From: Maridesulfovibrio salexigens DSM 2638
GTDB taxonomy: Bacteria > Desulfobacterota > Desulfovibrionia > Desulfovibrionales > Desulfovibrionaceae
DNA length: 64,000 bases
Direction of reading: 5' to 3'
Assembly: GCF_000023445.1 (NCBI RefSeq)
Contig: NC_012881.1
Location: 2,237,501 to 2,301,500, forward strand
This document shows positions 1 to 64,000 of the stretch, piece by piece. The notes beneath the pieces are model-generated. The model searched no databases and was not told the DNA's origin. It worked only from the letters and a program-made list of their open reading frames with translations. The stretch's first letter is position 1. Every line of letters starts with the position of its first letter. Position numbers and translations under genes: made by a program.

Positions 1-453
1 TGTAGTATTCATCAATCCGGCAGCACTGTTTTCCACATTGCGGGAATTCACAAGACCAAGTTCCTGCTTAAGATAAAAAGGAACTACCCCCTCGCTCTCC
101 GCAAAAGTCCAGACCACTGAATAAACAGAACCGATCTCCGGCCTTTCATTGAATTCACTGCGTGATTCAATAATTACCCGTACAGCCTTCCCATCTTTTC
201 CGGCCAATTTAAAAAGCACGGACTTCCTAAAGTTCTCCTTTAACTTTAATGCCAAAGTACCACCCAACACGTCATCACCACTATGAATGACCGCTACAGG
301 AACTCCTTGTTTTTCAGCACTCTGCTCTACTTTTTCGACCGGAGCAGGTTTAGCCTTGGAATTTGGTACTGCCTTTTTCTCTTCAGCCGAAGCAATTGAC
401 CCCAAGCAAAGTACAAGTAGCAATATCAACGCGGAACCAAGTAATTTTTTCAT
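1..453 (-). CDS. Partial secreted protein of unknown function (C-terminal end outside window)
   Basis: The reading frame starts at the ATG at 453 and runs off the left edge. The N-terminus (MKKLLGSALILLLL...) is a clear signal peptide with a likely cleavage after Ala-Ser-Ala near residue 24, followed by a Lys/Pro/Glu-rich linker. The later part is a globular segment I do not recognise. The start is supported by an AAGGAG ribosome site and by an ATGA overlap with the stop of the upstream gene (positions 450-453), so the two are probably translationally coupled. It is likely periplasmic or surface-attached. Confidence 0.7.
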   Translation of the reverse strand, partial: MKKLLGSALILLLVLCLGSIASAEEKKAVPNSKAKPAPVEKVEQSAEKQGVPVAVIHSGDDVLGGTLALKLKENFRKSVLFKLAGKDGKAVRVIIESRSEFNERPEIGSVYSVVWTFAESEGVVPFYLKQELGLVNSRNVENSAAGLMNTT

Positions 454-1235
454 AACAACTCCTTATTCGCATTCGTTTTCAACTCTTCTATCAAGGCTTT
501 CACCCGGACCTTGTCACGCGCCCAGACCTGTGAACAGTAACCGGAAATATACGTTGCAACGTCCTTACGATTAGGCAGGTCCGGGAAGGCCGGAAAATCG
601 ATATCTTTAATTGTGATCACAGTGAAAGCCATCTCATCATCGATTACCTTACATTGAGGCCCCACACATCCGGCTATGCTTTCCTTCCTTACTGATTCAG
701 GATCGAGAGACTTGGTAAATTTAAGAACATCCGAAGCTGAAACATTTCTATTAACCTTCTCAATTTGAATGTTAATTTCTTCGGCCATTTTGAAAAAATC
801 ATCCCGATTTACTGACCGCACTTTACGTCCATTCTCATCCTTTTTGATTGAACCGTGCATGTATTCTTCAATACTTGCGGAAAGCATATCGTAGCCAATA
901 CCAAACCACTTGATATATTCCCCTCTGCCGGTAAAAGCGAAAGGAGGGCTATCTATGATGTCAGCACATTCAATCCCGGCGGGATGATAAAACTTATTCC
1001 TGCTCATCCCGGCAGAAACCCAAAAATCATTGAAACCGGAAGGCCCCAGACAGATTTTCTCAAGCAGCGCACAGGCCCGAAAAACCTGATAAAGTTTAAC
1101 ATGGAGTTTTTCTGAAACCTCATGAAACAGCTCAATGGCATCATCAACGTCCACGCGAGCTCCAAAAAAGGAATCCGCCATGTCACTCAGGACCTCATCC
1201 GTCAAAGCATCGGTTAAATCTTTAAAATCAGCCAT
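450..1235 (-). CDS. Conserved hypothetical protein, 261 aa
   Basis: This open frame has no signal peptide or membrane segment and no family I recognise. I place the start at the ATG at 1235 because AAGGAA sits about 6 bases upstream; an ATG at 1262 would add nine residues without a ribosome site. The protein is acidic and mostly helical in appearance. It contains a Cys pair (GCVGPQC, about residues 188-194) and a second Cys-rich stretch near residues 56-63, but no known metal-binding pattern. Its stop overlaps the start of the downstream secreted-protein gene by 4 bases, so they form one operon. Confidence 0.75.
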   Translation of the reverse strand: MADFKDLTDALTDEVLSDMADSFFGARVDVDDAIELFHEVSEKLHVKLYQVFRACALLEKICLGPSGFNDFWVSAGMSRNKFYHPAGIECADIIDSPPFAFTGRGEYIKWFGIGYDMLSASIEEYMHGSIKKDENGRKVRSVNRDDFFKMAEEINIQIEKVNRNVSASDVLKFTKSLDPESVRKESIAGCVGPQCKVIDDEMAFTVITIKDIDFPAFPDLPNRKDVATYISGYCSQVWARDKVRVKALIEELKTNANKELL

Positions 1236-1496
1236 AATATTTCCTTTAAAACTGTAGCTCAAAACTTTATACGGATATTTTTTATTTCCGCTCTATCCTT
1301 TTGTTTTTAGCATTTTCCAGACTAAACAAGCATTCAAACTACAAATGAAATCATTAATTAACCTTGAGAGTGCCATATAATTGAATTATACGCCAATGGT
1401 ACGAGTATCATTCAAATGATGATTGTTCGATAAAATTCAACAGTTAAATAACCTGCTCAATTTAACTGAACCTACATCAGACATACTGGAGGGAGT

Positions 1497-3593
1497 ATGC
1501 TGCTCAACGAACATTTAAGTAAAGTACTGCTCAAAGAGGCCGCCGGACTTCCCGTACCCACCGGGGTGAAAATCACTGAAAAAGATTTGCCCGGACTGGA
1601 ACCATACTTTCCCCTGCCGTGGATTCTGAAAGCTCAGGTTCCTGTAGGTGGTCGAGGCAAGGCCGGTGGTATCCAGAAAGTTGATTCGCGGGACGAATAC
1701 GAAAAAACCGCCCGCCAAATCCTCGGAATGGAAATCAAAGGCAACAAGGTCCCCTTCCTGCGGGCCGAGCCTGCTGTAGACATTCGTAAGGAATTTTATC
1801 TTTCGCTGACTCTTTCCCGCCAGCGCCGCAAGGTCATCATGACAGTTGGACGTGAAGGCGGAGTGGAAATCGAAAACATGGGCCCTGAAAACCTGCTCAT
1901 TCAGGAAATCAGCCTTCCCGGAGGATTACAGCCCAACCAGATTCGTGCTGCCTTTTTCCATATCGGCATCGCTAAAGAACTTTTTGTCGATTTCAGCAAC
2001 ATCGTTAAAAATCTTTACAACACCATGATCGATTACGGTCTGCTGCTGGCTGAAATCAACCCGCTGGCCCTGACCGGATACGGCAAACTGCTCGCCCTCG
2101 ATGGTAAAATCGAAATGGACGACAACATCGTCGACCTCAACCCCGCTTTTGAAAAATTCTATCAGCCGGAGCATTCAACTCCAGTGGAAAACATCGCCCG
2201 TGATGCCGGAATGAGTTTTGTATCGCTTAAGGGCTGGGTAGGTCTGATCGCTAACGGTGCAGGTCTTGCTATGGCCTCTATGGACGCTTTGAACTTCTCT
2301 GACCTTCCGGCAGCAAACTTCCTCGACCTTGGGGGTGCTGCGGACCAGAAACGCATTGAAACAGCCCTGCGGCTGCTCTTTGATGATGATCAGGTCAAAG
2401 CAATCCTGATTAACCTCTTCGGCGGTATCCTTTCCTGTGAGCTGGTTGCCAAGGCCCTCGTAGCGGCTCTGGGCGGCAAGGAACCGGAAAAGCCCATCGT
2501 GGTGCGTATGTCCGGTAACAGTGCAGAAGAAGGCCTTGAAGTGCTCAAGCAGGTTAAAGGCGACAAACTGCACCGGGCCAGAAACATGCAGGAAGCCCTC
2601 GACCTGCTGAATAAACTAAAGCCCGCTGATCCGCCTAAAATAGAATTCCCGGAACCAATCGCAGCAATGCCGGATTCACGTCCCAAGGACATCGGCTATA
2701 AATCGCCGCACACCTTCGGTATCGACAAAGACACTCCCATTCTAGTACAGGGAATCACCGGAGCTGAGGGCCGTCTGCATACCAAGCTTATGCTTGAATA
2801 CGGCTCCAACATTGTTGCCGGAGTAACCCCGTTCAAGGGCGGTCAGGAAGTGCTTGGAGTTCCGGTATACAACTCAATCAAGGAAGCACAACGCCACCAC
2901 GAAATCGGGGCCAGTATCATTTTCGTACCGCCTAAGCTGGCAACTGACGCCATTTTGGAAGCGGCCTCCTGCGAAGTTCCGTGGGTAGTCTGCATAACCG
3001 AAGGCATTGTCCAGTCTGCCATGCTCAACGTGCTGGAACAGATCAAAGGCGGCAAAACCCGTATTGTAGGTCCCAACACCCCCGGTATGATCGTGCCCGG
3101 ACAGACCAAGATCGGTATTCTGCCCACCACTCCGTTCTCTCCCGGTCCGGTTGCGGTCCTTTCGCGTTCCGGCACCCTGACTTACGAAGTGGCTGACCGC
3201 CTCAATCAGGTAGGCATCGGACAATCCCTGTCTATCGGTATCGGCGGTGACTCATACATCGGCACCACCTTTGCGGATGTTTTCGAGATGCTCAGAAACC
3301 ACGATGAAACCAAGGCTGTTATGGTTCTAGGTGAAATCGGCGGTACTGCGGAACAGGATCTCGCAGACTACGTAATTGAAACAGGATTTGACAAACCCGT
3401 ACTTTCCTTTATTGCTGGGCAGACCGCACCTCCGGGCAAACGTCTGGGCCACGCAGGTGCGATCCTTCAAGAAGGAACCGGGGTACAGGGCAAGCTTGAA
3501 AAAATGCGCGCAGCAGGATTCACAGTCTGCCCCAGCCTTGAGTCAATACCACAGCTGACAGCAGACGCACTTGGAATTAAGTTAAGTGAATAA
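1497..3593 (+). CDS. Fused beta-alpha acyl-CoA ligase (SucC-SucD type, NDP-forming)
   Basis: A single 698-residue protein joins the two halves of succinyl-CoA-synthetase-type ligases. Residues 1-390 match the beta subunit: an ATP-grasp fold with the PVGGRGKAGG lysine region near residue 55, then a ligase domain with NLFGGI. Residues about 400-698 match the alpha subunit: a CoA-binding Rossmann domain (QGITGAEG), a second ligase domain, and the phosphorylated histidine in GHAGAI (about His652). Such enzymes interconvert an acyl-CoA and the free acid with ADP/ATP; the substrate (succinate, acetate or another acid) cannot be read from the sequence. GGAGGG lies just before the ATG. The stop overlaps the next gene by 8 bases. 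Confidence 0.88.
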   Translation: MLLNEHLSKVLLKEAAGLPVPTGVKITEKDLPGLEPYFPLPWILKAQVPVGGRGKAGGIQKVDSRDEYEKTARQILGMEIKGNKVPFLRAEPAVDIRKEFYLSLTLSRQRRKVIMTVGREGGVEIENMGPENLLIQEISLPGGLQPNQIRAAFFHIGIAKELFVDFSNIVKNLYNTMIDYGLLLAEINPLALTGYGKLLALDGKIEMDDNIVDLNPAFEKFYQPEHSTPVENIARDAGMSFVSLKGWVGLIANGAGLAMASMDALNFSDLPAANFLDLGGAADQKRIETALRLLFDDDQVKAILINLFGGILSCELVAKALVAALGGKEPEKPIVVRMSGNSAEEGLEVLKQVKGDKLHRARNMQEALDLLNKLKPADPPKIEFPEPIAAMPDSRPKDIGYKSPHTFGIDKDTPILVQGITGAEGRLHTKLMLEYGSNIVAGVTPFKGGQEVLGVPVYNSIKEAQRHHEIGASIIFVPPKLATDAILEAASCEVPWVVCITEGIVQSAMLNVLEQIKGGKTRIVGPNTPGMIVPGQTKIGILPTTPFSPGPVAVLSRSGTLTYEVADRLNQVGIGQSLSIGIGGDSYIGTTFADVFEMLRNHDETKAVMVLGEIGGTAEQDLADYVIETGFDKPVLSFIAGQTAPPGKRLGHAGAILQEGTGVQGKLEKMRAAGFTVCPSLESIPQLTADALGIKLSE

Positions 3594-4677
3594 AAACATA
3601 TGCTTCTTCAATAGCAATAAAGCCTGGGGCGGCGGGGAAAAGTGGAACCACCACTTCTCCCTGCTCCTCCGGGATCAAGGTTACAACGTATTCGTAGTAA
3701 CCAACCATAAATCAGAACTCAAAGCCCGCCTTGAAAACGAACCGGGTATCACCCTTCACAGCGAGCCAATCGGAAATCTTTCCTTCCTGAATCCCGTTTT
3801 AATGGGCCGCTTGAAGTCTTTTTTTAAGACCAACGACATCCAGACTCTGATCACCGCCCTACCCTCCGACCTCAAAAGCGGAGGCATAGCCGCCAAGCGC
3901 GCCGGGGTTAACCGCGTAATCTACCGCAGAGGAATCGCTGTTCCGGTTAAGAACTCAATCCTCAATCGTTACATATTCAAAAACGTTGTTGACCGCCTAA
4001 TTGTCAATTCCCTTGAGACTAAACGGACCGTTCTAGCCAACAACTCCGCGCTAATAGATGAAAGCAAAATTCGCCAGATTTACAACGGCTTCGACGTTGC
4101 TGAGTTTGATAAACAGAATTTTTCGCCGCTCTACACTCCAGAGAACGGAGAGGTCGTAATCGGAAATGCAGCACGTTTAACCGCCCAAAAAGGTCAGAAA
4201 CATCTCATCGAGTGCGCAAAAATCCTCAAAGAAAAGGGCCTGAAGTTCAAAATACTCATCGCCGGAAAAGGCGAAATGGAACAGGAATTAAAAGATTACG
4301 CCACAGAATTGGACGTAAGTGACAAAGTTTCTTTCCTCGGTTTCATCAAAGACATGAAAAGTTTCCACGCTTCGCAGGACATTTTTTGCTTACCATCTTT
4401 ATGGGAAGGATTCGGTTATGCCCTCGTGGAAGCAATGACTTTGGAGAAACCTGTCGCGGGTTTTAACATCAGCTCCAATCCTGAAGTTGTTGCAGACAGT
4501 GAAACTGGAATTCTTGTTCCGGTAGGAAATACCAAGGAGCTGGCTGGTGCACTTGAAAAAATGATTCTTGATGAAGAACTAAGAAAGAAGATGGGTGCTG
4601 CCGGACGCCAGAGAGTCTTGGACAATTTTAATACGCCGTTGGTTTTGCAAAAGTTGGTTAAGGTTGTGGAGGAATAG
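3586..4677 (+). CDS. Glycosyltransferase family 4 (GT-B fold)
   Basis: The 363-residue protein has the two Rossmann halves of GT-B enzymes. The C-terminal half carries the family 4 signature: a GNAARLTAQKGQ start of the nucleotide-sugar domain (about residue 200), and SLWEGFGYALVEAM with the E-x7-E motif (about residues 268-281). It probably moves a sugar from a nucleotide donor to a lipid or polysaccharide acceptor at the inner face of the membrane. It begins with GTG inside the last codons of the acyl-CoA ligase (8-base overlap, GGAA about 10 bases upstream), so translation is coupled to an enzyme of unrelated function. Donor and acceptor are unknown. Confidence 0.88.
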   Translation: MNKNICFFNSNKAWGGGEKWNHHFSLLLRDQGYNVFVVTNHKSELKARLENEPGITLHSEPIGNLSFLNPVLMGRLKSFFKTNDIQTLITALPSDLKSGGIAAKRAGVNRVIYRRGIAVPVKNSILNRYIFKNVVDRLIVNSLETKRTVLANNSALIDESKIRQIYNGFDVAEFDKQNFSPLYTPENGEVVIGNAARLTAQKGQKHLIECAKILKEKGLKFKILIAGKGEMEQELKDYATELDVSDKVSFLGFIKDMKSFHASQDIFCLPSLWEGFGYALVEAMTLEKPVAGFNISSNPEVVADSETGILVPVGNTKELAGALEKMILDEELRKKMGAAGRQRVLDNFNTPLVLQKLVKVVEE

Positions 4678-4784
4678 CTCAACCTTTTTAGGTTAATGTC
4701 AATTTCATTCTATATCAATTAAGATTGCTCTGACACTGTTAATTGTGTTCAGATGTAGCAAGAATTATTGATCTGGAGTGAATA

Positions 4785-5522
4785 ATGACCGACCTGAAAG
4801 AACAGCTTTTTGCAAATGCCGAACAGTGGGGCGCGGACCTGATTGCAGTAGCGGACACAACCCGCATGGCAGGCATGGAAACCCGCCCGGACGATCTACT
4901 GAACAATTTCCCGCGAGCGATTTCAATTGCCGTACAGCTTGCTGACGGAATCATCGATACTATAGTCGACACTCCCACTGAAATATATTCGCAACACTAC
5001 CAGCGCGTAAACGCCCTGCTCGACAACATAGCCTGCCGTGTAAGCAGCTTTATCCAAAGCAACGGCGGAAAAGCACTACCCATTCCGGCCAGCCAGATCC
5101 TTTGCGAAGAGCGGTTCGTTTCATATATCTCGCACAAAGCAGTAGCAATTAATGCCGGATTAGGCTGGCAAGGCAAATCATTATTACTGGTTACTCCGCA
5201 ATACGGACCGCGCATTCGGCTAGTAACGATCCTCACAGACTTGAATATTGCAGCAGACGAACCGATCAAAAACCGTTGCGGAAAGTGCACCAAATGCACC
5301 GACGCTTGCCCTGCCGGAGCAATTAAAAACGTCAATACCGAGCTGCATTATTCATCCCGCAATGAAGCTGTTAGCTTATCTGCCTGTGTGGATCATTTGA
5401 ATAAGGTATCGGGATATGGGAATTTGATGCCGTATATTTGTGGGGTTTGTGTGGCTAGTTGTCCTTGGGGGAAGAAAAAACGACAGCCCCACCAAGGAAC
5501 TGCCGTTCAACAAAATCCATAA
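4785..5522 (+). CDS. QueG-like double [4Fe-4S] cluster protein
   Basis: This 245-residue protein resembles the C-terminal half of epoxyqueuosine reductase (QueG) and related reductive-dehalogenase-type Fe-S proteins. It has two ferredoxin-like motifs: CGKCTKCTDACPAG (about residues 165-178) and CGVCVASCPWG (about residues 218-228), enough for two [4Fe-4S] clusters. An upstream region near residues 113-160 (HKAVAINAGLGWQGKSLLLVTPQYG) matches the conserved QueG family segment. It is shorter than QueG (about 350-380 residues), so a true tRNA-modifying role is doubtful. GGAG lies before the ATG. It stands alone and converges on the hydrogenase maturation gene. Confidence 0.8.
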   Translation: MTDLKEQLFANAEQWGADLIAVADTTRMAGMETRPDDLLNNFPRAISIAVQLADGIIDTIVDTPTEIYSQHYQRVNALLDNIACRVSSFIQSNGGKALPIPASQILCEERFVSYISHKAVAINAGLGWQGKSLLLVTPQYGPRIRLVTILTDLNIAADEPIKNRCGKCTKCTDACPAGAIKNVNTELHYSSRNEAVSLSACVDHLNKVSGYGNLMPYICGVCVASCPWGKKKRQPHQGTAVQQNP

Positions 5523-5544
5523 AACTAAATCCAATCCAACCGCC

Positions 5545-6018
5545 CTACTGATCGAACTCCTCAATAAAGCGCTTGATCTCCTGACGGGCCCGCTCAACAT
5601 AACCGGGAAATACCGCTTTGCAGGTATCGGTCATTTCCATGGACCAGTCAGTATAGTTCTCAGGCTCCATGCCTAAGATGCGCATTTCCGGACGCTTGCC
5701 AATTGCTCCGGCCATATTCAGGGAATCGACCAGATCAATGTCGTGCAAGGACAGACGCTGCTTCTCGTTGTCGATAATATCTTTTTCCTCAAGATAGTAG
5801 ACTGTGCCGCCGTCCTTTCCGCCATGGACGATATCGAGCACTAGCAGGCCGTCGTAGCCTTCCAGAATATGAAAAATATCGTGGGTGAATGTTCCGCCGT
5901 CCACCAAGTGGACATATTCGGGCCATTCTTCTTTCTTCAGTTCTTCTACAGCATGCACCCCGACGCCCTCATCGCCGAGGAGGATGTTACCAATCCCAAG
6001 TACCAACAGTTTCTTCAT
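5545..6018 (-). CDS. hysD: Hydrogenase maturation endopeptidase
   Basis: The 157-residue protein belongs to the HybD/HycI family that trims the C-terminus of the nickel-containing large subunit after metal insertion. The N-terminal GIGNILLGDEGVGVH has the conserved metal-binding Glu (Glu17). Asp in LDIVHGGKDGG (about residue 62) and His in LSLHDIDL (about residue 93) are the other expected nickel ligands. The start has AAGGA upstream. It is the third gene of the hydrogenase cluster, so its substrate is almost certainly the selenocysteine-containing subunit just upstream, whose last 18 residues would be removed. A hairpin terminator lies between the two genes, so it may be expressed at a lower level. 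Confidence 0.92.
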   Translation of the reverse strand: MKKLLVLGIGNILLGDEGVGVHAVEELKKEEWPEYVHLVDGGTFTHDIFHILEGYDGLLVLDIVHGGKDGGTVYYLEEKDIIDNEKQRLSLHDIDLVDSLNMAGAIGKRPEMRILGMEPENYTDWSMEMTDTCKAVFPGYVERARQEIKRFIEEFDQ

Positions 6019-6181
6019 TATGAAATCCTTAGATGATGCGCTTTCGCGCTTTTGACGAAAGATTTCGCCTCAGGTGGCCAAAGAGAATAAGCCCCTTTTG
6101 ATTCCGTGATAGTTTGAAATAAAACAACTGGAAACTCCACCTCAAAATCTTCATACGTACAAATTTACCCGTATGAAAAAG

Positions 6182-6218
6182 AAACTCCCGGCCCCAGTTA
6201 TACTGAGCCCGGGAGTTT
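6182..6218 (-). terminator. Hairpin terminator after hysA
   Basis: A 10-bp stem (AAACTCCCGG / CCGGGAGTTT) with an inner CAGT/ACTG pairing is followed on the minus strand by a T-rich run. It lies between the hysA stop and hysD and probably attenuates rather than blocks the operon. Confidence 0.75.
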
Positions 6219-6241
6219 ATATACAGTGAAACGTCGTTACG

Positions 6242-7780
6242 TTAGCAACCTTCGCCTACGTGAACAACATGTTCTTCACCGGTCTCTGCGTGCAGCACGT
6301 GCACGGCACAACCCAGTCACGGGTCAAAGGATCGAATGATCCTTGAGATGTCAACAGGGTTCTTCGGATCAGGAACCGGAGTACCTACGAGAGCTTCCTC
6401 GATGGTACCGCGATGACCTTTGTCATCACGAGGGGTGCTGTTCCAGAGGGTCGCGGGGATCATCTGGTAGTTCGCAGTCTTGGAATCCTTGATGTTGATG
6501 TAGTGCAGCAAGGAACCGCGGGGTGCTTCGGTAAGACCGAGACCTTCTGCGGACTCAGGAATTTCAGTCTTGACGTAGGTTTCTTCGCCGGGCTGAACTT
6601 CTTTGAGCCATGCATCCTGGATTGCGTTTGCAACCATGTAAGCTTCTTCTGCGCGTGCAACGTGGCGGCCCATGAGGGAGAATGCCATGTCTTCGCCCAG
6701 ATCGCGGAACATCTTGGCTTCAATGCCGAAGAGATCCTTGAGCTGTTTTTTACCCATGGGGCTGAGCTCGGGGTTATGAACCCACATACGTGCAAGGGGA
6801 CCAACTTCAACAGCTTTGCCGTTGTAGCGGGAAGCCTTACAGAAGCTGTAAGCGTCCTTCTTGTGTACATCCGGAATGGTTTTACCTTTGCTCGGATGCA
6901 GGTCGGAACACTCATCAGTGTACCATGCGTACTTGGTGTATTCCTTGATGAGTTTCTGATCGAAACCAGCATCTTTACCATCGATGTAAACACCGGGCTT
7001 GAGCAGGAATTCGGACTCAGCATCATCCATGGGGAATACGCCGTAAGCCATTGCGTTTTTGTAACCGCCACCGATCTTGAACAGATCTTTGTAAACGGAA
7101 CCGATAAGGTAAACGGTGGGTACGTAGGTTTCTTCAATGAATTTCTGAACCTGCTTGAAGCGGCTTGCGTATTCAGCGAGCTTTTCTTTGGTCGGAATTT
7201 CAGTTGCACCACCAACGACCTGACCGGAAACGTGAGGCATTTTACCACCGAAAAGAGCTACCATTTCATGGCAAATACGGCGGATTTCAAGAGCCTTAAC
7301 GTACTGGTCAACAGCTACCTTGTTGGTTTTTTCATCGAGACGCAGGTCAGGATGTTCGAAGCGGGGGACAAAGGGAGCTTTGCCGGGACCGCGTACGAAG
7401 TCCAGAGCTGCAAGATGATAGAAATGCAGAATGTGAGACTGCAGGTAGTTAGCACCGAAAATGAGGTTTTTGGTTACGCGACCGTTAGTGGTCAGCTTAA
7501 CGCCAAAAGCATCATCAAGAGCGCGGGTAGAAGCAGTAGAGTGAGCTGTGGGGCAAACACCGCACAGACGCTGGGTCAGCTGAGCTGCATCGCGGGGATC
7601 ACGTCCAATAAGGATGTTCTCGAAACCACGGTACATGCCGCCGGAGAGCCATGCGTCGGTTACTTTACCGTCTTTAACTACGACCTCAGCCTTAAGGTGA
7701 CCTTCGATACGGGTTACCGGATCAATGGCAATCTTAATTTTCCCGTCTTTACCGGCGGGTGCATGAGATTTTGAAGACAT
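6242..7780 (-). CDS. hysA: [NiFeSe] hydrogenase large subunit with selenocysteine
   Basis: This is the large subunit of a periplasmic [NiFeSe] hydrogenase, which oxidises or produces H2 at a Ni-Fe site. The proximal ligand motif RLCGVCPTAH has Cys73 and Cys76. The frame meets TGA at 6317-6319 exactly where the distal motif should be: ...FDP-(TGA)-LGCAVH. Reading TGA as selenocysteine (residue 488) gives DPULGCAVH with Cys491 as the bridging ligand, then a tail VLHAETGEEHVVHVGEGC and a TAA at 6242-6244. The product is 512 residues, and the last 18, after His494, should be removed by the HysD protease. A gene finder that treats TGA as stop would lose all four distal-motif residues. The start has AGGAGTATT before ATG. 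It follows hysB by 23 bases. Confidence 0.95.
6281..6319 (-). promoter_or_regulatory. Candidate bacterial SECIS element at the hysA Sec codon
   Basis: The 39 bases from the TGA at 6317-6319 can fold into a hairpin: GGTT pairs with GACC at the base and GTGC with GCAC above it, leaving a GC-rich apical loop. Its size and placement, directly 3' of the UGA and inside the coding sequence, fit bacterial SECIS elements recognised by SelB. The fold was drawn by eye and not computed. Confidence 0.55.
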
Positions 7781-7803
7781 AAGGAATAATACTCCTTTTC
7801 CGG

Positions 7804-8751
7804 TTAACCGGCTTCGTAGAAGGGGGACATTTCATCCGGGAATCCCGGTTCTACACAGCCAATACATACTGAGTTTTCAACACACCAGTTAACGCCGCCA
7901 TTCCATTTGCGTTTGAAGCAATCGGAGTTGGCGCTGGGGCCTTTACAGCCCAGCTCGTAACGGCATTTAACAGGATCGGTGAAGATTTCAGCATATTCAT
8001 CGTTGTCGAACGCCTCAAGATAGGGGCAGTTGTCATGGATGTTTTCACCGAAGAAAGGTGTAGGACGACCGTTATCATCAAGAATCTTGACAACTTCAGC
8101 CAGACCGCCCTGCAGTCCTTTTGCTTCAATGGCATTGATAGCGACAACGAGGGTGCCTACCATCCAGTCAGGATGGGGAGGACAACCCGGAATGTTAACA
8201 ACGGGAGTCTTCACGCCGTTTTCTGCGAGGAAATTGGTTACAGACATGGAGCCGGTAAGGTTTCCTTCAGCAGCGGGGATACCGCCGTATGCAGCACAGG
8301 TACCAACGTTTACAACCACGGCAGCATTTTTAGCCATTTCGAGAGTGGCTTCAGTCATGGTGTATTCTTTGTGGTCTGCTCCTGCACCAACGATACAGTA
8401 GTGGCCGTTCTCAGCTGTGGGAACGGAACCTTCAACAATAACGATGTACTTGCCCTTATTAGCTTCAGCCTGACTCATCATGTAATCCCAGGCTTCGTGG
8501 CCTTCGGAACCCATGATAGTCGGATGGTAATCAAGGTTAATTACATCAAGAAGAACCTCTGCGATAGAGGGGTGCACTGAGTTAAGAATGGATACTGAAC
8601 AACCGGTGCAGCCCTGTCCCTGCAGCCAGAAAACGTTCGGTACAAACTTTTTCAGCGCGTGCACAACACTGGGGTTGAACATCTGGGAAATCCCAAATCC
8701 AGCCACAGTTCCTGTGCACATTTTCACGAAATCTCGCCTGGTCAAACTCAT
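7804..8751 (-). CDS. hysB: [NiFeSe] hydrogenase small subunit, Tat-exported
   Basis: The 315-residue electron-transfer subunit starts with a twin-arginine signal (LTRRDFVKM, Arg5-Arg6) that would carry the folded HysA-HysB dimer to the periplasm. Mature-domain cysteines include GQGCTGCSVS (Cys48, Cys51), VGTCAAYGG, NIPGCPPHPDW, and the C-terminal set DNCPYL, KCRYELGCKGP, SDC, NWC and CIGCVEPGFPD. These bind three Fe-S clusters in this family. The start has GGAGG 8 bases upstream. It is the first gene of the operon. Electrons would pass to periplasmic cytochrome c3, as known for Desulfovibrio enzymes; no cytochrome gene is in the window. Confidence 0.95.
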   Translation of the reverse strand: MSLTRRDFVKMCTGTVAGFGISQMFNPSVVHALKKFVPNVFWLQGQGCTGCSVSILNSVHPSIAEVLLDVINLDYHPTIMGSEGHEAWDYMMSQAEANKGKYIVIVEGSVPTAENGHYCIVGAGADHKEYTMTEATLEMAKNAAVVVNVGTCAAYGGIPAAEGNLTGSMSVTNFLAENGVKTPVVNIPGCPPHPDWMVGTLVVAINAIEAKGLQGGLAEVVKILDDNGRPTPFFGENIHDNCPYLEAFDNDEYAEIFTDPVKCRYELGCKGPSANSDCFKRKWNGGVNWCVENSVCIGCVEPGFPDEMSPFYEAG

Positions 8752-9035
8752 CCCTACCTCCTTGGTGGTTGCCGGCGTAGTAAGGCACTGTCCTTACTAA
8801 GTAAAAAAAACCGCCACGGCGACGATATTTTTCAAAACCAAATACACACTCCAGCATTTTTCGTCAACAATATCCGATACAAAATTGACACATGTATAGA
8901 TAAAACAAATACCACGTATAGACATATTCTTTTTTTACAATGAAGCATGTTGAACCTTACGCCCGTTTATGTTTAATGTGGGTGCGAGTACAAACGATGT
9001 ACGACGAAAACGATTCAACAATTTAAGGATATGTA

Positions 9036-10352
9036 ATGGCTAAGAAAAAAAGTCGTATCGGACAGATTCTCCTACTGATGATTCTAGCTGCTGTAATTGG
9101 CACAGGGGCTTACCTGCTCTACAAGGATACTACAGCACCCCAGGCAGCTTTGACTCCGGCGAACGGATTCGTCACCTATGAGACCCCTATCAACGTAAAT
9201 ATCAGCGACACACAATCCGGACTTAAGGCGGTTAAGATCGTACTTTCTCAAGGAGAGAAAAAGCTGACTCTCACTGAAAAGAATCTTCCCAAAGGAAGCT
9301 TCGATTACAATGAAGACATTCTGATTAAGAAAAAACAGATTAAGGAAGGACCGTTTGAACTGGCAGTTTGGGCTGTTGATACCTCCCTTGCCGGATTCGG
9401 CAGCGGTAATGCTGTAATTGCACGAGGCAACTACACCCTTGATACCATCGCGCCTAAAATTACCGTTCAGACCACAACCCACAATTTTAATCAGGGCGGC
9501 TGTGGACTGCTGATCTACAATGTTGATGAAACTCCGTCCAAAACCGGTGTTCAGGTTAACGATGATTTCTTTCCGGGCTATAAGCAGCCGGATGGAACTT
9601 ATGCCTGCCTTTTTGCAATGCCCTACTACACCGACAAAAAAGATTTTAATCCGGTGCTTATTGCGGAAGATGCGGCAGGCAATGTACGCAAAGGTTCATT
9701 CTGGTACCATGCCAACGGTAAAACCTACCGTCATGACCGTATCAACATTTCCGACCGTTTCCTGAACACTAAAATGCCGCAGTTTGAGGGAGATTATCCC
9801 GGTCTGCCCAGTCAGGTGCAGCTTTTCCTGAAGGTAAACCGCGAACTGCGCAAGAAAAACCGTGCCGAACTCCATCGTGTTGCTAAAGAAACCTCCCCGA
9901 CCTTCCTTTTCGAAGGTAGTTTTAAGAGACTGCCCAATGCTGCAACCCGTGCAGGATTCGGCGACAAACGCAGCTACTACTATTCAGGTAAAGTCATCGA
10001 TAAGCAGACCCATCTGGGAATTGACCTTGCCAGCACCCGTCAGGCTCCGATTCCGGCTGCAAACAACGGACGGGTTGTGCTTGCTGAATCAGACTTCGGC
10101 ATCTACGGCAATGCAGTCATCATTGATCACGGCCTCGGTTTGCAGAGCCTCTACTCTCACCTGAGCCAGATTAATGTAGAACCCGGAGATATGGTTGAGA
10201 GAGGCCAGATTATCGGTAAAACCGGAGCCACAGGCATGGCTGGAGGAGACCACCTGCACTACGGTGTCATATGCGCCGGTATCCCGGTTAATCCTGTCGA
10301 ATGGTGGGATGGACGCTGGATCAAAAACAATATCACCAGCAAATTGAAATAA
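9036..10352 (+). CDS. Membrane-anchored M23 family metallopeptidase
   Basis: The 438-residue protein has an N-terminal membrane anchor (about residues 8-27), Ig-like extracellular modules (about residues 35-230), and an M23/LytM domain (about residues 325-430). The zinc motifs are intact: HLGID (His and Asp ligands) and HLHYG, with SLYSHLS between them. M23 enzymes cut the peptide cross-links of peptidoglycan. It probably remodels the cell wall in the periplasm. AAGGATAT precedes the ATG. It stands as a single gene, divergent from the hydrogenase operon across 284 bases, and ends at a strong terminator. Confidence 0.88.
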   Translation: MAKKKSRIGQILLLMILAAVIGTGAYLLYKDTTAPQAALTPANGFVTYETPINVNISDTQSGLKAVKIVLSQGEKKLTLTEKNLPKGSFDYNEDILIKKKQIKEGPFELAVWAVDTSLAGFGSGNAVIARGNYTLDTIAPKITVQTTTHNFNQGGCGLLIYNVDETPSKTGVQVNDDFFPGYKQPDGTYACLFAMPYYTDKKDFNPVLIAEDAAGNVRKGSFWYHANGKTYRHDRINISDRFLNTKMPQFEGDYPGLPSQVQLFLKVNRELRKKNRAELHRVAKETSPTFLFEGSFKRLPNAATRAGFGDKRSYYYSGKVIDKQTHLGIDLASTRQAPIPAANNGRVVLAESDFGIYGNAVIIDHGLGLQSLYSHLSQINVEPGDMVERGQIIGKTGATGMAGGDHLHYGVICAGIPVNPVEWWDGRWIKNNITSKLK

Positions 10353-10376
10353 AAAACTAAGGCTATTGAAAAAAGA

Positions 10377-10411
10377 AAGTCCCGGACAGAAATTGTCCGG
10401 GACTTTTTTAA
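10377..10411. terminator. Bidirectional rho-independent terminator
   Basis: AAGTCCCGGACA and TGTCCGGGACTT form a 12-bp stem with a 6-base loop, with A-rich sequence on one side and T-rich on the other. It serves both the M23 peptidase gene and the converging YibE/F gene, whose stop codon lies in its right arm. Confidence 0.9.
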
Positions 10412-11544
10412 TTGGATGCTTTTTTGATTTCCTTAAATCCGCACAAGATAAAACCTGCTAGTATTGCCGTGATCGGTGCAACCAGCACCAAGCCGACACT
10501 CCCTACCAAAGTTCGAAAAATCTCCGCCGCCACCAGCTTAAAGTTAAGCATACGGGTAAAAGATGTTCCCTTGGTGACAAAAAGCATTAGCATGGTCAGG
10601 TAACCGCCGGAATATGCCAGCAGTAACGTGGTAGTCATTGTTCCGGTAACCATACGACCAACGTTGAATCCGGACTTGATTAATTCATTGCGGGTAATAT
10701 CGGGCTTCTTATCCAAAACTTCATTCATGGAAGCGGCTACATCCATTGCAATATCCATAGCTGCACCTGAAGCACCCAAAATGACCGAAGCATAAAAGAT
10801 ATCAAGCAGATCCAGTGTGTAGTGACCGGAAAAAATAAGCATGGTCGCAAACGGCGCTGTCATGCCCGCCATCTTGAGTTTCGCCCCAAAGAAGAGAGTC
10901 AGCCCCAAAGCCAGCAACAAGCCGCTTAGAGTTCCCAAAATAGCCACCACAGTAACCCGCGAGAATCCCGCAACACATGTGATGATCACTACAGTGAGCA
11001 ACGTAAGAGTAACTACAGTCAACAGGATCGGACTGCCGCCGCCGAGCAAGCCGGGTATGAAAAATTTCCAGATGATGTAAAAACTGGTGATAAAGCTGAA
11101 CAGGGCTTTGAGTCCGATTGAACGGGCATAAATCAGCAGAATAACCACAAACAGACCGAACAGGGCCAGTTCCCAACCCTGCCGATACTGGTTAACAGCA
11201 CGCGCTTCCACGGCTTTTCCGTCATTGATGCGCACAGCCATAAGTATGGTATCGCCGGGATGGAAGATTTCGTCCATTTCCGGCTGCCCGGTTAACTGGT
11301 TGACGCCGATGACAGTCTGACCTTTAACCTCACCTTCCATTAAGATCGCGGTTACGTGCTGCCCGCCGATACGGGCCGTTCCCATTTCCACCAGTGCGGA
11401 GTTATCCACACCGGTAACAGTGGCGCGCAACTCATGCATGCCCGAGTACGGATCAGGACCAGCGTGCTCATATTTCAGAAGTCCGATAATTCCGACAATC
11501 ATCAGGACAAAAAATATCGGAGATATAAACCTTTTCATGGACAC
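10408..11544 (-). CDS. YibE/F family multi-pass membrane protein
   Basis: The 378-residue protein has an N-terminal membrane helix (about residues 7-22), a small beta-rich extracytoplasmic domain (about residues 35-120), then about seven hydrophobic helices. The stretches YARSIGLKALFSF and the GASGAAMDIAMDVAASM motif are typical of the YibE/F family (PF07907), whose function is not established. It is a single-gene unit between terminators. The start is an ATG at 11538 or 11544; the later one has AGGTG upstream at suitable distance. Confidence 0.85.
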   Translation of the reverse strand: MSMKRFISPIFFVLMIVGIIGLLKYEHAGPDPYSGMHELRATVTGVDNSALVEMGTARIGGQHVTAILMEGEVKGQTVIGVNQLTGQPEMDEIFHPGDTILMAVRINDGKAVEARAVNQYRQGWELALFGLFVVILLIYARSIGLKALFSFITSFYIIWKFFIPGLLGGGSPILLTVVTLTLLTVVIITCVAGFSRVTVVAILGTLSGLLLALGLTLFFGAKLKMAGMTAPFATMLIFSGHYTLDLLDIFYASVILGASGAAMDIAMDVAASMNEVLDKKPDITRNELIKSGFNVGRMVTGTMTTTLLLAYSGGYLTMLMLFVTKGTSFTRMLNFKLVAAEIFRTLVGSVGLVLVAPITAILAGFILCGFKEIKKASN

Positions 11545-11590
11545 CTCATTAATAAGCAGACAGCTGAGAAAGTGCCAGATGCAAGAAACT

Positions 11591-11644
11591 AAAAAAAGAC
11601 TGGAACGATGCGTATACAGACATACGTGAGTTTCAGCCTTTTTT
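11591..11644. terminator. Long imperfect hairpin, probable terminator
   Basis: AAAAAAAGACTGGA pairs, with one mismatch, with TTTCAGCCTTTTTT. An inner CGTAT/ATACG stem sits between them. Runs of A and T at both ends allow action on either strand; it lies downstream of phoA. Confidence 0.6.
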
Positions 11645-11682
11645 GCAGTGACGCCGCAGATGGTGCTTTATCAGCTGTCTGA

Positions 11683-11704
11683 GGCCCCCGCCCAAGCGGG
11701 GACC
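11683..11704 (-). terminator. GC-rich hairpin downstream of phoA
   Basis: GGCCCCCGC pairs with GCGGGGACC with one mismatch. There is no T-run directly after it on the minus strand, so it may act as an mRNA 3'-end stabiliser ahead of the terminator at 11591-11644. Confidence 0.45.
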
Positions 11705-11735
11705 TTATCAAAACAGATTCTTTCAACTAATATAA

Positions 11736-13295
11736 TTACTTGTTGTAAGGAATCTTAGCGTATTTTTCCTGAGGACCGTAGGTTTTACCCAGCAGAGCCT
11801 TGGAATCGGTGTGCTTGACGTCAGAAAGCTTAACTTCCATGACTTCAGCCATACGATTGGGGATATCGGTGTTATCGATGAAGCCGTTGAACTTCTCGGC
11901 ACCTACACCGATGGAGGTTGCGGGAATGAATGTTCCGGTGTGAACGAAAGAGGTCCAGAACATGCGTGCACGCTGAGAAATCAGGTCGGTAACAGCAACC
12001 ATAGTCGGGGTGTAAGCATAACCGTAGTTGGTCTGCTTGTCCGCAGGCAGGTGCTGGTTTTTGTCCTGAACAACCATTGCATCAGCAAGGATTTTGTCTT
12101 CAGCAGGAGTGCGATCAGTCAGGCCCCACTCTTTTTCAACGTATGCGATGAAAGCAGCGTGACGCTTTTTGAGATCAGACTCTTTCGCACAGAGCTTGTT
12201 GTAGTATCTGTCGAGGTTATCTTCAGCGGAAACCTGAACTTTTTCGAGTTCTTTGAGGTTGAGGAAGTAACCCTTGGAGTCCATGGAGATACCCAGAGCA
12301 ACACCACCGGTTTCGTGGTCGGCAGCTGTTACGATAAGGGTTTCTTCAGGGTGCTTCAGGTAGAAGTCGTATGCAACTTTAACTGCTTCATCCATAGCGA
12401 TGGTGTCCATGATAGTGGACTTTGCATCGTGAGCGTGAGCAGCGTGGTCAATACGTCCGCCTTCAACCATCAGGAAGAAAGGCTTGTCCTGAGCGGAGAG
12501 AGACTGAACAGCCTTCTCGGTCAGTTCGTAGAGAGCAGGCAGTTTGTTTTCGGTCATCTTGCTGTTACGGCGCTCAACTTCGTAAGGAAGGTGGCTGTAG
12601 GTCAGAGCTGCGAAAACCTTTTCGCCTTTTTTAGGCTTGTAAGCACGGAAAGCATCGCGGGTGGAATCACCAACGAAAGTCTTATAGCCTTTGTCTGCAA
12701 ACATCTTAACTACGTCTACATCGTCTTTACGCTTGGACTTCAGACCTTCAGCATTGTCCTTTGCAACGAAATGGCGGTAGCCGCCACCAGCGAAGAAATC
12801 AAAGCCGGATTTGGCCTGATCGATAGCAATTTCGTTTGCTGCGTTACGATCGGGGTTGTGAGCAGAGAAAGAAGCAGGAGTAGCGTGGGTAAGACGGGTG
12901 GAGGTAACGATACCTACAGCGTAGCCGTTTTCCTTAGCAGCTTCAGCGATGGACTTGATGTTGGAACCATCGGGAAGTTTACCGATGTAGCCGTTTGTGG
13001 TTTTGAAACCACATGCCAGCGCGGTACCGCCTGCTGCGGAGTCGGTGATCAGGGTGTTGTCAGAATAAGTGGTAACCAGTGCAGACTGAGGAAAAGTGTT
13101 CATGATCAGCTTAGCTTCAGCGTCATTCTTTTCCATTTTGTTGTACAGTTCTGCTGCCATCCGCTGGGTGGGTCCAAGACCATCACCGATGAAGTAAAAC
13201 ACGTACTTGGGCGCACCTGCAAATGCGGTAGCCGCAACCATTGCCAGACAGACCGCCAGAACCAACGGGCGAACAATCCTTCTAAACATTTTCAC
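11736..13295 (-). CDS. phoA: Alkaline phosphatase
   Basis: The 519-residue protein has a signal peptide (cleavage near AFA-GAP, residue 27) and the alkaline phosphatase fold. FIGDGLG carries the first metal-binding Asp (about residue 38). TDSAAGGTA carries the nucleophilic Ser86. HATPASFSAHNPDR, EGGRIDHAAHAHD and AADHETGG carry the remaining zinc and magnesium ligands. It removes phosphate from organic phosphate esters in the periplasm, which supplies phosphate under limitation. AGGAAT lies before the ATG. It is monocistronic. A tandem 11-base repeat resembling a Pho box lies about 315 bases upstream, which would imply a long leader. Confidence 0.92.
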   Translation of the reverse strand: MKMFRRIVRPLVLAVCLAMVAATAFAGAPKYVFYFIGDGLGPTQRMAAELYNKMEKNDAEAKLIMNTFPQSALVTTYSDNTLITDSAAGGTALACGFKTTNGYIGKLPDGSNIKSIAEAAKENGYAVGIVTSTRLTHATPASFSAHNPDRNAANEIAIDQAKSGFDFFAGGGYRHFVAKDNAEGLKSKRKDDVDVVKMFADKGYKTFVGDSTRDAFRAYKPKKGEKVFAALTYSHLPYEVERRNSKMTENKLPALYELTEKAVQSLSAQDKPFFLMVEGGRIDHAAHAHDAKSTIMDTIAMDEAVKVAYDFYLKHPEETLIVTAADHETGGVALGISMDSKGYFLNLKELEKVQVSAEDNLDRYYNKLCAKESDLKKRHAAFIAYVEKEWGLTDRTPAEDKILADAMVVQDKNQHLPADKQTNYGYAYTPTMVAVTDLISQRARMFWTSFVHTGTFIPATSIGVGAEKFNGFIDNTDIPNRMAEVMEVKLSDVKHTDSKALLGKTYGPQEKYAKIPYNK

Positions 13296-13803
13296 ATTCC
13301 TTACCGTTTAGAGTTATGCTTCATGCTGAAAAAACAGCACGAAGCTGCAATGCTCCCCTCGTAAAAATTCACAGCATCACTCCACGCCGCAAATCAACGA
13401 AGGTCACAATTCAACATTGCATATAGGTAATTGCGAAGTTCAGGCAGGATCAGCCCGCATTTTAATGATCCTCCGACTCCCAAAAAGGAGCCCTTCAAAA
13501 CCCACAGCAACAACACAAAATTTCTGCTTTTTTATGAGAAATTTGAACCACTTTAGAGTTATTAAAGTTATTGTCAATAGGGGTTTTGTGACTCAATAAC
13601 GAGAAAAGATCGTAACACAACTGTAACAAACTGAAATTTCATTTCTATTTCGTGTTGAAAAAATTAACTAAAATTAGAATTATTTTCTTATTAACGTCAA
13701 TTTCATCGTCAAATGAGCCAAATCTGTCTCATTTCGAAAGTTTCACACCATAAACGTCAGCCTAAAATTCAAATACGAACCAAATTAGTTCATATTTGAA
13801 AGA
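13296..13803. other. AT-rich intergenic region upstream of phoA
   Basis: No gene is seen in these 508 bases. Besides the Pho-box-like repeat at 13612-13627, the region is AT-rich and lacks a clear terminator for phoA's upstream neighbour on the minus strand, the ABC ATPase gene that ends at 13804. Confidence 0.5.
13612..13627 (-). promoter_or_regulatory. Candidate Pho box (PhoB-type direct repeat)
   Basis: On the minus strand GTTACAGTTGTGTTAC contains two GTTAC cores exactly 11 bases apart, flanked by TTT-G and TGT-G. The 11-base spacing is that of PhoB half-sites, but the core differs from the enteric CTGTCAT. It lies about 315 bases upstream of the phoA start. Confidence 0.4.
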
Positions 13804-14598
13804 CTAATTATTCATATGCTCATCAGATTTGCAAACATGCCGAGGCAACACCATTCTGGTGGAATCAACTTCGCGAACCCTGCAAACATCTTCATAAATT
13901 TCATCAAGAATGCTGTCACAAAATATTTCAGAAGGCCTACCCTTGCTTACAAGACGCTGCTTTCCAAGGACGACCACATTGTCGCAAAACCAGAGCACAT
14001 GGTTCGGATCATGTGTGCAAGCAACAATGGTTGTTCCATTATCAGCAATCTGCCTAAGTATATTCATAATTTTCAATTGATTGCTGAAGTCTAATGCAGA
14101 TGTTGGCTCATCAAGGAAAAGCAACGGAGTTTCCTGCGCGACAGCCCGCGCAATCAATACCATTTGGCGCTGCCCTCCGCTGAGACGGCTATAGGGCTCA
14201 TCAGCAAGCTCGCTGACCCCGATAAGCTCCATAGCTTCCATTGCTTTCAGCTTGTGATCTTTTGAAACGCCAAAGAAACCGGAAATATGCGGAGTACGTC
14301 CCATAAGAACAACATCCTTGACCAGATATGGAAATGGAGGTTTATGCTCCTGTGGCACATAGGAAACCATCTTAGCCATTGAACGTATGGATTCGCGACC
14401 AATATCACGACCATTGATATGGATATTTCCGGAGCTGCTTTTCAGAAACTTCAGACAGCATTTGAATAGCGTTGTTTTGCCGCATCCGTTCGGCCCAAAA
14501 AGGCCGCAAATCTCGCCTTTTGCAACTTCAAAATTGATGCTATCCAACACCCTGTAACCATTATCATATTCAAAAGACAAATTTTCCACTTTCAGCAT
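13804..14598 (-). CDS. ABC transporter ATPase, iron-complex/cobalamin type
   Basis: This 264-residue nucleotide-binding subunit has Walker A GPNGCGKTT (residues 35-43), Q-loop YVPQEHKPP, signature LSGGQRQM (about residue 141), Walker B LLFLDEPTSALD and the switch His in VACTHDPNH. It is of the FecE/FhuC/BtuD class. It would power import of an iron chelate, haem or corrinoid through the permease encoded 2 bases upstream. It is the last gene of a three-gene operon (binding protein, permease, ATPase). Confidence 0.93.
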   Translation of the reverse strand: MLKVENLSFEYDNGYRVLDSINFEVAKGEICGLFGPNGCGKTTLFKCCLKFLKSSSGNIHINGRDIGRESIRSMAKMVSYVPQEHKPPFPYLVKDVVLMGRTPHISGFFGVSKDHKLKAMEAMELIGVSELADEPYSRLSGGQRQMVLIARAVAQETPLLFLDEPTSALDFSNQLKIMNILRQIADNGTTIVACTHDPNHVLWFCDNVVVLGKQRLVSKGRPSEIFCDSILDEIYEDVCRVREVDSTRMVLPRHVCKSDEHMNN

Positions 14599-14600
14599 AC

Positions 14601-15683
14601 TTATCCTCCGAAGGCAGACTTGCCTTTACTTCTCAGTAAATAGATCAGATATGGTGCACCGAGTATTGAAGCGACAATCCCAACCGGAATTTCAGACGTA
14701 GTGAGGTTGCGGGACAGTGTATCGCAAAAGACAAGATACATGCTGCCCATAATAGCCGCTGCAGGCAGCATGAACCTGTGGTCAGGCCCGATAATCATTC
14801 TTGCTGCATGGGGCATCATAAGACCTACCCAGGCAATAATTCCGACTACGGAAACAGAAAGTGCAGTCATGAGAGTAGCCAACAGGATGAAAATTGATTT
14901 ATAGAATTCGGGATTAATCCCCAGTGTGCGGGCTTCTTCGTCACCCATGGAAATTATATTCAGCTTCCAGCTCATTGTCAGCAGCAGGAATGTTATCGCA
15001 AGCACCACCGGCAGAACCAATTCAACATCTTTCCAGACAGCGTAGTAAAAACCGCCCATAAGCCAGAAAACAATCTCACGCAGAGCAGCATCTGCCGCGA
15101 GGTACTTCAGAATTGAAAGCATAGCTGAAAACAACGCCCCGACAATCACCCCGGCCAGAATCAGTGTTACGATTGGAGTCTCTCCACGCACACGGGCCAA
15201 GCCATAAGCTCCGAAAACAGCTACCAATGAAAAAACAAAAGCCGAAAGCTGCAAGGAGAACAAAAAGGTAGGCAACACAATTGCTAACGCAGCACCGAAC
15301 GCTGCACCCGATGATGCCCCCAAAATATAAGGTTCCACTAATGGGTTTTTAAAACACCCCTGAAACACTCCCCCAGAAATAGCCAAAGCCGCACCTACGC
15401 CTGTAGCCAGCAGGATACGGGGCATTCGAATATCCCACACAACGGTATTATGCAGCCTGCTTATTGCGGAAACATCACCACCAGGAAGAAGGTGAGCAGC
15501 GAGAACATCCAGTACATTTGTCAACTTTAGCCCAAACGGGCCGACTACAGCGGAACCGGCAATCGTCAACAGCAAACAAATGAACAGCCCACCGACAATC
15601 AGCCCCTTGCTTCCTTCTTTAAAATCGCAGACAGCGGGAGAAACCTCCCCGCTGTCTGCAACTGCTGAATATGAACTTGCCAT
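14601..15683 (-). CDS. FecCD/BtuC family ABC permease
   Basis: The 360-residue protein has about ten hydrophobic helices and the hallmarks of the FecCD family: WDIRMPRILLATGVGAALAISG near residues 87-108, KNPLVEPYILGASSGAAFGA, and a C-terminal VGLMMPHAARMIIGPDHR coupling segment. It forms the membrane channel of a type II importer. It is placed 6 bases after the binding-protein gene and 2 bases before the ATPase gene. No TonB-dependent receptor is encoded beside it. Confidence 0.93.
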   Translation of the reverse strand: MASSYSAVADSGEVSPAVCDFKEGSKGLIVGGLFICLLLTIAGSAVVGPFGLKLTNVLDVLAAHLLPGGDVSAISRLHNTVVWDIRMPRILLATGVGAALAISGGVFQGCFKNPLVEPYILGASSGAAFGAALAIVLPTFLFSLQLSAFVFSLVAVFGAYGLARVRGETPIVTLILAGVIVGALFSAMLSILKYLAADAALREIVFWLMGGFYYAVWKDVELVLPVVLAITFLLLTMSWKLNIISMGDEEARTLGINPEFYKSIFILLATLMTALSVSVVGIIAWVGLMMPHAARMIIGPDHRFMLPAAAIMGSMYLVFCDTLSRNLTTSEIPVGIVASILGAPYLIYLLRSKGKSAFGG

Positions 15684-15689
15684 AGCGGC

Positions 15690-16922
15690 TTACCAGCCCT
15701 CTTCCACTGTCCAGTCCAACCACTGGGTTGAACGTAATCCCCGGGCAGCAGATTCATCGGCGCCGTAAACGTTCTTATAGAAGTCGAGAACCCATTCACT
15801 GATTTTAATATCCTTGAACAACTCAGGATGGCAGGCTTTTGCCATAATCATTATTTCAATCGGATATTCAATACGCTTGGCGCAATTGCAGGGAGTCCAT
15901 GGAAGTGCCACTACCCTGCGATTCTTCACCGCTTTCAAGCCGGAAAGACGGGTGTAATAAGGAGCGGTATAAAGTTCCTTGGGAGGATGGTAGCCCCATG
16001 CAGTAGGCAGTACGATAACATCGGGATCCATAGCGAAGACCTGCTCGGTGTTAACAACTGAAAAACTGCCGCCACCTTCATAGGCATTTCTGGCTTTGAC
16101 TATATTCTCTAGGAAATATGACTCAATAGTATCTTTGCCATGCGTTGTTCCTGCTCCGCCTTCACCTCGTGCTTTGGGACTTAAACCGAACAGGAGAACT
16201 TTAGGTCTTTGTTCCTCTGTTACCTTTGCCGTGCGTTCACGAACCATATCAACTACACTTTCAAGGTACTGAGACAGCTTCAATGCTTCCTTGTTTTTAT
16301 CAAAGACCTCACCGACAACCCGGATTTCTTCGCTGATATTCTTGATATCAGGTGAACAGAAAGCAGGAGGACCGTTGAGCACAACCAGCGGAATTCCAAG
16401 CGCTTCAATCATTTGGATATGCCTTTTCAAGGCCTCGCTTTTATTTTTGGAAGTCTTTGAATAGCAGGAACCGACTCGCAGAAAAATCAAATCAGGTTGC
16501 AGCTTGGCCAGCTCTTCAAAATTGATGGATTTACCGTAGGTGGACATATAGGGAAGCCCCCTAAGCCACGGATTCAAGAAACTGACCGGATTGGTACCGT
16601 TCATGTAAGTATACTCCTCACCATTAACAGTGGGATAAGAATACTTAAATACTTTCACCGGACAATGAGACCCCAAAGCAATGATCCTGTCTTGAACACC
16701 AAAAACTGTCATAACTCCGGCGCTGAAACCGTCATCAAGAGTTATCACCCTTTTAGGAGAAGCTGGAATTTCAACCAGTTTCCCCCGCATATCTGTAACC
16801 ATTTTTGTGTCAGCCATGCATGCAGCGGCCATACCTGCAACTAAAGCAAGACTACAGATCACAATTCGAAAAGACTTCACCACATACCTGTTTTTATCAA
16901 CCTTCACAGCAGAATACTCCAT
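15690..16922 (-). CDS. Periplasmic substrate-binding protein, iron-complex ABC importer
   Basis: The 410-residue protein has a signal segment (hydrophobic core about residues 19-35, cleavage near CMA-DTK) and a PF01497-type fold starting at KMVTDMRGKLVEIPASPKRVI. Typical features are LDDGFSAGVMTVFGV, KLQPDLIF and MDPDVIVLP. Several cysteines in the mature part (SCYSK, FCSPD, TPCNCAK, AKACHPE) are unusual for siderophore-binding proteins and could hint at another ligand; this is inference. The ATG at 16922 has no good ribosome site. A GTG at 16907 has GGAG 9 bases upstream and is an alternative start. Confidence 0.85.
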   Translation of the reverse strand: MEYSAVKVDKNRYVVKSFRIVICSLALVAGMAAACMADTKMVTDMRGKLVEIPASPKRVITLDDGFSAGVMTVFGVQDRIIALGSHCPVKVFKYSYPTVNGEEYTYMNGTNPVSFLNPWLRGLPYMSTYGKSINFEELAKLQPDLIFLRVGSCYSKTSKNKSEALKRHIQMIEALGIPLVVLNGPPAFCSPDIKNISEEIRVVGEVFDKNKEALKLSQYLESVVDMVRERTAKVTEEQRPKVLLFGLSPKARGEGGAGTTHGKDTIESYFLENIVKARNAYEGGGSFSVVNTEQVFAMDPDVIVLPTAWGYHPPKELYTAPYYTRLSGLKAVKNRRVVALPWTPCNCAKRIEYPIEIMIMAKACHPELFKDIKISEWVLDFYKNVYGADESAARGLRSTQWLDWTVEEGW

Positions 16923-16964
16923 AGTTAGTTAGCGATTAATTTTATGAATTTGGAATATGTAACA

Positions 16965-16993
16965 CTGCTAGCTTGTGAAAAATGAAGTGTCAA
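16965..16993 (-). promoter_or_regulatory. Possible sigma-70 promoter for the ABC importer operon
   Basis: TTGACA (16988-16993, minus strand) is followed after 17 bases by TAGCAG, a weak -10. It lies about 45 bases upstream of the binding-protein gene. The rest of 16923-17222 shows no gene and no convincing Fur box. A TATAAT at 17167-17172 may serve the small secreted-protein gene. Confidence 0.4.
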
Positions 16994-17222
16994 TTTGTTT
17001 CGGCGGAATAAACGCTCACTCTTAATCTAAGACATTTTGTCAGGCTCTACCGTCTAACCGAAACTTCAAAAATCGATTATTTTTCCTAGCTGATCAGATT
17101 TGAGATCACTTCGCTTCAAGCATCCTCTTGAATTATTGGAAATACAATTCAACGGTCCGTATTTTGTATAATTTCATACGACAAGGGGAGAAAATTTCCG
17201 CAACTCAAAGGGAAGGTGGAAT

Positions 17223-17513
17223 ATGTGGAAATCAATAGTAGTTACAACAGCCCTGCTGTTCTTCGGCTCTAACAACCTCTTTGCTGCTGACTTCGGGTAT
17301 ATTGAAGAAAATAAACCAAATGAAAAACAAACAGTCGCAAGTATGGAAAAAGAATTCTCATTTACAGACTTTGTAACGGGATTAGACATAACAGATGACA
17401 TGAAAACAGGGTTAATTTTCGGCCTGGATAACCAGAACATAGATTTACATGCCGGGCCTGACGCACCTCCCAGCTCTATGGGGCTTGGATTGGGATTCAG
17501 CTTCAGCTTCTAA
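17223..17513 (+). CDS. Small secreted protein, 96 aa, unknown function
   Basis: The open frame has a good ribosome site (AAGGTGG, 5 bases from ATG) and a signal peptide with cleavage near LFA-ADF (residue 21). The mature protein has about 75 residues, is acidic in its first half, and ends in a glycine/phenylalanine stretch GLGLGFSFSF. A C-terminal Phe after alternating hydrophobic residues recalls the last strand of outer-membrane proteins, but the protein is too short for a barrel. Its stop overlaps the end of the converging serine hydrolase gene by 4 bases. I do not recognise a family. Confidence 0.65.
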   Translation: MWKSIVVTTALLFFGSNNLFAADFGYIEENKPNEKQTVASMEKEFSFTDFVTGLDITDDMKTGLIFGLDNQNIDLHAGPDAPPSSMGLGLGFSFSF

Positions 17514-18649
17514 TTAAATATCTTCGACCTCTCTACTACGCGCCAGAAAACAGACTCTGCGGTTGCTTTACGACCTCCTCCCTCAGCCTGTCCATTTGTC
17601 AGAATCACAAAGTAATATCCACGGAATTTAAAAGCCAATGAGGTATAGATGCCGGCAAAATTACCATTATGCCCCACTGCTGTGTATTTGCTCATAATGC
17701 CGAGTCCATAAGATATTCCATCATAAGTAACGGGCCTGAAATCCATTTGTTGGGAGTGAAGACCGGAACTTATCCCGAATCCATTTAAATATGCCTTGAT
17801 CCAAATCATCATATCAGCAGCTGTGGAAACACCGTTCCCGGAACACCATGCCCATGAGGGATTGATCTTCAGACTCAAATCTTTAATTTTCCCGGTCTGG
17901 GGGTTGTAGTCATGGCCCCGGGCAAACGGCTCGGCTATATTGGCACTTTTTACGGGAAATGTAGTCGATTTTAAATTCAGTGGCCTGAGTATCCGCTGAT
18001 ACACCTGACTTTCAAAATTCTCACCGGTCACTTTTTCGATGACCAAGCCCAGAAGTACATAATTTGAATTGTTATATTCAAATTCCCTGCCTTCCCTACA
18101 ATGATCTTTATGTCCGAATTGCAACAGATGTTCCGGACTCCAATGTGTCCACGGCCTCTCCCTGAACAACTGCAAGAAATCCTTATCAATTGTAAAATTA
18201 CCCAGACAACTGCGCATCTGCAATAGATGACGAATGGTGAGAGGATTACCTGCCGTCACTATATCCGGCAATATTTCAGACACCTCGGTATCAAGGCTGA
18301 TTTTACCTTCATTTACCAGCATGAGAATTACCGAAGCCACAAAAGTCTTGGTAATGCTGCCTATGCGGAATTTAAGATTATTCCCCATAGGCTTACGGCT
18401 TCCGATCCTGCGCACCCCCGCCCGAAAAGCCCAGACCTGCCCTTGCGGAGTTTCAACCATCATCACCGCACCGGGAATTTTCAAATCCCGAATGGAGTCG
18501 CGCAAAATCTGATTTAGATCATTATGTCCGGAAGCTTCCGAGCATATATAAATCGTCAGCACAAAGAGAACTATAAAAGCAGCAGTTATTGCGCGGCGAA
18601 ACTTGCACGCGAACTCACAACCTTTATATATCCGATATTGATCTCTCAT
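17510..18649 (-). CDS. Serine hydrolase of the class C beta-lactamase / DD-peptidase family
   Basis: The 379-residue protein has an N-terminal membrane or signal segment (about residues 21-38) and the penicillin-binding-like hydrolase fold (PF00144). The catalytic SxxK is SITK in RIGSITKTFVASVIL (about residues 97-100). YNNSNYVLLG provides the YxN motif (about residue 194), and GHNGNFAGI replaces KTG near the C-terminus. Members include carboxypeptidases, esterases and D-amino-acid peptidases, so no drug-resistance role should be assumed. It is probably periplasmic and is a single-gene unit. Confidence 0.82.
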   Translation of the reverse strand: MRDQYRIYKGCEFACKFRRAITAAFIVLFVLTIYICSEASGHNDLNQILRDSIRDLKIPGAVMMVETPQGQVWAFRAGVRRIGSRKPMGNNLKFRIGSITKTFVASVILMLVNEGKISLDTEVSEILPDIVTAGNPLTIRHLLQMRSCLGNFTIDKDFLQLFRERPWTHWSPEHLLQFGHKDHCREGREFEYNNSNYVLLGLVIEKVTGENFESQVYQRILRPLNLKSTTFPVKSANIAEPFARGHDYNPQTGKIKDLSLKINPSWAWCSGNGVSTAADMMIWIKAYLNGFGISSGLHSQQMDFRPVTYDGISYGLGIMSKYTAVGHNGNFAGIYTSLAFKFRGYYFVILTNGQAEGGGRKATAESVFWRVVERSKIFN

Positions 18650-18707
18650 ACTTAATCATAGCATGAAAGCCTGCATAGATGGAATCGCAGTGTCTTTGGT
18701 TCCAAAT

Positions 18708-18740
18708 AAAAAAAAGGATGCCCCGGCAGGGACATCCTTT
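18708..18740 (-). terminator. Terminator of lon
   Basis: AAGGATG and CATCCTT, with an inner CCC/GGG pairing, form a hairpin followed on the minus strand by an eight-T run. It lies 25 bases past the lon stop codon. Confidence 0.88.
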
Positions 18741-18764
18741 TCAAAATCAATTTGTATCTAAAAC

Positions 18765-21218
18765 CTAGTGCGGCTGAGCCTGATACTCATCCTTGATCAG
18801 GTTGAGTGCAATGGGAGTGGCACTGTCACGCCCGCGGAACAGCTCTTCAGCGGTGAGGTTATCCAAAGCACAACTAAGCACTTCATCCATATTTTCCACC
18901 GGAATAATTTCAAGATCCTTAAGGATTGCATCAGGCACATCCTTGAGATCCTTCTTGTTGTCGATGGGGATAAGCACAGTCTTGGAAAGACCTCTGTGAG
19001 CAGCGAGCAGCTTTTCCCTTAAACCACCGATAGGCAGAACGCGACCACGCAGGGTAATTTCCCCGGTCATAGCCAGATCATGACGAACAGGAACGTTCAG
19101 GAACGCAGAGGCTATAGCAGTACACAGGGTAATACCGGCTGAGGGGCCATCCTTGGGAGTAGCTCCTTCGGGAACATGCACGTGAATATCAATTTTCTCA
19201 TGAAAATCCGGTTTCAGCCCGAAAAGATCGGAACGGGAACGGATATATGAGAGTGCGGCCTGTGCAGATTCCTGCATGACTTCACCGAGCTTACCGGTAA
19301 TAACCACTTTACCTTTACCAGGCATAAGCACGACTTCAACCATGAGCATTTCACCGCCCACCTGAGTGTAAGCCAGACCAGTGGATACACCGACCAGAGA
19401 TTTATCTTCACTGGCTCCGAAACGGAATTTGTGCACCCCGAGGATTTTGCTCAAGTTAGCTGTAGTAACATGAACACTTTTGCTCTTGTCATCGGATTCC
19501 ACAATCTGCATAGCAGTCTTACGACAAACCTTGGCAAGCTCACGCTCAAGGTTACGCACCCCGGCTTCCCGGGTGTAAGTGCGGATGATATCGATCATGG
19601 CATTATCGGAAATGGCAAGGTTATCTTCCTTGAGACCATGTTCCCCAACCTGCTTGGGCAGCAGGAAATCCTTGGCAATATGCATCTTCTCGGTTTCGAG
19701 ATAACCGGGAAGATTGATTATCTCCATCCTGTCCTGAAGAGGCAGCGGGATGGAATGAAGGTCGTTTGCTGTGGTGATGAAAAAGACCTTGGAGAGATCG
19801 TAGTCAAGATCAAGGTAGTGATCGTTGAATGTTCCGTTCTGCTCCGGATCAAGCACTTCAAGGAGAGCCGCAGACGGATCTCCTCTGAAATCAGTGCTCA
19901 TCTTATCCACTTCATCAAGACAGATAACCGGGTTACTGAATTCACAGCGCCTCAAGGACTGGATTATCTTACCCGGAAGCGCACCGACATAGGTACGGCG
20001 ATGACCGCGGATTTCAGCTTCATCACGGACTCCACCGAGAGAAAGGCGCACGAATTCGCGACCCATTGCCCGTGCAATGGAGCGGGCAATAGATGTTTTA
20101 CCAACACCGGGAGGGCCCGCAAAACAAAGGATAGGTCCTTTGATGGTTTCAACCAAAGCCTGCACAGCCATGTATTCAAGGATGCGCTCTTTGGGTTTCT
20201 CAAGACCATAATGGTCTTCATCGAGAATTTTGCGTGCTTCGGCTATATCCAGCTTGGTCTTTTTGTATTTGTTCCATGGAAGCTCCATAACCCAGTCCAC
20301 ATAGTTGCGGACAACGGTATACTCGGCAGAGGAAGGAGCCATCTGGCGCAATTTTTTAATTTCTTTGCGCACCCGCTCCCGGGACTCTTCTTCCATGTTC
20401 TTTTCATTAAGCTGCTCTTCAAGTTCATGGGCTTCAGCCTGAGGATCATCCTCACGGCCCATTTCCTTGTTGATAGCCTTGAGCTGCTCGTTGAGATAGT
20501 ACTCACGCTGGTTCTTTTCCATCTGCCCTTTGACACGGTTTTTAACCCGTTTTTCAATGGACACAATTTCAATTTCACCGAGCAGAAGCTCATAAACCGC
20601 TTCCAGCCTTTCAATGGGATCAATCATCTCAAGAATGCTCTGCTTCTTAAGAAACTCCACCTTAAGGTGAGGCATAATTGAATCAGCAAGCTTGCCGGCT
20701 GTACGGATAGTTGAGATCGCCAGAATAGTCTCGGGAGCAATCTTCTTGTTCACTTTGCCAAATTTTTCAAGGGCTTCGTGAACAGAACGCACCAGAGCCT
20801 CGGTTGTATGCTCTTCAGCCGGAAGATCATCAACCCTGTCGATATTCACCAGCGGAAAATTCTCACCGAAAACAACATCATCAGAATCAGGATTCCAGCT
20901 GGCACGGTACATTCCTTCGAAAAGGACCTTGATTGTGCCGTCAGGAAGTCTGAGCATTTGCAGAATCTTACTGACAGTCCCTACCCGGAAAAGATCTTCC
21001 GGTTCGGGTTTTTCTTTCTCTGGGAATTCCTGAGTGACCAGAAAAATCTTTTTATCATAATCGGCTATAGCTTCTTCAATCGCTTTGATTGAAGACTCCC
21101 GACCGACAAAAAGAGGCACAATGGAACGCGGGAACATGACAACTTCCCGCAGTGACATCATCGGAAGAATATTCTGTTCAGTGGATGTATTGCCACCTTC
21201 AAATTCTGTGGACGACAT
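18765..21218 (-). CDS. lon: ATP-dependent Lon protease
   Basis: The 817-residue protein has all parts of LonA: the N-terminal substrate-binding LAN domain (about residues 16-215, starting [13 protein letters not shown]), a coiled-coil linker, the AAA+ module with Walker [10 protein letters not shown] (about residue 367) and Walker B ICLDEVDK, and the protease domain with Ser in PKDGPSAG (about residue 693) and Lys in [13 protein letters not shown] (about residue 736). It degrades misfolded and regulatory proteins in the cytoplasm. GGAGGAT precedes the ATG. It is transcribed alone with its own terminator. The adjacent gap 21219-21527 is AT-rich and shows no gene. Confidence 0.97.
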
Positions 21219-21527
21219 TTATCCTCCTGCTTTTAACCCGGAAACGTCTTTAAACCAAACGAGAACAAACACTACGTCCGTTCACAGGATGGACACCTAA
21301 TCAGGTAAAAAAGTTATGTTGGAACGTCAGTTAAACAAATAACAGCGACGATTAATTTTCAAAAAACAACTTATAACCATACAGAAACATGAAATAATAC
21401 CTGCTTCCATTTTGTCAAACGACAAATCGTTATTAATTACATTATACATGAAAATAAACAGCTGGCGATGCCAACAACACGTATCGGAGCAAAATTAAGA
21501 TTGATTACCCTGATAAGTCCTAAAATG

Positions 21528-24233
21528 TTAATTTTCCGAAATGCATGGACAGGGTTGGCCGAAAACAGACTGCTGAATCGGCAAAGAAATTACAAACTTT
21601 GTCCAATTTCCCGGTGACGAATATACTTCCATATTTCCGTTATGCAGATCTGCTATAATGAAATATGAGATGGCAAGACCAAGCCCGGTTCCTTCACCAA
21701 CTTTTTTGGTGGTATAGAAAGGTTCGAAGATACGTTTCCGCACATTCTCATCTATCCCCTGTCCGTTATCTTCGATTTCAATATTAACCCAATCTCTCTT
21801 TTCATAGGCCCGGAGTATAAATGTCGGTCCCCCGCTATCATAACTCTTTGAAGTCATTGATTGAGCACTGTTTTTTAGCAAATTCAAAAAGACCTGCTGA
21901 ATCTCGCTGCCTTCACACAAAACAGTGGAAATATCATCTTCAAACTCTCGTATTATTTCGATCTTCTTGAAATCATACTTAGTTGAAAGGTTGTATTCAT
22001 TATCCGCAAGCTCAATTGTGTTATCCAATAACTCTGAAAGGTCATGCTGTTTAAAATTATCCTGATTCTTGCGGCTGAAGCTAAGCATATTCCTGACTAT
22101 TTTTGCGGCTCGGTCCACTGAAGCTGTTATGCCGTTAATGATCTTGGGTATGTCACGGTCATGCATATAACCATGCAGATCCTCAAGATTAATATTTCTG
22201 GCTTCAGCTGCTCTTCTATTGCTCTTCAAATCGCCTAAAACGCGTCTGGTAATATTCTGGGCTCCCTGTGCAATAACTCCGAGCGGATTGTTAATCTCAT
22301 GGGCCATGCCTGCTGCAAGCCCGCCGACAGATAACATTTTCTCATTCTGGACCAGCATATCTTCGAGCCTTACCCGCTCCGTAACATCTTCAATCTGAAC
22401 TACAACACCGTCCTGATCCCCGGCGGAAAGTGGATAGATCATTATGTCATCATAGAAGACATCTCCATCCTGCTTGCGGGAGACTCTGGGGTCTGTCCAA
22501 ACTTTTTGACTGCTCAATGAATCCCTAACCTGTTTCATATATGGTGAAAGTCGGGGAAACACCTCTTCGACCAATCTTCCCACAGCCTGCTCATCACTGA
22601 TTCCTGCCACTTCCGAAGCCTTCCTGTTCCAACGGGTAACCCGCCCTTCTCCATTCAGGCCGACCAGAATAACAGGCATGGAATCGATAATGCTTTTAAG
22701 CTGATTGCGAAGGTCTTTGATCTCTTCAAGTGAATTTTTCAACTCAGTAATATCAGTATGAGTGCCGATCATTCTTATAGCCTTTCCGGACTCATCCCTT
22801 TCCACGGCATTACCACGCCCAAGAATCCACAACCACTTACCGTCCTTGGCCTGCATCCGAAATTCGACTTCAAAATTCTCAATTTCATTATTGATACATT
22901 TGCTATTCACATTAAAAGCATGAACACGATCATCTTCGTGGATAAGATCTACCCATGAATCAACATGCGAAGGCAGTTCATTTTCACCATATCCAAGCAT
23001 AGCTTTGTAGCCGGGGCTGTAATACACATCGTCAGTTTTAATATTCCAGTCCCACACACCATCCTTATTGGCAGCCATTGCAAGAGCAAAACGTTCCCTG
23101 CTTTGCCTTACCTCTTCCTTGGCATTGCGCAATTTCATATAAGCTATGGATAAAGCGATTGAAAAAACAAGCAGTACGGCAATAACAAAAAAAGCTGCAA
23201 TTATCTCAATTTTATGGACTCCCCACACGGACTCATTTTCATTTAAAATGAGAGAATTAGCAGGTAGCTTGGAAGACTTGATTTTAAAACGGTCAAGGAC
23301 AGTCCGGTCAAAAATAAATCTATTGGCATCCCCCCCTTCTACTACAGGGATATCTTTAACCGCCTTTCCTGATAAAATATCCAGAGCAATACGTCCTGCG
23401 ATAACTCCCTGCTCATAGTGAGAAATAACCTTTCCACCGATAAGCCCTTTACCCATGCCATGTTCGTAAAGATGGAAAACAGGGCGACTGCTGCTTGAAA
23501 GAATCTCCTGCAATCCCTCTTCAAAAGATTTTGCAACTCCATCCTTATCCCGGTATGCGGAAAGCAGAAGAACCGCGCTATCGTTAGGAAGTCGGCCAAG
23601 GACCTCTTTCATTTCCGACCAGTTCATTCTGTTTAAGGGAATCTCTACAAGCTTAATGTCCGAAAATTCTACACCCAGTTTATTTGCTGACTGCAAATCG
23701 GCTTGTCCGCTAGGAGTTTCATCAACAACCAGATATACAGTTTTGACTCCGGGTATTAAGGCAGCGATTCCCTGAAGATTCTCCCGCATCGAGACAGCCT
23801 CTATCACTCCGGTAACACTCTCATTATCATCCATAGAGCGAGCCAAAGCCTGATTATTTACCCCACAAAAAACAATCGGGGTATCCGGGAAAAACTCTTT
23901 TCTATTTTTTAAAACAAAATTTAAGGCATTATCATCTGAAGTAACGACTATGTTATATTTATCCAAAGAAGTGAGCTTAGTTTTAAGCATATTATGGAAA
24001 GCGGAAAGATTCTTTTTATTCATGAACCTCTTAGAATCCATAAATTCTACATCAAGATGAATTCCTGCCGGGGAAAGTATAGACTTAAGACCATTAATTT
24101 GTTCAAAAAAAGTAGGAAAACCGGGATGGTAAGAACTAATAAGCAAAGCATGCGATTTTGCAGCTGAAACAGCAGGGCAAAAAGAAAAAATCGCCCAAGA
24201 AAATAAGGCAACAATTATTATGAGCTTCTTCAT
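21528..24233 (-). CDS. Sensor histidine kinase with periplasmic ABC-binding-protein-like input domain
   Basis: The 901-residue protein starts with a signal/anchor segment. Residues about 25-310 form a periplasmic domain like ABC substrate-binding proteins of the PF04392 type (HALLISSYHPGFPTFFEQ near residue 28). A membrane helix follows (about residues 342-365), then two PAS domains (about residues 380-500 and 515-630), a dimerisation domain with the phospho-accepting His in MAHEINNPLG (about residue 646), and a HATPase with N (LLKNSAQS), G1 (DNGQGID) and G2 (GTGLGLAISYF) boxes. There is no receiver domain and no response-regulator gene beside it, so it is an orphan sensor; the ligand is unknown. 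Confidence 0.9.
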   Translation of the reverse strand: MKKLIIIVALFSWAIFSFCPAVSAAKSHALLISSYHPGFPTFFEQINGLKSILSPAGIHLDVEFMDSKRFMNKKNLSAFHNMLKTKLTSLDKYNIVVTSDDNALNFVLKNRKEFFPDTPIVFCGVNNQALARSMDDNESVTGVIEAVSMRENLQGIAALIPGVKTVYLVVDETPSGQADLQSANKLGVEFSDIKLVEIPLNRMNWSEMKEVLGRLPNDSAVLLLSAYRDKDGVAKSFEEGLQEILSSSSRPVFHLYEHGMGKGLIGGKVISHYEQGVIAGRIALDILSGKAVKDIPVVEGGDANRFIFDRTVLDRFKIKSSKLPANSLILNENESVWGVHKIEIIAAFFVIAVLLVFSIALSIAYMKLRNAKEEVRQSRERFALAMAANKDGVWDWNIKTDDVYYSPGYKAMLGYGENELPSHVDSWVDLIHEDDRVHAFNVNSKCINNEIENFEVEFRMQAKDGKWLWILGRGNAVERDESGKAIRMIGTHTDITELKNSLEEIKDLRNQLKSIIDSMPVILVGLNGEGRVTRWNRKASEVAGISDEQAVGRLVEEVFPRLSPYMKQVRDSLSSQKVWTDPRVSRKQDGDVFYDDIMIYPLSAGDQDGVVVQIEDVTERVRLEDMLVQNEKMLSVGGLAAGMAHEINNPLGVIAQGAQNITRRVLGDLKSNRRAAEARNINLEDLHGYMHDRDIPKIINGITASVDRAAKIVRNMLSFSRKNQDNFKQHDLSELLDNTIELADNEYNLSTKYDFKKIEIIREFEDDISTVLCEGSEIQQVFLNLLKNSAQSMTSKSYDSGGPTFILRAYEKRDWVNIEIEDNGQGIDENVRKRIFEPFYTTKKVGEGTGLGLAISYFIIADLHNGNMEVYSSPGNWTKFVISLPIQQSVFGQPCPCISEN

Positions 24234-24363
24234 GAACTGGCCGACCTGAAAAGTATAAAAATTAGTTTAAAGTTTTTCATACGCCATTACTCGGATAAAG
24301 CCAATCCCATATAATATAAAAACACCCTTTCTCATAATAAAAACTTAAAAAAACTCCAGATAA

Positions 24364-24401
24364 AACAAAAAGCCTCCGATCCTTGCAGGATCGGAGGCTT
24401 C
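24364..24401 (-). terminator. Terminator of clpX
   Basis: AGCCTCCGATCC and GGATCGGAGGCT form a perfect 12-bp stem with the loop TTGCA. A T-run follows on the minus strand, 25 bases past the clpX stop. Confidence 0.93.
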
Positions 24402-24424
24402 ATAAAAGCGAAACTAAGTTTCAG

Positions 24425-25678
24425 CTATGCGCTTTTCACTTCATTGTGGAAAAACAGAATGGGTTCCATTCCATTTTCAACAACGCTTTTGTTAATCACG
24501 CACTCTTTAACTCCGCTCATGGAGGGAAGCTTGTACATGATATCAAGCATGATGGATTCAAGCACATTGCGCAGACCGCGAGCCCCTGTTTTACGCTCAA
24601 CAGCTTTAGCCGCAATGGATTTCAGCGCGTTGGCAGTAAAAGTCAGGCGCACACCGTCAAGCTCGAACATTTTCTTGTACTGCTTGACCAATGCGTTCTT
24701 GGGCTCCTGAAGGATACGCACAAGATCTTCCTCGCTCAGTTCGGAAAGAGCTGTCTGAACCGGAATGCGACCGACAAATTCGGGGATAAGACCGAATTTG
24801 ACCAGATCCGCAGGTTCAGCCTTAGCGAAAAGCTCACTGATGCCTTTATCGGACTTCTGCTCTACCTTTGCACCGAAACCGATACCGGAACCGGACATGC
24901 GCTGCTGCACAATGGTATCCAGACCGATGAACGCACCGCCGAGGATGAACAGGATATTGGAGGTATCGAGCCTGATGAATTCCTGCTGGGGATGCTTACG
25001 GCCGCCCTTGGGAGGAATGTTGGCTTCGGTTCCTTCAATGATCTTGAGAAGAGCCTGCTGTACACCTTCACCGGAAACATCACGGGTGATAGAAGGACTG
25101 TCGCCCTTACGGGAAATCTTGTCGATCTCATCAATATAGATGATTCCGCGGGATGCAGCATCTATGTCGTAATCAGCGTTCTGCAAAAGCTGCACGAGAA
25201 TGTTTTCAACATCCTCACCAACATAACCGGCTTCGGTCAGTGTGGTGGCATCCGCAATGGCAAAGGGAACTTTAAGAACTCTTGCCAGAGTCTGAGCCAG
25301 CAGGGTTTTACCGGAACCGGTAGGCCCGATCAGCAGAATGTTGCTCTTATCGATTTCTACATCATCAGTACCGCTGGACTGGGTGTAATACACACGCTTA
25401 TAGTGATTGTGAACAGCAACAGCCAGAATCTTCTTAGGATGTTCCTGACCGATTACATATTCATCAAGCAGTTCTTTAATTTCCTGTGGGGACAGGAGTT
25501 TACCTGCATCGAACTCCTCACCGACCGCTTCCTGAGCCATGATGTTATTACAAAGCTGAACACACTCGTCGCAAATGTAAACATCAGGTCCGGCGATCAG
25601 ACGCTGCACCTCATCCTGAGATTTGGAGCAAAAGGAGCAATGAAGGTCCTGTCCTGAACCTTGGTTTTCATTACTCAT
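24425..25678 (-). CDS. clpX: ClpX, ATPase subunit of the ClpXP protease
   Basis: The 417-residue unfoldase has the N-terminal zinc-binding domain (HCSFCSK...ICDECVQLC, residues 14-41), Walker [12 protein letters not shown] (about residue 120), Walker [11 protein letters not shown], the pore loop GYVGEDV, and the IGF-type loop IGFGAKVE that docks to ClpP. It recognises and unfolds tagged substrates. It lies 6 bases after clpP, so the two protease subunits are co-transcribed and end at the terminator at 24364-24401. Confidence 0.97.
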
Positions 25679-25684
25679 CAGGAA

Positions 25685-26293
25685 TTAACCTTCCTTGGAT
25701 TCAATATTTCCGCGATTCTCCAGAACTTTGTCGATCAGGCCGTATTCAACAGCTTCCTGAGCAGACATGAAGTTATCGCGATCCGTATCCTTCTCAATCT
25801 CTTCTACAGTTCTGCCGGTATTTTCGGCCATGATAGAGTTGAGGGATTTTCTAAGTCTTAAAATTTCACGGGCCTGAATATCAATGTCAGTAGCCTGACC
25901 CTGCGCACCGCCCAAAGGCTGGTGGATGAGGATGCGGCTATGCGGCAGGGAGTAACGCTGCCCTTTCTCACCTGCGCTGAGCAGGAAAGCACCCATGCTG
26001 GCGGCCTGTCCCATGCACAGGGTTGCCACCGGGGCGGAGATATACTGCATTGTATCGTAAATAGCCATACCGGCGGTTACTACGCCACCGGGGGAGTTGA
26101 TATACATATAGATTTCTTTTTCAGGATCTTCTGATTCCAGAAAAAGAAGCTGTGCGCAAATTACGCTGGCAACATGGTCATTAACTTCGCCGCTGAGCAG
26201 GATGATTCTATCCTTGAGAAGACGGGAATAAATATCGTAAGCGCGTTCTGTGCGCCCTGTAGTTTCAACAACAATAGGTATGGTTCCAGACAT
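25685..26293 (-). CDS. clpP: ClpP, proteolytic subunit of the Clp protease
   Basis: The 202-residue serine protease has the catalytic triad Ser99 ([12 protein letters not shown]), His124 ([10 protein letters not shown]) and an Asp near residue 173 ([11 protein letters not shown]). Start [10 protein letters not shown] and oxyanion-hole SPGG are typical. It assembles into the 14-mer degradative chamber used by ClpX. The ribosome site is GGGAGAT. The 255-base gap to tig contains the tig terminator, so clpP-clpX has its own promoter. Confidence 0.97.
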
Positions 26294-26490
26294 CTATATC
26301 TCCCGGAAATATTTATTTATAAAAGGGAATTGAAATTAATGAAAAACCGCCCGATCCGGTACGGATAATCATATGAAAATTCATCCTAATCATTTGAATG
26401 CTTGAGTTCAAGCACAAATCCGGCGGGTCAAACTCTACAACGTGTTAACCGCATATAGAATTATTAACAACCCGTTTTCAAAAAAAATCA

Positions 26491-26523
26491 AAAAGGCGGC
26501 GCGGTAAGATAACCACGCCGCCT
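26491..26523 (-). terminator. Terminator of tig
   Basis: GGCGGCG-CGG and CC-ACGCCGCC form a GC-rich hairpin with the loop TAAGATAA. A long T-rich tract follows on the minus strand. Confidence 0.9.
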
Positions 26524-26548
26524 AACATGTTTATTTAAACGGTCGAGA

Positions 26549-27856
26549 TTACTTGTCGTCCTTTTTAACAGGATCGATTTCAGTAACGTCTGCGTTTTCG
26601 TAGATGAACTCGGCAGCCTTGTCAGCGAGGAGACGGTCCTTGAGAGGAACAATGAGGTTGTTCTCTTCGTAGTAGGACTTTACGGAGCTGAGATCCTGCT
26701 GAGTCTGCTGTGCGATCTGGTAGAGAGCGCCTTCCACTTCCTGAGGTTCTACGGAAAGCTCTTCACGCTTTGCAACGTTGAGCAGGAAGATTTCAGTACG
26801 TACGGACTCTTCAGCCACGGGACGCTGTTCTTCACGGAGTTCTTCCATGGATTTGCCGAGAGACTCAAAGCTCTTACCGGAGCGCTCTGCGCGACCGATA
26901 ACATCAGCAACCATGCGCTGCAGACGGTCTTCCATAAGAGAAGGAGGCAGCGGGAAGTCGAGTTCTTTAACGATACCGCTGATCAGCTTGGTCTGAGCTG
27001 CAGACTTGTTGAGCTGCTTGCGGTTTGCAGTGTAAGACTGCTTAACGATCTCACGCATTTTTTCAACGGATTCAAAACCGCCTGCCTGCTTAACAACATC
27101 GTCGGTAAGTTCGGGCATTTTGCGTTCTTTAACAGCGTGAACAGTAACCTTCATGGTTGCAGTCTTGCCTGCGAGATCGGAGTTGATGAAATCTTCGGGG
27201 AAAGTGATGTCGGTTTCACCGGACTCACCAGCTTTCAGGGTCTTAACGAATTCTTCGAACTCTTCGAGGGAGTGACCTTCACCGATGGGCAGGTCGAAGT
27301 TATCAGCCTGTACGCCGGGGATGGGCTCGCCGTCCATTTCTGCGGAGAAAGTTACGGAAGCGAGTTCACCGTCTTTAGCGGGACGGTCGTCCTCAATGGG
27401 AGCAATTTTAGCCATGGACTGCAGGAGTCTGTTTTCAACTTCCTTGAGTTCATCTTCGGTAACTTCAGCACGCTCTTCTTCAACGGGAAGACCGAGGTAA
27501 CCGGGAGTATCGAATTCAGGAACAATTTCGAACTTAATTACGTAGCTGAAATCTTCACCGCGAACGAGTTCCTTAGCGTCAACGTCAATTTTAGAAACGG
27601 GAACGAGGGACTGGCCGTTGAGGATATCGTTGATCTGGTAGTTGATCAGGTCAGTGGTAGCTTCGTTGATGATCTGTTTTTTGTACTTGGACTGGATAAC
27701 AGAAGCAGGAACTTTACCCTTTCTGAAACCTTTAACCGGGGTCTGTACTTTGTACAGGGCAACGGTTGCATCCAGAGCAGCACCAACTTCCTCAGCAGGT
27801 ACGGAAACTTTAATCTCTCTCTCTACCGCTGAAACTTCTTCAATATTAAAATCCAT
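26549..27856 (-). CDS. tig: Trigger factor, ribosome-associated chaperone
   Basis: The protein of 435 residues has the three-part layout of trigger factor: the N-terminal ribosome-binding domain (with FRKGKVPASVIQSKY, the G-F-R-x-G-x-x-P ribosome-docking signature, near residue 46), an FKBP-type peptidyl-prolyl isomerase domain (about residues 150-240), and a helical C-terminal chaperone domain. I place the start at the ATG at 27856 (MDFNIEEV) because GGAGG lies 9 bases upstream; a longer frame from 27895 has no ribosome site. It binds nascent chains at the ribosome exit. The 305 bases upstream hold no gene. Confidence 0.96.
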   Translation of the reverse strand: MDFNIEEVSAVEREIKVSVPAEEVGAALDATVALYKVQTPVKGFRKGKVPASVIQSKYKKQIINEATTDLINYQINDILNGQSLVPVSKIDVDAKELVRGEDFSYVIKFEIVPEFDTPGYLGLPVEEERAEVTEDELKEVENRLLQSMAKIAPIEDDRPAKDGELASVTFSAEMDGEPIPGVQADNFDLPIGEGHSLEEFEEFVKTLKAGESGETDITFPEDFINSDLAGKTATMKVTVHAVKERKMPELTDDVVKQAGGFESVEKMREIVKQSYTANRKQLNKSAAQTKLISGIVKELDFPLPPSLMEDRLQRMVADVIGRAERSGKSFESLGKSMEELREEQRPVAEESVRTEIFLLNVAKREELSVEPQEVEGALYQIAQQTQQDLSSVKSYYEENNLIVPLKDRLLADKAAEFIYENADVTEIDPVKKDDK

Positions 27857-28101
27857 CTTAGGCATCCTCCTAGAAAATATATCTGCCATGAGCAAACCGC
27901 TACGACAGTTGTGTACTTTAGCTTGTGTCGGTCAACGTGAAGACTTTCACATTATTCCAACAAAAGAACTGGGATTATTTAGGCAGTTTCCCCACAAAGT
28001 CAACCCCCATAAAGGAGTTGATTCACAAATAATGAGGATAAATTGAATTTTTCTCACTAAATTCCCGCAAGATGCCCTCTAATCCGTATCATTAATAAAT
28101 A

Positions 28102-28130
28102 AAGCGGAACCCCGGTACAGGATTCCGCTT
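28102..28130 (-). terminator. Probable terminator of the small TPR gene
   Basis: AAGCGGAA and TTCCGCTT form an 8-bp stem, followed on the minus strand by a T-rich stretch interrupted by A. It lies 31 bases past the stop at 28162. Confidence 0.65.
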
Positions 28131-28161
28131 AAGCAAGGAGGAGATGCGTATTGATTAAAAT

Positions 28162-28476
28162 TTATGCTGCAAGCTTCTGTTTGAGTGCGTCCCGCTTGGA
28201 TTCAAAACGCTCAATCAGTGCCGCCTGCCCTTTGTGGTCCGGATTCAGAAAGCCAATGGCGAGGTCGTAAGCATGAACAGCCTCATCGACTTTACCTGAC
28301 ATCTGCAAAACAACCGCAAGATTGTTATGCAGGGTTGCCCGGTGAATTTTTTTGGACTTGCATTGCGACATTCCAATTGCGGCTTTTAAGTTATCTTCCG
28401 CCTTCCTGAAATCACCGTTGTTACAAGCCTGCATACCTTCTCTGTTCAATTCCCATGCTTTTCCGAGTTTGCACAT
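28162..28476 (-). CDS. Small TPR-like protein, 104 aa
   Basis: The start at 28476 (MCKLGKAW) is chosen because AGGAGAG lies 6 bases upstream. The protein is helical and shows about two tetratricopeptide-like repeats: EGMQACNNGDFRKAEDNLKAAI and a second around LHNNLAVVLQMSGKVDEAVHAY. It has no signal peptide, so it is probably a cytoplasmic interaction protein. It forms a single-gene unit with its own terminator. Confidence 0.75.
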   Translation of the reverse strand: MCKLGKAWELNREGMQACNNGDFRKAEDNLKAAIGMSQCKSKKIHRATLHNNLAVVLQMSGKVDEAVHAYDLAIGFLNPDHKGQAALIERFESKRDALKQKLAA

Positions 28477-28659
28477 ATTACTCTCCTGAAATATATTTAA
28501 AATTATTTGAAAGTCTTTTTCCCTCTTGGTTGAACTCAAGATATTGAAAACGATTTTCAATGTCAAATGTAAATTTTAAAAAAATAAACCATATCAAAAC
28601 TGACATGGTTTATTTCCTCGTGGAATAAGCACCTACACGGTGCATTCACTGGAATACTA

Positions 28660-29682
28660 TCATCCCTGACAGGCAAACCTCGGAGACTCTGGTTGGTTAT
28701 TTCCAAAGATTCTATCAGTAAAACGTACATACCATGCCGCAGACTGCACCTGAAGAATGTAAGCCACTGCAATTACAAGGGCAGCATCAGAGCCCTGCGC
28801 TCCAAATGCGTTAATAGCGATAGCCAACGCAATAGACAGGTTTCGCATAACCGAACCGTAAACAAGGGCAATGGCATCACCCCGCGGCAGAAAAGCCTTC
28901 CCAACCAGCGTGCTTAAGGTAAAATTGAATAAGTAAAGAAGCAACAACGGCACCAAGATACTCAGCAGAACTTCGGGTGCTGCAGCAATGGTCTTAGCCT
29001 TAAGAGCAAGGGCTACAAATACGATTCCAAGCACTCCCAGAGTAGAAAGGGGCGGAAATTTCGGACCTACAGACTTCTGGAAATCAGCCTGACCATACCT
29101 TTTCACGAGAAACCGCTGGGTCATAAAACCAAGAACCATAGGCAGAAAAACAATAAATACGATCTGCTTAAATACCGCCAAAAGATTGATCTCAATAGAA
29201 GCACCCATCAACCACTTTACGAAAACAGGGGTCAGCAAAGAGCCTACGACCAGTCCTACAACTGTCATCTTTACCGCTGCTGACATATTCCCCTTGGCAA
29301 ATCCGGTCCATGAAATGGTCATTCCGCTAGTCGGAACCAATCCCGCAAGTAACAACCCCAGAGCCATGTAGGGCCTATCCGCGAAAAAATAGATCCCGAA
29401 ACCAAAGGCGACAAAAGGAACAATCCCGAAATTGATCAACTGGGTCAGAAGCTGCGCTTTGCCATCTCCACCTTCAAAAACTTTCTTAATCTTTAAAGTA
29501 ACCATCATGGGATAAACCATTAAAAAGGTGAACGGAATGATCATGGACTTGAGCCAAGCGGGATCAAAGTTCAATCCATAAATAAACCCTGCAAACATCA
29601 TCATCGGAATAGCCAAAATCAAATTTTTTGTAATCTTCTGCAAAATGATCCACATATCATTCTCCAATTCATTAAAGTTCAT
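28660..29682 (-). CDS. SBF-family (bile acid:sodium symporter-like / Acr3-like) transporter
   Basis: The 340-residue protein has about ten membrane helices. The GLLLAGLVPTSGMTISWTGFAKGN stretch (about residues 125-150) and the C-terminal half ALVYGSVMRNLSIALAIA fit the SBF/BASS superfamily, in which Acr3 arsenite exporters also fall. The substrate cannot be told from the sequence. Two starts have usable ribosome sites (ATG at 29682 and ATG at 29655). It is divergent from a Crp/Fnr regulator, with a perfect TTGAT-N4-ATCAA site between, which suggests control by redox or metabolite state. Confidence 0.82.
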   Translation of the reverse strand: MNFNELENDMWIILQKITKNLILAIPMMMFAGFIYGLNFDPAWLKSMIIPFTFLMVYPMMVTLKIKKVFEGGDGKAQLLTQLINFGIVPFVAFGFGIYFFADRPYMALGLLLAGLVPTSGMTISWTGFAKGNMSAAVKMTVVGLVVGSLLTPVFVKWLMGASIEINLLAVFKQIVFIVFLPMVLGFMTQRFLVKRYGQADFQKSVGPKFPPLSTLGVLGIVFVALALKAKTIAAAPEVLLSILVPLLLLYLFNFTLSTLVGKAFLPRGDAIALVYGSVMRNLSIALAIAINAFGAQGSDAALVIAVAYILQVQSAAWYVRFTDRIFGNNQPESPRFACQG

Positions 29683-29740
29683 TCATTGCCCTACCCCGCT
29701 CTCATGAGTTAAAAACTACAGCATACAAACCAAACGAACA

Positions 29741-29754
29741 TTGATCTCGATCAA
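29741..29754. promoter_or_regulatory. FNR/Crp-family operator palindrome
   Basis: TTGATCTCGATCAA is a perfect match to the TTGAT-N4-ATCAA operator of FNR-type regulators. It is placed 25 bases before the Crp/Fnr gene start and about 59 bases before the divergent transporter gene, so it is the likely site for autoregulation and transporter control. Confidence 0.75.
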
Positions 29755-29778
29755 CAGGACTCATTTCTAGAACAAACT

Positions 29779-30459
29779 ATGAATAGAAAAAATATTGAAA
29801 AAGAGATCGGCAAATTACCCCTATTTGCCCAATTAAAAAAAGAACAGCTGGAAAGACTTTCCCAATATGCGGTAATTAATGACATCCCTAGGAAATCCAT
29901 TTTCTTTAGCGAAGACAAAGCATCAAAGGGACTACACGTATTGCTGACTGGGAAAGTTAAACTTTTCAAAATTTCCGACGAAGGCAAAGAGCAGACAATC
30001 TTCGTATTCGGCCCCGGAGAACCTTTCTGCCTGTGTTCAGTCTTTTCCGATGGCGTGCTCCCGGCAAACATGAGTGCTTTGGAAGACAGCCGGGTTCTTT
30101 TCATCAACCCCACCGAATATGAAAAACTGGTTCAGGAAGACCCCACCATCCTGATGCAGATGATGCGGGTTATGTCCAGACGACTTAAAGATGCCATGGA
30201 AATGATCGACTCTTTATCACTTAAACAAGTACCATCAAGGCTTGCTGCCTATTTCCTGAGCCACGAAAAAAATGGTCAGGTAAACATGGATATATCCTAT
30301 CGTGAGCTTTCCAAAATCATCGGGATCACACCTGAAGCACTCTCCAGAACCATGAAAAAAATGGGCTCCAATGGCTTAATTTCAGTTGATGGCTCCGAAA
30401 TTGAAATCATCGACCGCGAAGAACTGAGCCGTTGCCGGGAAGGAGTATGTCTGAGCTAA
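29779..30459 (+). CDS. Crp/Fnr family transcriptional regulator
   Basis: The 226-residue protein has an N-terminal cyclic-nucleotide-binding-like beta-roll (about residues 15-130; GKVKLFKISDEGKEQTIFVFGPGEPF) and a C-terminal winged helix (about residues 150-220; YRELSKIIGITPEALSRTMKKMGSNG) with the recognition helix EALSRTMKKM. The N-terminus has no cysteine cluster like FNR, so it probably senses a small ligand rather than oxygen through an Fe-S cluster. The palindrome just upstream suggests autoregulation. Confidence 0.88.
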   Translation: MNRKNIEKEIGKLPLFAQLKKEQLERLSQYAVINDIPRKSIFFSEDKASKGLHVLLTGKVKLFKISDEGKEQTIFVFGPGEPFCLCSVFSDGVLPANMSALEDSRVLFINPTEYEKLVQEDPTILMQMMRVMSRRLKDAMEMIDSLSLKQVPSRLAAYFLSHEKNGQVNMDISYRELSKIIGITPEALSRTMKKMGSNGLISVDGSEIEIIDREELSRCREGVCLS

Positions 30460-30553
30460 ACACATCTCTCAGCAAACTGAGCAACTTTGTACTATCCGGT
30501 TAAAACCTGCCTGTGCCACATTCTACCCATACTGAGAATGAGGAGAAAGACAT

Positions 30554-31141
30554 ATGAACATACTGGCATTTCTGGCTTACAGCATTGTAGTGACATTCAC
30601 CCCCGGACCTTCAAACATTGTAATATTTTCCACAGCGCAAAACCACGGCTACAAAAAAGCACTTGAATTTGTGGCCGGTGCAACACTGGCTTTCGGCATA
30701 CTGCTGAGCCTTTCCGCTGCCCTGAACAGCTATCTTTTTAATATGATGCCGCAGGTTCAAACCGTCATGACTGTTATCGGGACAAGCTACATGCTCTATC
30801 TCGCATGGAAAATCCTGCACATGGACGACGGCGGAAACTCGAAGAAGAGCGGCGGATTCATGACCGGATTCACCATGCAATTCATCAACCCCAAAGTAGT
30901 GCTTTTCACCCTGACCGTCATCGGCAGTTTTGTAATACCTGCTTTCTCTGATCCTCTGGACATTGCCCTGTATGTACTTATACTGACCTTTATCGGCTTC
31001 TGTGCCTACAGTTCTTGGGTCGTGCTGGGAACTCTTTTCCGTCGCTACCTGCGCCCCTATCAAAAACAGGCAAACATCATCCTGTCATTGACCATGGTCT
31101 ACTGCGCGTGGTCCATTTCCGGACTGCAAAATTTACTTTAA
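30554..31141 (+). CDS. LysE/RhtB family exporter
   Basis: The 195-residue protein has six hydrophobic helices and the family start FTPGPSNIVIFSTAQNHGYKKAL, with FMTGFTMQFINPKVVLF in the middle. The family exports amino acids or related small metabolites. AGGAG lies before the ATG. It is followed after 11 bases by an AraC regulator, a common pairing that suggests the regulator senses the exported compound. Confidence 0.88.
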   Translation: MNILAFLAYSIVVTFTPGPSNIVIFSTAQNHGYKKALEFVAGATLAFGILLSLSAALNSYLFNMMPQVQTVMTVIGTSYMLYLAWKILHMDDGGNSKKSGGFMTGFTMQFINPKVVLFTLTVIGSFVIPAFSDPLDIALYVLILTFIGFCAYSSWVVLGTLFRRYLRPYQKQANIILSLTMVYCAWSISGLQNLL

Positions 31142-31152
31142 ATGTATTAGTT

Positions 31153-31938
31153 ATGCGGGAATTCAACTACACACATCACGAAGACCTGACTGTTCTTTCA
31201 GCCAGATTTGATGAATTCAAATACAGGAAACACTCCCATGAGGAATACGCCATAGGAGTAACCCTGAAAGGAATTCAAAAATATTGGTTGGAAGGAGAGA
31301 TGCTGTATTCAAAACCGGGCCGAATCATGCTTTTCAGCCCGGAACAATTACACGACGGCTGCTCCGGGGACGAAACAGGCCTAGAATATGTAATGACCTA
31401 CATCCCGCGGGACCTTTTTGAAAAAGTCTCCGGCAAAAAGGACGTGCTGAAATTTTCCACGCCTATAATTAATGATCCGAAACTGGCAGCGAATATCATA
31501 AACCTGACCCGCTCCGTAGAAACAGGCCAAGGTGACCTGCTGACCAGCGAGCTGATCATGAACGTCATTGATCGAACAGCAAATACAGTCGAACCACGGC
31601 GAGCACTCCGGAATTACAAAGCAGTGCAACGCGCAGTCGAAATGATGCATGACAATTTCGAAGCACCGCTAAAGCTGGATGAAATCTGCAAGGAAGTGCA
31701 GATGTCCAAATTCCACTTCATCCGTCAGTTTAAGTCTGTGAAAGGGCTTTCGCCCTATCAGTTCTTCCTCAGTTGCAGGACTGAGCAGGCCAAAAAGCTC
31801 CTTAATGCCGGAGCAGAACTATACGCAGTCATGCTCGATTGCGGATTCTACGACCTTTCACATTTCAACCGCCAATTCAAAAGCGTGTATGGGCTCACCG
31901 CCAACGCATACTCAAAACTGTTGAATAAATCCTGCTGA
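31153..31938 (+). CDS. AraC family regulator paired with the LysE exporter
   Basis: The protein of 261 residues has an N-terminal cupin sensing domain (HSHEEYAIGVTLKGIQKYW, about residues 23-41) and a C-terminal double helix-turn-helix (about residues 155-255; LDEICKEVQMSKFHFIRQFK and YAVMLDCGFYDLSHFNRQFK). The ATG at 31153 fits the family start (MREFNYTHHEDL). A longer frame would overlap the LysE gene. No strong ribosome site is seen, which fits translation coupled to the preceding gene. Confidence 0.85.
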   Translation: MREFNYTHHEDLTVLSARFDEFKYRKHSHEEYAIGVTLKGIQKYWLEGEMLYSKPGRIMLFSPEQLHDGCSGDETGLEYVMTYIPRDLFEKVSGKKDVLKFSTPIINDPKLAANIINLTRSVETGQGDLLTSELIMNVIDRTANTVEPRRALRNYKAVQRAVEMMHDNFEAPLKLDEICKEVQMSKFHFIRQFKSVKGLSPYQFFLSCRTEQAKKLLNAGAELYAVMLDCGFYDLSHFNRQFKSVYGLTANAYSKLLNKSC

Positions 31939-32343
31939 TCAATCATTGATATCAAAGTCGCCACCGGAATCGAAGTCCGTATCAATATCCGAATCAACGT
32001 CTCCTGAATCAAAATCATTATCATCAGAGTCATGCATGGTTGAAGCTATGTAATGAGTTTGGGCCATGGCCATCCCCATAGCCACGTCTTCATCATCCTG
32101 CTCTCGGCGCATACGGGCTGTCATATACTTACCCCGGCGATAAACTTTGCGCATCGCCCACCAGATCAGCAATCCACAAAAGCTGAGCAATCCGCCCATA
32201 AAAAACATTGCCAGAGCATCATCCGACCCCATATCTGGCTCCATAAATCCTGCTAGAATCAACAAAACTCCCGGAAAGAACAAAATCCCCCCCAGAATAA
32301 ACAGGATTACCACCCTTACCCGTACTCCCCAACTGACTCCCAT
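31939..32343 (-). CDS. Small membrane protein with an Asp-rich tail
   Basis: The start is the ATG at 32343 (GGAG 7 bases upstream; a GTG two codons earlier is too close to it). The 134-residue protein has two membrane helices (about residues 9-29 and 44-62), a basic stretch (RRGKYMTARMRREQDD), and a C-terminal tail of about 30 residues made almost only of Asp, Ser and Gly (DSDDNDFDSGDVDSD...). The tail could bind divalent cations. I do not recognise a family. Confidence 0.72.
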   Translation of the reverse strand: MGVSWGVRVRVVILFILGGILFFPGVLLILAGFMEPDMGSDDALAMFFMGGLLSFCGLLIWWAMRKVYRRGKYMTARMRREQDDEDVAMGMAMAQTHYIASTMHDSDDNDFDSGDVDSDIDTDFDSGGDFDIND

Positions 32344-32420
32344 ATGCACTCTCCTTACTGAGACTATTATGAATCATTTCAAGGATAGCACATTTCGGAT
32401 CACAGCTCACGGTTTCGAAT

Positions 32421-32453
32421 AAAAAAACCGCCCCCTCTCTGAAGGGGCGGTTT
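32421..32453 (-). terminator. Terminator of the lipoprotein gene
   Basis: AAACCGCCCC and GGGGCGGTTT form a 10-bp stem followed on the minus strand by a T-run. It lies about 20 bases past the stop at 32475. Confidence 0.9.
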
Positions 32454-32474
32454 ATTCTCACAAACTTTAGCGGA

Positions 32475-32945
32475 TTAATTATCTATATCTTTCTGTATCG
32501 TTGGCAGTTCGTAATGATCGACTTTACCGGAAAGCATGTTCATCAATTTATATATACGGACTTTTCCGTCCTCCCATTTATAGCCATCCCATTTTCCGAT
32601 ATCCAGCCACACTCTCCCGGCCTCGGAGCCATCACGATAAGCTGTGATCTTTGCATCAGCCAGGTACAAACCGACCATCCATGCCCAGCGCCCTTCGTAC
32701 GCGAGAGTCCATTCGCAAATATCAACGGAAGTATCCTGCGGATATATGTCCGGGGTAATCCCCTGCTCCCGCATCCATTCCTTAAGGGTCGTCTTAAAAA
32801 GCTCACGGGTATCATCATGTACAACAATGCAAACCTTCTCCGCCTGCAAAATCTCCGGGACTGGTTCGTTAATAACTTCAATAGATGAGCAACCAGTCAT
32901 AAACCCCATAATCACTACAACAAAATATAACTTTAGGTACTGCAA
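32475..32945 (-). CDS. Sbal_3080-like lipoprotein
   Basis: I place the start at a TTG at 32945 with GAGGTGG 5 bases upstream. This gives a 156-residue protein with a short lipoprotein signal ending in the lipobox MTGC (Cys about residue 20). The mature part (VCIVVHDDTRELFKTTLKEW, then GITPDIYP...WTLAYEGRWAW) resembles the Sbal_3080 lipoprotein family of unknown function. It is anchored to the outer or inner membrane and is transcribed singly. Confidence 0.75.
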   Translation of the reverse strand: MQYLKLYFVVVIMGFMTGCSSIEVINEPVPEILQAEKVCIVVHDDTRELFKTTLKEWMREQGITPDIYPQDTSVDICEWTLAYEGRWAWMVGLYLADAKITAYRDGSEAGRVWLDIGKWDGYKWEDGKVRIYKLMNMLSGKVDHYELPTIQKDIDN

Positions 32946-33024
32946 ATTTCCACCTCTATCATTGCTTAAGCGGGGATATAATGGTTCCACCTCAGGGTCA
33001 AGATTCCTGCCTTGCAAAATGAAA

Positions 33025-33053
33025 CAGGTCGCACTGTAAAACAATGCGACCTG
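33025..33053 (-). terminator. Terminator of the chemotaxis receptor gene
   Basis: CAGGTCGCA and TGCGACCTG form a 9-bp stem followed on the minus strand by a T-rich run. It lies 28 bases past the stop at 33081. Confidence 0.8.
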
Positions 33054-33080
33054 CTTCGGACAATGGAGTACGGGACCGTA

Positions 33081-34646
33081 CTAGGAAGAAAGCTGTTTAA
33101 TCAAAGTATTAAGTTCATCGCTCATCCGAACCAGTTCGGAACTGGCTTCATTAGCGGCATGCATGCCTTCCGCTGTCTGGGCGGCAATGGAGTTGATATC
33201 ATCAACTGCCCGGTTAATCTCCTCACTGGTGGCGGATTGCTGTTCCGCCGCAGTTGCGATGGACTGTACCTGATCAGAGGTACCGTTAACGATTTCTGCG
33301 ATTCTTTCAAGTGTCTGACCGGAACTATGTGCAATTTCTGTTGACTGCTCAACTGCATTGCTTGCAAGACGAACCCCTTCAATAGAGCGCTGAGCTCCAT
33401 CCTGAATAGCCTTGATTGCTGTCCCCACCTCATCGGTAGCAGTCATGGTCTTCTCAGCAAGTTTGCGGACTTCATCGGCAACAACGGCAAATCCGCGCCC
33501 TGCTTCCCCTGCCCGAGCTGCCTCAATCGCAGCGTTCAGAGCCAACAGGTTAGTCTGATCAGCAATATCCTGAATAACTGTTATAACACTTCCCACGGAA
33601 TCTGTCTGCTTTCCGAGATCACTCATGAAAGTCCCCAGATTTGTAGCATGTGTATTCATAGTCTCAATGGATTCGACCAGCTTTCGCCCTTCGTTCTGCC
33701 CTTCATGGGCATTATCTGCCGCAGCGGTAGCATTATCAGCAGCATCGACAGCATTACGAGCCACTTCAAGGGTGGTACTGTTCATCTCTTCCATGGCGGA
33801 AGCAGTTTCAGTAATTCTCTCGGACTGTAAAACCGCTCCCTTAGCCGCTTCTTCAATCTGGGAAGCGATTACGCCGGCAGCCGAATTAACCTGTCCGGTG
33901 ATATCCACAAGCTCAGCTGCAACATTAGCGACTCTTTCAGCGTTTTCCTGAATTTTGCGTTGCTGCTGTTTGACTTCAGTAAGGTCGAAATAAATGGTCA
34001 AAGCACCGCACAATTCATTATCAAGATCATAAAATGGCTCGCCTGAAAACTGCAATTCATGAAGACCGCCATCCCCCTCAAAAGAAGTCTCACCTTCAAT
34101 GCGGATGCCCTCGTTTACAACCCGGTCTGTCCTTGTTTTACGGGAGTTGTCACCGTACACATACCCACCGGTAGTTAAACCGTAATAATCTTCAGGCTTC
34201 CCTGTTTTACCGGAAATCTTGAAAAGTCTGTTACCAACATAATTTACTTTTGCCTCGGCATCACAGGTCATAAAAGGATAAGCCTCGGCAATAGCATTAA
34301 GCACCCCTTCTGAAAAACCGATCCTTTTTTTCAATGCATCAATGGTGACACACACCTGTTCACCAAGCTGCCCGAGATCCCCCTCACAGGATTCAGGCCT
34401 ATTGGAATTAAAGTCTCCCTCTTCAACTCCCTTCAGATACATGGCAATAGCATCCGATTTTTTCGCAGCCCCTCTGCTTACCATCAGGACAGTAACTGTT
34501 CCTCCCAACAGTACAATCACAAAAACAGATAGAGCTGCAATCTGTGACATAAATTTCATGTCAGTTCCGAACTCCGCTGCAGCAAACACTGACAACGCAC
34601 TCAGAACAGCACACACACCAACCCCAATCAGCAATTTGATCTTCAT
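33081..34646 (-). CDS. Methyl-accepting chemotaxis protein with PAS domain
   Basis: The start at 34646 ([10 protein letters not shown]) has GAGGG upstream; the longer frame from 34730 does not. The 521-residue protein has two membrane helices (about residues 4-21 and 36-56) with almost no periplasmic loop, a HAMP-like linker, a PAS domain (about residues 115-235) and the signalling hairpin. The tip is [38 protein letters not shown]. The tiny extracellular part means the PAS domain probably senses an internal signal such as redox state. No other chemotaxis gene is nearby. Confidence 0.92.
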
Positions 34647-34976
34647 AGCACCCTCTGCCTCAAAAGGTTCAAAAGAAAATGAATCCACCCCGATAGAATC
34701 TGCTTTCAGATGAACATTTATGAACGACAACGAACACCATTTAAGCGATTCCGAAAAAGTTATTTTCGAAATTACTCAAAGAGACTACTTGAGTCAATAG
34801 ATTGTGACAATTTTAGCTATCAAGATGTTGCATTAAGAAAATCAATTAAATTTTAGATAGTGCTAACAACAGCTATTACAACAGCAGCCAGAAGACCTAT
34901 TAAATCTCAACTAACACAAAACAATGGAATTCTTCCCAAAACTTACAAATAGATCACGAAATTAAGGAGTTTTTTC

Positions 34977-35006
34977 TTGACAGATAAGCACAGTGATGGA
35001 TAGTAA
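34977..35006 (+). promoter_or_regulatory. Promoter of the tRNA-Arg gene
   Basis: TTGACA at 34977-34982 is followed after 18 bases by TAGTAA (35001-35006), 12 bases before the tRNA. The remainder of 34647-34976 shows no gene. Confidence 0.65.
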
Positions 35007-35018
35007 AACGTTCTGCGC

Positions 35019-35095
35019 GGGCAATTAGCTCAGTTGGATAGAGTGTCAGCCTCCGGAGCTGAAGGTCACAAGTTCGAATCTTGTATTGCCCGCCA
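35019..35095 (+). tRNA. tRNA-Arg (anticodon CCG), CCA end encoded
   Basis: The 77 bases fold into a standard cloverleaf: acceptor GGGCAAT/ATTGCCC, D-arm GCTC/GAGT, anticodon stem TCAGC/GCTGA with loop CTCCGGA (anticodon CCG), and T-arm ACAAG-TTCGAAT-CTTGT, followed by G and CCA. It reads the arginine codon CGG. From the anticodon stem to beyond the CCA end it is copied at 46015-46079, which marks it as an integration site. Confidence 0.95.
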
Positions 35096-35112
35096 ATTAT
35101 TTCAATAGTTTA
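35048..35112. repeat. att-like direct repeat, left copy (tRNA 3' part)
   Basis: These 65 bases run from the anticodon stem of tRNA-Arg to 17 bases past its CCA end and are identical to 46015-46079. Weaker similarity continues about 270-300 bases further on both sides (to about 35385 and 46350), through a shared terminator. The pattern is that of an element inserted at a tRNA 3' end. Confidence 0.9.
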
Positions 35113-35161
35113 CAGCAAAAAGGTGAGTAAAATTATCAAATTTTACTCACCTTTTTGCTGT
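35112..35161. repeat. Perfect 23-bp inverted repeat
   Basis: The arms 35112-35134 and 35139-35161 are perfect inverted complements with the 4-base loop ATCA. The arms contain GGTGAGTAAAATT. A decayed copy is at 46079-46129, with mismatches mainly in the left arm. It could be a structured RNA end or a recombinase arm site. Confidence 0.85.
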
Positions 35162-35172
35162 CCTAATATTTC

Positions 35173-35201
35173 AAGCCTGTTCGCGAGAACAGGCTTTTTT
35201 T
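35173..35201 (+). terminator. Terminator downstream of tRNA-Arg
   Basis: AAGCCTGTTC and GAACAGGCTT form a 10-bp stem with loop GCGA, followed by a T-run. An identical hairpin is at 46140-46168. The remaining sequence to 35480 is the divergent part of the duplicated segment and holds no gene. Confidence 0.92.
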
Positions 35202-35480
35202 ATGACTTCTTAAAGGCGCCAGCCCTCCCACAGGAACTTAAAACGACTCCGGAACATAGCCTATTGCCCCTGCAAATGCTGAAGGGTCGAAGCTCAATCC
35301 CCCGAAGATCTCTTATAATATTTCAGCCTGAATATAGCCGTATTCATGGAATACGGACGGTATAACTTTGAAACATCCCAGTCCATGGACGTGTCTGTTG
35401 GAGCAGTACCTGTTTTACTCGCAAACTTGCGTACACTTTGTGGACAACAAGCATAGAAAACATATCTCACAAGTCCGTCG

Positions 35481-36896
35481 CTACCGTTCCCTCAAACTTT
35501 CAGTTTTGTACTTCATAAGCGGAGAAAGAAAATAAGTGATGAGCCTGCGTTTGCGGATTGCAACTTCAGCTGTTGCACGCATACCGGGGATTAATCTTAC
35601 CTTCTGCCCATTCACAGGAATGAAATCCTGATTAAGCTTCACCCGGCACAAAAAAGTAAGATTTCCATCTTTATCTTGCACAGCGTCACTAGAAACGGAC
35701 ATGACCTCACCAGGAATAGAACCGTATTCTGTGTATGGAAAAGCCTCGAGCTTAACCTCTGCCAGCTGTCCTTCTTTCACAAAACCGATATCTCGGTTAA
35801 GTATACTGGCTTCAACCTCCAACACACTCTGTTCTGGAACGATAACCATTAACGGCTGTGCTTCCTTAACCACCCCGCCAATCGTGTGTACGGACAACTG
35901 CTGGACCTCACCATCAACGGGAGCAGTCAATTGCTGCAACCTGTTGCGCTGCTGGGCTTTAGCCAGACGCTGCTGGAGCGTTTCTATCATGTTCTCCGCA
36001 TCCGATTTTTTATGCAATGTATCGCGCCTAAATTCAGATATGACCTGCTTCTTATCACGCTCAAGCTTTTCAATGGAGGCAAGACACTCCTGCTCCTCCT
36101 GCTTTGCGGACTCATAATCCTGTTCAGCTGCAACACGCTTCTGTTCCTGAAAAAGCCAATCATGCTCAGACGCAGAATCTTGCTCATAAAGCTTACGCAT
36201 GGCCTCGGTGCGTTTGGTAATGATCTCCAAAACAGCAAATTTTTTCTTGATCTGATGCTTGAGGTTCTGCTGATGAATTTTGTCCTTTTCTATCTCACCG
36301 TTAATGCCGCTCAACTTGTCATTAATGGCCATCGCCTCATATTCAAAACGATGCTGATAAAGCAGCTTCAAGTTGGAATCTGTCCCCTCAGTAAAAACCA
36401 GTTTTTTATCGACCGAAGTACCGACTTTCCAACGACTCAATGCGCTGTAGAGAATATTGTCGCAGTATGCTCGGATAAGTTGATTTTCAAATTCCGTTAT
36501 ATCAGCTTCATTAATTGTCGGGTCCAGAGAAATAAGCAGATCGCCTTTTTTTACGCTCTGTCCTTCCTTAACCAGAATCTGCTGAACAACACCTATCTCG
36601 GCAGGCTGAATAATCTTGGCCTTGCCGCTAGGAATAATCTTGCCTGATGCAGTTGCAACTACATCAATGCGGCTGAATGTTGCCCATAGGACCGAAATCA
36701 CCACAAAAAGAATAATTGTCCTGATAATTATACGCCCAGTTGGAGATGGGGGAGTCTCCACCACCTCAAGTGCTCCGGGCATAAATTCAGTTTCCTGCTT
36801 CGGCTTTGATTCAACCATCTTTCCGGCCCAGCCTCCAAGACTGGAGTAGGCCCGCATGGGCAGATGCAGAAGTATTCCCTTACGCCGCTTCTTCAC
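35481..36896 (-). CDS. Type I secretion membrane-fusion protein (HlyD family), locus A
   Basis: The 471-residue adaptor has a cytoplasmic N-terminus, one membrane helix (about residues 57-75), a split lipoyl/barrel-sandwich domain (IVGVVQQ-type: EIGVVQQILVKEGQSVKKGDLL), a long coiled coil (about residues 150-310), and a C-terminal beta-barrel ending in SLRER. It bridges the ABC exporter and an outer-membrane channel across the periplasm. It overlaps the ABC gene by 17 bases. The TolC-type partner is not in the window. A homologue is encoded at 46446-47780. Confidence 0.92.
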   Translation of the reverse strand: MKKRRKGILLHLPMRAYSSLGGWAGKMVESKPKQETEFMPGALEVVETPPSPTGRIIIRTIILFVVISVLWATFSRIDVVATASGKIIPSGKAKIIQPAEIGVVQQILVKEGQSVKKGDLLISLDPTINEADITEFENQLIRAYCDNILYSALSRWKVGTSVDKKLVFTEGTDSNLKLLYQHRFEYEAMAINDKLSGINGEIEKDKIHQQNLKHQIKKKFAVLEIITKRTEAMRKLYEQDSASEHDWLFQEQKRVAAEQDYESAKQEEQECLASIEKLERDKKQVISEFRRDTLHKKSDAENMIETLQQRLAKAQQRNRLQQLTAPVDGEVQQLSVHTIGGVVKEAQPLMVIVPEQSVLEVEASILNRDIGFVKEGQLAEVKLEAFPYTEYGSIPGEVMSVSSDAVQDKDGNLTFLCRVKLNQDFIPVNGQKVRLIPGMRATAEVAIRKRRLITYFLSPLMKYKTESLRER

Positions 36897-39036
36897 TTCC
36901 GCCTCCCATATCCTTATTCTGATAATCCCAGAGTTTTCTATAGTATCCGTTCTGAGCGATAAGATCCGAATGTGTTCCTTGTTCTACTATCTTACCCTTA
37001 TCCATAACAATGATTCGATCACAGAGACGAATAGTGGAAAGCCGATGCGCAATAACCATTACAGTGCGATTCTGACTGATAGCACTCATATTGTTTTGGA
37101 TAATATGTTCAGATTCGTAATCAAGAGCACTAGTAGCTTCGTCCAAAATCAAGATTCTTGGGTTGGTCAGCAAGGCGCGAGCAATGGCGATTCGCTGCCG
37201 CTGACCGCCGGAAAGGGTCGATCCCTGTTCTCCGACCATGGTGGAATACCCTTCGGCCAACTCAAGGATAAAATCATGCGCCCCGGCGAGGGCTGCGGCA
37301 TGCATGACCCGGTTCATATCCACACCGGGATCGGACAGGGCAATGTTTTCCCGGACATCGCGGTTGAATAGCTTACTTTCCTGCAGGACCACCCCGATCT
37401 GCCTACGCAGCCATGAAACTTCAACCAGATTGAGATCAATACCATCCACCAGCACACGTCCATTTTCAGGTGGATAAAACCGTTGCAACAAGCTGGTCAG
37501 GGTGCTTTTTCCTGAACCGGAACGGCCTACAATACCGATGGATTCACCGGGATTAACGGTCAGGTTGATATTATCCAGAATAAATGGTCCATCCGGACGA
37601 TACCTGAAGCTGACATTCTCAAATCTGATTTGCCCCTTGATGGTTCCTGGATTTGTTGCGGCATTGTTTACCGCTTCCGTGGGGTTGTTGAGAATATCCC
37701 CAAGCCGCTCAAGGGAAACCCCGGCCTGCTGAAGATCCTGCCAGACCTTGGCAAGACGCAGGATCGGACCGCTGACCCGCTGGGCAAACATGTTGAAAGC
37801 CACAAGCTGCCCGATACTCATATCTCCGGCAATAACGGCCCGCGCACCGAACCAGATAACCAGCACGGTAGTTAATTTATTGATAAATTGTGTAGCCTGA
37901 ACAGCAAAGTTACCCAAATTGTCCGCCCGGAAAGCCGAACGCACGTAATTGGCAATGGTATCTTCCCAACGGCGCTGGAACTGAGGTTCAACAGCCATAG
38001 CCTTAACAGTATGAATGTCCGATATTGTCTCCACCAGAAAAGCCTGATTCTCAGCTCCGCGCTGGAACTTATCTTCCAGAAATTTACGCAGGATCGGGGT
38101 GATACAGAAGGAAAGGATTACATACAACGGAATGATTGCCGCCACGACTCCTGTCAGCAGCGGGGAATAGCAAAGCATGGCAACAAAAAAAACAACGGTA
38201 AAACAAAGGTCGATTATCAGGGTCAACGTTGATCCGGTCAGGAAACGACGCAGACTTTCCAGTTCCCGCACACGGGCAACAGAATCACCCACCCGCCGGG
38301 AATTGAAATAAGCGATGGGCAGCTTGACCATATGATTGAAAAGCCGCGCTCCGAGCATGACATCCACCCGGTAGGCTGTGTGCGAAAAAAGCCATGTGCG
38401 CATACCCCCAAGAACAACCTCGAAAACCGAAACAATCAGAAGCCCCACAGCAAGCACATCAAGTGTGGTCAGCCCTTTGTTAACCAACACCTTATCTACA
38501 ACCACCTGAAAAAATAACGGGGTAACCAAAGCAAAAATCTGTAGAAAAAATGAGGCCAGCAAGACTTCGCCGAACAGCTTTTTATACTTGATAATCGAAG
38601 GAATAAACCAGCTAAGATTGAACTTGCGCAATCCTTCCGGAAGGATACCCATACGGGTAAGCATGATAACCTGCCCACCCCAGTCCTTTTCAAGTTCCTC
38701 TTCCTTAACCAGTTCCGCACTGTCTTTTCTGGGATCCCTGATCAGGGCTGTACCATCACTGACCCGGCCCAGAACTTTCCAGACCCCATCATGGCCCAGA
38801 AACATTGCCGGGGTCGGTAGTATTGAAAGCTCATCAAAATCTTTGCGGGCTTCCTTGGCTTTTAATTTGATTGATTTTGCCGCCCGCAAGATTTCAATGC
38901 TGTCCATGAATTCTCCCCGGGGGGGATGTTCATGACGGACAGATTCCGTGGAAACCGGGATATTGTGAAAACGCGCAATAAAAACAAGGCACTCCAGACC
39001 TGAGTCAAGAGCCGCCGACTGGGTATCGTGCTGCAT
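36880..39036 (-). CDS. Type I secretion ABC transporter with degenerate C39 domain (HlyB type), locus A
   Basis: I start at the ATG at 39036 (MQHDTQSAALDSG). A longer frame would run into the terminator of the preceding RTX gene. The 718-residue protein matches HlyB in length: a C39-peptidase-like domain in which DCG is DSG (the nucleophilic Cys is Ser, so no cleavage), six membrane helices (about residues 140-420), and an NBD with Walker A GRSGSGKST, signature LSGGQRQR, Walker B ILILDEATSALD and switch His in VIAHRLS. It exports unprocessed RTX proteins using ATP. The likely substrate is the RTX protein encoded just upstream. Confidence 0.93.
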   Translation of the reverse strand: MQHDTQSAALDSGLECLVFIARFHNIPVSTESVRHEHPPRGEFMDSIEILRAAKSIKLKAKEARKDFDELSILPTPAMFLGHDGVWKVLGRVSDGTALIRDPRKDSAELVKEEELEKDWGGQVIMLTRMGILPEGLRKFNLSWFIPSIIKYKKLFGEVLLASFFLQIFALVTPLFFQVVVDKVLVNKGLTTLDVLAVGLLIVSVFEVVLGGMRTWLFSHTAYRVDVMLGARLFNHMVKLPIAYFNSRRVGDSVARVRELESLRRFLTGSTLTLIIDLCFTVVFFVAMLCYSPLLTGVVAAIIPLYVILSFCITPILRKFLEDKFQRGAENQAFLVETISDIHTVKAMAVEPQFQRRWEDTIANYVRSAFRADNLGNFAVQATQFINKLTTVLVIWFGARAVIAGDMSIGQLVAFNMFAQRVSGPILRLAKVWQDLQQAGVSLERLGDILNNPTEAVNNAATNPGTIKGQIRFENVSFRYRPDGPFILDNINLTVNPGESIGIVGRSGSGKSTLTSLLQRFYPPENGRVLVDGIDLNLVEVSWLRRQIGVVLQESKLFNRDVRENIALSDPGVDMNRVMHAAALAGAHDFILELAEGYSTMVGEQGSTLSGGQRQRIAIARALLTNPRILILDEATSALDYESEHIIQNNMSAISQNRTVMVIAHRLSTIRLCDRIIVMDKGKIVEQGTHSDLIAQNGYYRKLWDYQNKDMGGGSEEAA

Positions 39037-39082
39037 TGAGAATTGCCTAATGATATCGGAAAAGTTACTGCCGTATAGAACA

Positions 39083-39112
39083 AGGCCCGGAAAACAAATC
39101 TCCGGGCCTTTC
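39083..39112 (-). terminator. Hairpin terminator after the RTX gene
   Basis: AAGGCCCGGA and TCCGGGCCTT form a 10-bp stem 10 bases past the RTX stop. The T-run on the minus strand is short, so part of the transcription may continue into the ABC and HlyD genes, giving more substrate than exporter. Confidence 0.75.
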
Positions 39113-39122
39113 AATAATCAGA

Positions 39123-41333
39123 TTATGATGCAGGAGTGATATCCACAGCCATACTTGCCATCTGATCAGCTGTGTACATGCCGTTAACTGCTTCAAAGTA
39201 GAAGGATTCAACAGACTTGGAGGCATACCAGTCCTTGAACTGCATAATATCTTTATTCTCATTAGCAGCGATAAGCAGGTCATTGCCGTTCTTGTAGATA
39301 CCTACGCTAGTGAAATCCTTGATGTAGGCAGTGTCGTTGCCGCCATTAGCATCCTCATAAATAACATCGTTCTGGTTGCCTTTCTGGAAGACATAGATAT
39401 CGTCACCGGCTCCACCGAGGAGGTGGTCAGTGCCGGATCCACCGTACAAGGCATCATTGCCAGCACCGCCATTCAGGATATCATCACCGCCCAGACCGAG
39501 CAGGTTGTCATTTCCGTTACCACCGTATAAGATGTTACCGTTCGCAGCACCGGCGATGGTGTCGTTAAAAGCAGACCCTTGCACACTTTCAATTTCGCTA
39601 AGGGTATCGCCCTGGGCATCACCGCCGGTGCCTGTTCCAGCAGTAAGGTTAACAGTAACCGCAGCTGAAGATGCAGAGTAATCCGCAACGTCTACACCAG
39701 CTCCGCCTTTAAGCACGTCCGCACCGGAACCGCCGAGCAGAACATCGTTATCTGCGCCGCCATCAAGGGTATCGTCACCGCTTCCGCCAACAAGCTGATC
39801 ATTACCAGCACCACCGGAAATGGTATCGTTACCGCCATTACCCCAGATCATATTATCCTCAGCATTACCCACAACAGTATCCGCTGCTGTGCCGCCGAAA
39901 ACTTTTTCTACACTGGTAGTATTAGCCATATCGAAAGAACCGTTGACTACGAGGCTGTCCGTGCCTTCGCCACCGTCAACAAGGATATCCTCATTGTCTG
40001 CGGAGAATACATCATCGCCTGCGCCGCCCTTGAGGATGTCTGCGCCTGCACCACCAATAAGCTGGTCGTTACCTGCGCCACCTTCGAGGGTGTCGTTACC
40101 GCCGTTACCGTAGATGATATTGTTCTCGGCGTTACCGACAACAGTGTCCGCTGCGGTGCCACCCTGAACAACTTCCACGCTGGTAGTGTTGGCCATATTG
40201 AAAGAACCGTTAACTACAGCGATGTCATTTCCTTCACCGCCGTCAACGAGGGTATCGTCGTTATCTGCCGCGATAATGTCGTCGCCCTTACCGCCTTTGA
40301 TTACATCTGCGCCTGCGCCGCCGATAAGCTGGTCGTTACCGTCACCGCCTTCGAGGGTATCGTTGCCGCCGTTACCGTAAATAATATTGTTCTCGGCGTT
40401 ACCGATGATTGTGTTCGCATCATCGCTGCCGATAGCTTTTTCTACGTTAACAGTATTAACCATATTGAAGGAACCGCTGACAGACAGGCTGTCTGTGCCT
40501 TCGCCGCCGTCAACGAGGGTATCGTCGTTATCTGCCGCGATAATGTCGTCGCCCTTACCGCCTTTGATTACATCTGCGCCTGCGCCGCCGATAAGCTGGT
40601 CATTACCGTCGCCGCCGTTGATGGTGTCATTGCCTGAGCCGCCGTAAATGGTATCGTTACCGACAGTCCCGTTGATTGTGTCATTACCATCTCCGCCACG
40701 AAACTCTTCAATGCCGACGATGATAGCATCGTCAGACATCTTCCCATCTACAACAAGCACATCATGCCCGGCACCGCCATCAATCCGTTTATCCTGCGCA
40801 TCAGCAATAAGGATATCATCACCGGCACCGCCGAAAAGCCTATCTGCCCCGGCACCGCCAATAAGCACATCATTCCCGCCATCGCCGTACAACGTATCAT
40901 TTCCGGTCTTGCCGTTAATATAATCATTGCCGTCTCCGCCGTGGAGGATGTCTTTAAATGAGCGTCTAGGCCCTTTGTATGTTCCCTTCCAGGTAGGAAC
41001 AAATTCAGGCATTTCCTGAGGCTCATCTCCGGGCACGTAATCATTGCTCACAAAAGTATAACCAAGGGAATCACCTTCTATAAAGTCACCCTTGTCGGAG
41101 CCAACTACTTCATGGCTTAAGGCATTATAACCATTAGGGTTTAAATGCTCTGTGATCCTAAATGGACCAACAATAGGATACGGAAATTTCGCAGACGGGT
41201 TATTGACATCATAAATGGGCCTAGGGCTCCATCCTTTTGCCATCATTGAATGCCCTTTCAAGGTATCCGATTTCATTTCGAAACTGCAGCCATTAATAAT
41301 GGCATTAATTCTTGCAGTTAAATCTATCGCCAT
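39123..41333 (-). CDS. RTX calcium-binding repeat protein, type I secretion substrate
   Basis: The 736-residue protein starts at the ATG at 41333 (AGGAG 8 bases upstream). Residues 1-135 are non-repetitive; from there to about residue 660 there are many nonapeptides GGxGxDxLx (for example GGDGNDQLIGGAGADVIKGG), which wind into a calcium-binding beta-roll after export. A 89-residue unit is repeated three times. The C-terminal about 70 residues (QFKDWYASKSVESFYFEAV...MAVDITPAS) should hold the uncleaved secretion signal. No enzymatic domain is seen, so it is probably a surface-layer or adhesion protein. It lies directly upstream of its exporter. Confidence 0.92.
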   Translation of the reverse strand: MAIDLTARINAIINGCSFEMKSDTLKGHSMMAKGWSPRPIYDVNNPSAKFPYPIVGPFRITEHLNPNGYNALSHEVVGSDKGDFIEGDSLGYTFVSNDYVPGDEPQEMPEFVPTWKGTYKGPRRSFKDILHGGDGNDYINGKTGNDTLYGDGGNDVLIGGAGADRLFGGAGDDILIADAQDKRIDGGAGHDVLVVDGKMSDDAIIVGIEEFRGGDGNDTINGTVGNDTIYGGSGNDTINGGDGNDQLIGGAGADVIKGGKGDDIIAADNDDTLVDGGEGTDSLSVSGSFNMVNTVNVEKAIGSDDANTIIGNAENNIIYGNGGNDTLEGGDGNDQLIGGAGADVIKGGKGDDIIAADNDDTLVDGGEGNDIAVVNGSFNMANTTSVEVVQGGTAADTVVGNAENNIIYGNGGNDTLEGGAGNDQLIGGAGADILKGGAGDDVFSADNEDILVDGGEGTDSLVVNGSFDMANTTSVEKVFGGTAADTVVGNAEDNMIWGNGGNDTISGGAGNDQLVGGSGDDTLDGGADNDVLLGGSGADVLKGGAGVDVADYSASSAAVTVNLTAGTGTGGDAQGDTLSEIESVQGSAFNDTIAGAANGNILYGGNGNDNLLGLGGDDILNGGAGNDALYGGSGTDHLLGGAGDDIYVFQKGNQNDVIYEDANGGNDTAYIKDFTSVGIYKNGNDLLIAANENKDIMQFKDWYASKSVESFYFEAVNGMYTADQMASMAVDITPAS
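39830..40640. repeat. Three tandem 267-bp units inside the RTX gene
   Basis: A block that begins CCGTCAACGAGG at 40241 recurs at 40508 and, with changes, at about 39974, a period of 267 bases (89 codons). The two right-hand copies are nearly identical over more than 100 bases, which points to recent unequal crossing-over. Confidence 0.8.
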
Positions 41334-41374
41334 AGTCAATTCTCCTAATAGTTAAAGATTAATAAGAAAATTTA

Positions 41375-42823
41375 TTACTCAATCTCATCAACACGCTTGC
41401 CCATAATCCAAAGATTACCTGCTTTCACACCGGAGATACTGCTGCTGCGGGAAACGCTTCCACCGATAAAGACACTATCTTCATCACCTTCACCCATGGC
41501 CAACAAGCTGTTTGCAAGGTCGCCGGCAATAGAAACCATGTCATCACCCGCCCCCATATCAATGAAGCTGTCCAAGACACTGGCAATTGATTTAAACGAA
41601 TCATTACCGTCACCACCATTAATTCTGGTATTGTGCATTATTAAGCGACCGGTAAGGCTGTCATTACCGCTGCCGAGATTGATTGTGCTGTAAGAGGTAT
41701 CCATAACTCTTACGGAATCATTGCCGCTTCCGGTGTCAATATGAGCATAGATGGCATCTGCGTCCTTAGCAGCAATGACATCATCTCCAGCACCCATATC
41801 AACACTTGCGCCAATATGGTCGGCAACTTTTAATGTATCATCTCCGGCTCCGGTTTTAATATTTCCAGCTACGACGCTAGCTTCGATAGTGTCATCACCT
41901 GCTCCAGTGTCCAATGATCCGTTAAGCCCACCGATTGAAACCGTATCATCGCCATCCCCGGTCTTGATATTGCTGCTAATTCCACTATGATACGCAATAA
42001 TGGTATCATCACCATCACCCATGGTGATGTTTGAACTACTTATTCTACCGTCAACCTTGATCGTATCATTGCCTTCGCCAGTATTGATGTCGGAATGATA
42101 AACCCTACCCTCTACCTGAACAGTATCGTCTCCGGCTCCGGTAGTGACTGTCTTGTTGTACATTTCGCCTTTGACAATGATTGTGTCATCACCGTCACCG
42201 CCATCGATTGTGGAACTTTTACCGTCCTGACCGTTTCTATTTTTCTCGCTGTACAAATCCACAATTGTATCATTGCCCTTACCACCACTTACATCCTTGC
42301 CTTCCTGTGAAATGATGATGTCATCGCCATCGGTTTCAGCACCTTTGGTATAGTCACTGACGTTTAGAGATCCATCCTCGTTCTCGCTCAGAATGGTGTC
42401 TTTCTTGAGGATAAAGCTGTACTCTAGCTTTCCGTCCGGCTTGAAAACATTGGCTTGAAAACCGTAATGGTCACCGCCGAAAGTATCATTCTGTCCCCCG
42501 GCAAACATGACTTTAGCAATGGTCAAAGTACGACCGGACTGCGTGGTGACGCTGGCCATAGGCTCTGCTGTGGCCCCCTCCGGCATCTCGGCTATGACCG
42601 AGTACTGCCCATCCGCAAGCTGCAACGGATTTTGCTGGTGCTTGGACAGATTCTTGGCGTCATCAGACAGATCAAGATTATCGCCCCGACTCTGCCCCCC
42701 TTTATCCGCTACCTGACCAACCTTAGCCACAGACGCGGTAGAAACTGCTGCTGTCGGAGCCTCAGTAGGAGCTGCTGCCGGAGACCCAACGGAACTGTCT
42801 TGATTCGAAATAGGTGAAACCAT
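41375..42823 (-). CDS. RTX-like protein with TGxGDD repeats, paralogue 1
   Basis: The 482-residue protein has an N-terminal domain (about residues 1-165) with no signal peptide. This domain contains DNLDLSDDAKNL and TQSGRTLTIAKV and ends in ETDGDDIII. It is followed by about twelve repeats of 18-21 residues. Each repeat has one calcium-type turn (I-x-T-G-x-G-D-D-T-I/V) and a variable, non-glycine second half, unlike the nine-residue RTX unit. The C-terminus is SGVKAGNLWIMGKRVDEIE. It is probably exported by locus A, but no classical C-terminal signal can be named. It lies 41 bases before the classical RTX gene and has a close paralogue upstream. Confidence 0.85.
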   Translation of the reverse strand: MVSPISNQDSSVGSPAAAPTEAPTAAVSTASVAKVGQVADKGGQSRGDNLDLSDDAKNLSKHQQNPLQLADGQYSVIAEMPEGATAEPMASVTTQSGRTLTIAKVMFAGGQNDTFGGDHYGFQANVFKPDGKLEYSFILKKDTILSENEDGSLNVSDYTKGAETDGDDIIISQEGKDVSGGKGNDTIVDLYSEKNRNGQDGKSSTIDGGDGDDTIIVKGEMYNKTVTTGAGDDTVQVEGRVYHSDINTGEGNDTIKVDGRISSSNITMGDGDDTIIAYHSGISSNIKTGDGDDTVSIGGLNGSLDTGAGDDTIEASVVAGNIKTGAGDDTLKVADHIGASVDMGAGDDVIAAKDADAIYAHIDTGSGNDSVRVMDTSYSTINLGSGNDSLTGRLIMHNTRINGGDGNDSFKSIASVLDSFIDMGAGDDMVSIAGDLANSLLAMGEGDEDSVFIGGSVSRSSSISGVKAGNLWIMGKRVDEIE

Positions 42824-43299
42824 ATCATCCTCCAGTAATTGTAGAAAATTTCAAATATTAAACTAGGTCAAAACACACATAATTGCCGACTACATGAGCA
42901 CATTAATTATATCGGCAATACATTCAATAACTTTAGGAATTTTAATGGAAATTAAGATTAGCTCTTAATATTATAAAGCAGAATAGATAAGTGCAGGACT
43001 TAATAGAAAGGACCAATAACAAAATAAAAAAATTCTTAGCAGAAAGGATAAGCTATTTGCTTGAGAACATGCCGGGGCGACACAAAACAGACAATACATA
43101 AATATAAACTCCCTTAAGCTGCCCCCGACCATGTACAGCTCAAAAAGCGATTTAGACGCCAAAAATTTGCGCATTTCATTATCAAAATGATCAATATGTG
43201 GTATAGTTATATACGTGCTAGCATGTTTAATGTTATGAATATGTCAACTCAAAGATAAAGATTTTCTTAATTTTTCTCAAAAAAGAGAAATTAATAAGA
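42824..43299. other. Duplicated leader/promoter region, copy 1
   Basis: No gene is supported in these 476 bases. About 360 of them (42824-43185) are clearly similar, with about one change in seven to ten bases, to 45229-45590 upstream of the other paralogue. The shared parts include a GGAGGA ribosome site, an AT-rich stretch and a GC-rich inverted repeat (CCGGGGCG near 43071 and GCCCCCG near 43122). A 67-codon open frame here is broken by an indel in the other copy, so it is not counted as a gene. Confidence 0.7.
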
Positions 43300-45228
43300 T
43301 TAATACCCTGCTTTATAACCTTCCATCTCCTTAATGAATTCTCCATCAATACTACTTAAAAGCACTTTCCCAATATCCAAGCTGTTATTTCCGCTTCCAG
43401 TTAAAAGGGTACTTTTTATAAATTCCCTTAAATCTATCTTGTTATTGCCATTACCAAGATTGAAGGCTGAATCTTCTGAATATAATCCACCCACACGATC
43501 ATTTCCTGATCCCATATCTACTGTGCTATAGACAAAACGGTCAGAATAAACATAATCATCGCCTTTGCCCATATGCAGGGTTGTACGGGTATCACTGGCT
43601 ATCACGGTGTCATTACCATCTCCACCATAAACTCTAACGCCCCAAAGCCAACCGGTTTTTACGCTGTCATTACCATCTCCAAGATACAGTGCTGATTTAT
43701 CAGAGTCGGAAGCAAGAATTCCAAATTTTGCATTAACTTTATCATCTCCTGCACCGGTATTAATTGAACTTCGTTCTGACATCCCTATCGTCTGCTCAGC
43801 ACTGATACTATCGTTACCAGCTCCGGTAGTTATTTTAGACTTTTGGTGTAGATGTATTGATTCACCAGACTGCACAACATCATTTCCTGCACCGGTAGAA
43901 ATACTGCCACCATAATTCACCCCCACAGAAAAACCAGACTGCACAACGTCATCACCTGCACCAGTAGAAATACGACCGCCATTATCCGCTCCAAGGCCAT
44001 GGCCAGACTTCACAACATCATCACCATCTCCAGTAGAAATTTCTCCACCTAAATTTGCGCTAATATTTTTTTCGGCATATATGGTGTCGTTTCCATCACC
44101 CGTGGAAATTGTACTGCCATAAGAGACAACACCCTTAACTTTAATCGTGTCATCACCAGCACCTGTGGAAACTGTGCTACCACCTCTGGCACCCACCCCA
44201 TTTGCAATGATCTTATCATCGCCGTACCCGGTACTTAGATTCCCTTCTCTAAGGAGGATATTCCCAGAAACGTTAAAGGAATCATTACCGCTACCAGTCT
44301 TTACAGAACTGCCGTCATAAATATTGATACTTTCAGCACTGATTGAATCGTCCCCGGAACCGGTATCAATTATGTAGGCGCCACCCTGCAAATCAATCTC
44401 TTCAGCACTTATGGAATCACTTCCGTCACCTGTACTGATATTGCCCTGAATATTCTTGGCACTGACAGTATCATCTCCGGCTCCGGTATCAATATTCCCT
44501 TTAAGAGTTCCTTCAGCCTTAACAGAGTCATTCCCGGAACCGGTCTGAACTGTTCCCTCGAAATCTTCTCCGAGCACAACGGTGTCATCTCCGGCACCTG
44601 TATCAATCACTGCATCCTTCGAGGCACTGAAAACCGTATCTTTACCGGCTCCAGTGCAGATTTCAGCACCGTCACCACCAGCAACGATGATATCGTCACC
44701 GTCAGTTTCCATTCCATTCTCGTATTGATTTACGGAAAACTTGCCCTCAGAATTTTCTGAAAAGATCATACTGCTGCTGACAAAATACTTTTGCTCATCC
44801 TCTCCTTCCAGACCTGTGACGCGGGCCATGTAACCCAACTCGCGCACTTGGGCATCGGCTCCTTCAACAGCGGGAGGAATAATCTGTGTCACCCGCTCAA
44901 AACTTACTGTCCGGCCCATCTGGGTTGTAGCTGTGCCCAAGACTTCATAGTTTGCATTCTTCGGCATGGCGATACGCACAGGTTCCACAGCAGAAACACC
45001 TTCTGTAGCTTTTGCAGCTTCACACATAGCCGACTGTTTTTTCGCCAAATTCTTAGCATCGTCTGAAAGTTCAATCTTGTCGCTCTGGGCCAGCCCCTCT
45101 TTGCCTGATTCCTGCTTAATCTTACCCACAGCATTTGCAGCCTGAGTTTCCCGATTTTTACTCAATCTATCTTCTGAGACCAACTGAGATTCAATACCAT
45201 TACCCTGACCTGAAATAGGAGAAGCCAT
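43300..45228 (-). CDS. RTX-like protein with TGxGDD repeats, paralogue 2
   Basis: The 642-residue protein shares its N-terminal plan with paralogue 1: MASPISGQ, DKIELSDDAKNLAKKQ, TQMGRTVSFERV, IFSENSEGKFSV and METDGDDIIV. About eighteen repeats of 17-26 residues follow (STGAGDDTIKVKG..., STGDGDDVVKSG...), each with a single G-x-G-(D/N)-(D/S) turn. It ends without GGxGxD nonapeptides (KEMEGYKAGY). It has no signal peptide or enzymatic domain. GGAGGATA precedes the ATG. Its duplicated leader suggests its own promoter. It is likely an exported extracellular fibre or layer protein. Confidence 0.85.
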   Translation of the reverse strand: MASPISGQGNGIESQLVSEDRLSKNRETQAANAVGKIKQESGKEGLAQSDKIELSDDAKNLAKKQSAMCEAAKATEGVSAVEPVRIAMPKNANYEVLGTATTQMGRTVSFERVTQIIPPAVEGADAQVRELGYMARVTGLEGEDEQKYFVSSSMIFSENSEGKFSVNQYENGMETDGDDIIVAGGDGAEICTGAGKDTVFSASKDAVIDTGAGDDTVVLGEDFEGTVQTGSGNDSVKAEGTLKGNIDTGAGDDTVSAKNIQGNISTGDGSDSISAEEIDLQGGAYIIDTGSGDDSISAESINIYDGSSVKTGSGNDSFNVSGNILLREGNLSTGYGDDKIIANGVGARGGSTVSTGAGDDTIKVKGVVSYGSTISTGDGNDTIYAEKNISANLGGEISTGDGDDVVKSGHGLGADNGGRISTGAGDDVVQSGFSVGVNYGGSISTGAGNDVVQSGESIHLHQKSKITTGAGNDSISAEQTIGMSERSSINTGAGDDKVNAKFGILASDSDKSALYLGDGNDSVKTGWLWGVRVYGGDGNDTVIASDTRTTLHMGKGDDYVYSDRFVYSTVDMGSGNDRVGGLYSEDSAFNLGNGNNKIDLREFIKSTLLTGSGNNSLDIGKVLLSSIDGEFIKEMEGYKAGY

Positions 45229-45620
45229 ATTATCCTCCAGAGATTGTTAGAAAATTTCAAAAATTAAATTAGGTCAAAATACACATAATTACCGACCATG
45301 TGAGCATATTAATTATATCGACAATACATTCGATAACTTTAGGAATTTAAATAGAAATTAAGATTAGCTCTTAATATTATAAAGCAGAATAGATCAGTGC
45401 AGGACTTAATAAAAATGACCAATGACAAGACAAAAAGTTTTTAAGCAGAAATGATAAGCAATTTACTTGAAGACATGCCGGGGCGGCAGAAAACACACGA
45501 TACATAAATATAAACTCCCTTAAGCTGCCCCGACCATGTACAGCTCAAAAGTCAAATAAAAAGTCGCAAGTTCGCGTACACCAACATTTAAACGAACAAC
45601 ATGTGGTGTATTTATTCTGC
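45229..45620. other. Duplicated leader/promoter region, copy 2
   Basis: This is the copy of 42824-43185 in front of paralogue 2, with the same order of motifs including a CCGGGGCGGC / GCTGCCCCG inverted repeat (about 45479-45530). Conservation without an open frame suggests an untranslated leader. Confidence 0.7.
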
Positions 45621-45699
45621 TGCTAATATTATTAATGTTATGATTTTGTCAATATGGATCTTAAGTTCATGTTAATTTATTCTCAAAAAATAGACATTT

Positions 45700-45750
45700 A
45701 AGATTACCAGCTTTCACACCGGATATTCTGCTGCTGAAAGCACTACCGAC
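45700..45750 (-). pseudogene. 3' remnant of a third RTX-like paralogue
   Basis: The minus strand encodes SSRISGVKAGNL, nearly identical to SSSISGVKAGNL at the C-terminus of paralogue 1, and the DNA match covers about 35 bases. The match breaks off on both sides, and the copy stands beyond a duplicated leader. It is what is left of a third gene of the array after a deletion. Confidence 0.7.
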
Positions 45751-45830
45751 ATCACGAACAACCATACTAATAAATTTATCATAAACAAAAAGCCCCACAA
45801 CGTTATAAAACATTGCGAGGCTGTGCTTTT

Positions 45831-45872
45831 TGGGAGCCAAGAATTGGAATTGAACCGGCGGCCTGCTGGTAG
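45831..45872 (-). other. Possible tRNA 3'-half remnant
   Basis: Read on the minus strand, this stretch resembles the variable region, T-loop (GGTTCAATTCC) and acceptor end (TGGCTCCCA) of a tRNA, but the T-stem does not pair and no 5' half is present. It could be a scar of another tRNA-targeted element. The call rests on pattern only. Confidence 0.3.
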
Positions 45873-45915
45873 AAAATAGCTGACACAAACTATTTCTAAA
45901 AGTAATTATCCCCTG

Positions 45916-45936
45916 CTCACCTTTTACTCACCTTTT
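45916..45936. repeat. Tandem CTCACCTTTT motifs, candidate recombinase arm sites
   Basis: CTCACCTTTT occurs at 45916 and 45927, 11 bases apart, about 80 bases left of the right att-like repeat. The same word in inverted order makes up the palindrome at 35112-35161 beside the left repeat and appears again at 46113. Short repeated sites beside a tRNA core are typical for tyrosine-integrase arm binding. Confidence 0.45.
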
Positions 45937-46014
45937 CACCTGAGGAAAACGTAATATAAGAGAAAAGAACGGGTGTTAAACACCTGAAATAACATACACC
46001 GGATACGATTCCGT

Positions 46015-46079
46015 AGCCTCCGGAGCTGAAGGTCACAAGTTCGAATCTTGTATTGCCCGCCAATTATTTCAATAGTTTA
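46015..46079. repeat. att-like direct repeat, right copy (tRNA 3' part only)
   Basis: These 65 bases are identical to 35048-35112. Only the 3' portion of tRNA-Arg is present; the sequence to the left does not continue the tRNA, so the copy is not a functional gene. Confidence 0.9.
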
Positions 46080-46139
46080 TAGTAGAAAGGTGAGTAGAAT
46101 TAACAAATTTTACTCACCTTTTAGCTGTACTAATTTTTC

Positions 46140-46168
46140 AAGCCTGTTCGCGAGAACAGGCTTTTTTA
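46140..46168 (+). terminator. Duplicate of the tRNA terminator
   Basis: The hairpin AAGCCTGTTC/GAACAGGCTT with loop GCGA and a T-run is the same as at 35173-35201 and belongs to the duplicated segment. From here to 46445 the sequence decays relative to the left copy and contains no gene. Confidence 0.85.
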
Positions 46169-46445
46169 TTGCCTTTTATGGGTGTTAGCCTTTCCGCAGT
46201 AACTTTAAAACGACGCTGGATCACAGCCTATTGACCCAGCAAATGCTGAAGGGTCGAAGCTCCATTTCCCCCGGAAAATTTCTCTTGAGATTGCAGACTG
46301 ATATATGACCGCATCCATGGAACACGGACGGTAATACAGATAGAACAACCCAAGACATCGATATCTCTATTGAGAAATCAACTGTGCTGGTTATACACCC
46401 TGAGTGCAAGAATGAAAGCAGGCATGAACTAATTGAAGATCCCCC

Positions 46446-47780
46446 CTATCTCTCCCGAAAAGACTGCTGCAATGACAAATAAATTGGCTTCATAAAATAA
46501 CCTATCAAAGTTTTCTCACCAGTCCTGATATCCGCCATGACAGTCATGCCCGGCAGAACCTGGAGTTTCTGGGCTCCCTTTTTAAGATAACTCTGATCAA
46601 GGACAACCGTCCCTTCATAATAAACGCTACCCTTTTCATCCACTATGGTTGTAGGCGAGATATCGGTCAGTTTACCCTTAATTCCACCATAACGAGCGAA
46701 ATCGTAGGCCGTAAATTTTACAGTCACAGCCTGTCCTACTTTTATATGCCCCACATCACGCGACGAGATACGGACCTCGGCGATTAATTCCTTGCCGACG
46801 GGGACCAATTCCAAAACGGTTTCGCCGGGCTTGTCCACCTCACCGGGAGAATTGATCTGCAAATTGTGTACGACCCCGTCTTCGGGTGCCTTAACCGACA
46901 ACTGAAACACATCCATCTCAAATCTCTTGATAATTTCATGAATTTCTGATGCCTCCGCCTCAACTATGGCTAGTTCTGACATCCAGCTTTCAAGAGCTTC
47001 TTCCTTGAGTTTAACCAGCCTATTCTTGCTTTCAGTCAACTTTTCCCCAACCTGAATGCGGCGTACCGGAATCTGGTGAAGATTTTCCTGAACATGTAAG
47101 AACTGCCTTTTCACGCTGAAATATTCACTCTTTCCAACCAATTGTTTCTTGAAAAGATCCTCGTAGGATTCATATTCCTCTTTAAGAAGCGCATACTGTT
47201 GACGCAAATTTTCTTCACGAGTGCTGAGTTCCTTCAGCTCGGCTTCATACTGTTTGATCTGATTATTGAGAATTGCCCGCGAAGCCTTCATGGATTCAAT
47301 TTTCTGGGAATGAAGGCGGCGTTGCTGAGCCGCAAGTTCTTTATAGCGCTCATCTACTTTGGAATAATCAGGCTTTCGCCCGTCAATAAGAGCTGCCAAG
47401 CGTTCTTTACGCAGATCAAGTGATGCCTCTCTCACCAGATGCTGATCAAGATTGGAAACGGAAACTGTCGGGTCCATGGCGATGAGATCCTGTCCCTTTT
47501 TAACCGCCTGACCGTCCCTGATGAGAATATCCGAGACAATCCCGCCATCCTCACTCTGCACTCGTTTTATGTGGCCTGAAGGAATAATCTTACCGGAACA
47601 AACAGCAACTTCATCGATCCTTGTAACAGAAACCCATGCCACAAACCCGGCAATGACAAGGGTTAGGGTAATAATTACATAGCGTACAAGTTGCGGTACT
47701 CCAGTCTCTTCAAGGAGCAATGCCTGTGACAAATGCAATGAATCTTTTCTACTGTTGCGCACCTTTCTATTTTCAGAACC
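46446..47780 (-). CDS. Type I secretion membrane-fusion protein (HlyD family), locus B
   Basis: I start at the ATG at 47780 (AGGA 7 bases upstream), which overlaps the end of the ABC gene by 8 bases. The 444-residue protein has a membrane helix (about residues 29-47), a biotinyl-lipoyl-like segment (GGIVSDILIRDGQAVKKG), a long coiled coil (about residues 105-270), and a C-terminal barrel ending in SFRER. It resembles the locus A adaptor in order and ending but differs throughout. It would connect the paired ABC proteins encoded upstream to an outer-membrane channel that is not in the window. Confidence 0.9.
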   Translation of the reverse strand, partial: GSENRKVRNSRKDSLHLSQALLLEETGVPQLVRYVIITLTLVIAGFVAWVSVTRIDEVAVCSGKIIPSGHIKRVQSEDGGIVSDILIRDGQAVKKGQDLIAMDPTVSVSNLDQHLVREASLDLRKERLAALIDGRKPDYSKVDERYKELAAQQRRLHSQKIESMKASRAILNNQIKQYEAELKELSTREENLRQQYALLKEEYESYEDLFKKQLVGKSEYFSVKRQFLHVQENLHQIPVRRIQVGEKLTESKNRLVKLKEEALESWMSELAIVEAEASEIHEIIKRFEMDVFQLSVKAPEDGVVHNLQINSPGEVDKPGETVLELVPVGKELIAEVRISSRDVGHIKVGQAVTVKFTAYDFARYGGIKGKLTDISPTTIVDEKGSVYYEGTVVLDQSYLKKGAQKLQVLPGMTVMADIRTGEKTLIGYFMKPIYLSLQQSFRER

Positions 47781-49434
47781 CATAGCAGTATCCTTTGCTT
47801 GAAATTGAATCAGAAAGACAGGACTTATATTCCTCGGGAAGCCTCGAAAGAACCTGTTCAGTCGGACCGAAAAGCTTAGCTCTGCCCTTTTCCATCCACA
47901 GAATCTTGTCTGCAACTTGCAAATAATGGCACTGGTTAGTGACGATTATTATGGTACTTTTTCCCCGCTTGGAATTGATCAACTTTATAAATAAATCACT
48001 TTCAGCCAAAGAAGGACGCTCAAGAACCTCATCAAAAAGCAACAAAGGAGAACGCTTCAATAATGCACGGCTCAAATTCAGTTTTTTAAGAAATTTCTGT
48101 GACATCTGCTTCATACGATAATCACCGATTCTGGTACTAAAGCCCTCAGGTAACGCCTCAACATCCTCCAGAGCTCCGGCTTCTGAACAAGCTTTCCGCA
48201 GTTCAGCATCTGTGGCAACCGGGTTGGCGAGCCTCAGGTTCTGAGCGATGGTTCCATAAAAAAACTGAGCTTCCTGCGGAGAATACCCAATGGCACGCCT
48301 GATTTGTAAAGGATCCATCTGGCGAATACTTGTTTTACTCAAAGCAATACGACCGGCCTGAGGACGGTAAAGCCCCATGATCAATTTAAGAATTGTTGAT
48401 TTTCCAGATCCGTCATGACCTGCTATTGCCAGAACCTCCCCATGATTCACTTCAAAACTCACTCCAAGAAGCGCCGGATGGGCATCACAGGAATAACGGA
48501 TTGAAACCTGAGAAAAATCGACATCACCACGCATCTTACGATTAAGCATCAACAGCGATTCAGAATGCTGCTCAATATCCAAGTCCATAAGCCTGTCGAC
48601 CTGCTTTACACTTTTATTGATCCGCTCAACTTGAAGCATAACCACAAAAGCAGAACGCAAAGGGGCCAGAATCCGCCAGACAAGAATCATTGAAGCCACC
48701 AGCCCGCCCATGGTCATATTTCCTGCAAGAACACCGGTTACGGAAACAGCCATTGTCGCAACACCGGCAGCCATAATCAGGGTATTGGTAATAATATTAA
48801 TCTGTGAAGCAAGCTGTGAAGCCTTATAAGTTTCGGCTACACATTCAGCAGAATGCTGCCGATAGCGTTTTTCCCAAATTCCCGGTGTGCTGGTTAGCTT
48901 TATCGCCCTAATCTTAGTCAATATTTCCATGACTAATTCCTGCCGGGCAGCACCACTTTCCGCTACTGCTGCATTAGCTTTTTTAACTAGCGGCATGTAG
49001 ATTGCCGCCAAGGAAGCAAAACCCACAATCGCCGCAATAGGAACAAGAACAACCGGGCCTCCAAGAATCCACATGACCAGCAGAAGCAGCAGGATGAAAG
49101 GCCTCTCCAGCAAAGAAGTGAAGGCCTGTCCGGAGAAGAAATCCCTCACAGAATCAAAATCCTTGATCCGGGAAGCCTGTGAACCGATTGAAGCAGACTC
49201 TGTAAACGATGATGGCAGATATAGAATTCGCCTAAAAACTTCGTTGCCGACAATATTGCCTAAGCGCGCCCCGATAAAACTCATCATGCCGGAACGGATA
49301 ATCCTCAATCCGAAATCACTAAGGATGAAAACCATAACTCCGATAACAATATAAGCCAGCGTGGTGTTGTTATCGAAGAAAGGCATCTGATCATAAATAG
49401 TCATGACAAAAAGCGGCAGTATCAGGGTCAACAC
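47773..49434 (-). CDS. Type I secretion ABC half-transporter, locus B, altered signature and switch motifs
   Basis: The 553-residue protein has a type I-secretion-like membrane domain and an NBD. Walker A GHDGSGKST (about residue 343) and Walker B LLLFDE are intact. The LSGGQ signature is replaced by QMSQKFLKK, and the switch His is Asn (IIIVTNQ). The GTG start lies inside the end of the upstream ABC gene (7-base overlap). In the same frame, codons before the GTG spell HGLLISFLLSVLTLILPLF, a complete first membrane helix, down to a TGA about 35 bases upstream, so the true start may be earlier or supplied by frameshifting. It lacks any C39 domain. It likely pairs with the upstream product. Confidence 0.8.
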   Translation of the reverse strand: MLTLILPLFVMTIYDQMPFFDNNTTLAYIVIGVMVFILSDFGLRIIRSGMMSFIGARLGNIVGNEVFRRILYLPSSFTESASIGSQASRIKDFDSVRDFFSGQAFTSLLERPFILLLLLVMWILGGPVVLVPIAAIVGFASLAAIYMPLVKKANAAVAESGAARQELVMEILTKIRAIKLTSTPGIWEKRYRQHSAECVAETYKASQLASQINIITNTLIMAAGVATMAVSVTGVLAGNMTMGGLVASMILVWRILAPLRSAFVVMLQVERINKSVKQVDRLMDLDIEQHSESLLMLNRKMRGDVDFSQVSIRYSCDAHPALLGVSFEVNHGEVLAIAGHDGSGKSTILKLIMGLYRPQAGRIALSKTSIRQMDPLQIRRAIGYSPQEAQFFYGTIAQNLRLANPVATDAELRKACSEAGALEDVEALPEGFSTRIGDYRMKQMSQKFLKKLNLSRALLKRSPLLLFDEVLERPSLAESDLFIKLINSKRGKSTIIIVTNQCHYLQVADKILWMEKGRAKLFGPTEQVLSRLPEEYKSCLSDSISSKGYCYGF

Positions 49435-50990
49435 ACTGAGTAAAAAGGAAATAAGCAGACCATGGCTTCATTGACCTTATCCAATAAAAGAATACGTGGT
49501 CGAACAGTTAATGCCCGTGCAAGACATATCCGTTGAACGACACCTGTAGGAAGGAACTCATAAAGTTTGTTTCCGACTTTTGTTTCATAGCCGAGCGGTA
49601 GATCAGAAAGGACTGAATCAAGCTGCAAAAGAGAAGCTGCATCCATCGCAACCTGCCTGTTTCCCGGATTAAAAAGAGTGAGATTATCAAAAATGGTTCC
49701 ATTAAATAGGGTTCCCTGCTGCGGGAGATACTCCATACGCCCCTGAAAATCAGTGTGGCAGAACTCACTCAAATCATGGCCGTCAATAAATACCTGACCA
49801 TTATCAGGATTGATCAATCCATAGATAAGATTCAACAGAAGGGTCGACTTTCTGCCGCTGTCAGCGTTAATGCAGACCATTTCTCCATCTTGGACGAGCA
49901 TATTAAGTTCCTTGAAAACATCAGCACCGTCATTCTCAAGGGAGTAAGACACCTTGTTCAATACAATTTTACCTTTGATTTCTTCAGGCAGGCACGGTGC
50001 ATCAAGGTTAGACTCTTCACGCAGATCTACGATATTTTTAATTTGATCTTTGGCAATCTCAATATCAGCATGCCGCACCCAGAATGAAGCCAAGGCACGG
50101 AAAGGTTGAAAAAAACGCCCACTCAAAAGGGTACATCCGGCAAGACTACCAAGAGTTATATGCCCGGAAATAGCAAGAGTGCCGCCTATAAACAACACGC
50201 CGAACAAATTGATTTGGAAGAATAGATTTCCAATATTTACCGGGAGATTCCCAATGAAAATGACATCATAATCAAGCATGGCAGCATCTGCCTCAAGTCG
50301 CTCATGACGGCGAAGCATGGACTCTTCCAATGTAAGGGCCTTAACAGCATGGATTCCACTAAGGGATTCAACCAAAAAGTTGTAGCGGCGATCAGCCTGA
50401 ATCTTTTGTCTAAGCCTGCTTTTGCTGTAACTGCTGCGAATAAAAGCAATCACAAAAAGAAAGATCAAAGCAACACTGGCAAGATATGCAGCCACTTGCC
50501 AGCCTCCTATAAATCCAGCCACAGCAAGAAAGATAAACGCGAAAGGCAGATCGAGCATAAGCTGAAACGCCTGCCCTGCGTAGAATGACCTGAGAGTGTT
50601 CACTGCCCGCAAACGGTCCAGATGGACCCCGGCCCCGTCTTTTTCAAAATCATCCAGAACACAATTCATCCATCGTTCTACACAGGAAGAAGCTATACTG
50701 TGCTCGAAACGAGCAGACATCCAATTGGTGATAGTGGAACGGCTAAGTCTTAAAATTGTCTCTAAAAACAAAGCCGCCATAAATCCGGCAACCAACCAGA
50801 GCAAGGTTGATGTTGCCCTTGTAAGAACTATCCGGTCATAAACCTGCATCAAAACAATCGGCAGTGCGAGTCCAAGTATATTAATACAAATGGAGGCCAG
50901 AAACAGATCGAACGAGCTGCGCATAAATGCAGGAAGAGTTCTCAAATCACTGAAAAGCCCTCTCTGCTTTTTGAAGTATGATAAATCCAT
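49428..50990 (-). CDS. Type I secretion ABC half-transporter, locus B, degenerate and truncated NBD
   Basis: The 520-residue protein has six membrane helices (about residues 25-290; ALPIVLMQVYDRIVL near residue 42) and an NBD that cannot be fully active. Walker A is NADSGRKST (the glycine before Lys is Arg), the signature is LPTGVVQR, and Walker B LLLDK has Lys instead of the catalytic Glu. The chain stops about 12 residues after Walker B, without D-loop or switch His. The Q-loop (YLPQQGTLF) is kept. In exporters with one inactive site, such a subunit pairs with an active one. Its end is fused out of frame to the start of the next ABC gene. Confidence 0.82.
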   Translation of the reverse strand: MDLSYFKKQRGLFSDLRTLPAFMRSSFDLFLASICINILGLALPIVLMQVYDRIVLTRATSTLLWLVAGFMAALFLETILRLSRSTITNWMSARFEHSIASSCVERWMNCVLDDFEKDGAGVHLDRLRAVNTLRSFYAGQAFQLMLDLPFAFIFLAVAGFIGGWQVAAYLASVALIFLFVIAFIRSSYSKSRLRQKIQADRRYNFLVESLSGIHAVKALTLEESMLRRHERLEADAAMLDYDVIFIGNLPVNIGNLFFQINLFGVLFIGGTLAISGHITLGSLAGCTLLSGRFFQPFRALASFWVRHADIEIAKDQIKNIVDLREESNLDAPCLPEEIKGKIVLNKVSYSLENDGADVFKELNMLVQDGEMVCINADSGRKSTLLLNLIYGLINPDNGQVFIDGHDLSEFCHTDFQGRMEYLPQQGTLFNGTIFDNLTLFNPGNRQVAMDAASLLQLDSVLSDLPLGYETKVGNKLYEFLPTGVVQRICLARALTVRPRILLLDKVNEAMVCLFPFYSVC

Positions 50991-51039
50991 AAGCTGTTCC
51001 CATTATTCAAAGTCAGTTACAACAAGAGCAAAAACAGAA

Positions 51040-52623
51040 TTACCAGTCTGACTGATCAGGAAAGTCCTCCGCTTCATTTTCAAAAGCATCAAGATTATCG
51101 GAACTGTCAAAAGAGTCGTCATCGCCGCCCTTTTTACCGCGCCCTTTTCCCTTACCTCCATCTTCATCGGATTCAACTTCTTCGGTCCAACCGTTACTTA
51201 AGTCGTCCATTCCAGCTCCAGCCCCACTATCCTCTCCTTCAGTCAGCTCAGTCCAGCTAGAACCGGATTCTCCTTCATCACTCTCCATGAGAAAAAAATC
51301 GGTTTCAAGAGCATCATCTTCGCCAGCCCCAACAACCCGTTCATCGTAATGAGGCTGATCTTCTGTCACACCGGGAGGAGCTTCATCAAGACCGTTACCA
51401 AGCCCCATATTTCCCTTAGGACCTCCCTTGTCTGCACCATCAGCAGAGGAATCAGATTCGGATTCAAATTCCTGATCTCCGCCTTTACCCTGATCGGGCC
51501 CTTCTTCTACGCGGCCCCACTGGTTGCCGCGACCACCGGAAGACTTACCGGAGGAATCAGAACTACCTGTTATTGATTCTCCCAAGTCAGCCACGCCAGT
51601 TTCCGCAACAGGTTCATCCACGAATTCTTGGGGCGCTGTGTCACCACTATCATCATCCTCGCCAGCCCCAACAACCCGTTCATCATAATGAGGCTGATCT
51701 TCTGTCACACCGGGAGGAGCTTCATCAAGACCGTTACCAAGCCCCATATTTCCCTTAGGACCTCCCTTGTCTGCACCATCAGCAGAGGAATCAGATTCGG
51801 ATTCAAATTCCTGATCTCCGCCCTTACCCTGATCGGGACCTTCTTCTACGCGGCCCCACTGGTTGCCTTGACCACCGGAATCCTTACCGGAGTCGTCAGA
51901 AATATCAGCAGACTCAAAGGACTCCGTTGGAGCTTCAGAGACAGACTCTTCCACTACTTCTTCCGTAACCTCAGGCTCGACGACTTCTGCGGCAGGCTCT
52001 TCCACTACTTCTTCAGCAACCTCTGGCTCGACGACTTCTGCGGCAGGCTCTTCCACTACTTCTTCAGCAACCTCTGGCTCGACAACTTCTGCGGCAGGCT
52101 CTTCCACTGCCTCTTCAGCTACGGCAGACTCGGTAGGTCCGGCAGGAGACTCAGTTACTTTTTCCGTAACCTCTGGCTCAACTACTTCTGCGGCAGGCTC
52201 TTCCACTGCCTCTTCAGCTACGGCAGACTCGGTAGGTCCGGCAGGAGACTCTGTTACTTCTTCCGAAACCTCAGGCTCAACTACTTCTGTGGCAGGCTCT
52301 TCCACAGCCTCTTCAGCTACGGTAGACTCGGTAGGTTCAGCAGGAGACTCGGTTACTTCTTCAGCAACCTCTGGCTCAACTGATTCTACGGCAGGCTCTT
52401 CCACAACCTCTTCAGCCGCGGCAGACTCGATAGGTTCAGCAGGCGATTCTGGAGTATCTCCCCTACCGACAAAGTCTTCTGCGACTTTTTCAGCTAGTGG
52501 TGACTCAATATCAGAATCTGGTTTAATATCACCTTCGTGGATAGAACTACCGGGCAAAACTGTACCTGCAAGGCACGCAAGAATGCAATTGAAATTCACA
52601 ATCAACAACAAACAGTTCATCAT
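51040..52623 (-). CDS. Very acidic repeat protein, candidate substrate of secretion locus B
   Basis: The 527-residue protein is dominated by Glu, Asp, Ala, Val, Pro, Gly and Ser. Residues about 55-220 are tandem Glu/Val/Pro units (EEPAAEVVEPEV..., TESPAGPTESAVAEEAV). Residues about 240-430 hold two copies, 113 residues apart, of a block with GNQWGRVEEGPDQGKGG and DEAPPGVTEDQPHYDERVVG. The C-terminus is acidic with a final Asp-Trp. It appears disordered. The start is unsure: the ATG at 52623 gives a hydrophobic N-terminus without Lys/Arg and with ILAC resembling a lipobox, while a TTG at 52557 with AGGT upstream would give a soluble start (MPGSSIHEGD). It is the first gene before the two ABC genes. 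Confidence 0.75.
   Translation of the reverse strand: MMNCLLLIVNFNCILACLAGTVLPGSSIHEGDIKPDSDIESPLAEKVAEDFVGRGDTPESPAEPIESAAAEEVVEEPAVESVEPEVAEEVTESPAEPTESTVAEEAVEEPATEVVEPEVSEEVTESPAGPTESAVAEEAVEEPAAEVVEPEVTEKVTESPAGPTESAVAEEAVEEPAAEVVEPEVAEEVVEEPAAEVVEPEVAEEVVEEPAAEVVEPEVTEEVVEESVSEAPTESFESADISDDSGKDSGGQGNQWGRVEEGPDQGKGGDQEFESESDSSADGADKGGPKGNMGLGNGLDEAPPGVTEDQPHYDERVVGAGEDDDSGDTAPQEFVDEPVAETGVADLGESITGSSDSSGKSSGGRGNQWGRVEEGPDQGKGGDQEFESESDSSADGADKGGPKGNMGLGNGLDEAPPGVTEDQPHYDERVVGAGEDDALETDFFLMESDEGESGSSWTELTEGEDSGAGAGMDDLSNGWTEEVESDEDGGKGKGRGKKGGDDDSFDSSDNLDAFENEAEDFPDQSDW
51321..51889. repeat. Two-copy 339-bp-period DNA repeat in the acidic protein gene
   Basis: 51321-51550 and 51660-51889 are nearly identical at DNA level (only a few base changes in about 230 bases), with a period of 339 bases. 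The spacer between them is different. This indicates a recent internal duplication. Confidence 0.9.
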
Positions 52624-52705
52624 ATGTTAGAATCGCAGCTGAGATTTGCCTATATACGAACGCGATTTTCATTATATTAATAAGGTTCGAATATCGGGAG
52701 ATTCT
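52624..52705. promoter_or_regulatory. Short divergent promoter region between secretion locus B and the TonB operon
   Basis: Only 82 bases separate the divergent starts at 52623 and 52706. The gap is AT-rich (CATTATATTAATAAGG) and must hold both promoters, or leaders may extend further if the acidic-protein start is at 52557. No clear operator is seen. Confidence 0.5.
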
Positions 52706-53461
52706 ATGAATAGAATTATGCTAATTTCTCTAATTGCTCAGCTAGTTGTGGCAGTCCCTGCTATGAGCAATATGCAGGTCAAAGATGTGCATGAACAAGC
52801 GGCCAACGCTGTGGCAATAGAGGCAAAGGCACAAAAACAATATCAAAACTGGGCAGATCTGAAAGACCAGGAATCTGATGCCATTCGCGAAATGAAAGCC
52901 ACAGAAGCATGGCTCGAATTTCAAAACAGAAAATACGATAGGTACCTCAAAAAGCAGGAAAAAGTAATAGCAGAGCTAAAGAGACGCAAAGAAGAAGCCA
53001 AAAGAATCAAAATGGAGCTGGAACCGTTTTTGGAAACAGTTGTTGATCAGTTGGAACTCTTTGTAAAATCCGACCTGCCTTTTCTGAATGATGAAAGAAC
53101 CCGCCGGATTCAATTCCTGCGCGATTCTCTGGATGACTATCATTTGCAGCTCAGCGAAAAACTGCGCCGGGTATTTGAGGCATTACTTGTCGAAACTGAA
53201 TATGGCCAAAACGTATCCACTTCCACGCAGGAATTAATGATCAACGGGACACCTACTCAGGTTACCATCTTCCGCCTTGGACGCGCCGCCCTTTACTACC
53301 AGACAACAGACGGCTCTGAAGTCGGGATATGGGATAAAGACTCGCACAGCTGGAAAACTCTGGCCCCCACATATGCTTTGACCCTGCGCCGCGCCAAAGA
53401 CATGGCGGAACGTAAGCGCGCTGTTGAATTACTAGAACTTCCGCTGGGAGTGGCAAAATGA
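52706..53461 (+). CDS. DUF3450 periplasmic coiled-coil protein of the TonB operon
   Basis: The start at 52706 (MNRIMLIS) has GGGAG 6 bases upstream. The 251-residue protein has a signal peptide and a long coiled coil (about residues 25-115; KKQEKVIAELKRRKEEAKRIKMELEP) followed by a conserved C-terminal domain (GRAALYYQTTDGSEVGIWD). This is the DUF3450 family, which is regularly encoded with TtpC-type TonB systems. It probably works in the periplasm with the TtpC coiled-coil domain. Its stop overlaps the next start by ATGA. Confidence 0.88.
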   Translation: MNRIMLISLIAQLVVAVPAMSNMQVKDVHEQAANAVAIEAKAQKQYQNWADLKDQESDAIREMKATEAWLEFQNRKYDRYLKKQEKVIAELKRRKEEAKRIKMELEPFLETVVDQLELFVKSDLPFLNDERTRRIQFLRDSLDDYHLQLSEKLRRVFEALLVETEYGQNVSTSTQELMINGTPTQVTIFRLGRAALYYQTTDGSEVGIWDKDSHSWKTLAPTYALTLRRAKDMAERKRAVELLELPLGVAK

Positions 53462-54882
53462 AAATAGTCGTATATTGCCTTTTACTTTGCTTATCTTTTC
53501 CTTTCTGTGCAGTCGCACAGAGCTGGACTGACACCGCCAAAGCCGTTGGAAGCGTGGTGACTGAAGCCAAACAAAACGCACAAACAACCAAGAACCTCAT
53601 TGCAAAAGAACGAAGTGAGCTTAAAGCTGAAAAACAGCAACTCGACAAAAGCATTAACTCTAAACAAAATAAATTTGATTCCCTCAAAGCCAGATATGAA
53701 GAATTGCTTAAGGAAGAGGAAAAGCTCAACAAGGAATTAGCAGAGCAGGCACAGGAAATCCAAACCATCGATGGAACGATACGGACCTCAGCCAAGCAGG
53801 CCCGGGATTATTTCCATGAAAGCCTGACCACTCCCGAACACCCGGAAAGAGCTGTCGTTCTGAAAGAAGTCCTGAAAGCAAACACCTTTGCCGGATTAAA
53901 CGGTATCCAAAATCTGTTGGGCCTTTTTATGGATGAAATGGTTGCATCCGGCGAGATAGACCGCCGTAATGGTCAATTCACCGGAGCAGACGGTACTGAG
54001 AAATCCGGCGAAGTACTCCGCATCGGCTCATTTACCTCTGCTTACCGTCAGCCCGATGGGACATTAGGTTTTCTGCGCCCTTCCCCCGGCGGCGACAAAC
54101 TCATAGCGGTAAAAGGTGAACCGGGTTGGGCTATCTCAAAAACCATGAACAGTTTTCTCGATGACAACGGCGTTGCTTTTCCTGTGGATATCTCCAACGG
54201 AGCCTCTTTTGCCCGACTTGCACAACAGCAGAAAAGTATACAGGAATGGCTAAGTGCCGGAGGACTGCTGGTCTGGCCTATAATCATTGTCGGGATTGCA
54301 GCTTTTATTCTGGTTATCGAAAGATTCTATACCCTTAGCAGAATCCGCAGCAACTCGGACCGCAACATGGCAAAGATTCTTAAAATGATTGCCAATGATG
54401 AATGGGATAAATGCCGATCTTTCTGCAATGAACAATCTCATTACCCCACCTGCCGGATCATCGGACACACCCTTAATTATATGGGGCAGGCACGGGAAAT
54501 TATCGAAAATGCGTTTCAGGAAGGCCTGCTCAAGGAACTCCCGATTCTGGAACGTTCCCTGCCTACGCTGAATGTACTGGCTGCAGTTGCTCCGTTGCTG
54601 GGTCTTTTAGGTACAGTTACCGGCATGATCAGCACTTTCCAAATCATAACCCTCTACGGTACCGGAGACCCCAGAATGATGTCCGGCGGGATATCGGAAG
54701 CACTGGTCACCACTCAGTTAGGGCTGGCTGTGGCTGTTCCGATCATGATTCTGCATCATATTCTGGACCGCCGCGTGGATAAGATCATCAGTGACATGGA
54801 AGAAAAAGGGTCAGGATTCGCTGTTGCCCTGATGAAGAAAGGCAAACTCAAAAGCAAGGACGAACAACATGCAGCAGTATAA
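53458..54882 (+). CDS. TtpC-like ExbB/TolQ-family protein with N-terminal periplasmic coiled coil
   Basis: The 474-residue protein has a signal peptide, a coiled-coil region (about residues 20-105), a periplasmic domain, then three membrane helices of the MotA/TolQ/ExbB family (about residues 262-285, 365-390, 415-435). The hallmark VAAVAPLLGLLGTVTGMISTF is in the second. The length and layout match TtpC of Vibrio TonB2 systems rather than standard ExbB (about 240 residues). It helps couple the proton gradient to TonB. It overlaps the upstream gene by 4 bases and the next by 14. Confidence 0.9.
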   Translation: MKIVVYCLLLCLSFPFCAVAQSWTDTAKAVGSVVTEAKQNAQTTKNLIAKERSELKAEKQQLDKSINSKQNKFDSLKARYEELLKEEEKLNKELAEQAQEIQTIDGTIRTSAKQARDYFHESLTTPEHPERAVVLKEVLKANTFAGLNGIQNLLGLFMDEMVASGEIDRRNGQFTGADGTEKSGEVLRIGSFTSAYRQPDGTLGFLRPSPGGDKLIAVKGEPGWAISKTMNSFLDDNGVAFPVDISNGASFARLAQQQKSIQEWLSAGGLLVWPIIIVGIAAFILVIERFYTLSRIRSNSDRNMAKILKMIANDEWDKCRSFCNEQSHYPTCRIIGHTLNYMGQAREIIENAFQEGLLKELPILERSLPTLNVLAAVAPLLGLLGTVTGMISTFQIITLYGTGDPRMMSGGISEALVTTQLGLAVAVPIMILHHILDRRVDKIISDMEEKGSGFAVALMKKGKLKSKDEQHAAV

Positions 54883-55498
54883 CATTTTGGAACTTCTGAC
54901 TGAACATTTTCAGGCCGGCGGCGACATTATGATTGCGCTGCTGATCCTCTCACTCATCATGTGGACTTTAGCCATATATAAGAGTCTTCGTTTTTTCCGT
55001 GAAAGCAACAAGGAGCAATCTCCGGATAACTGCCTGAGGATGTATAAGAATGAACCGGAAACATGCAGAACAAAACTCCCTGTCTGGCAATTTGATATTC
55101 TCTCGGAACACATGGATGCAAACGGCAATGATCCTGATTTAAATAGAGAATTGCTGAAATCAATACGGGTGCGTCACGAATTCGCGACTATGTGCAACAT
55201 CGGTACGATCCTTATTCTTGCGGCTGCAGCTCCACTGCTCGGTCTTTTGGGGACAGTCACGGGTATGATTTCGACCTTTGATGTAATTGCCCAGTTTGGG
55301 ACCGGAAACGCACGTGCGCTGGCCTCAGGTATATCCGAAGCTTTAGTTACCACTCAAAGCGGTCTGGTAGCCGCTGTTCCGGGACTTATCCTCGGGGGAA
55401 TACTTCTGCGCAAGGGAGAAAAGCTAAAATCCCGCATGGAGCTATTTTGCATTTGCCTTCAAGAACAGACCGACAGCCTGAGTAATCAGAAAGGATAA
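54869..55498 (+). CDS. ExbB-family proton channel protein
   Basis: The 209-residue protein has the standard three-helix layout (about residues 17-38, 110-135, 158-180) and the LLGLLGTVTGMISTF motif with SGISEALVTTQSGLVAAVPGL. With ExbD it forms the proton-driven motor that energises TonB. Its start lies inside the end of the TtpC-like gene, which indicates coupled translation and fixed stoichiometry. Confidence 0.93.
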   Translation: MQQYNILELLTEHFQAGGDIMIALLILSLIMWTLAIYKSLRFFRESNKEQSPDNCLRMYKNEPETCRTKLPVWQFDILSEHMDANGNDPDLNRELLKSIRVRHEFATMCNIGTILILAAAAPLLGLLGTVTGMISTFDVIAQFGTGNARALASGISEALVTTQSGLVAAVPGLILGGILLRKGEKLKSRMELFCICLQEQTDSLSNQKG

Positions 55499-55502
55499 CC
55501 AG

Positions 55503-55913
55503 ATGAAAAGTATCCGTCATTCACGCACAAGACGGGGGGGAGGCAGTGAAATAAACATGACTCCTCTCATTGATATGGTTTTCATTTTGCTCATCTTCTT
55601 CATTGTCACCACCAGCTTCGTACGCGAGGCGGGAGTTGATGTGCAGCGTCCTTCAGCCCAAAGCGCGGAAACCAAGGAAAAAGCCAATGTCATTTTGGGC
55701 CTTACCGCGGAAGGACAAATTTTCATTGAAGGAAGACCGTTAGATATCCGCTCGGTTCGGGCTTATATGGAACGTTTTCTTGCCGAAACACCTGAAGGAG
55801 CTGTTGTAATTGTCGCAGACAAAGACAGCATGACCGGAGCGGCGGTGCAGGTTCTTGATCAATGCCGCCTTGCCGGAGTGCAGAACATCAGTCTCGCGGC
55901 GAGGAAAAAATAA
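55503..55913 (+). CDS. exbD: ExbD/TolR family protein
   Basis: The 136-residue protein has one N-terminal membrane helix with the essential Asp in INMTPLIDMVFILLIFF (about Asp26) and a periplasmic domain. It is the second motor component with ExbB. It starts 4 bases after the ExbB gene and shares its TAA with the next ATG (TAATG). Confidence 0.94.
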   Translation: MKSIRHSRTRRGGGSEINMTPLIDMVFILLIFFIVTTSFVREAGVDVQRPSAQSAETKEKANVILGLTAEGQIFIEGRPLDIRSVRAYMERFLAETPEGAVVIVADKDSMTGAAVQVLDQCRLAGVQNISLAARKK

Positions 55914-56575
55914 TGCTCCGACGCACAAGAGGAACTGGCGACTTTGTCGCAGCCTGCCTTGGCTCGGTCATGATCGCGGGTCTGGTATATGTCGGGGTTG
56001 TTCTACTGAACACTGCGGAAAAACCATCCGTTAATCAGGTTATTGATGGAGCAATCCGTATTGCTCAAGCTCAAAAAGAAGAACCGGTGGAACCGCTTGA
56101 ACGTAAAAAACTGGATGATCCCAAGCCTCCAAAGCAAATGCATAAAACATTCTCAACCAAAACCAACCGTCCAAAAAACGTTAAGCCCACAATGGATATT
56201 AACACTCCGAATTTCAAGGCCGACATGCATCCCGGCCTGAAAGGAGGAATCTCCATCCCCCGCATGGAATTGGGCGGAGTCGGCTTTGAAATTGATGAAG
56301 TGGATGAAATACCGCAAATTATAAGAAACTACCCTCCCGAATACCCCTACGGCGCAAAGCGGAAACGAATTGAAGGAGAAGTCGTAGTACGGATGTTGGT
56401 TACCAGCAAAGGTACTCCTGAAAATCTTTCCGTGTATTCAGCTAATCCCTCCGGTGTTTTTGAGCAGGCAGCTCTCAAAGCGGCAAGGCGCTGGAGATTC
56501 AAACCCGGAAAATATCATGGAGAAGAGGTGGACACATGGGTCCTGCTTCCATTCAAATTCGAGCTGACACGATGA
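55913..56575 (+). CDS. tonB: TonB-family energy transducer
   Basis: The 220-residue protein starts at the ATG at 55913 (GAGGAA upstream, overlapping the exbD stop). It has one membrane helix (about residues 14-33), a Lys/Pro/Glu linker (EEPVEPLERKKLDDPKPPKQM), and a C-terminal TonB domain (about residues 135-220; YPPEYPYGAKRKRIEGEVVVRMLV, then AALKAARRWRFKPG). It spans the periplasm and drives outer-membrane receptors. No receptor gene is adjacent, so it acts on receptors encoded elsewhere or on a non-standard partner. Confidence 0.94.
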   Translation: MLRRTRGTGDFVAACLGSVMIAGLVYVGVVLLNTAEKPSVNQVIDGAIRIAQAQKEEPVEPLERKKLDDPKPPKQMHKTFSTKTNRPKNVKPTMDINTPNFKADMHPGLKGGISIPRMELGGVGFEIDEVDEIPQIIRNYPPEYPYGAKRKRIEGEVVVRMLVTSKGTPENLSVYSANPSGVFEQAALKAARRWRFKPGKYHGEEVDTWVLLPFKFELTR

Positions 56576-57735
56576 AAAGCATATCTATTTTTACAATTAC
56601 GCTGCTGGCAATATTCTGTTTTGCCGGACCTAGCTTTGCCAAACTCCCCCCCCAAGCCCGTCAGAACCTTTACAAGGCTCAACTGCTGTTGGACGAGGAG
56701 AAATACGCTGAAGCTGCCACTCTAATAAAAAAATATATGAACTCCACCACCGAACCTGTGGATGCTCAAATATTTCTCGTTCTTGGCGGAGCACAACTGC
56801 AAACAGGGAATGATAAGCAAGCATACGACACTTTTAAGCGAGGCTTTGCCCGCCACCCGGACAACTTGCATCTCTGCCGTAATACCGCAGTCACTGCGTA
56901 TAAGCTGGAACGCTACAACGAAGCGGGCATGTTTCTGGAAAAGACCTATGCCCTGCAAAAGCCTGCTAACCCTGAAACATTGTTTCAGGCAGGATCAATT
57001 TACTATAAAGGTGACAACTTCAAGTCCTCGGTCAGAGTACTGCAAAAGCTCATAGCCCAGACAAAAAATCCTGATAAAGAATGGGTATCCTTAGCCATTC
57101 ATGCTCTTCTCGAAAATGGACAGCCGGATAGGGCAAAATCACTGCTTTTGAAATACTTGGAACGAGCTCCTGATGACTCAGCTTACTGGAAGCTTCTTGC
57201 CAAACTTCATATGGACAAGGAACAGCTGGAGAAAACAGCAGCAGCACTGGAAATAGCCTATCGACTGAAGCGTCCGTCACAACAGGAACTGGAAAACCTA
57301 TCCTCCATATACAGATACAAGGAAGCCCCTCTATTAGCTGCAGCAACACTTGAACGAGCTTACGGGACTGCAATCAACTCTGAACAGGCTCTTAAAATTG
57401 CAACACTTTACGCATCTGCCGGTAGGATAAAAAAAGCAATAAGTTGCATGGACCGATACTCCCAAACCAAATCAACCAGTTTAAAAAAAGGCATTCTCCT
57501 CTTTAAATCCAGACGCTTTAATGATGCCCGCGAAGCTTTTAAAGCTTCACTGGGGACAAAGAATGCGGGCGAAGCCAGATTTTATATGGCTCTTTGCGCA
57601 TGGGAATTAAAAGACTGGCAAAAAGCAAAGCAGGAATTGAAAAAAATAACAGACGGCAACTTCACAAAACGTGCTTCCGGCTATCTGGAAGTTCTGCTTG
57701 ATATAGAGACAGCTCAAATAGAAAGCGCAGAATAG
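56572..57735 (+). CDS. Secreted TPR-repeat protein of the TonB operon
   Basis: The start at 56572 overlaps the tonB stop by ATGA. The 387-residue protein has a signal peptide (cleavage near SFA-KLP, residue 22) and about eight tetratricopeptide repeats across its length (for example AQLLLDEEKYAEAATLIKKY and GFARHPDNLHLCRNTAVTAY). Such TPR proteins close TtpC-type TonB operons and are thought to help assemble or connect the machine in the periplasm. It ends the six-gene operon. Confidence 0.88.
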   Translation: MKSISIFTITLLAIFCFAGPSFAKLPPQARQNLYKAQLLLDEEKYAEAATLIKKYMNSTTEPVDAQIFLVLGGAQLQTGNDKQAYDTFKRGFARHPDNLHLCRNTAVTAYKLERYNEAGMFLEKTYALQKPANPETLFQAGSIYYKGDNFKSSVRVLQKLIAQTKNPDKEWVSLAIHALLENGQPDRAKSLLLKYLERAPDDSAYWKLLAKLHMDKEQLEKTAAALEIAYRLKRPSQQELENLSSIYRYKEAPLLAAATLERAYGTAINSEQALKIATLYASAGRIKKAISCMDRYSQTKSTSLKKGILLFKSRRFNDAREAFKASLGTKNAGEARFYMALCAWELKDWQKAKQELKKITDGNFTKRASGYLEVLLDIETAQIESAE

Positions 57736-57783
57736 ATAAGAGCTCAAAATCCCTCACATAGGGCGAAAAAGGCCCACTACGAA

Positions 57784-57813
57784 ATGCCGGACTCCTGTAT
57801 GGGACTCCGGCAT
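57784..57813 (+). terminator. Terminator of the TonB operon
   Basis: ATGCCGGA and TCCGGCAT form the base of a hairpin, with a weaker inner CTCC/GGGA pairing. A short T-rich stretch follows. It is about 50 bases past the last stop. Confidence 0.7.
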
Positions 57814-57972
57814 TAATTGTTTAAGTGCCTACAGCTCGAATAATGAAAAGACAAAGCCACCATTCTATGAAGGCGACCTTGTCATTTACTGCGTATTACA
57901 CCAATCTCTATATGATAATGACTTGCGATATCAAAGCGACAGTGTTATGCTTCCTCTGAATTGGAGGAAACT

Positions 57973-58965
57973 ATGGTCGTAATCAGCACAAATAACTGGA
58001 AACATAGTGATAATGTTTCGAACAAATGGCTTCTGGAGTCGCAAATGGAGGTAGCGTGGAAGGAGTATCAGATCAAAAGCGGCATCAAATTGATTGTTCA
58101 AAATCTTCCGGCATTGGAAGAAAATGTACAATTTGAATTTGAATCCGATTCCGCCCCGGTCCAATTTTTATACTGCTTGTCGGGGGGAACCCGACATACT
58201 GTTATTGATAAAACTCAAAAACAACATTCGATTAAAACAGCAAATCAAAAACTAACTTTATCTTATCTACCTGAAACTAAGGGTATTTCAATAATCCCAA
58301 AAGGAATCCCACTACAATCTGTAGGTCTGCAAATTCATCCTGAAACACTGCTCCAGCTTGTTGATGAAGCCGGACGCTCAGTTTGCCCGCAGCTTTATGC
58401 TAGTATCAAATCCAAAAATCCCCAGCCGTATTTTCACGAAACAGAATTGCCGCTGCCCATTCAAATAACAGTACAGCAGATTCTGGAATGCATGCTCAGT
58501 GGGTCGATGAAAAAGATCTTCCTGGAATACAAAGCTCTTGAGCTCATGTACACACAGCTCAGCCTTCTTGATTGTGCCCTGATTAAAACAAAGAAAATAA
58601 CGCCTTACGAACATCAGACGGTCATGAGAGCTTACAAAATATTGATGCAGGATATCGTTTCGCCGCCTCCTCTTCTGGATCTGGCTAAACAGGCCGGCAT
58701 AACTCACACTAGGCTCAACCAGCTTTTTAAAACCATATACGGCAAGACCGTTTTCGGAGTTCTAAGGCAGGAAAGACTGGAATGCTCCAGAAGAATGCTT
58801 GAAGACGGACGAAGAACTATTGCCGAAGTTGCTTATGAGTGCGGATTCTCAAACCCCAGCCACCTTTCACGTGCTTTTGTAAAACAGTATGGTCTGCAAC
58901 CTAAACGTTATCAGGCGGAACACTTGAAGCTGCAGCAAAAAAGCACATCGACCCAGATAGTTTAG
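57973..58965 (+). CDS. AraC family transcriptional regulator (PchR-like)
   Basis: The start at 57973 has GGAGG 5 bases upstream. The 330-residue protein has a non-cupin-looking N-terminal sensing domain (about residues 1-225) and a C-terminal double helix-turn-helix (about residues 232-325; LDLAKQAGITHTRLNQLFK and IAEVAYECGFSNPSHLSRAF). The layout and the position next to a TonB operon resemble PchR-type regulators of iron-uptake genes; this is inference. The TonB operon ends upstream on the same strand. Confidence 0.85.
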   Translation: MVVISTNNWKHSDNVSNKWLLESQMEVAWKEYQIKSGIKLIVQNLPALEENVQFEFESDSAPVQFLYCLSGGTRHTVIDKTQKQHSIKTANQKLTLSYLPETKGISIIPKGIPLQSVGLQIHPETLLQLVDEAGRSVCPQLYASIKSKNPQPYFHETELPLPIQITVQQILECMLSGSMKKIFLEYKALELMYTQLSLLDCALIKTKKITPYEHQTVMRAYKILMQDIVSPPPLLDLAKQAGITHTRLNQLFKTIYGKTVFGVLRQERLECSRRMLEDGRRTIAEVAYECGFSNPSHLSRAFVKQYGLQPKRYQAEHLKLQQKSTSTQIV

Positions 58966-58990
58966 CTGTTCTTCTAAAAAGAACAGCTAA
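58962..58990. terminator. Perfect hairpin between converging genes
   Basis: TTAGCTGTTCTT and AAGAACAGCTAA form a perfect 12-bp stem with loop CTAAA. It contains the stop codon of the AraC gene. T-runs are poor on both sides, but its place between convergent genes fits a two-way terminator. Confidence 0.6.
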
Positions 58991-59068
58991 GCGCTATATA
59001 AAAATATCATTCGAATCATATTGTCGCTGATCTACAGACGGCTTGTAGACAATTAGCCTACAAAAAAC

Positions 59069-60487
59069 CTACCCATTCTTCTTTAAATATTTACTAACCG
59101 CCTGCCGGGTAACCCCGATAAGCTGGGCGGCGGAGGACTGATTGCCTTTGGTGCGGCGCAGAGCTTCATCGATAAGTCTGGCTCGGACCTCTTGCAGAGT
59201 CGGTAGACGGATACCGAAAGTAACGCTTTCTTCGGAATCAGAGACCGGGGCAACTGTTTCAAGGGATTCTCCCGGCACTACCAGCAGTTTTTTGAAGTGC
59301 TCAGGCTTAACTTCTTTGTAACCGCAGATGCTTGCGGCATCATGAACCAGATGCTGTAATTCGCGCACATTTCCCGGAAAAGGATAGTTATCCAGAAAAG
59401 CAGAAAGCTCATGAACATCCGCTTCAACTTCGCTGGATGTTTCCGCTTGAACCTCATTAAGAAAATGGGAAATAAGCAACGGCAGATCTCCTCTGCGCTC
59501 CCTTAGCGGCGGGATATTCAACATGTGCCCGCGCAACCGAAAAAATAGATCCTTTCGGAATTTGCCCTGCTCCTGCATAGCTTTGAAAGATTGATGGGTG
59601 GCGGTAATAATTCTCGCGCTGGAGCGTTTAGCCATATCTGATCCAAGCGGCATGAACTCGTGCTCCTGCAACAATCTCAGCAACTTAGTTTGTGAAGCCT
59701 GGCTGAGATCGCCAATTTCATCAAGAAACAGCGTCCCGTTCTTGGCCTTCTCCACCAAACCGATGCGCGCTTCTGAAGCTCCGGTAAAAGCACCTTTCTT
59801 ATGCCCGAAAAGAGTATCGGAAAAGACATTGTCATCCAGTCCGGCAACATTCACGGGCACAAAATTACCCTTTCTACCGCTGGCATTGTGCACTGCCCGG
59901 GCAACGAGTTCCTTGCCTACTCCGGATTCACCGGTAATCAAGACCGGACGTGAAGTCTCGGCAATAGCTTCAATATATTTAAAGATGGAGATCATATCCT
60001 TGTGGGCGGTGACAATCTCCGAGAAAAGCTCCGGGCGGTCCGGTGAATCCTTGAAAAAACGCTGTTGCAGGGATTTGTTCTCCTGCCGCAATTCGAAAAT
60101 TTCAATGGCGTGACGAACCCCGGCGATGAGCGTGTTGCGGTCCTCGGTTTTGACGATGAAGTCGAAGGCCCCCTTGCGGATACAATTGACCACGGCCTTG
60201 ATTTCGTTCAGCCCTGAAATGACCAGTACCGGGAGCTCCGGATGCTCCTCCACAATCTGCGGAATAAGCTCTTCTCCGGAAACACCGGGCATCATCAAAT
60301 CTACGGCTACGGCGCAAAACTGGCGCTGGGCAAGCGTTTCCATTGTCTTTGTGCCGTCACTCAGCAGAACAACGTTATCAATACCCTGCGAACGCAGGGT
60401 GGCCCGAAAACTTTGCAGCCACGAATCCTCATCATCAACCAGCAGTAATGGATACCTTGGTGTCTGCCCTGTACTTTTACTCATCAT
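59069..60487 (-). CDS. Sigma-54-dependent response regulator (NtrC type)
   Basis: The 472-residue protein has a receiver domain (residues 10-130; LLLVDDEDSW, phospho-acceptor Asp in AVAVDLMMPG), an AAA+ domain (about residues 155-385) with Walker A GESGVGKE, the sigma-54 contact loop GAFTGA and Walker B GTLFLDEIG, and a Fis-type helix-turn-helix at the C-terminus (GNQSSAAQLIGVTRQAVSKYL). It overlaps the kinase gene by 11 bases. It should activate a -24/-12 promoter; one candidate lies in the divergent gap before the glycyl radical enzyme operon. Confidence 0.94.
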   Translation of the reverse strand: MMSKSTGQTPRYPLLLVDDEDSWLQSFRATLRSQGIDNVVLLSDGTKTMETLAQRQFCAVAVDLMMPGVSGEELIPQIVEEHPELPVLVISGLNEIKAVVNCIRKGAFDFIVKTEDRNTLIAGVRHAIEIFELRQENKSLQQRFFKDSPDRPELFSEIVTAHKDMISIFKYIEAIAETSRPVLITGESGVGKELVARAVHNASGRKGNFVPVNVAGLDDNVFSDTLFGHKKGAFTGASEARIGLVEKAKNGTLFLDEIGDLSQASQTKLLRLLQEHEFMPLGSDMAKRSSARIITATHQSFKAMQEQGKFRKDLFFRLRGHMLNIPPLRERRGDLPLLISHFLNEVQAETSSEVEADVHELSAFLDNYPFPGNVRELQHLVHDAASICGYKEVKPEHFKKLLVVPGESLETVAPVSDSEESVTFGIRLPTLQEVRARLIDEALRRTKGNQSSAAQLIGVTRQAVSKYLKKNG

Positions 60488-62375
60488 TATCCCCGTCAGT
60501 GATTACCGGAATTGAAAATTTTGCAATGGTCCCCCCGCCGGGGTTAGCTGAAAACTCCAGCCGACCGCCATGTTCCTGCACAATTGTCGATGATACGGAC
60601 AAGCCCAGACCGGTGCCGCCGCTGGTCCGTTTCGTAGTGAAAAAAGGATCAGTGATCTTCTTAAAATGCTCCTCGGCAATGCCCACACCTTCATCACGAA
60701 CCCCAATTTCAACCACCTGCTCTTTAGTATTAAACTTTGAAGACAGCAGAATCCTCTGATTGCGGTCAGTTAAGGCTTCGCAAGAATTAACCAGCAGGTT
60801 AATCAATACCTGTGAAATTCGCTGCGAATTTCCACGCACCTGCGGAAGCTCTGTAGCAAGGTCCATTTCAAAACGCGCAGTCTTCTTGCTGATAAGATTT
60901 TCCAGCAGCCGCAGGGAGTTATCAACCACATCCACCAGATCAACTTCCCACATCAACTCACCGGGCTCCAGTCGCGAATAATCCTTGAGACTGTTTACAA
61001 TCCCGCTGATACGACTCGCTCCTTCCTGCATACGAGCCAAGAGATCAGGCATAAAATTCCGCAGCTCACCATATTCCAGCCCACCCGCAAGAAAGTCGCC
61101 GTTTTCGTGATAGTAATCCTCAAGAATGGGGGTTATATCGCGCCATATTTCATCCAGCAGAGGCAGATTGAGGGTCATAAAACTGTTGGGATTATTGATT
61201 TCATGGGCCATACCTGAAACCAATACCCCCAATGAAACCATTTTATCAGCCTGAATGAGCTGCTGTTGCTTTTCCTTGGCCTGACGTTCGGATTCCACGC
61301 GTTCAGTGATATCGCGTATGGCACAGACCCCAACCTTTTCGCCCTGAAAAATAATGTCCCGCTGCTGAATTTTACAAATGAGCATTCGCCCGTCCCTGCA
61401 ACGAAAATTAGCATCAAAACGAGTCCGGCGATTGCGGGACGTATGCAACCGCACTATTTCACGGTGCTCCGGGTCGGCAAGGTCATCGATATTGAGTCCG
61501 GCAAGCTCCTCCTGCGAATAACCAAAGAGATGCAATCCGGCACGGTTGGCGGTCAGAATCTCCCCTTCATGATGAATGAAAATTGCTTCAAAAGTAGACT
61601 GCGAAAGCTGGCGAAAACGTTCTTCACTCTCGCGCAGGGCAACTTCAACTACGCGGCGTCTGGCAATGGCCTGAGCCTGCAAAAAGTTCTTGCGAGCCAG
61701 AATAGACATCTGATTGGCAATTAAACAAAGCGCATTGCAGACACTCAGGAACTGATCCCGAGACATGGACGGGACCTCGGCAAGAGCTTCCATCAGCTGA
61801 TCTTCGTCAGCACCGATTTCGCGGGCATATCGGCGAATGCGGTCATCATTGGTGGGCGGGCAGCGCACCTGTCCGATAATCCAGTTGGCAATGTGGCGAT
61901 CCCCTACATAAAAACTCGTCCCGCCGTCCCAAAGCCCTCCGCTGAGACAGGGGCGCATGATTGGTTCCAAGGGGCTTTTGGTTCCGAAAGATGCATCAGA
62001 ACGCATGCAGTTAGCCATGCCTTTCTCCGTGTTTCGAATCAAATCGCAGAAACGGCAGAAACGGCTAGGCTTGGTGATGGGCCGCCCTTCCAGATCGGTA
62101 ATGACTGAGGCAACCCGCGTAGCTTCAGAAAATGCATCCTGAATACGCTGGATAGCCTCCACATCAAAATAATCTTCAAAGCGGTGCTGCCTGCTCTCAT
62201 CCTGTGAATCAGGTATAACCGCATTCAATCTGTAATTTCCGTTAAAGTTCTCACACCGAAAATGAGATTCCTCAAGCTCTGCCACCCTGCCACGCAAGGT
62301 ATTCAGCTCTTCGATAAAGTCCTCATGAACATCTAATTTCTTATCTTTTCTTTTATCTGCTTCCATTTTGCCCAT
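60477..62375 (-). CDS. PocR-PAS sensor histidine kinase
   Basis: The 632-residue soluble kinase has a coiled coil (about residues 10-40), a PocR ligand-binding domain (about residues 67-235; CRFCDLIRNTEKGMANCMRSD, and WIIGQVRCPP), a PAS domain (about residues 255-380), a dimerisation domain with the phosphorylated His in SGMAHEINNPNS (about residue 403), and a HATPase with NLLVNSCEAL, DEGVGIAEE and GGTGLGLSVSS. PocR domains are thought to bind small organic compounds such as diols. No membrane segment is present, so it senses a cytoplasmic signal. It is co-transcribed with the sigma-54 regulator. Confidence 0.92.
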   Translation of the reverse strand: MGKMEADKRKDKKLDVHEDFIEELNTLRGRVAELEESHFRCENFNGNYRLNAVIPDSQDESRQHRFEDYFDVEAIQRIQDAFSEATRVASVITDLEGRPITKPSRFCRFCDLIRNTEKGMANCMRSDASFGTKSPLEPIMRPCLSGGLWDGGTSFYVGDRHIANWIIGQVRCPPTNDDRIRRYAREIGADEDQLMEALAEVPSMSRDQFLSVCNALCLIANQMSILARKNFLQAQAIARRRVVEVALRESEERFRQLSQSTFEAIFIHHEGEILTANRAGLHLFGYSQEELAGLNIDDLADPEHREIVRLHTSRNRRTRFDANFRCRDGRMLICKIQQRDIIFQGEKVGVCAIRDITERVESERQAKEKQQQLIQADKMVSLGVLVSGMAHEINNPNSFMTLNLPLLDEIWRDITPILEDYYHENGDFLAGGLEYGELRNFMPDLLARMQEGASRISGIVNSLKDYSRLEPGELMWEVDLVDVVDNSLRLLENLISKKTARFEMDLATELPQVRGNSQRISQVLINLLVNSCEALTDRNQRILLSSKFNTKEQVVEIGVRDEGVGIAEEHFKKITDPFFTTKRTSGGTGLGLSVSSTIVQEHGGRLEFSANPGGGTIAKFSIPVITDGDNDE

Positions 62376-62541
62376 ACTGCTTTCAGGAAAATCATTTTTG
62401 CGGTCCTGACCGATTACATCCTAGACCTATCAAAGCATTTTCAATGCCAGCCCCGGCACCTACCGTTGATTGGCCTAAAACCAAGGTAAACACATCCCCC
62501 CACCCAATGCAATCTTCCTATTCTCCCCCTGAAGCAACCCC

Positions 62542-62665
62542 GGTTGACAACCTTGGTAAACCCCGCGTCAACCAAACGAACATTATCCACATAAAAGACT
62601 TTAAATATTAACTTTTACCATTAGAAAACCCTCACCACACCCATACTTTGTCAACCTGCGCTGAC
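62542..62665. promoter_or_regulatory. GTCAACC inverted repeats, candidate activator sites
   Basis: GGTTGAC (62542-62548) and GTCAACC (62567-62573) form one inverted pair; GTCA (62650-62653) and TGAC (62662-62665) within GTCAACCTGCGCTGAC form another. They lie 80-200 bases upstream of the -24/-12 candidate, where enhancer-binding activators usually sit. The rest of 62376-62824 shows no gene. Confidence 0.4.
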
Positions 62666-62743
62666 ACCCTGTTTTCAGCCCAATCATGTCTCAAAAGTCA
62701 CCAACCGAACCTAACCACCACAAAAACAAAGCAGAAACACACA

Positions 62744-62759
62744 TGGCACGTTTTTCTCT
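62744..62759 (+). promoter_or_regulatory. Candidate sigma-54 promoter (-24/-12)
   Basis: TGGCACG-TTTT-TCTCT matches the -24 element of the consensus TGGCACG-N4-TTGCA exactly and the -12 element only partly (GC is TC). It is 65 bases before the GlcG/HbpS-like gene. Confidence 0.5.
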
Positions 62760-62824
62760 TTAGGGAAGCCGTAACATGATGGAAGGTGAATGGATTTTAT
62801 CAAATTTTAACTGAAGGAAAACCG

Positions 62825-63226
62825 ATGCCGGTAACAACAGAAATTGCGCTGCGCATGGTCGCTGCCGCACAGAAAAAAGCGGAAGAAATCGGTGTGCCAA
62901 TGGTCATTGCCGTGGTTGATCAGGGTGGGAATCTTCTTGCTCAGGTCCGCATGGATGATGCTCTTTTAGTGAGTATCGACCTGTCCCTGAACAAAGCCTA
63001 CACCGCCGTAGCCGCCAAGATGAGTACAGAAACCCTATGCTCTGTATCTCAGCCCGGCGGTGAACTCTACGGCATCCACAACGCGAACAATGGACGCATT
63101 GTCATTTTCGGCGGCGGACTGCCCATTGAAGAAAACGGGAAAGTAATCGGTGGAATAGGTGTCAGTGGCGGAAGTGTTGCTCAGGACACAGCTTGTGCGG
63201 AAGCAGGTCTTGCAGCTTTTAAATAG
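62825..63226 (+). CDS. GlcG/HbpS-family protein (PF03928)
   Basis: The start at 62825 has AAGGA 6 bases upstream. The 133-residue protein matches the GlcG/HbpS/PduO-C family: ALRMVAAAQKKAEEIGVPMVIAVVDQGGNLLAQVRMDDA near the N-terminus and GGLPIEENGKVIGGIGVSGG near the C-terminus. Members bind haem or corrinoid or have unknown roles and are often found with diol or glycyl-radical pathways. It precedes the glycyl radical enzyme by 26 bases and is the first gene of that operon. Confidence 0.9.
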   Translation: MPVTTEIALRMVAAAQKKAEEIGVPMVIAVVDQGGNLLAQVRMDDALLVSIDLSLNKAYTAVAAKMSTETLCSVSQPGGELYGIHNANNGRIVIFGGGLPIEENGKVIGGIGVSGGSVAQDTACAEAGLAAFK

Positions 63227-63252
63227 GTTTTACCAATTTTAAGGAGTGGAAA

Positions 63253-64000
63253 ATGACTAAGAACAAACCCAGCGTTGAAATCCCCAAAACAGTAGGCGCA
63301 TCCGGCAGAGTAACCAAAACCCTTGATCGTTTCCTGAATACCGCCCCGGCAGTCTGCGCCGAACGCGCGGTGCTGATCACTGAATCCTACAAGGAGACCG
63401 AAGGTCAGCCCATGTCTATCCGCCGCGCCAAGGCTCTGGAAAAGATCCTTTCCGGCATGTCCATCTTCATTCAGGACGATGAACTCATCGTCGGTAACCA
63501 GTGCTCCATGCCCCGTTCAGCACCTATCTTCCCTGAATTTTCCTGCAAATGGGTTGAAGATGAACTGGACCGCCTTGAAAAAAGAACCGCTGACGTATTC
63601 CTTATTTCTGAAGACGTAAAAGCCAAGCTGCGCGAAGCATTCACCTATTGGGACGGCAAGACCGTTAATGAAATTGCATCCCAGCTCATGCCCGCCGAAT
63701 CCCTCGAAGCGCATAACGATGTAGTCTACACCGTAGGTAACTACTTCTATAACGGCGTAGGCCATATCTCCGCCAACTACGAAAAAGTCCTTAACCTCGG
63801 TATCAACGCCATCATCAAGCAGGCCGAAGACAAACTTGCTACCCTTGATTTCGCTGACGGTGAACAGCTCAACCAAATGCATTTCCTCAATTCGGTTATC
63901 ATCGCCAACAAAGCAGTCCTCGCTTTTGCCAAACGCTTTGCCGATCTAGCTGAAAAAATGGCCTCTGCCTGCGAAGAGCCTACCCGTAGAATAGAACTGA
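63253..64000 (+). CDS. Glycyl radical enzyme, pyruvate formate-lyase-like (C-terminal part outside window)
   Basis: The frame begins at ATG 63253 with AAGGAG upstream and is open to the right edge (249 codons). The N-terminal PFL-domain features are clear: CAERAVLITESYKETEG, MSIFIQDDELIVGNQ and YTVGNYFYNGVGHISANYEKVL. The last resembles choline trimethylamine-lyase and diol-dehydratase type enzymes more than pyruvate formate-lyase. The catalytic Cys and the Gly loop lie outside the window, so the substrate (choline, a diol, isethionate, hydroxyproline or other) is open. Its neighbours are a PocR sensor kinase and a sigma-54 regulator. Confidence 0.88.
   Translation, partial: MTKNKPSVEIPKTVGASGRVTKTLDRFLNTAPAVCAERAVLITESYKETEGQPMSIRRAKALEKILSGMSIFIQDDELIVGNQCSMPRSAPIFPEFSCKWVEDELDRLEKRTADVFLISEDVKAKLREAFTYWDGKTVNEIASQLMPAESLEAHNDVVYTVGNYFYNGVGHISANYEKVLNLGINAIIKQAEDKLATLDFADGEQLNQMHFLNSVIIANKAVLAFAKRFADLAEKMASACEEPTRRIEL

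Follow-up and report, generated by a model that had tools for sequence, protein, structure and literature searches.

A deletion of about 1.13 kb very probably broke a type I secretion operon of Maridesulfovibrio salexigens into two frame-shifted remnants

How did two genes for ABC proteins of type I secretion come to be joined out of frame, and is their product still an exporter? The question is raised by a locus of Maridesulfovibrio salexigens DSM 2638, of which we analysed a stretch of 64,000 nucleotides, bases 2,237,501-2,301,500 of the genome (hereafter the window; Table 1). The two ABC proteins, here called ABC1 and ABC2, each matched Pfam ABC_membrane and ABC_tran above cut-off in one chain, and the HlyD-type adaptor scored 349.5 bits with TIGR01843 against a cut-off of 208.65. 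An earlier note on this DNA had described ABC1 as carrying NADSGRKST, LPTGV and LLLDK and as stopping soon after Walker B. All three motifs were located, and the protein ends 15 residues past the Lys of LLLDK. Overall, 510 of its 520 residues aligned with orthologues, the other 10 being an out-of-frame tail. The description of ABC2 as having good Walker A and B motifs, no LSGGQ and no switch His was equally accurate: besides GHDGSGKS and LLLFDE, we read MSQKF at the signature position and VTNQ at the switch-His position. At the joint, the missing part of the first transmembrane helix (TM1) of ABC2 is indeed encoded in the -1 frame over the end of ABC1, beside a T5 run, where the ABC2 frame reads HGLLISFLL. 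This frame is open from 49467, and the stop codon of ABC1 lies at 49430-49428.

Table 1. Features of the exporter locus, in positions of the window
Feature	Position	Strand	Remarks
Acidic repeat protein	51040..52623	-	Directly upstream of ABC1; candidate cargo
ABC1, type I secretion permease/ATPase, 520 aa	49428..50990	-	Truncated at the D-loop
ABC1 degenerate Walker A, NADSGRKST	49842..49868	-	
ABC1 signature, LPTGV	49539..49553	-	Family form LxxGx
ABC1 Walker B, LLLDK	49476..49490	-	Lys in place of the catalytic Glu
Deletion junction, CATGG	49460..49464	-	Aligns with the left (ABC1) and the right (ABC2) side
Overlap of 40 bases	49428..49467	-	ABC1 frame and -1 ABC2 frame both open; holds CCTTTTTAC
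ABC2, type I secretion permease/ATPase, 553 aa from GTG	47773..49434	-	
ABC2 intact Walker A, GHDGSGKS	48397..48420	-	
ABC2 intact Walker B, LLLFDE	48028..48045	-	
HlyD-type periplasmic adaptor	46446..47783	-	Same operon; full-length open frame; TIGR01843

A genus-level search of 17 genomes, including that of the window, returned orthologues in two others, G013 and G005, with 79% identity to the window genes. The comparison of frames that the earlier note had proposed was clear: in both genomes ABC1 and ABC2 are complete, separate genes. They stand in the order ABC1 (561 aa), hemerythrin (170 or 172 aa), ABC2 (705 or 710 aa) and HlyD; the end of the ABC1 gene overlaps the start of the hemerythrin gene, whose end in turn overlaps the start of ABC2. 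DNA identity to the window was 71-73% up to M510 of ABC1 and resumed at H155 of ABC2. By arithmetic on the aligned positions, the extra DNA in between amounts to about 1,129 bp in G005 and about 1,127 bp in G013. Missing from the window are ABC1 residues 511-561 (its last 51), all of the hemerythrin and ABC2 residues 1-154; the window ABC2 is without its N-terminal region and the first part of TM1, and its GTG aligns with residue 165 of the G013 protein. Neither the hemerythrin gene nor this lost N-terminal part of ABC2 figured in the earlier note's account. Of its two alternatives, a deletion that fused two genes is borne out by this alignment, the missing 1.13 kb being retained in two loci of the same genus. 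It had also named complete, separate NBDs with canonical motifs in orthologues as evidence against its reading; the orthologous NBDs are complete and separate, and their motifs are non-canonical.

The joint itself is an ordinary deletion. The right-hand site reads CACGG in both G013 and G005, and we infer CATGG for the ancestor. The ancestral operon would have had the order acidic repeat protein, ABC1, hemerythrin, ABC2 and HlyD, and one deletion of about 1.13 kb, probably between the short matching CATGG sequences, would have left the remnants of ABC1 and ABC2 overlapping in different frames. We are highly confident that such a deletion broke the type I secretion operon in this way, and the pair has probably ceased to work as an exporter. 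A sequencing or assembly error at the joint is very improbable: although the species is represented by only one genome, of one strain, and the event is one clean gap, the window genome is a single contig of 4,289,847 bases, and no direct repeat of at least 12 bases flanks the break in the G013 or the G005 locus, so that repeat collapse is unlikely. A second intact copy elsewhere in the window genome was rejected. Neither a second copy of ABC2 residues 1-153 (the best match begins at residue 154) nor a close hemerythrin (the best has 29% identity) was found there.

The other alternative of the earlier note was programmed -1 frameshifting, which would yield a single two-in-one exporter of about 1,080 residues. 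We rejected this reading and give it hardly any chance. The ABC2 frame does overlap the end of ABC1 in -1 and includes the T5 run, but no slippery heptamer of the form X XXY YYZ in the ABC1 frame occurs within the 40-base overlap. Moreover, the T-run consists of TM1 codons, which read TCTTTTTTGCTC in G013 and TCTTTTCTACTC in G005, in complete single-frame genes, and which vary there at third positions. The fold of the 118 bases from the T-run onward had a modest advantage over that of shuffles (z -1.94, with 8 of 200 shuffles as good); a weak hairpin begins just behind the T5 run, at base 9 of the folded stretch, but the most stable one starts only at base 64. Structure also speaks against a functional joint product. 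In a model of a natural ABC1-hemerythrin fusion from G245 (mean pLDDT 80, pTM 0.53), the break point corresponds to about residue 535, and the residues beyond it form three of the nine NBD strands with their accompanying helices. Judging from this model, TM1 would follow the D-loop immediately in the joint product, and the remaining strands and helices of NBD1 would be missing. Related loci do encode true in-frame ABC1-ABC2 fusions (1,315-1,329 aa), which speak for a two-in-one protein, but these natural fusions retain the whole of NBD1 and the N-terminal region of ABC2.

The product of the deleted gene could be shown, in the relatives, to be a hemerythrin. The G013 protein scored 65 bits with TIGR02481 (cut-off 51.75) and 21.8 with Pfam Hemerythrin, the latter below the gathering score of 25.3. 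The iron ligands HHEHHHD (five His, one Glu and one Asp) were complete in 11 of 14 rows; G119 is without the Asp, and G304 and G299 are without one His in the domain aligned. The AF2 model is a helical (four-helix) bundle with a mean pLDDT of 84. Its eight best PDB matches are DcrH-Hr and bacteriohemerythrin, DcrH-Hr being the best, with TM scores to the target of 0.71-0.81 and Foldseek E values of 0.014-0.05, none below 0.001.

We surveyed how widely this arrangement occurs. In a class-wide search with ABC1, 20 of 348 genomes scored above 440 bits, the next genome reaching 363 bits; the loci of all 20 were read, and G291 and G116 (363 and 362 bits) were left out. A hemerythrin lies between the two halves in 14 loci (G013, G005, G310, G307, G289, G306, G311, G294, G298, G097, G245, G119, G304 and G299). 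It is fused to ABC1 in G245 (762 aa), and in G304 and G299 it has three domains. With the window, which is without a hemerythrin, this hemerythrin group has 15 members. At the level of the family, the exporter pair was present in 15 of 288 genomes, 14 with hemerythrin and the window as the exception. A hemerythrin profile search at E 1e-25 hit 14 of the 288, exactly the hemerythrin-bearing loci, so that the window genome is the only carrier of ABC1 in the family without a hemerythrin. The other five loci of the top group (G046, G076, G075, G083 and G054) have no hemerythrin there: in three, one ORF of 1,315-1,329 aa encodes both halves, G083 has part of such an ORF (1,056 aa), and G054, whose halves lie on two contigs, is placed here only provisionally. 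A sixth locus without hemerythrin between the halves, G433 from another family of the phylum, has a split pair; thus both halves form one polypeptide in four of the six. Genuine in-frame fusions of ABC1 and ABC2 exist in other families. Across the phylum, the ABC1 model at E 1e-115 found 2 of 395 genomes, the window's own and G433, and the hemerythrin model at E 1e-20 found none of 395, a weak negative since none of these was a known holder. A scan of genome contigs with ABC1 gave four loci, all of them distant ABC proteins. The acidic repeat protein encoded upstream of ABC1 in the window has relatives at this place in 10 of the 14 loci with hemerythrin, a contig end cutting some of them, and it may be the cargo of the exporter.

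Was the motif damage in the window a consequence of the deletion? A recent decay of the motifs was rejected, as the same ones are missing in all 14 hemerythrin-bearing relatives; the degeneracy is therefore old. Counting the window, all 15 loci of the hemerythrin group have lost the Walker motifs in one of two unlike half-transporters. ABC1 is without GxxGxGK[ST] in 15 of 15 and has K, R or Q in place of the catalytic Glu in 15 of 15, and its aligned switch His is missing in 14 of 14, that part being deleted in the window. NADSGRKST of the window merely resembles a Walker A. The Gly at the fourth position of the ABC1 signature is retained in all 15. The degenerate ABC1 motifs reported by the earlier note are present, but LPTGV is nothing particular: ABC1 proteins of this subfamily usually have LPxGV as their signature, also in relatives whose ABC1 motifs are otherwise canonical. 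ABC2 shows Walker A GHDG[AS]GKS and the DE of Walker B in every one of the 15, and its signature is without the fourth Gly in 14, the exception being MHTGF in G013. Its aligned switch His is missing in all 15, with a His one place later in nine, which is a caveat to any one-site reading.

By contrast, the ABC1 Walker A is canonical in all six loci without hemerythrin (five of the top group and G433). The ABC1 Glu and His are also present in the five, and the ABC2 switch His in two of them. Among the 20 top-group loci, hemerythrin co-occurs with dead motifs in NBD1, but motif loss is found outside this group as well. In G433 the ABC1 Glu and His are both missing, and in the more distant pairs of G001 and G010, with no hemerythrin gene between the halves, the ABC1 Walker A is lost too. 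The match is therefore imperfect, some pairs outside the group having damaged ABC1 motifs without hemerythrin between their halves, and this weakens the link between a dead NBD1 and hemerythrin.

The proposal of the earlier note that only one site could work, composed of the ABC2 Walker motifs and the ABC1 signature, fits the motif pattern of the 15 loci. From the motifs and the fused relatives, ABC1 and ABC2 of the intact relatives are most likely partners in a heterodimer. Only one of its sites would hydrolyse ATP, with Walker A and B of ABC2 facing the signature of ABC1, and the other site would be dead. The overlapping genes and the one fusion (G245) place the hemerythrin near the C-terminus of NBD1. 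It would most likely sit beside the dead NBD, sensing oxygen or redox state, and could gate the exporter, making secretion of the acidic repeat protein dependent on oxygen. That in Desulfovibrio-type anaerobes a dead NBD1 docks a hemerythrin, through which oxygen or redox state controls the export of a surface protein, the window species being a natural mutant without the sensor, is a tentative idea and less likely than not. Alternatively, the hemerythrin could be a scavenger of iron or oxygen that is translated with the exporter for other reasons. Our searches of the open-licence literature yielded no account of such control of an ABC exporter, nor of an exporter operon of this kind with a hemerythrin gene; one Desulfovibrio secretion paper, in the part of its text available to us, names a hemerythrin family protein in a proteomics table.

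As for the history of the window's remnant, trees placed it beside G013 and G005 (ABC1 100/100, ABC2 100/99) among hemerythrin-bearing rows, and the lack of hemerythrin is therefore a derived loss. In the ABC2 tree, the 13 hemerythrin rows used and the window fall on one branch (86/89). In the ABC1 tree G304 and G299 stand apart, and hemerythrin may thus have been gained once or more than once; the program also flagged several long branches. We then compared rates by protein branch lengths and counts of unique changes, using 10 of the 15 loci in the hemerythrin group. The rate tests covered neither the more distant G245, G119, G304 and G299 nor G289, in which two ORFs share the ABC2 sequence and which was omitted from the ABC2 tree too. 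The branch of the window, against the sister stem plus mean tip, measured 0.180 versus 0.111 for ABC1, 0.179 versus 0.148 for ABC2 and 0.069 versus 0.119 for HlyD. With G310 as the outgroup, the unique amino-acid changes of the window and the sister stem numbered 43 and 23 for ABC1 (p 0.019), 32 and 22 for ABC2 (p 0.22), and 16 and 22 for HlyD (p 0.42). Comparison with the counts for HlyD gave p 0.026 for ABC1 and p 0.14 for ABC2; measured against its own synonymous changes, the ABC1 excess was not significant (p 0.39). Overall, ABC1 has evolved somewhat faster, a mild acceleration that suggests loss of function. The frames of ABC1 and ABC2 are otherwise open and mostly constrained. Long-term decay is thus not supported, which leaves either a recent deletion or a remnant in which something has been retained.

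On the simplest reading, the deletion is young and the pair dead or dying. The window NBD1 is without three of nine strands and their helices, as predicted from the model of the relative, and ABC2 is without its N-terminal region and part of TM1, which is why the pair probably no longer works. Something would be retained if the remnant were still a simplified exporter, with the truncated ABC1 providing the signature, an ABC2 restarted from a GTG or TTG that overlaps the stop codon of ABC1 as the only ATPase, and no hemerythrin. In favour of this, the window retains the motifs of the surviving composite site and open frames, the excess of changes in ABC2 falls short of significance, and HlyD shows no excess. 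We nevertheless regard such an exporter as unlikely: ABC1 has lost residues 511-561 and ABC2 begins inside TM1, nothing resembling a Shine-Dalgarno sequence stands in the 25 bases that precede the ABC2 GTG, the window ABC2 has no His beside the switch position and signature residues unlike those of all relatives read, and ABC1 has accumulated more changes than in the sisters.

The deletion uncovers a conserved operon in which a diiron oxygen-binding protein is tied to an exporter with a single intact ATP site. Among known systems, LssB (TIGR03375) is the best NCBIfam match of ABC1, of ABC2 and of the fused relative G046, which passes the cut-off with two stretches together (771 versus 693.1). 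However, the window proteins, both truncated, score 307.2 (ABC1) and 387.2 (ABC2) against this cut-off of 693.1, and ABC1 and ABC2 of G013, with 335.2 and 436.9, also fall far below it; unlike LssB, the hemerythrin-linked exporter consists of two dissimilar halves whose motifs are unequal. Type I secretion with two ABC proteins is already known from MARTX loci (RtxB/RtxE/RtxD/TolC), which share with our family two different ABC proteins and one adaptor, both ABC proteins being reported as needed for secretion (PMC3034196). The cargo is another, and the portions of that paper available to us mention no hemerythrin (PMC3034196).

With DcrH, Bhr-DGC, Bhr-HD-GYP and the P1B-5 ATPase, the operon shares a diiron hemerythrin next to an effector, and DcrH-Hr is the nearest solved relative of our hemerythrin. 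In these systems, hemerythrin domains sense oxygen or redox on a chemoreceptor (MCP), on c-di-GMP enzymes and on a P-type ATPase (PMC9388753). The difference lies in the effector: the text of the 2022 review, as far as it was accessible, describes no case of an ABC exporter and has 0 occurrences of 'ABC', 'transporter' and 'secretion' (PMC9388753). If the link is regulatory, it would be a new form of protein-secretion control in anaerobes.

Finally, TM287/288, TmrAB and TAP likewise combine one dead and one active composite site (PMC7756269, in the part available). Such one-site heterodimeric exporters are well studied, and the same review, in that part, calls the role of the degenerate ATP site unclear (PMC7756269). 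Here, in contrast, the dead half has lost its Walker A outright, the ABC2 signature and switch His are altered too, and a HlyD adaptor stands in the operon, as in protein secretion. Since the Walker motifs of NBD1 are gone from the hemerythrin pairs but persist in the in-frame fused pairs that have no hemerythrin, the family also lends itself to probing the purpose of a degenerate ATP site.

Beside the hemerythrin-group loci, further paired type I secretion systems were found in two genomes of the same genus (G001 and G010). In these pairs, the first ABC protein (ABC1) has no Walker A and the second (ABC2) lacks a recognisable signature, while ABC2 has a His switch motif (SHN, as read in G001). 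No hemerythrin gene lies between ABC1 and ABC2 at either locus. Pairs with one composite ATP site may have had more than one origin.

Features in the window and at the relatives' loci
Feature	Location	Strand	Remarks
HlyD, C39-ABC protein and RTX protein	window 35481-41339	-	second, ordinary type I secretion set
TGAGDD-type repeat protein	window 43300-45228	-	642 aa; between both secretion sets
DUF3450 protein, then ExbB-like protein	window 52646-54882	+	divergent from secretion operon
Paired T1SS	L039 (G001) 6768-10558
Paired T1SS	L040 (G010) 10013-13797
ABC2 as two ORFs	L073 (G289) 5657-7845	-	505 + 234 aa; break between TMD and NBD
Triple-hemerythrin protein	L082 (G304) 6337-7773	-	478 aa; between ABC1 and ABC2
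Triple-hemerythrin protein	L083 (G299) 6837-8153	+	438 aa; between ABC1 and ABC2

Among the relatives, the split ABC2 of G289 is either a second damaged family member or a sequencing fault. Both triple-hemerythrin proteins miss one His ligand in the domain that was aligned.

In the window, the ExbB-like protein carries its own DUF3450-like N-terminus. The C39-ABC protein of the ordinary set has canonical motifs (LSGGQ and AHR), and its RTX protein contains nine HemolysinCabind stretches. The TGAGDD-repeat protein is a possible cargo; it matched a calcium-binding repeat family weakly, at 47 bits against a cut-off of 625.
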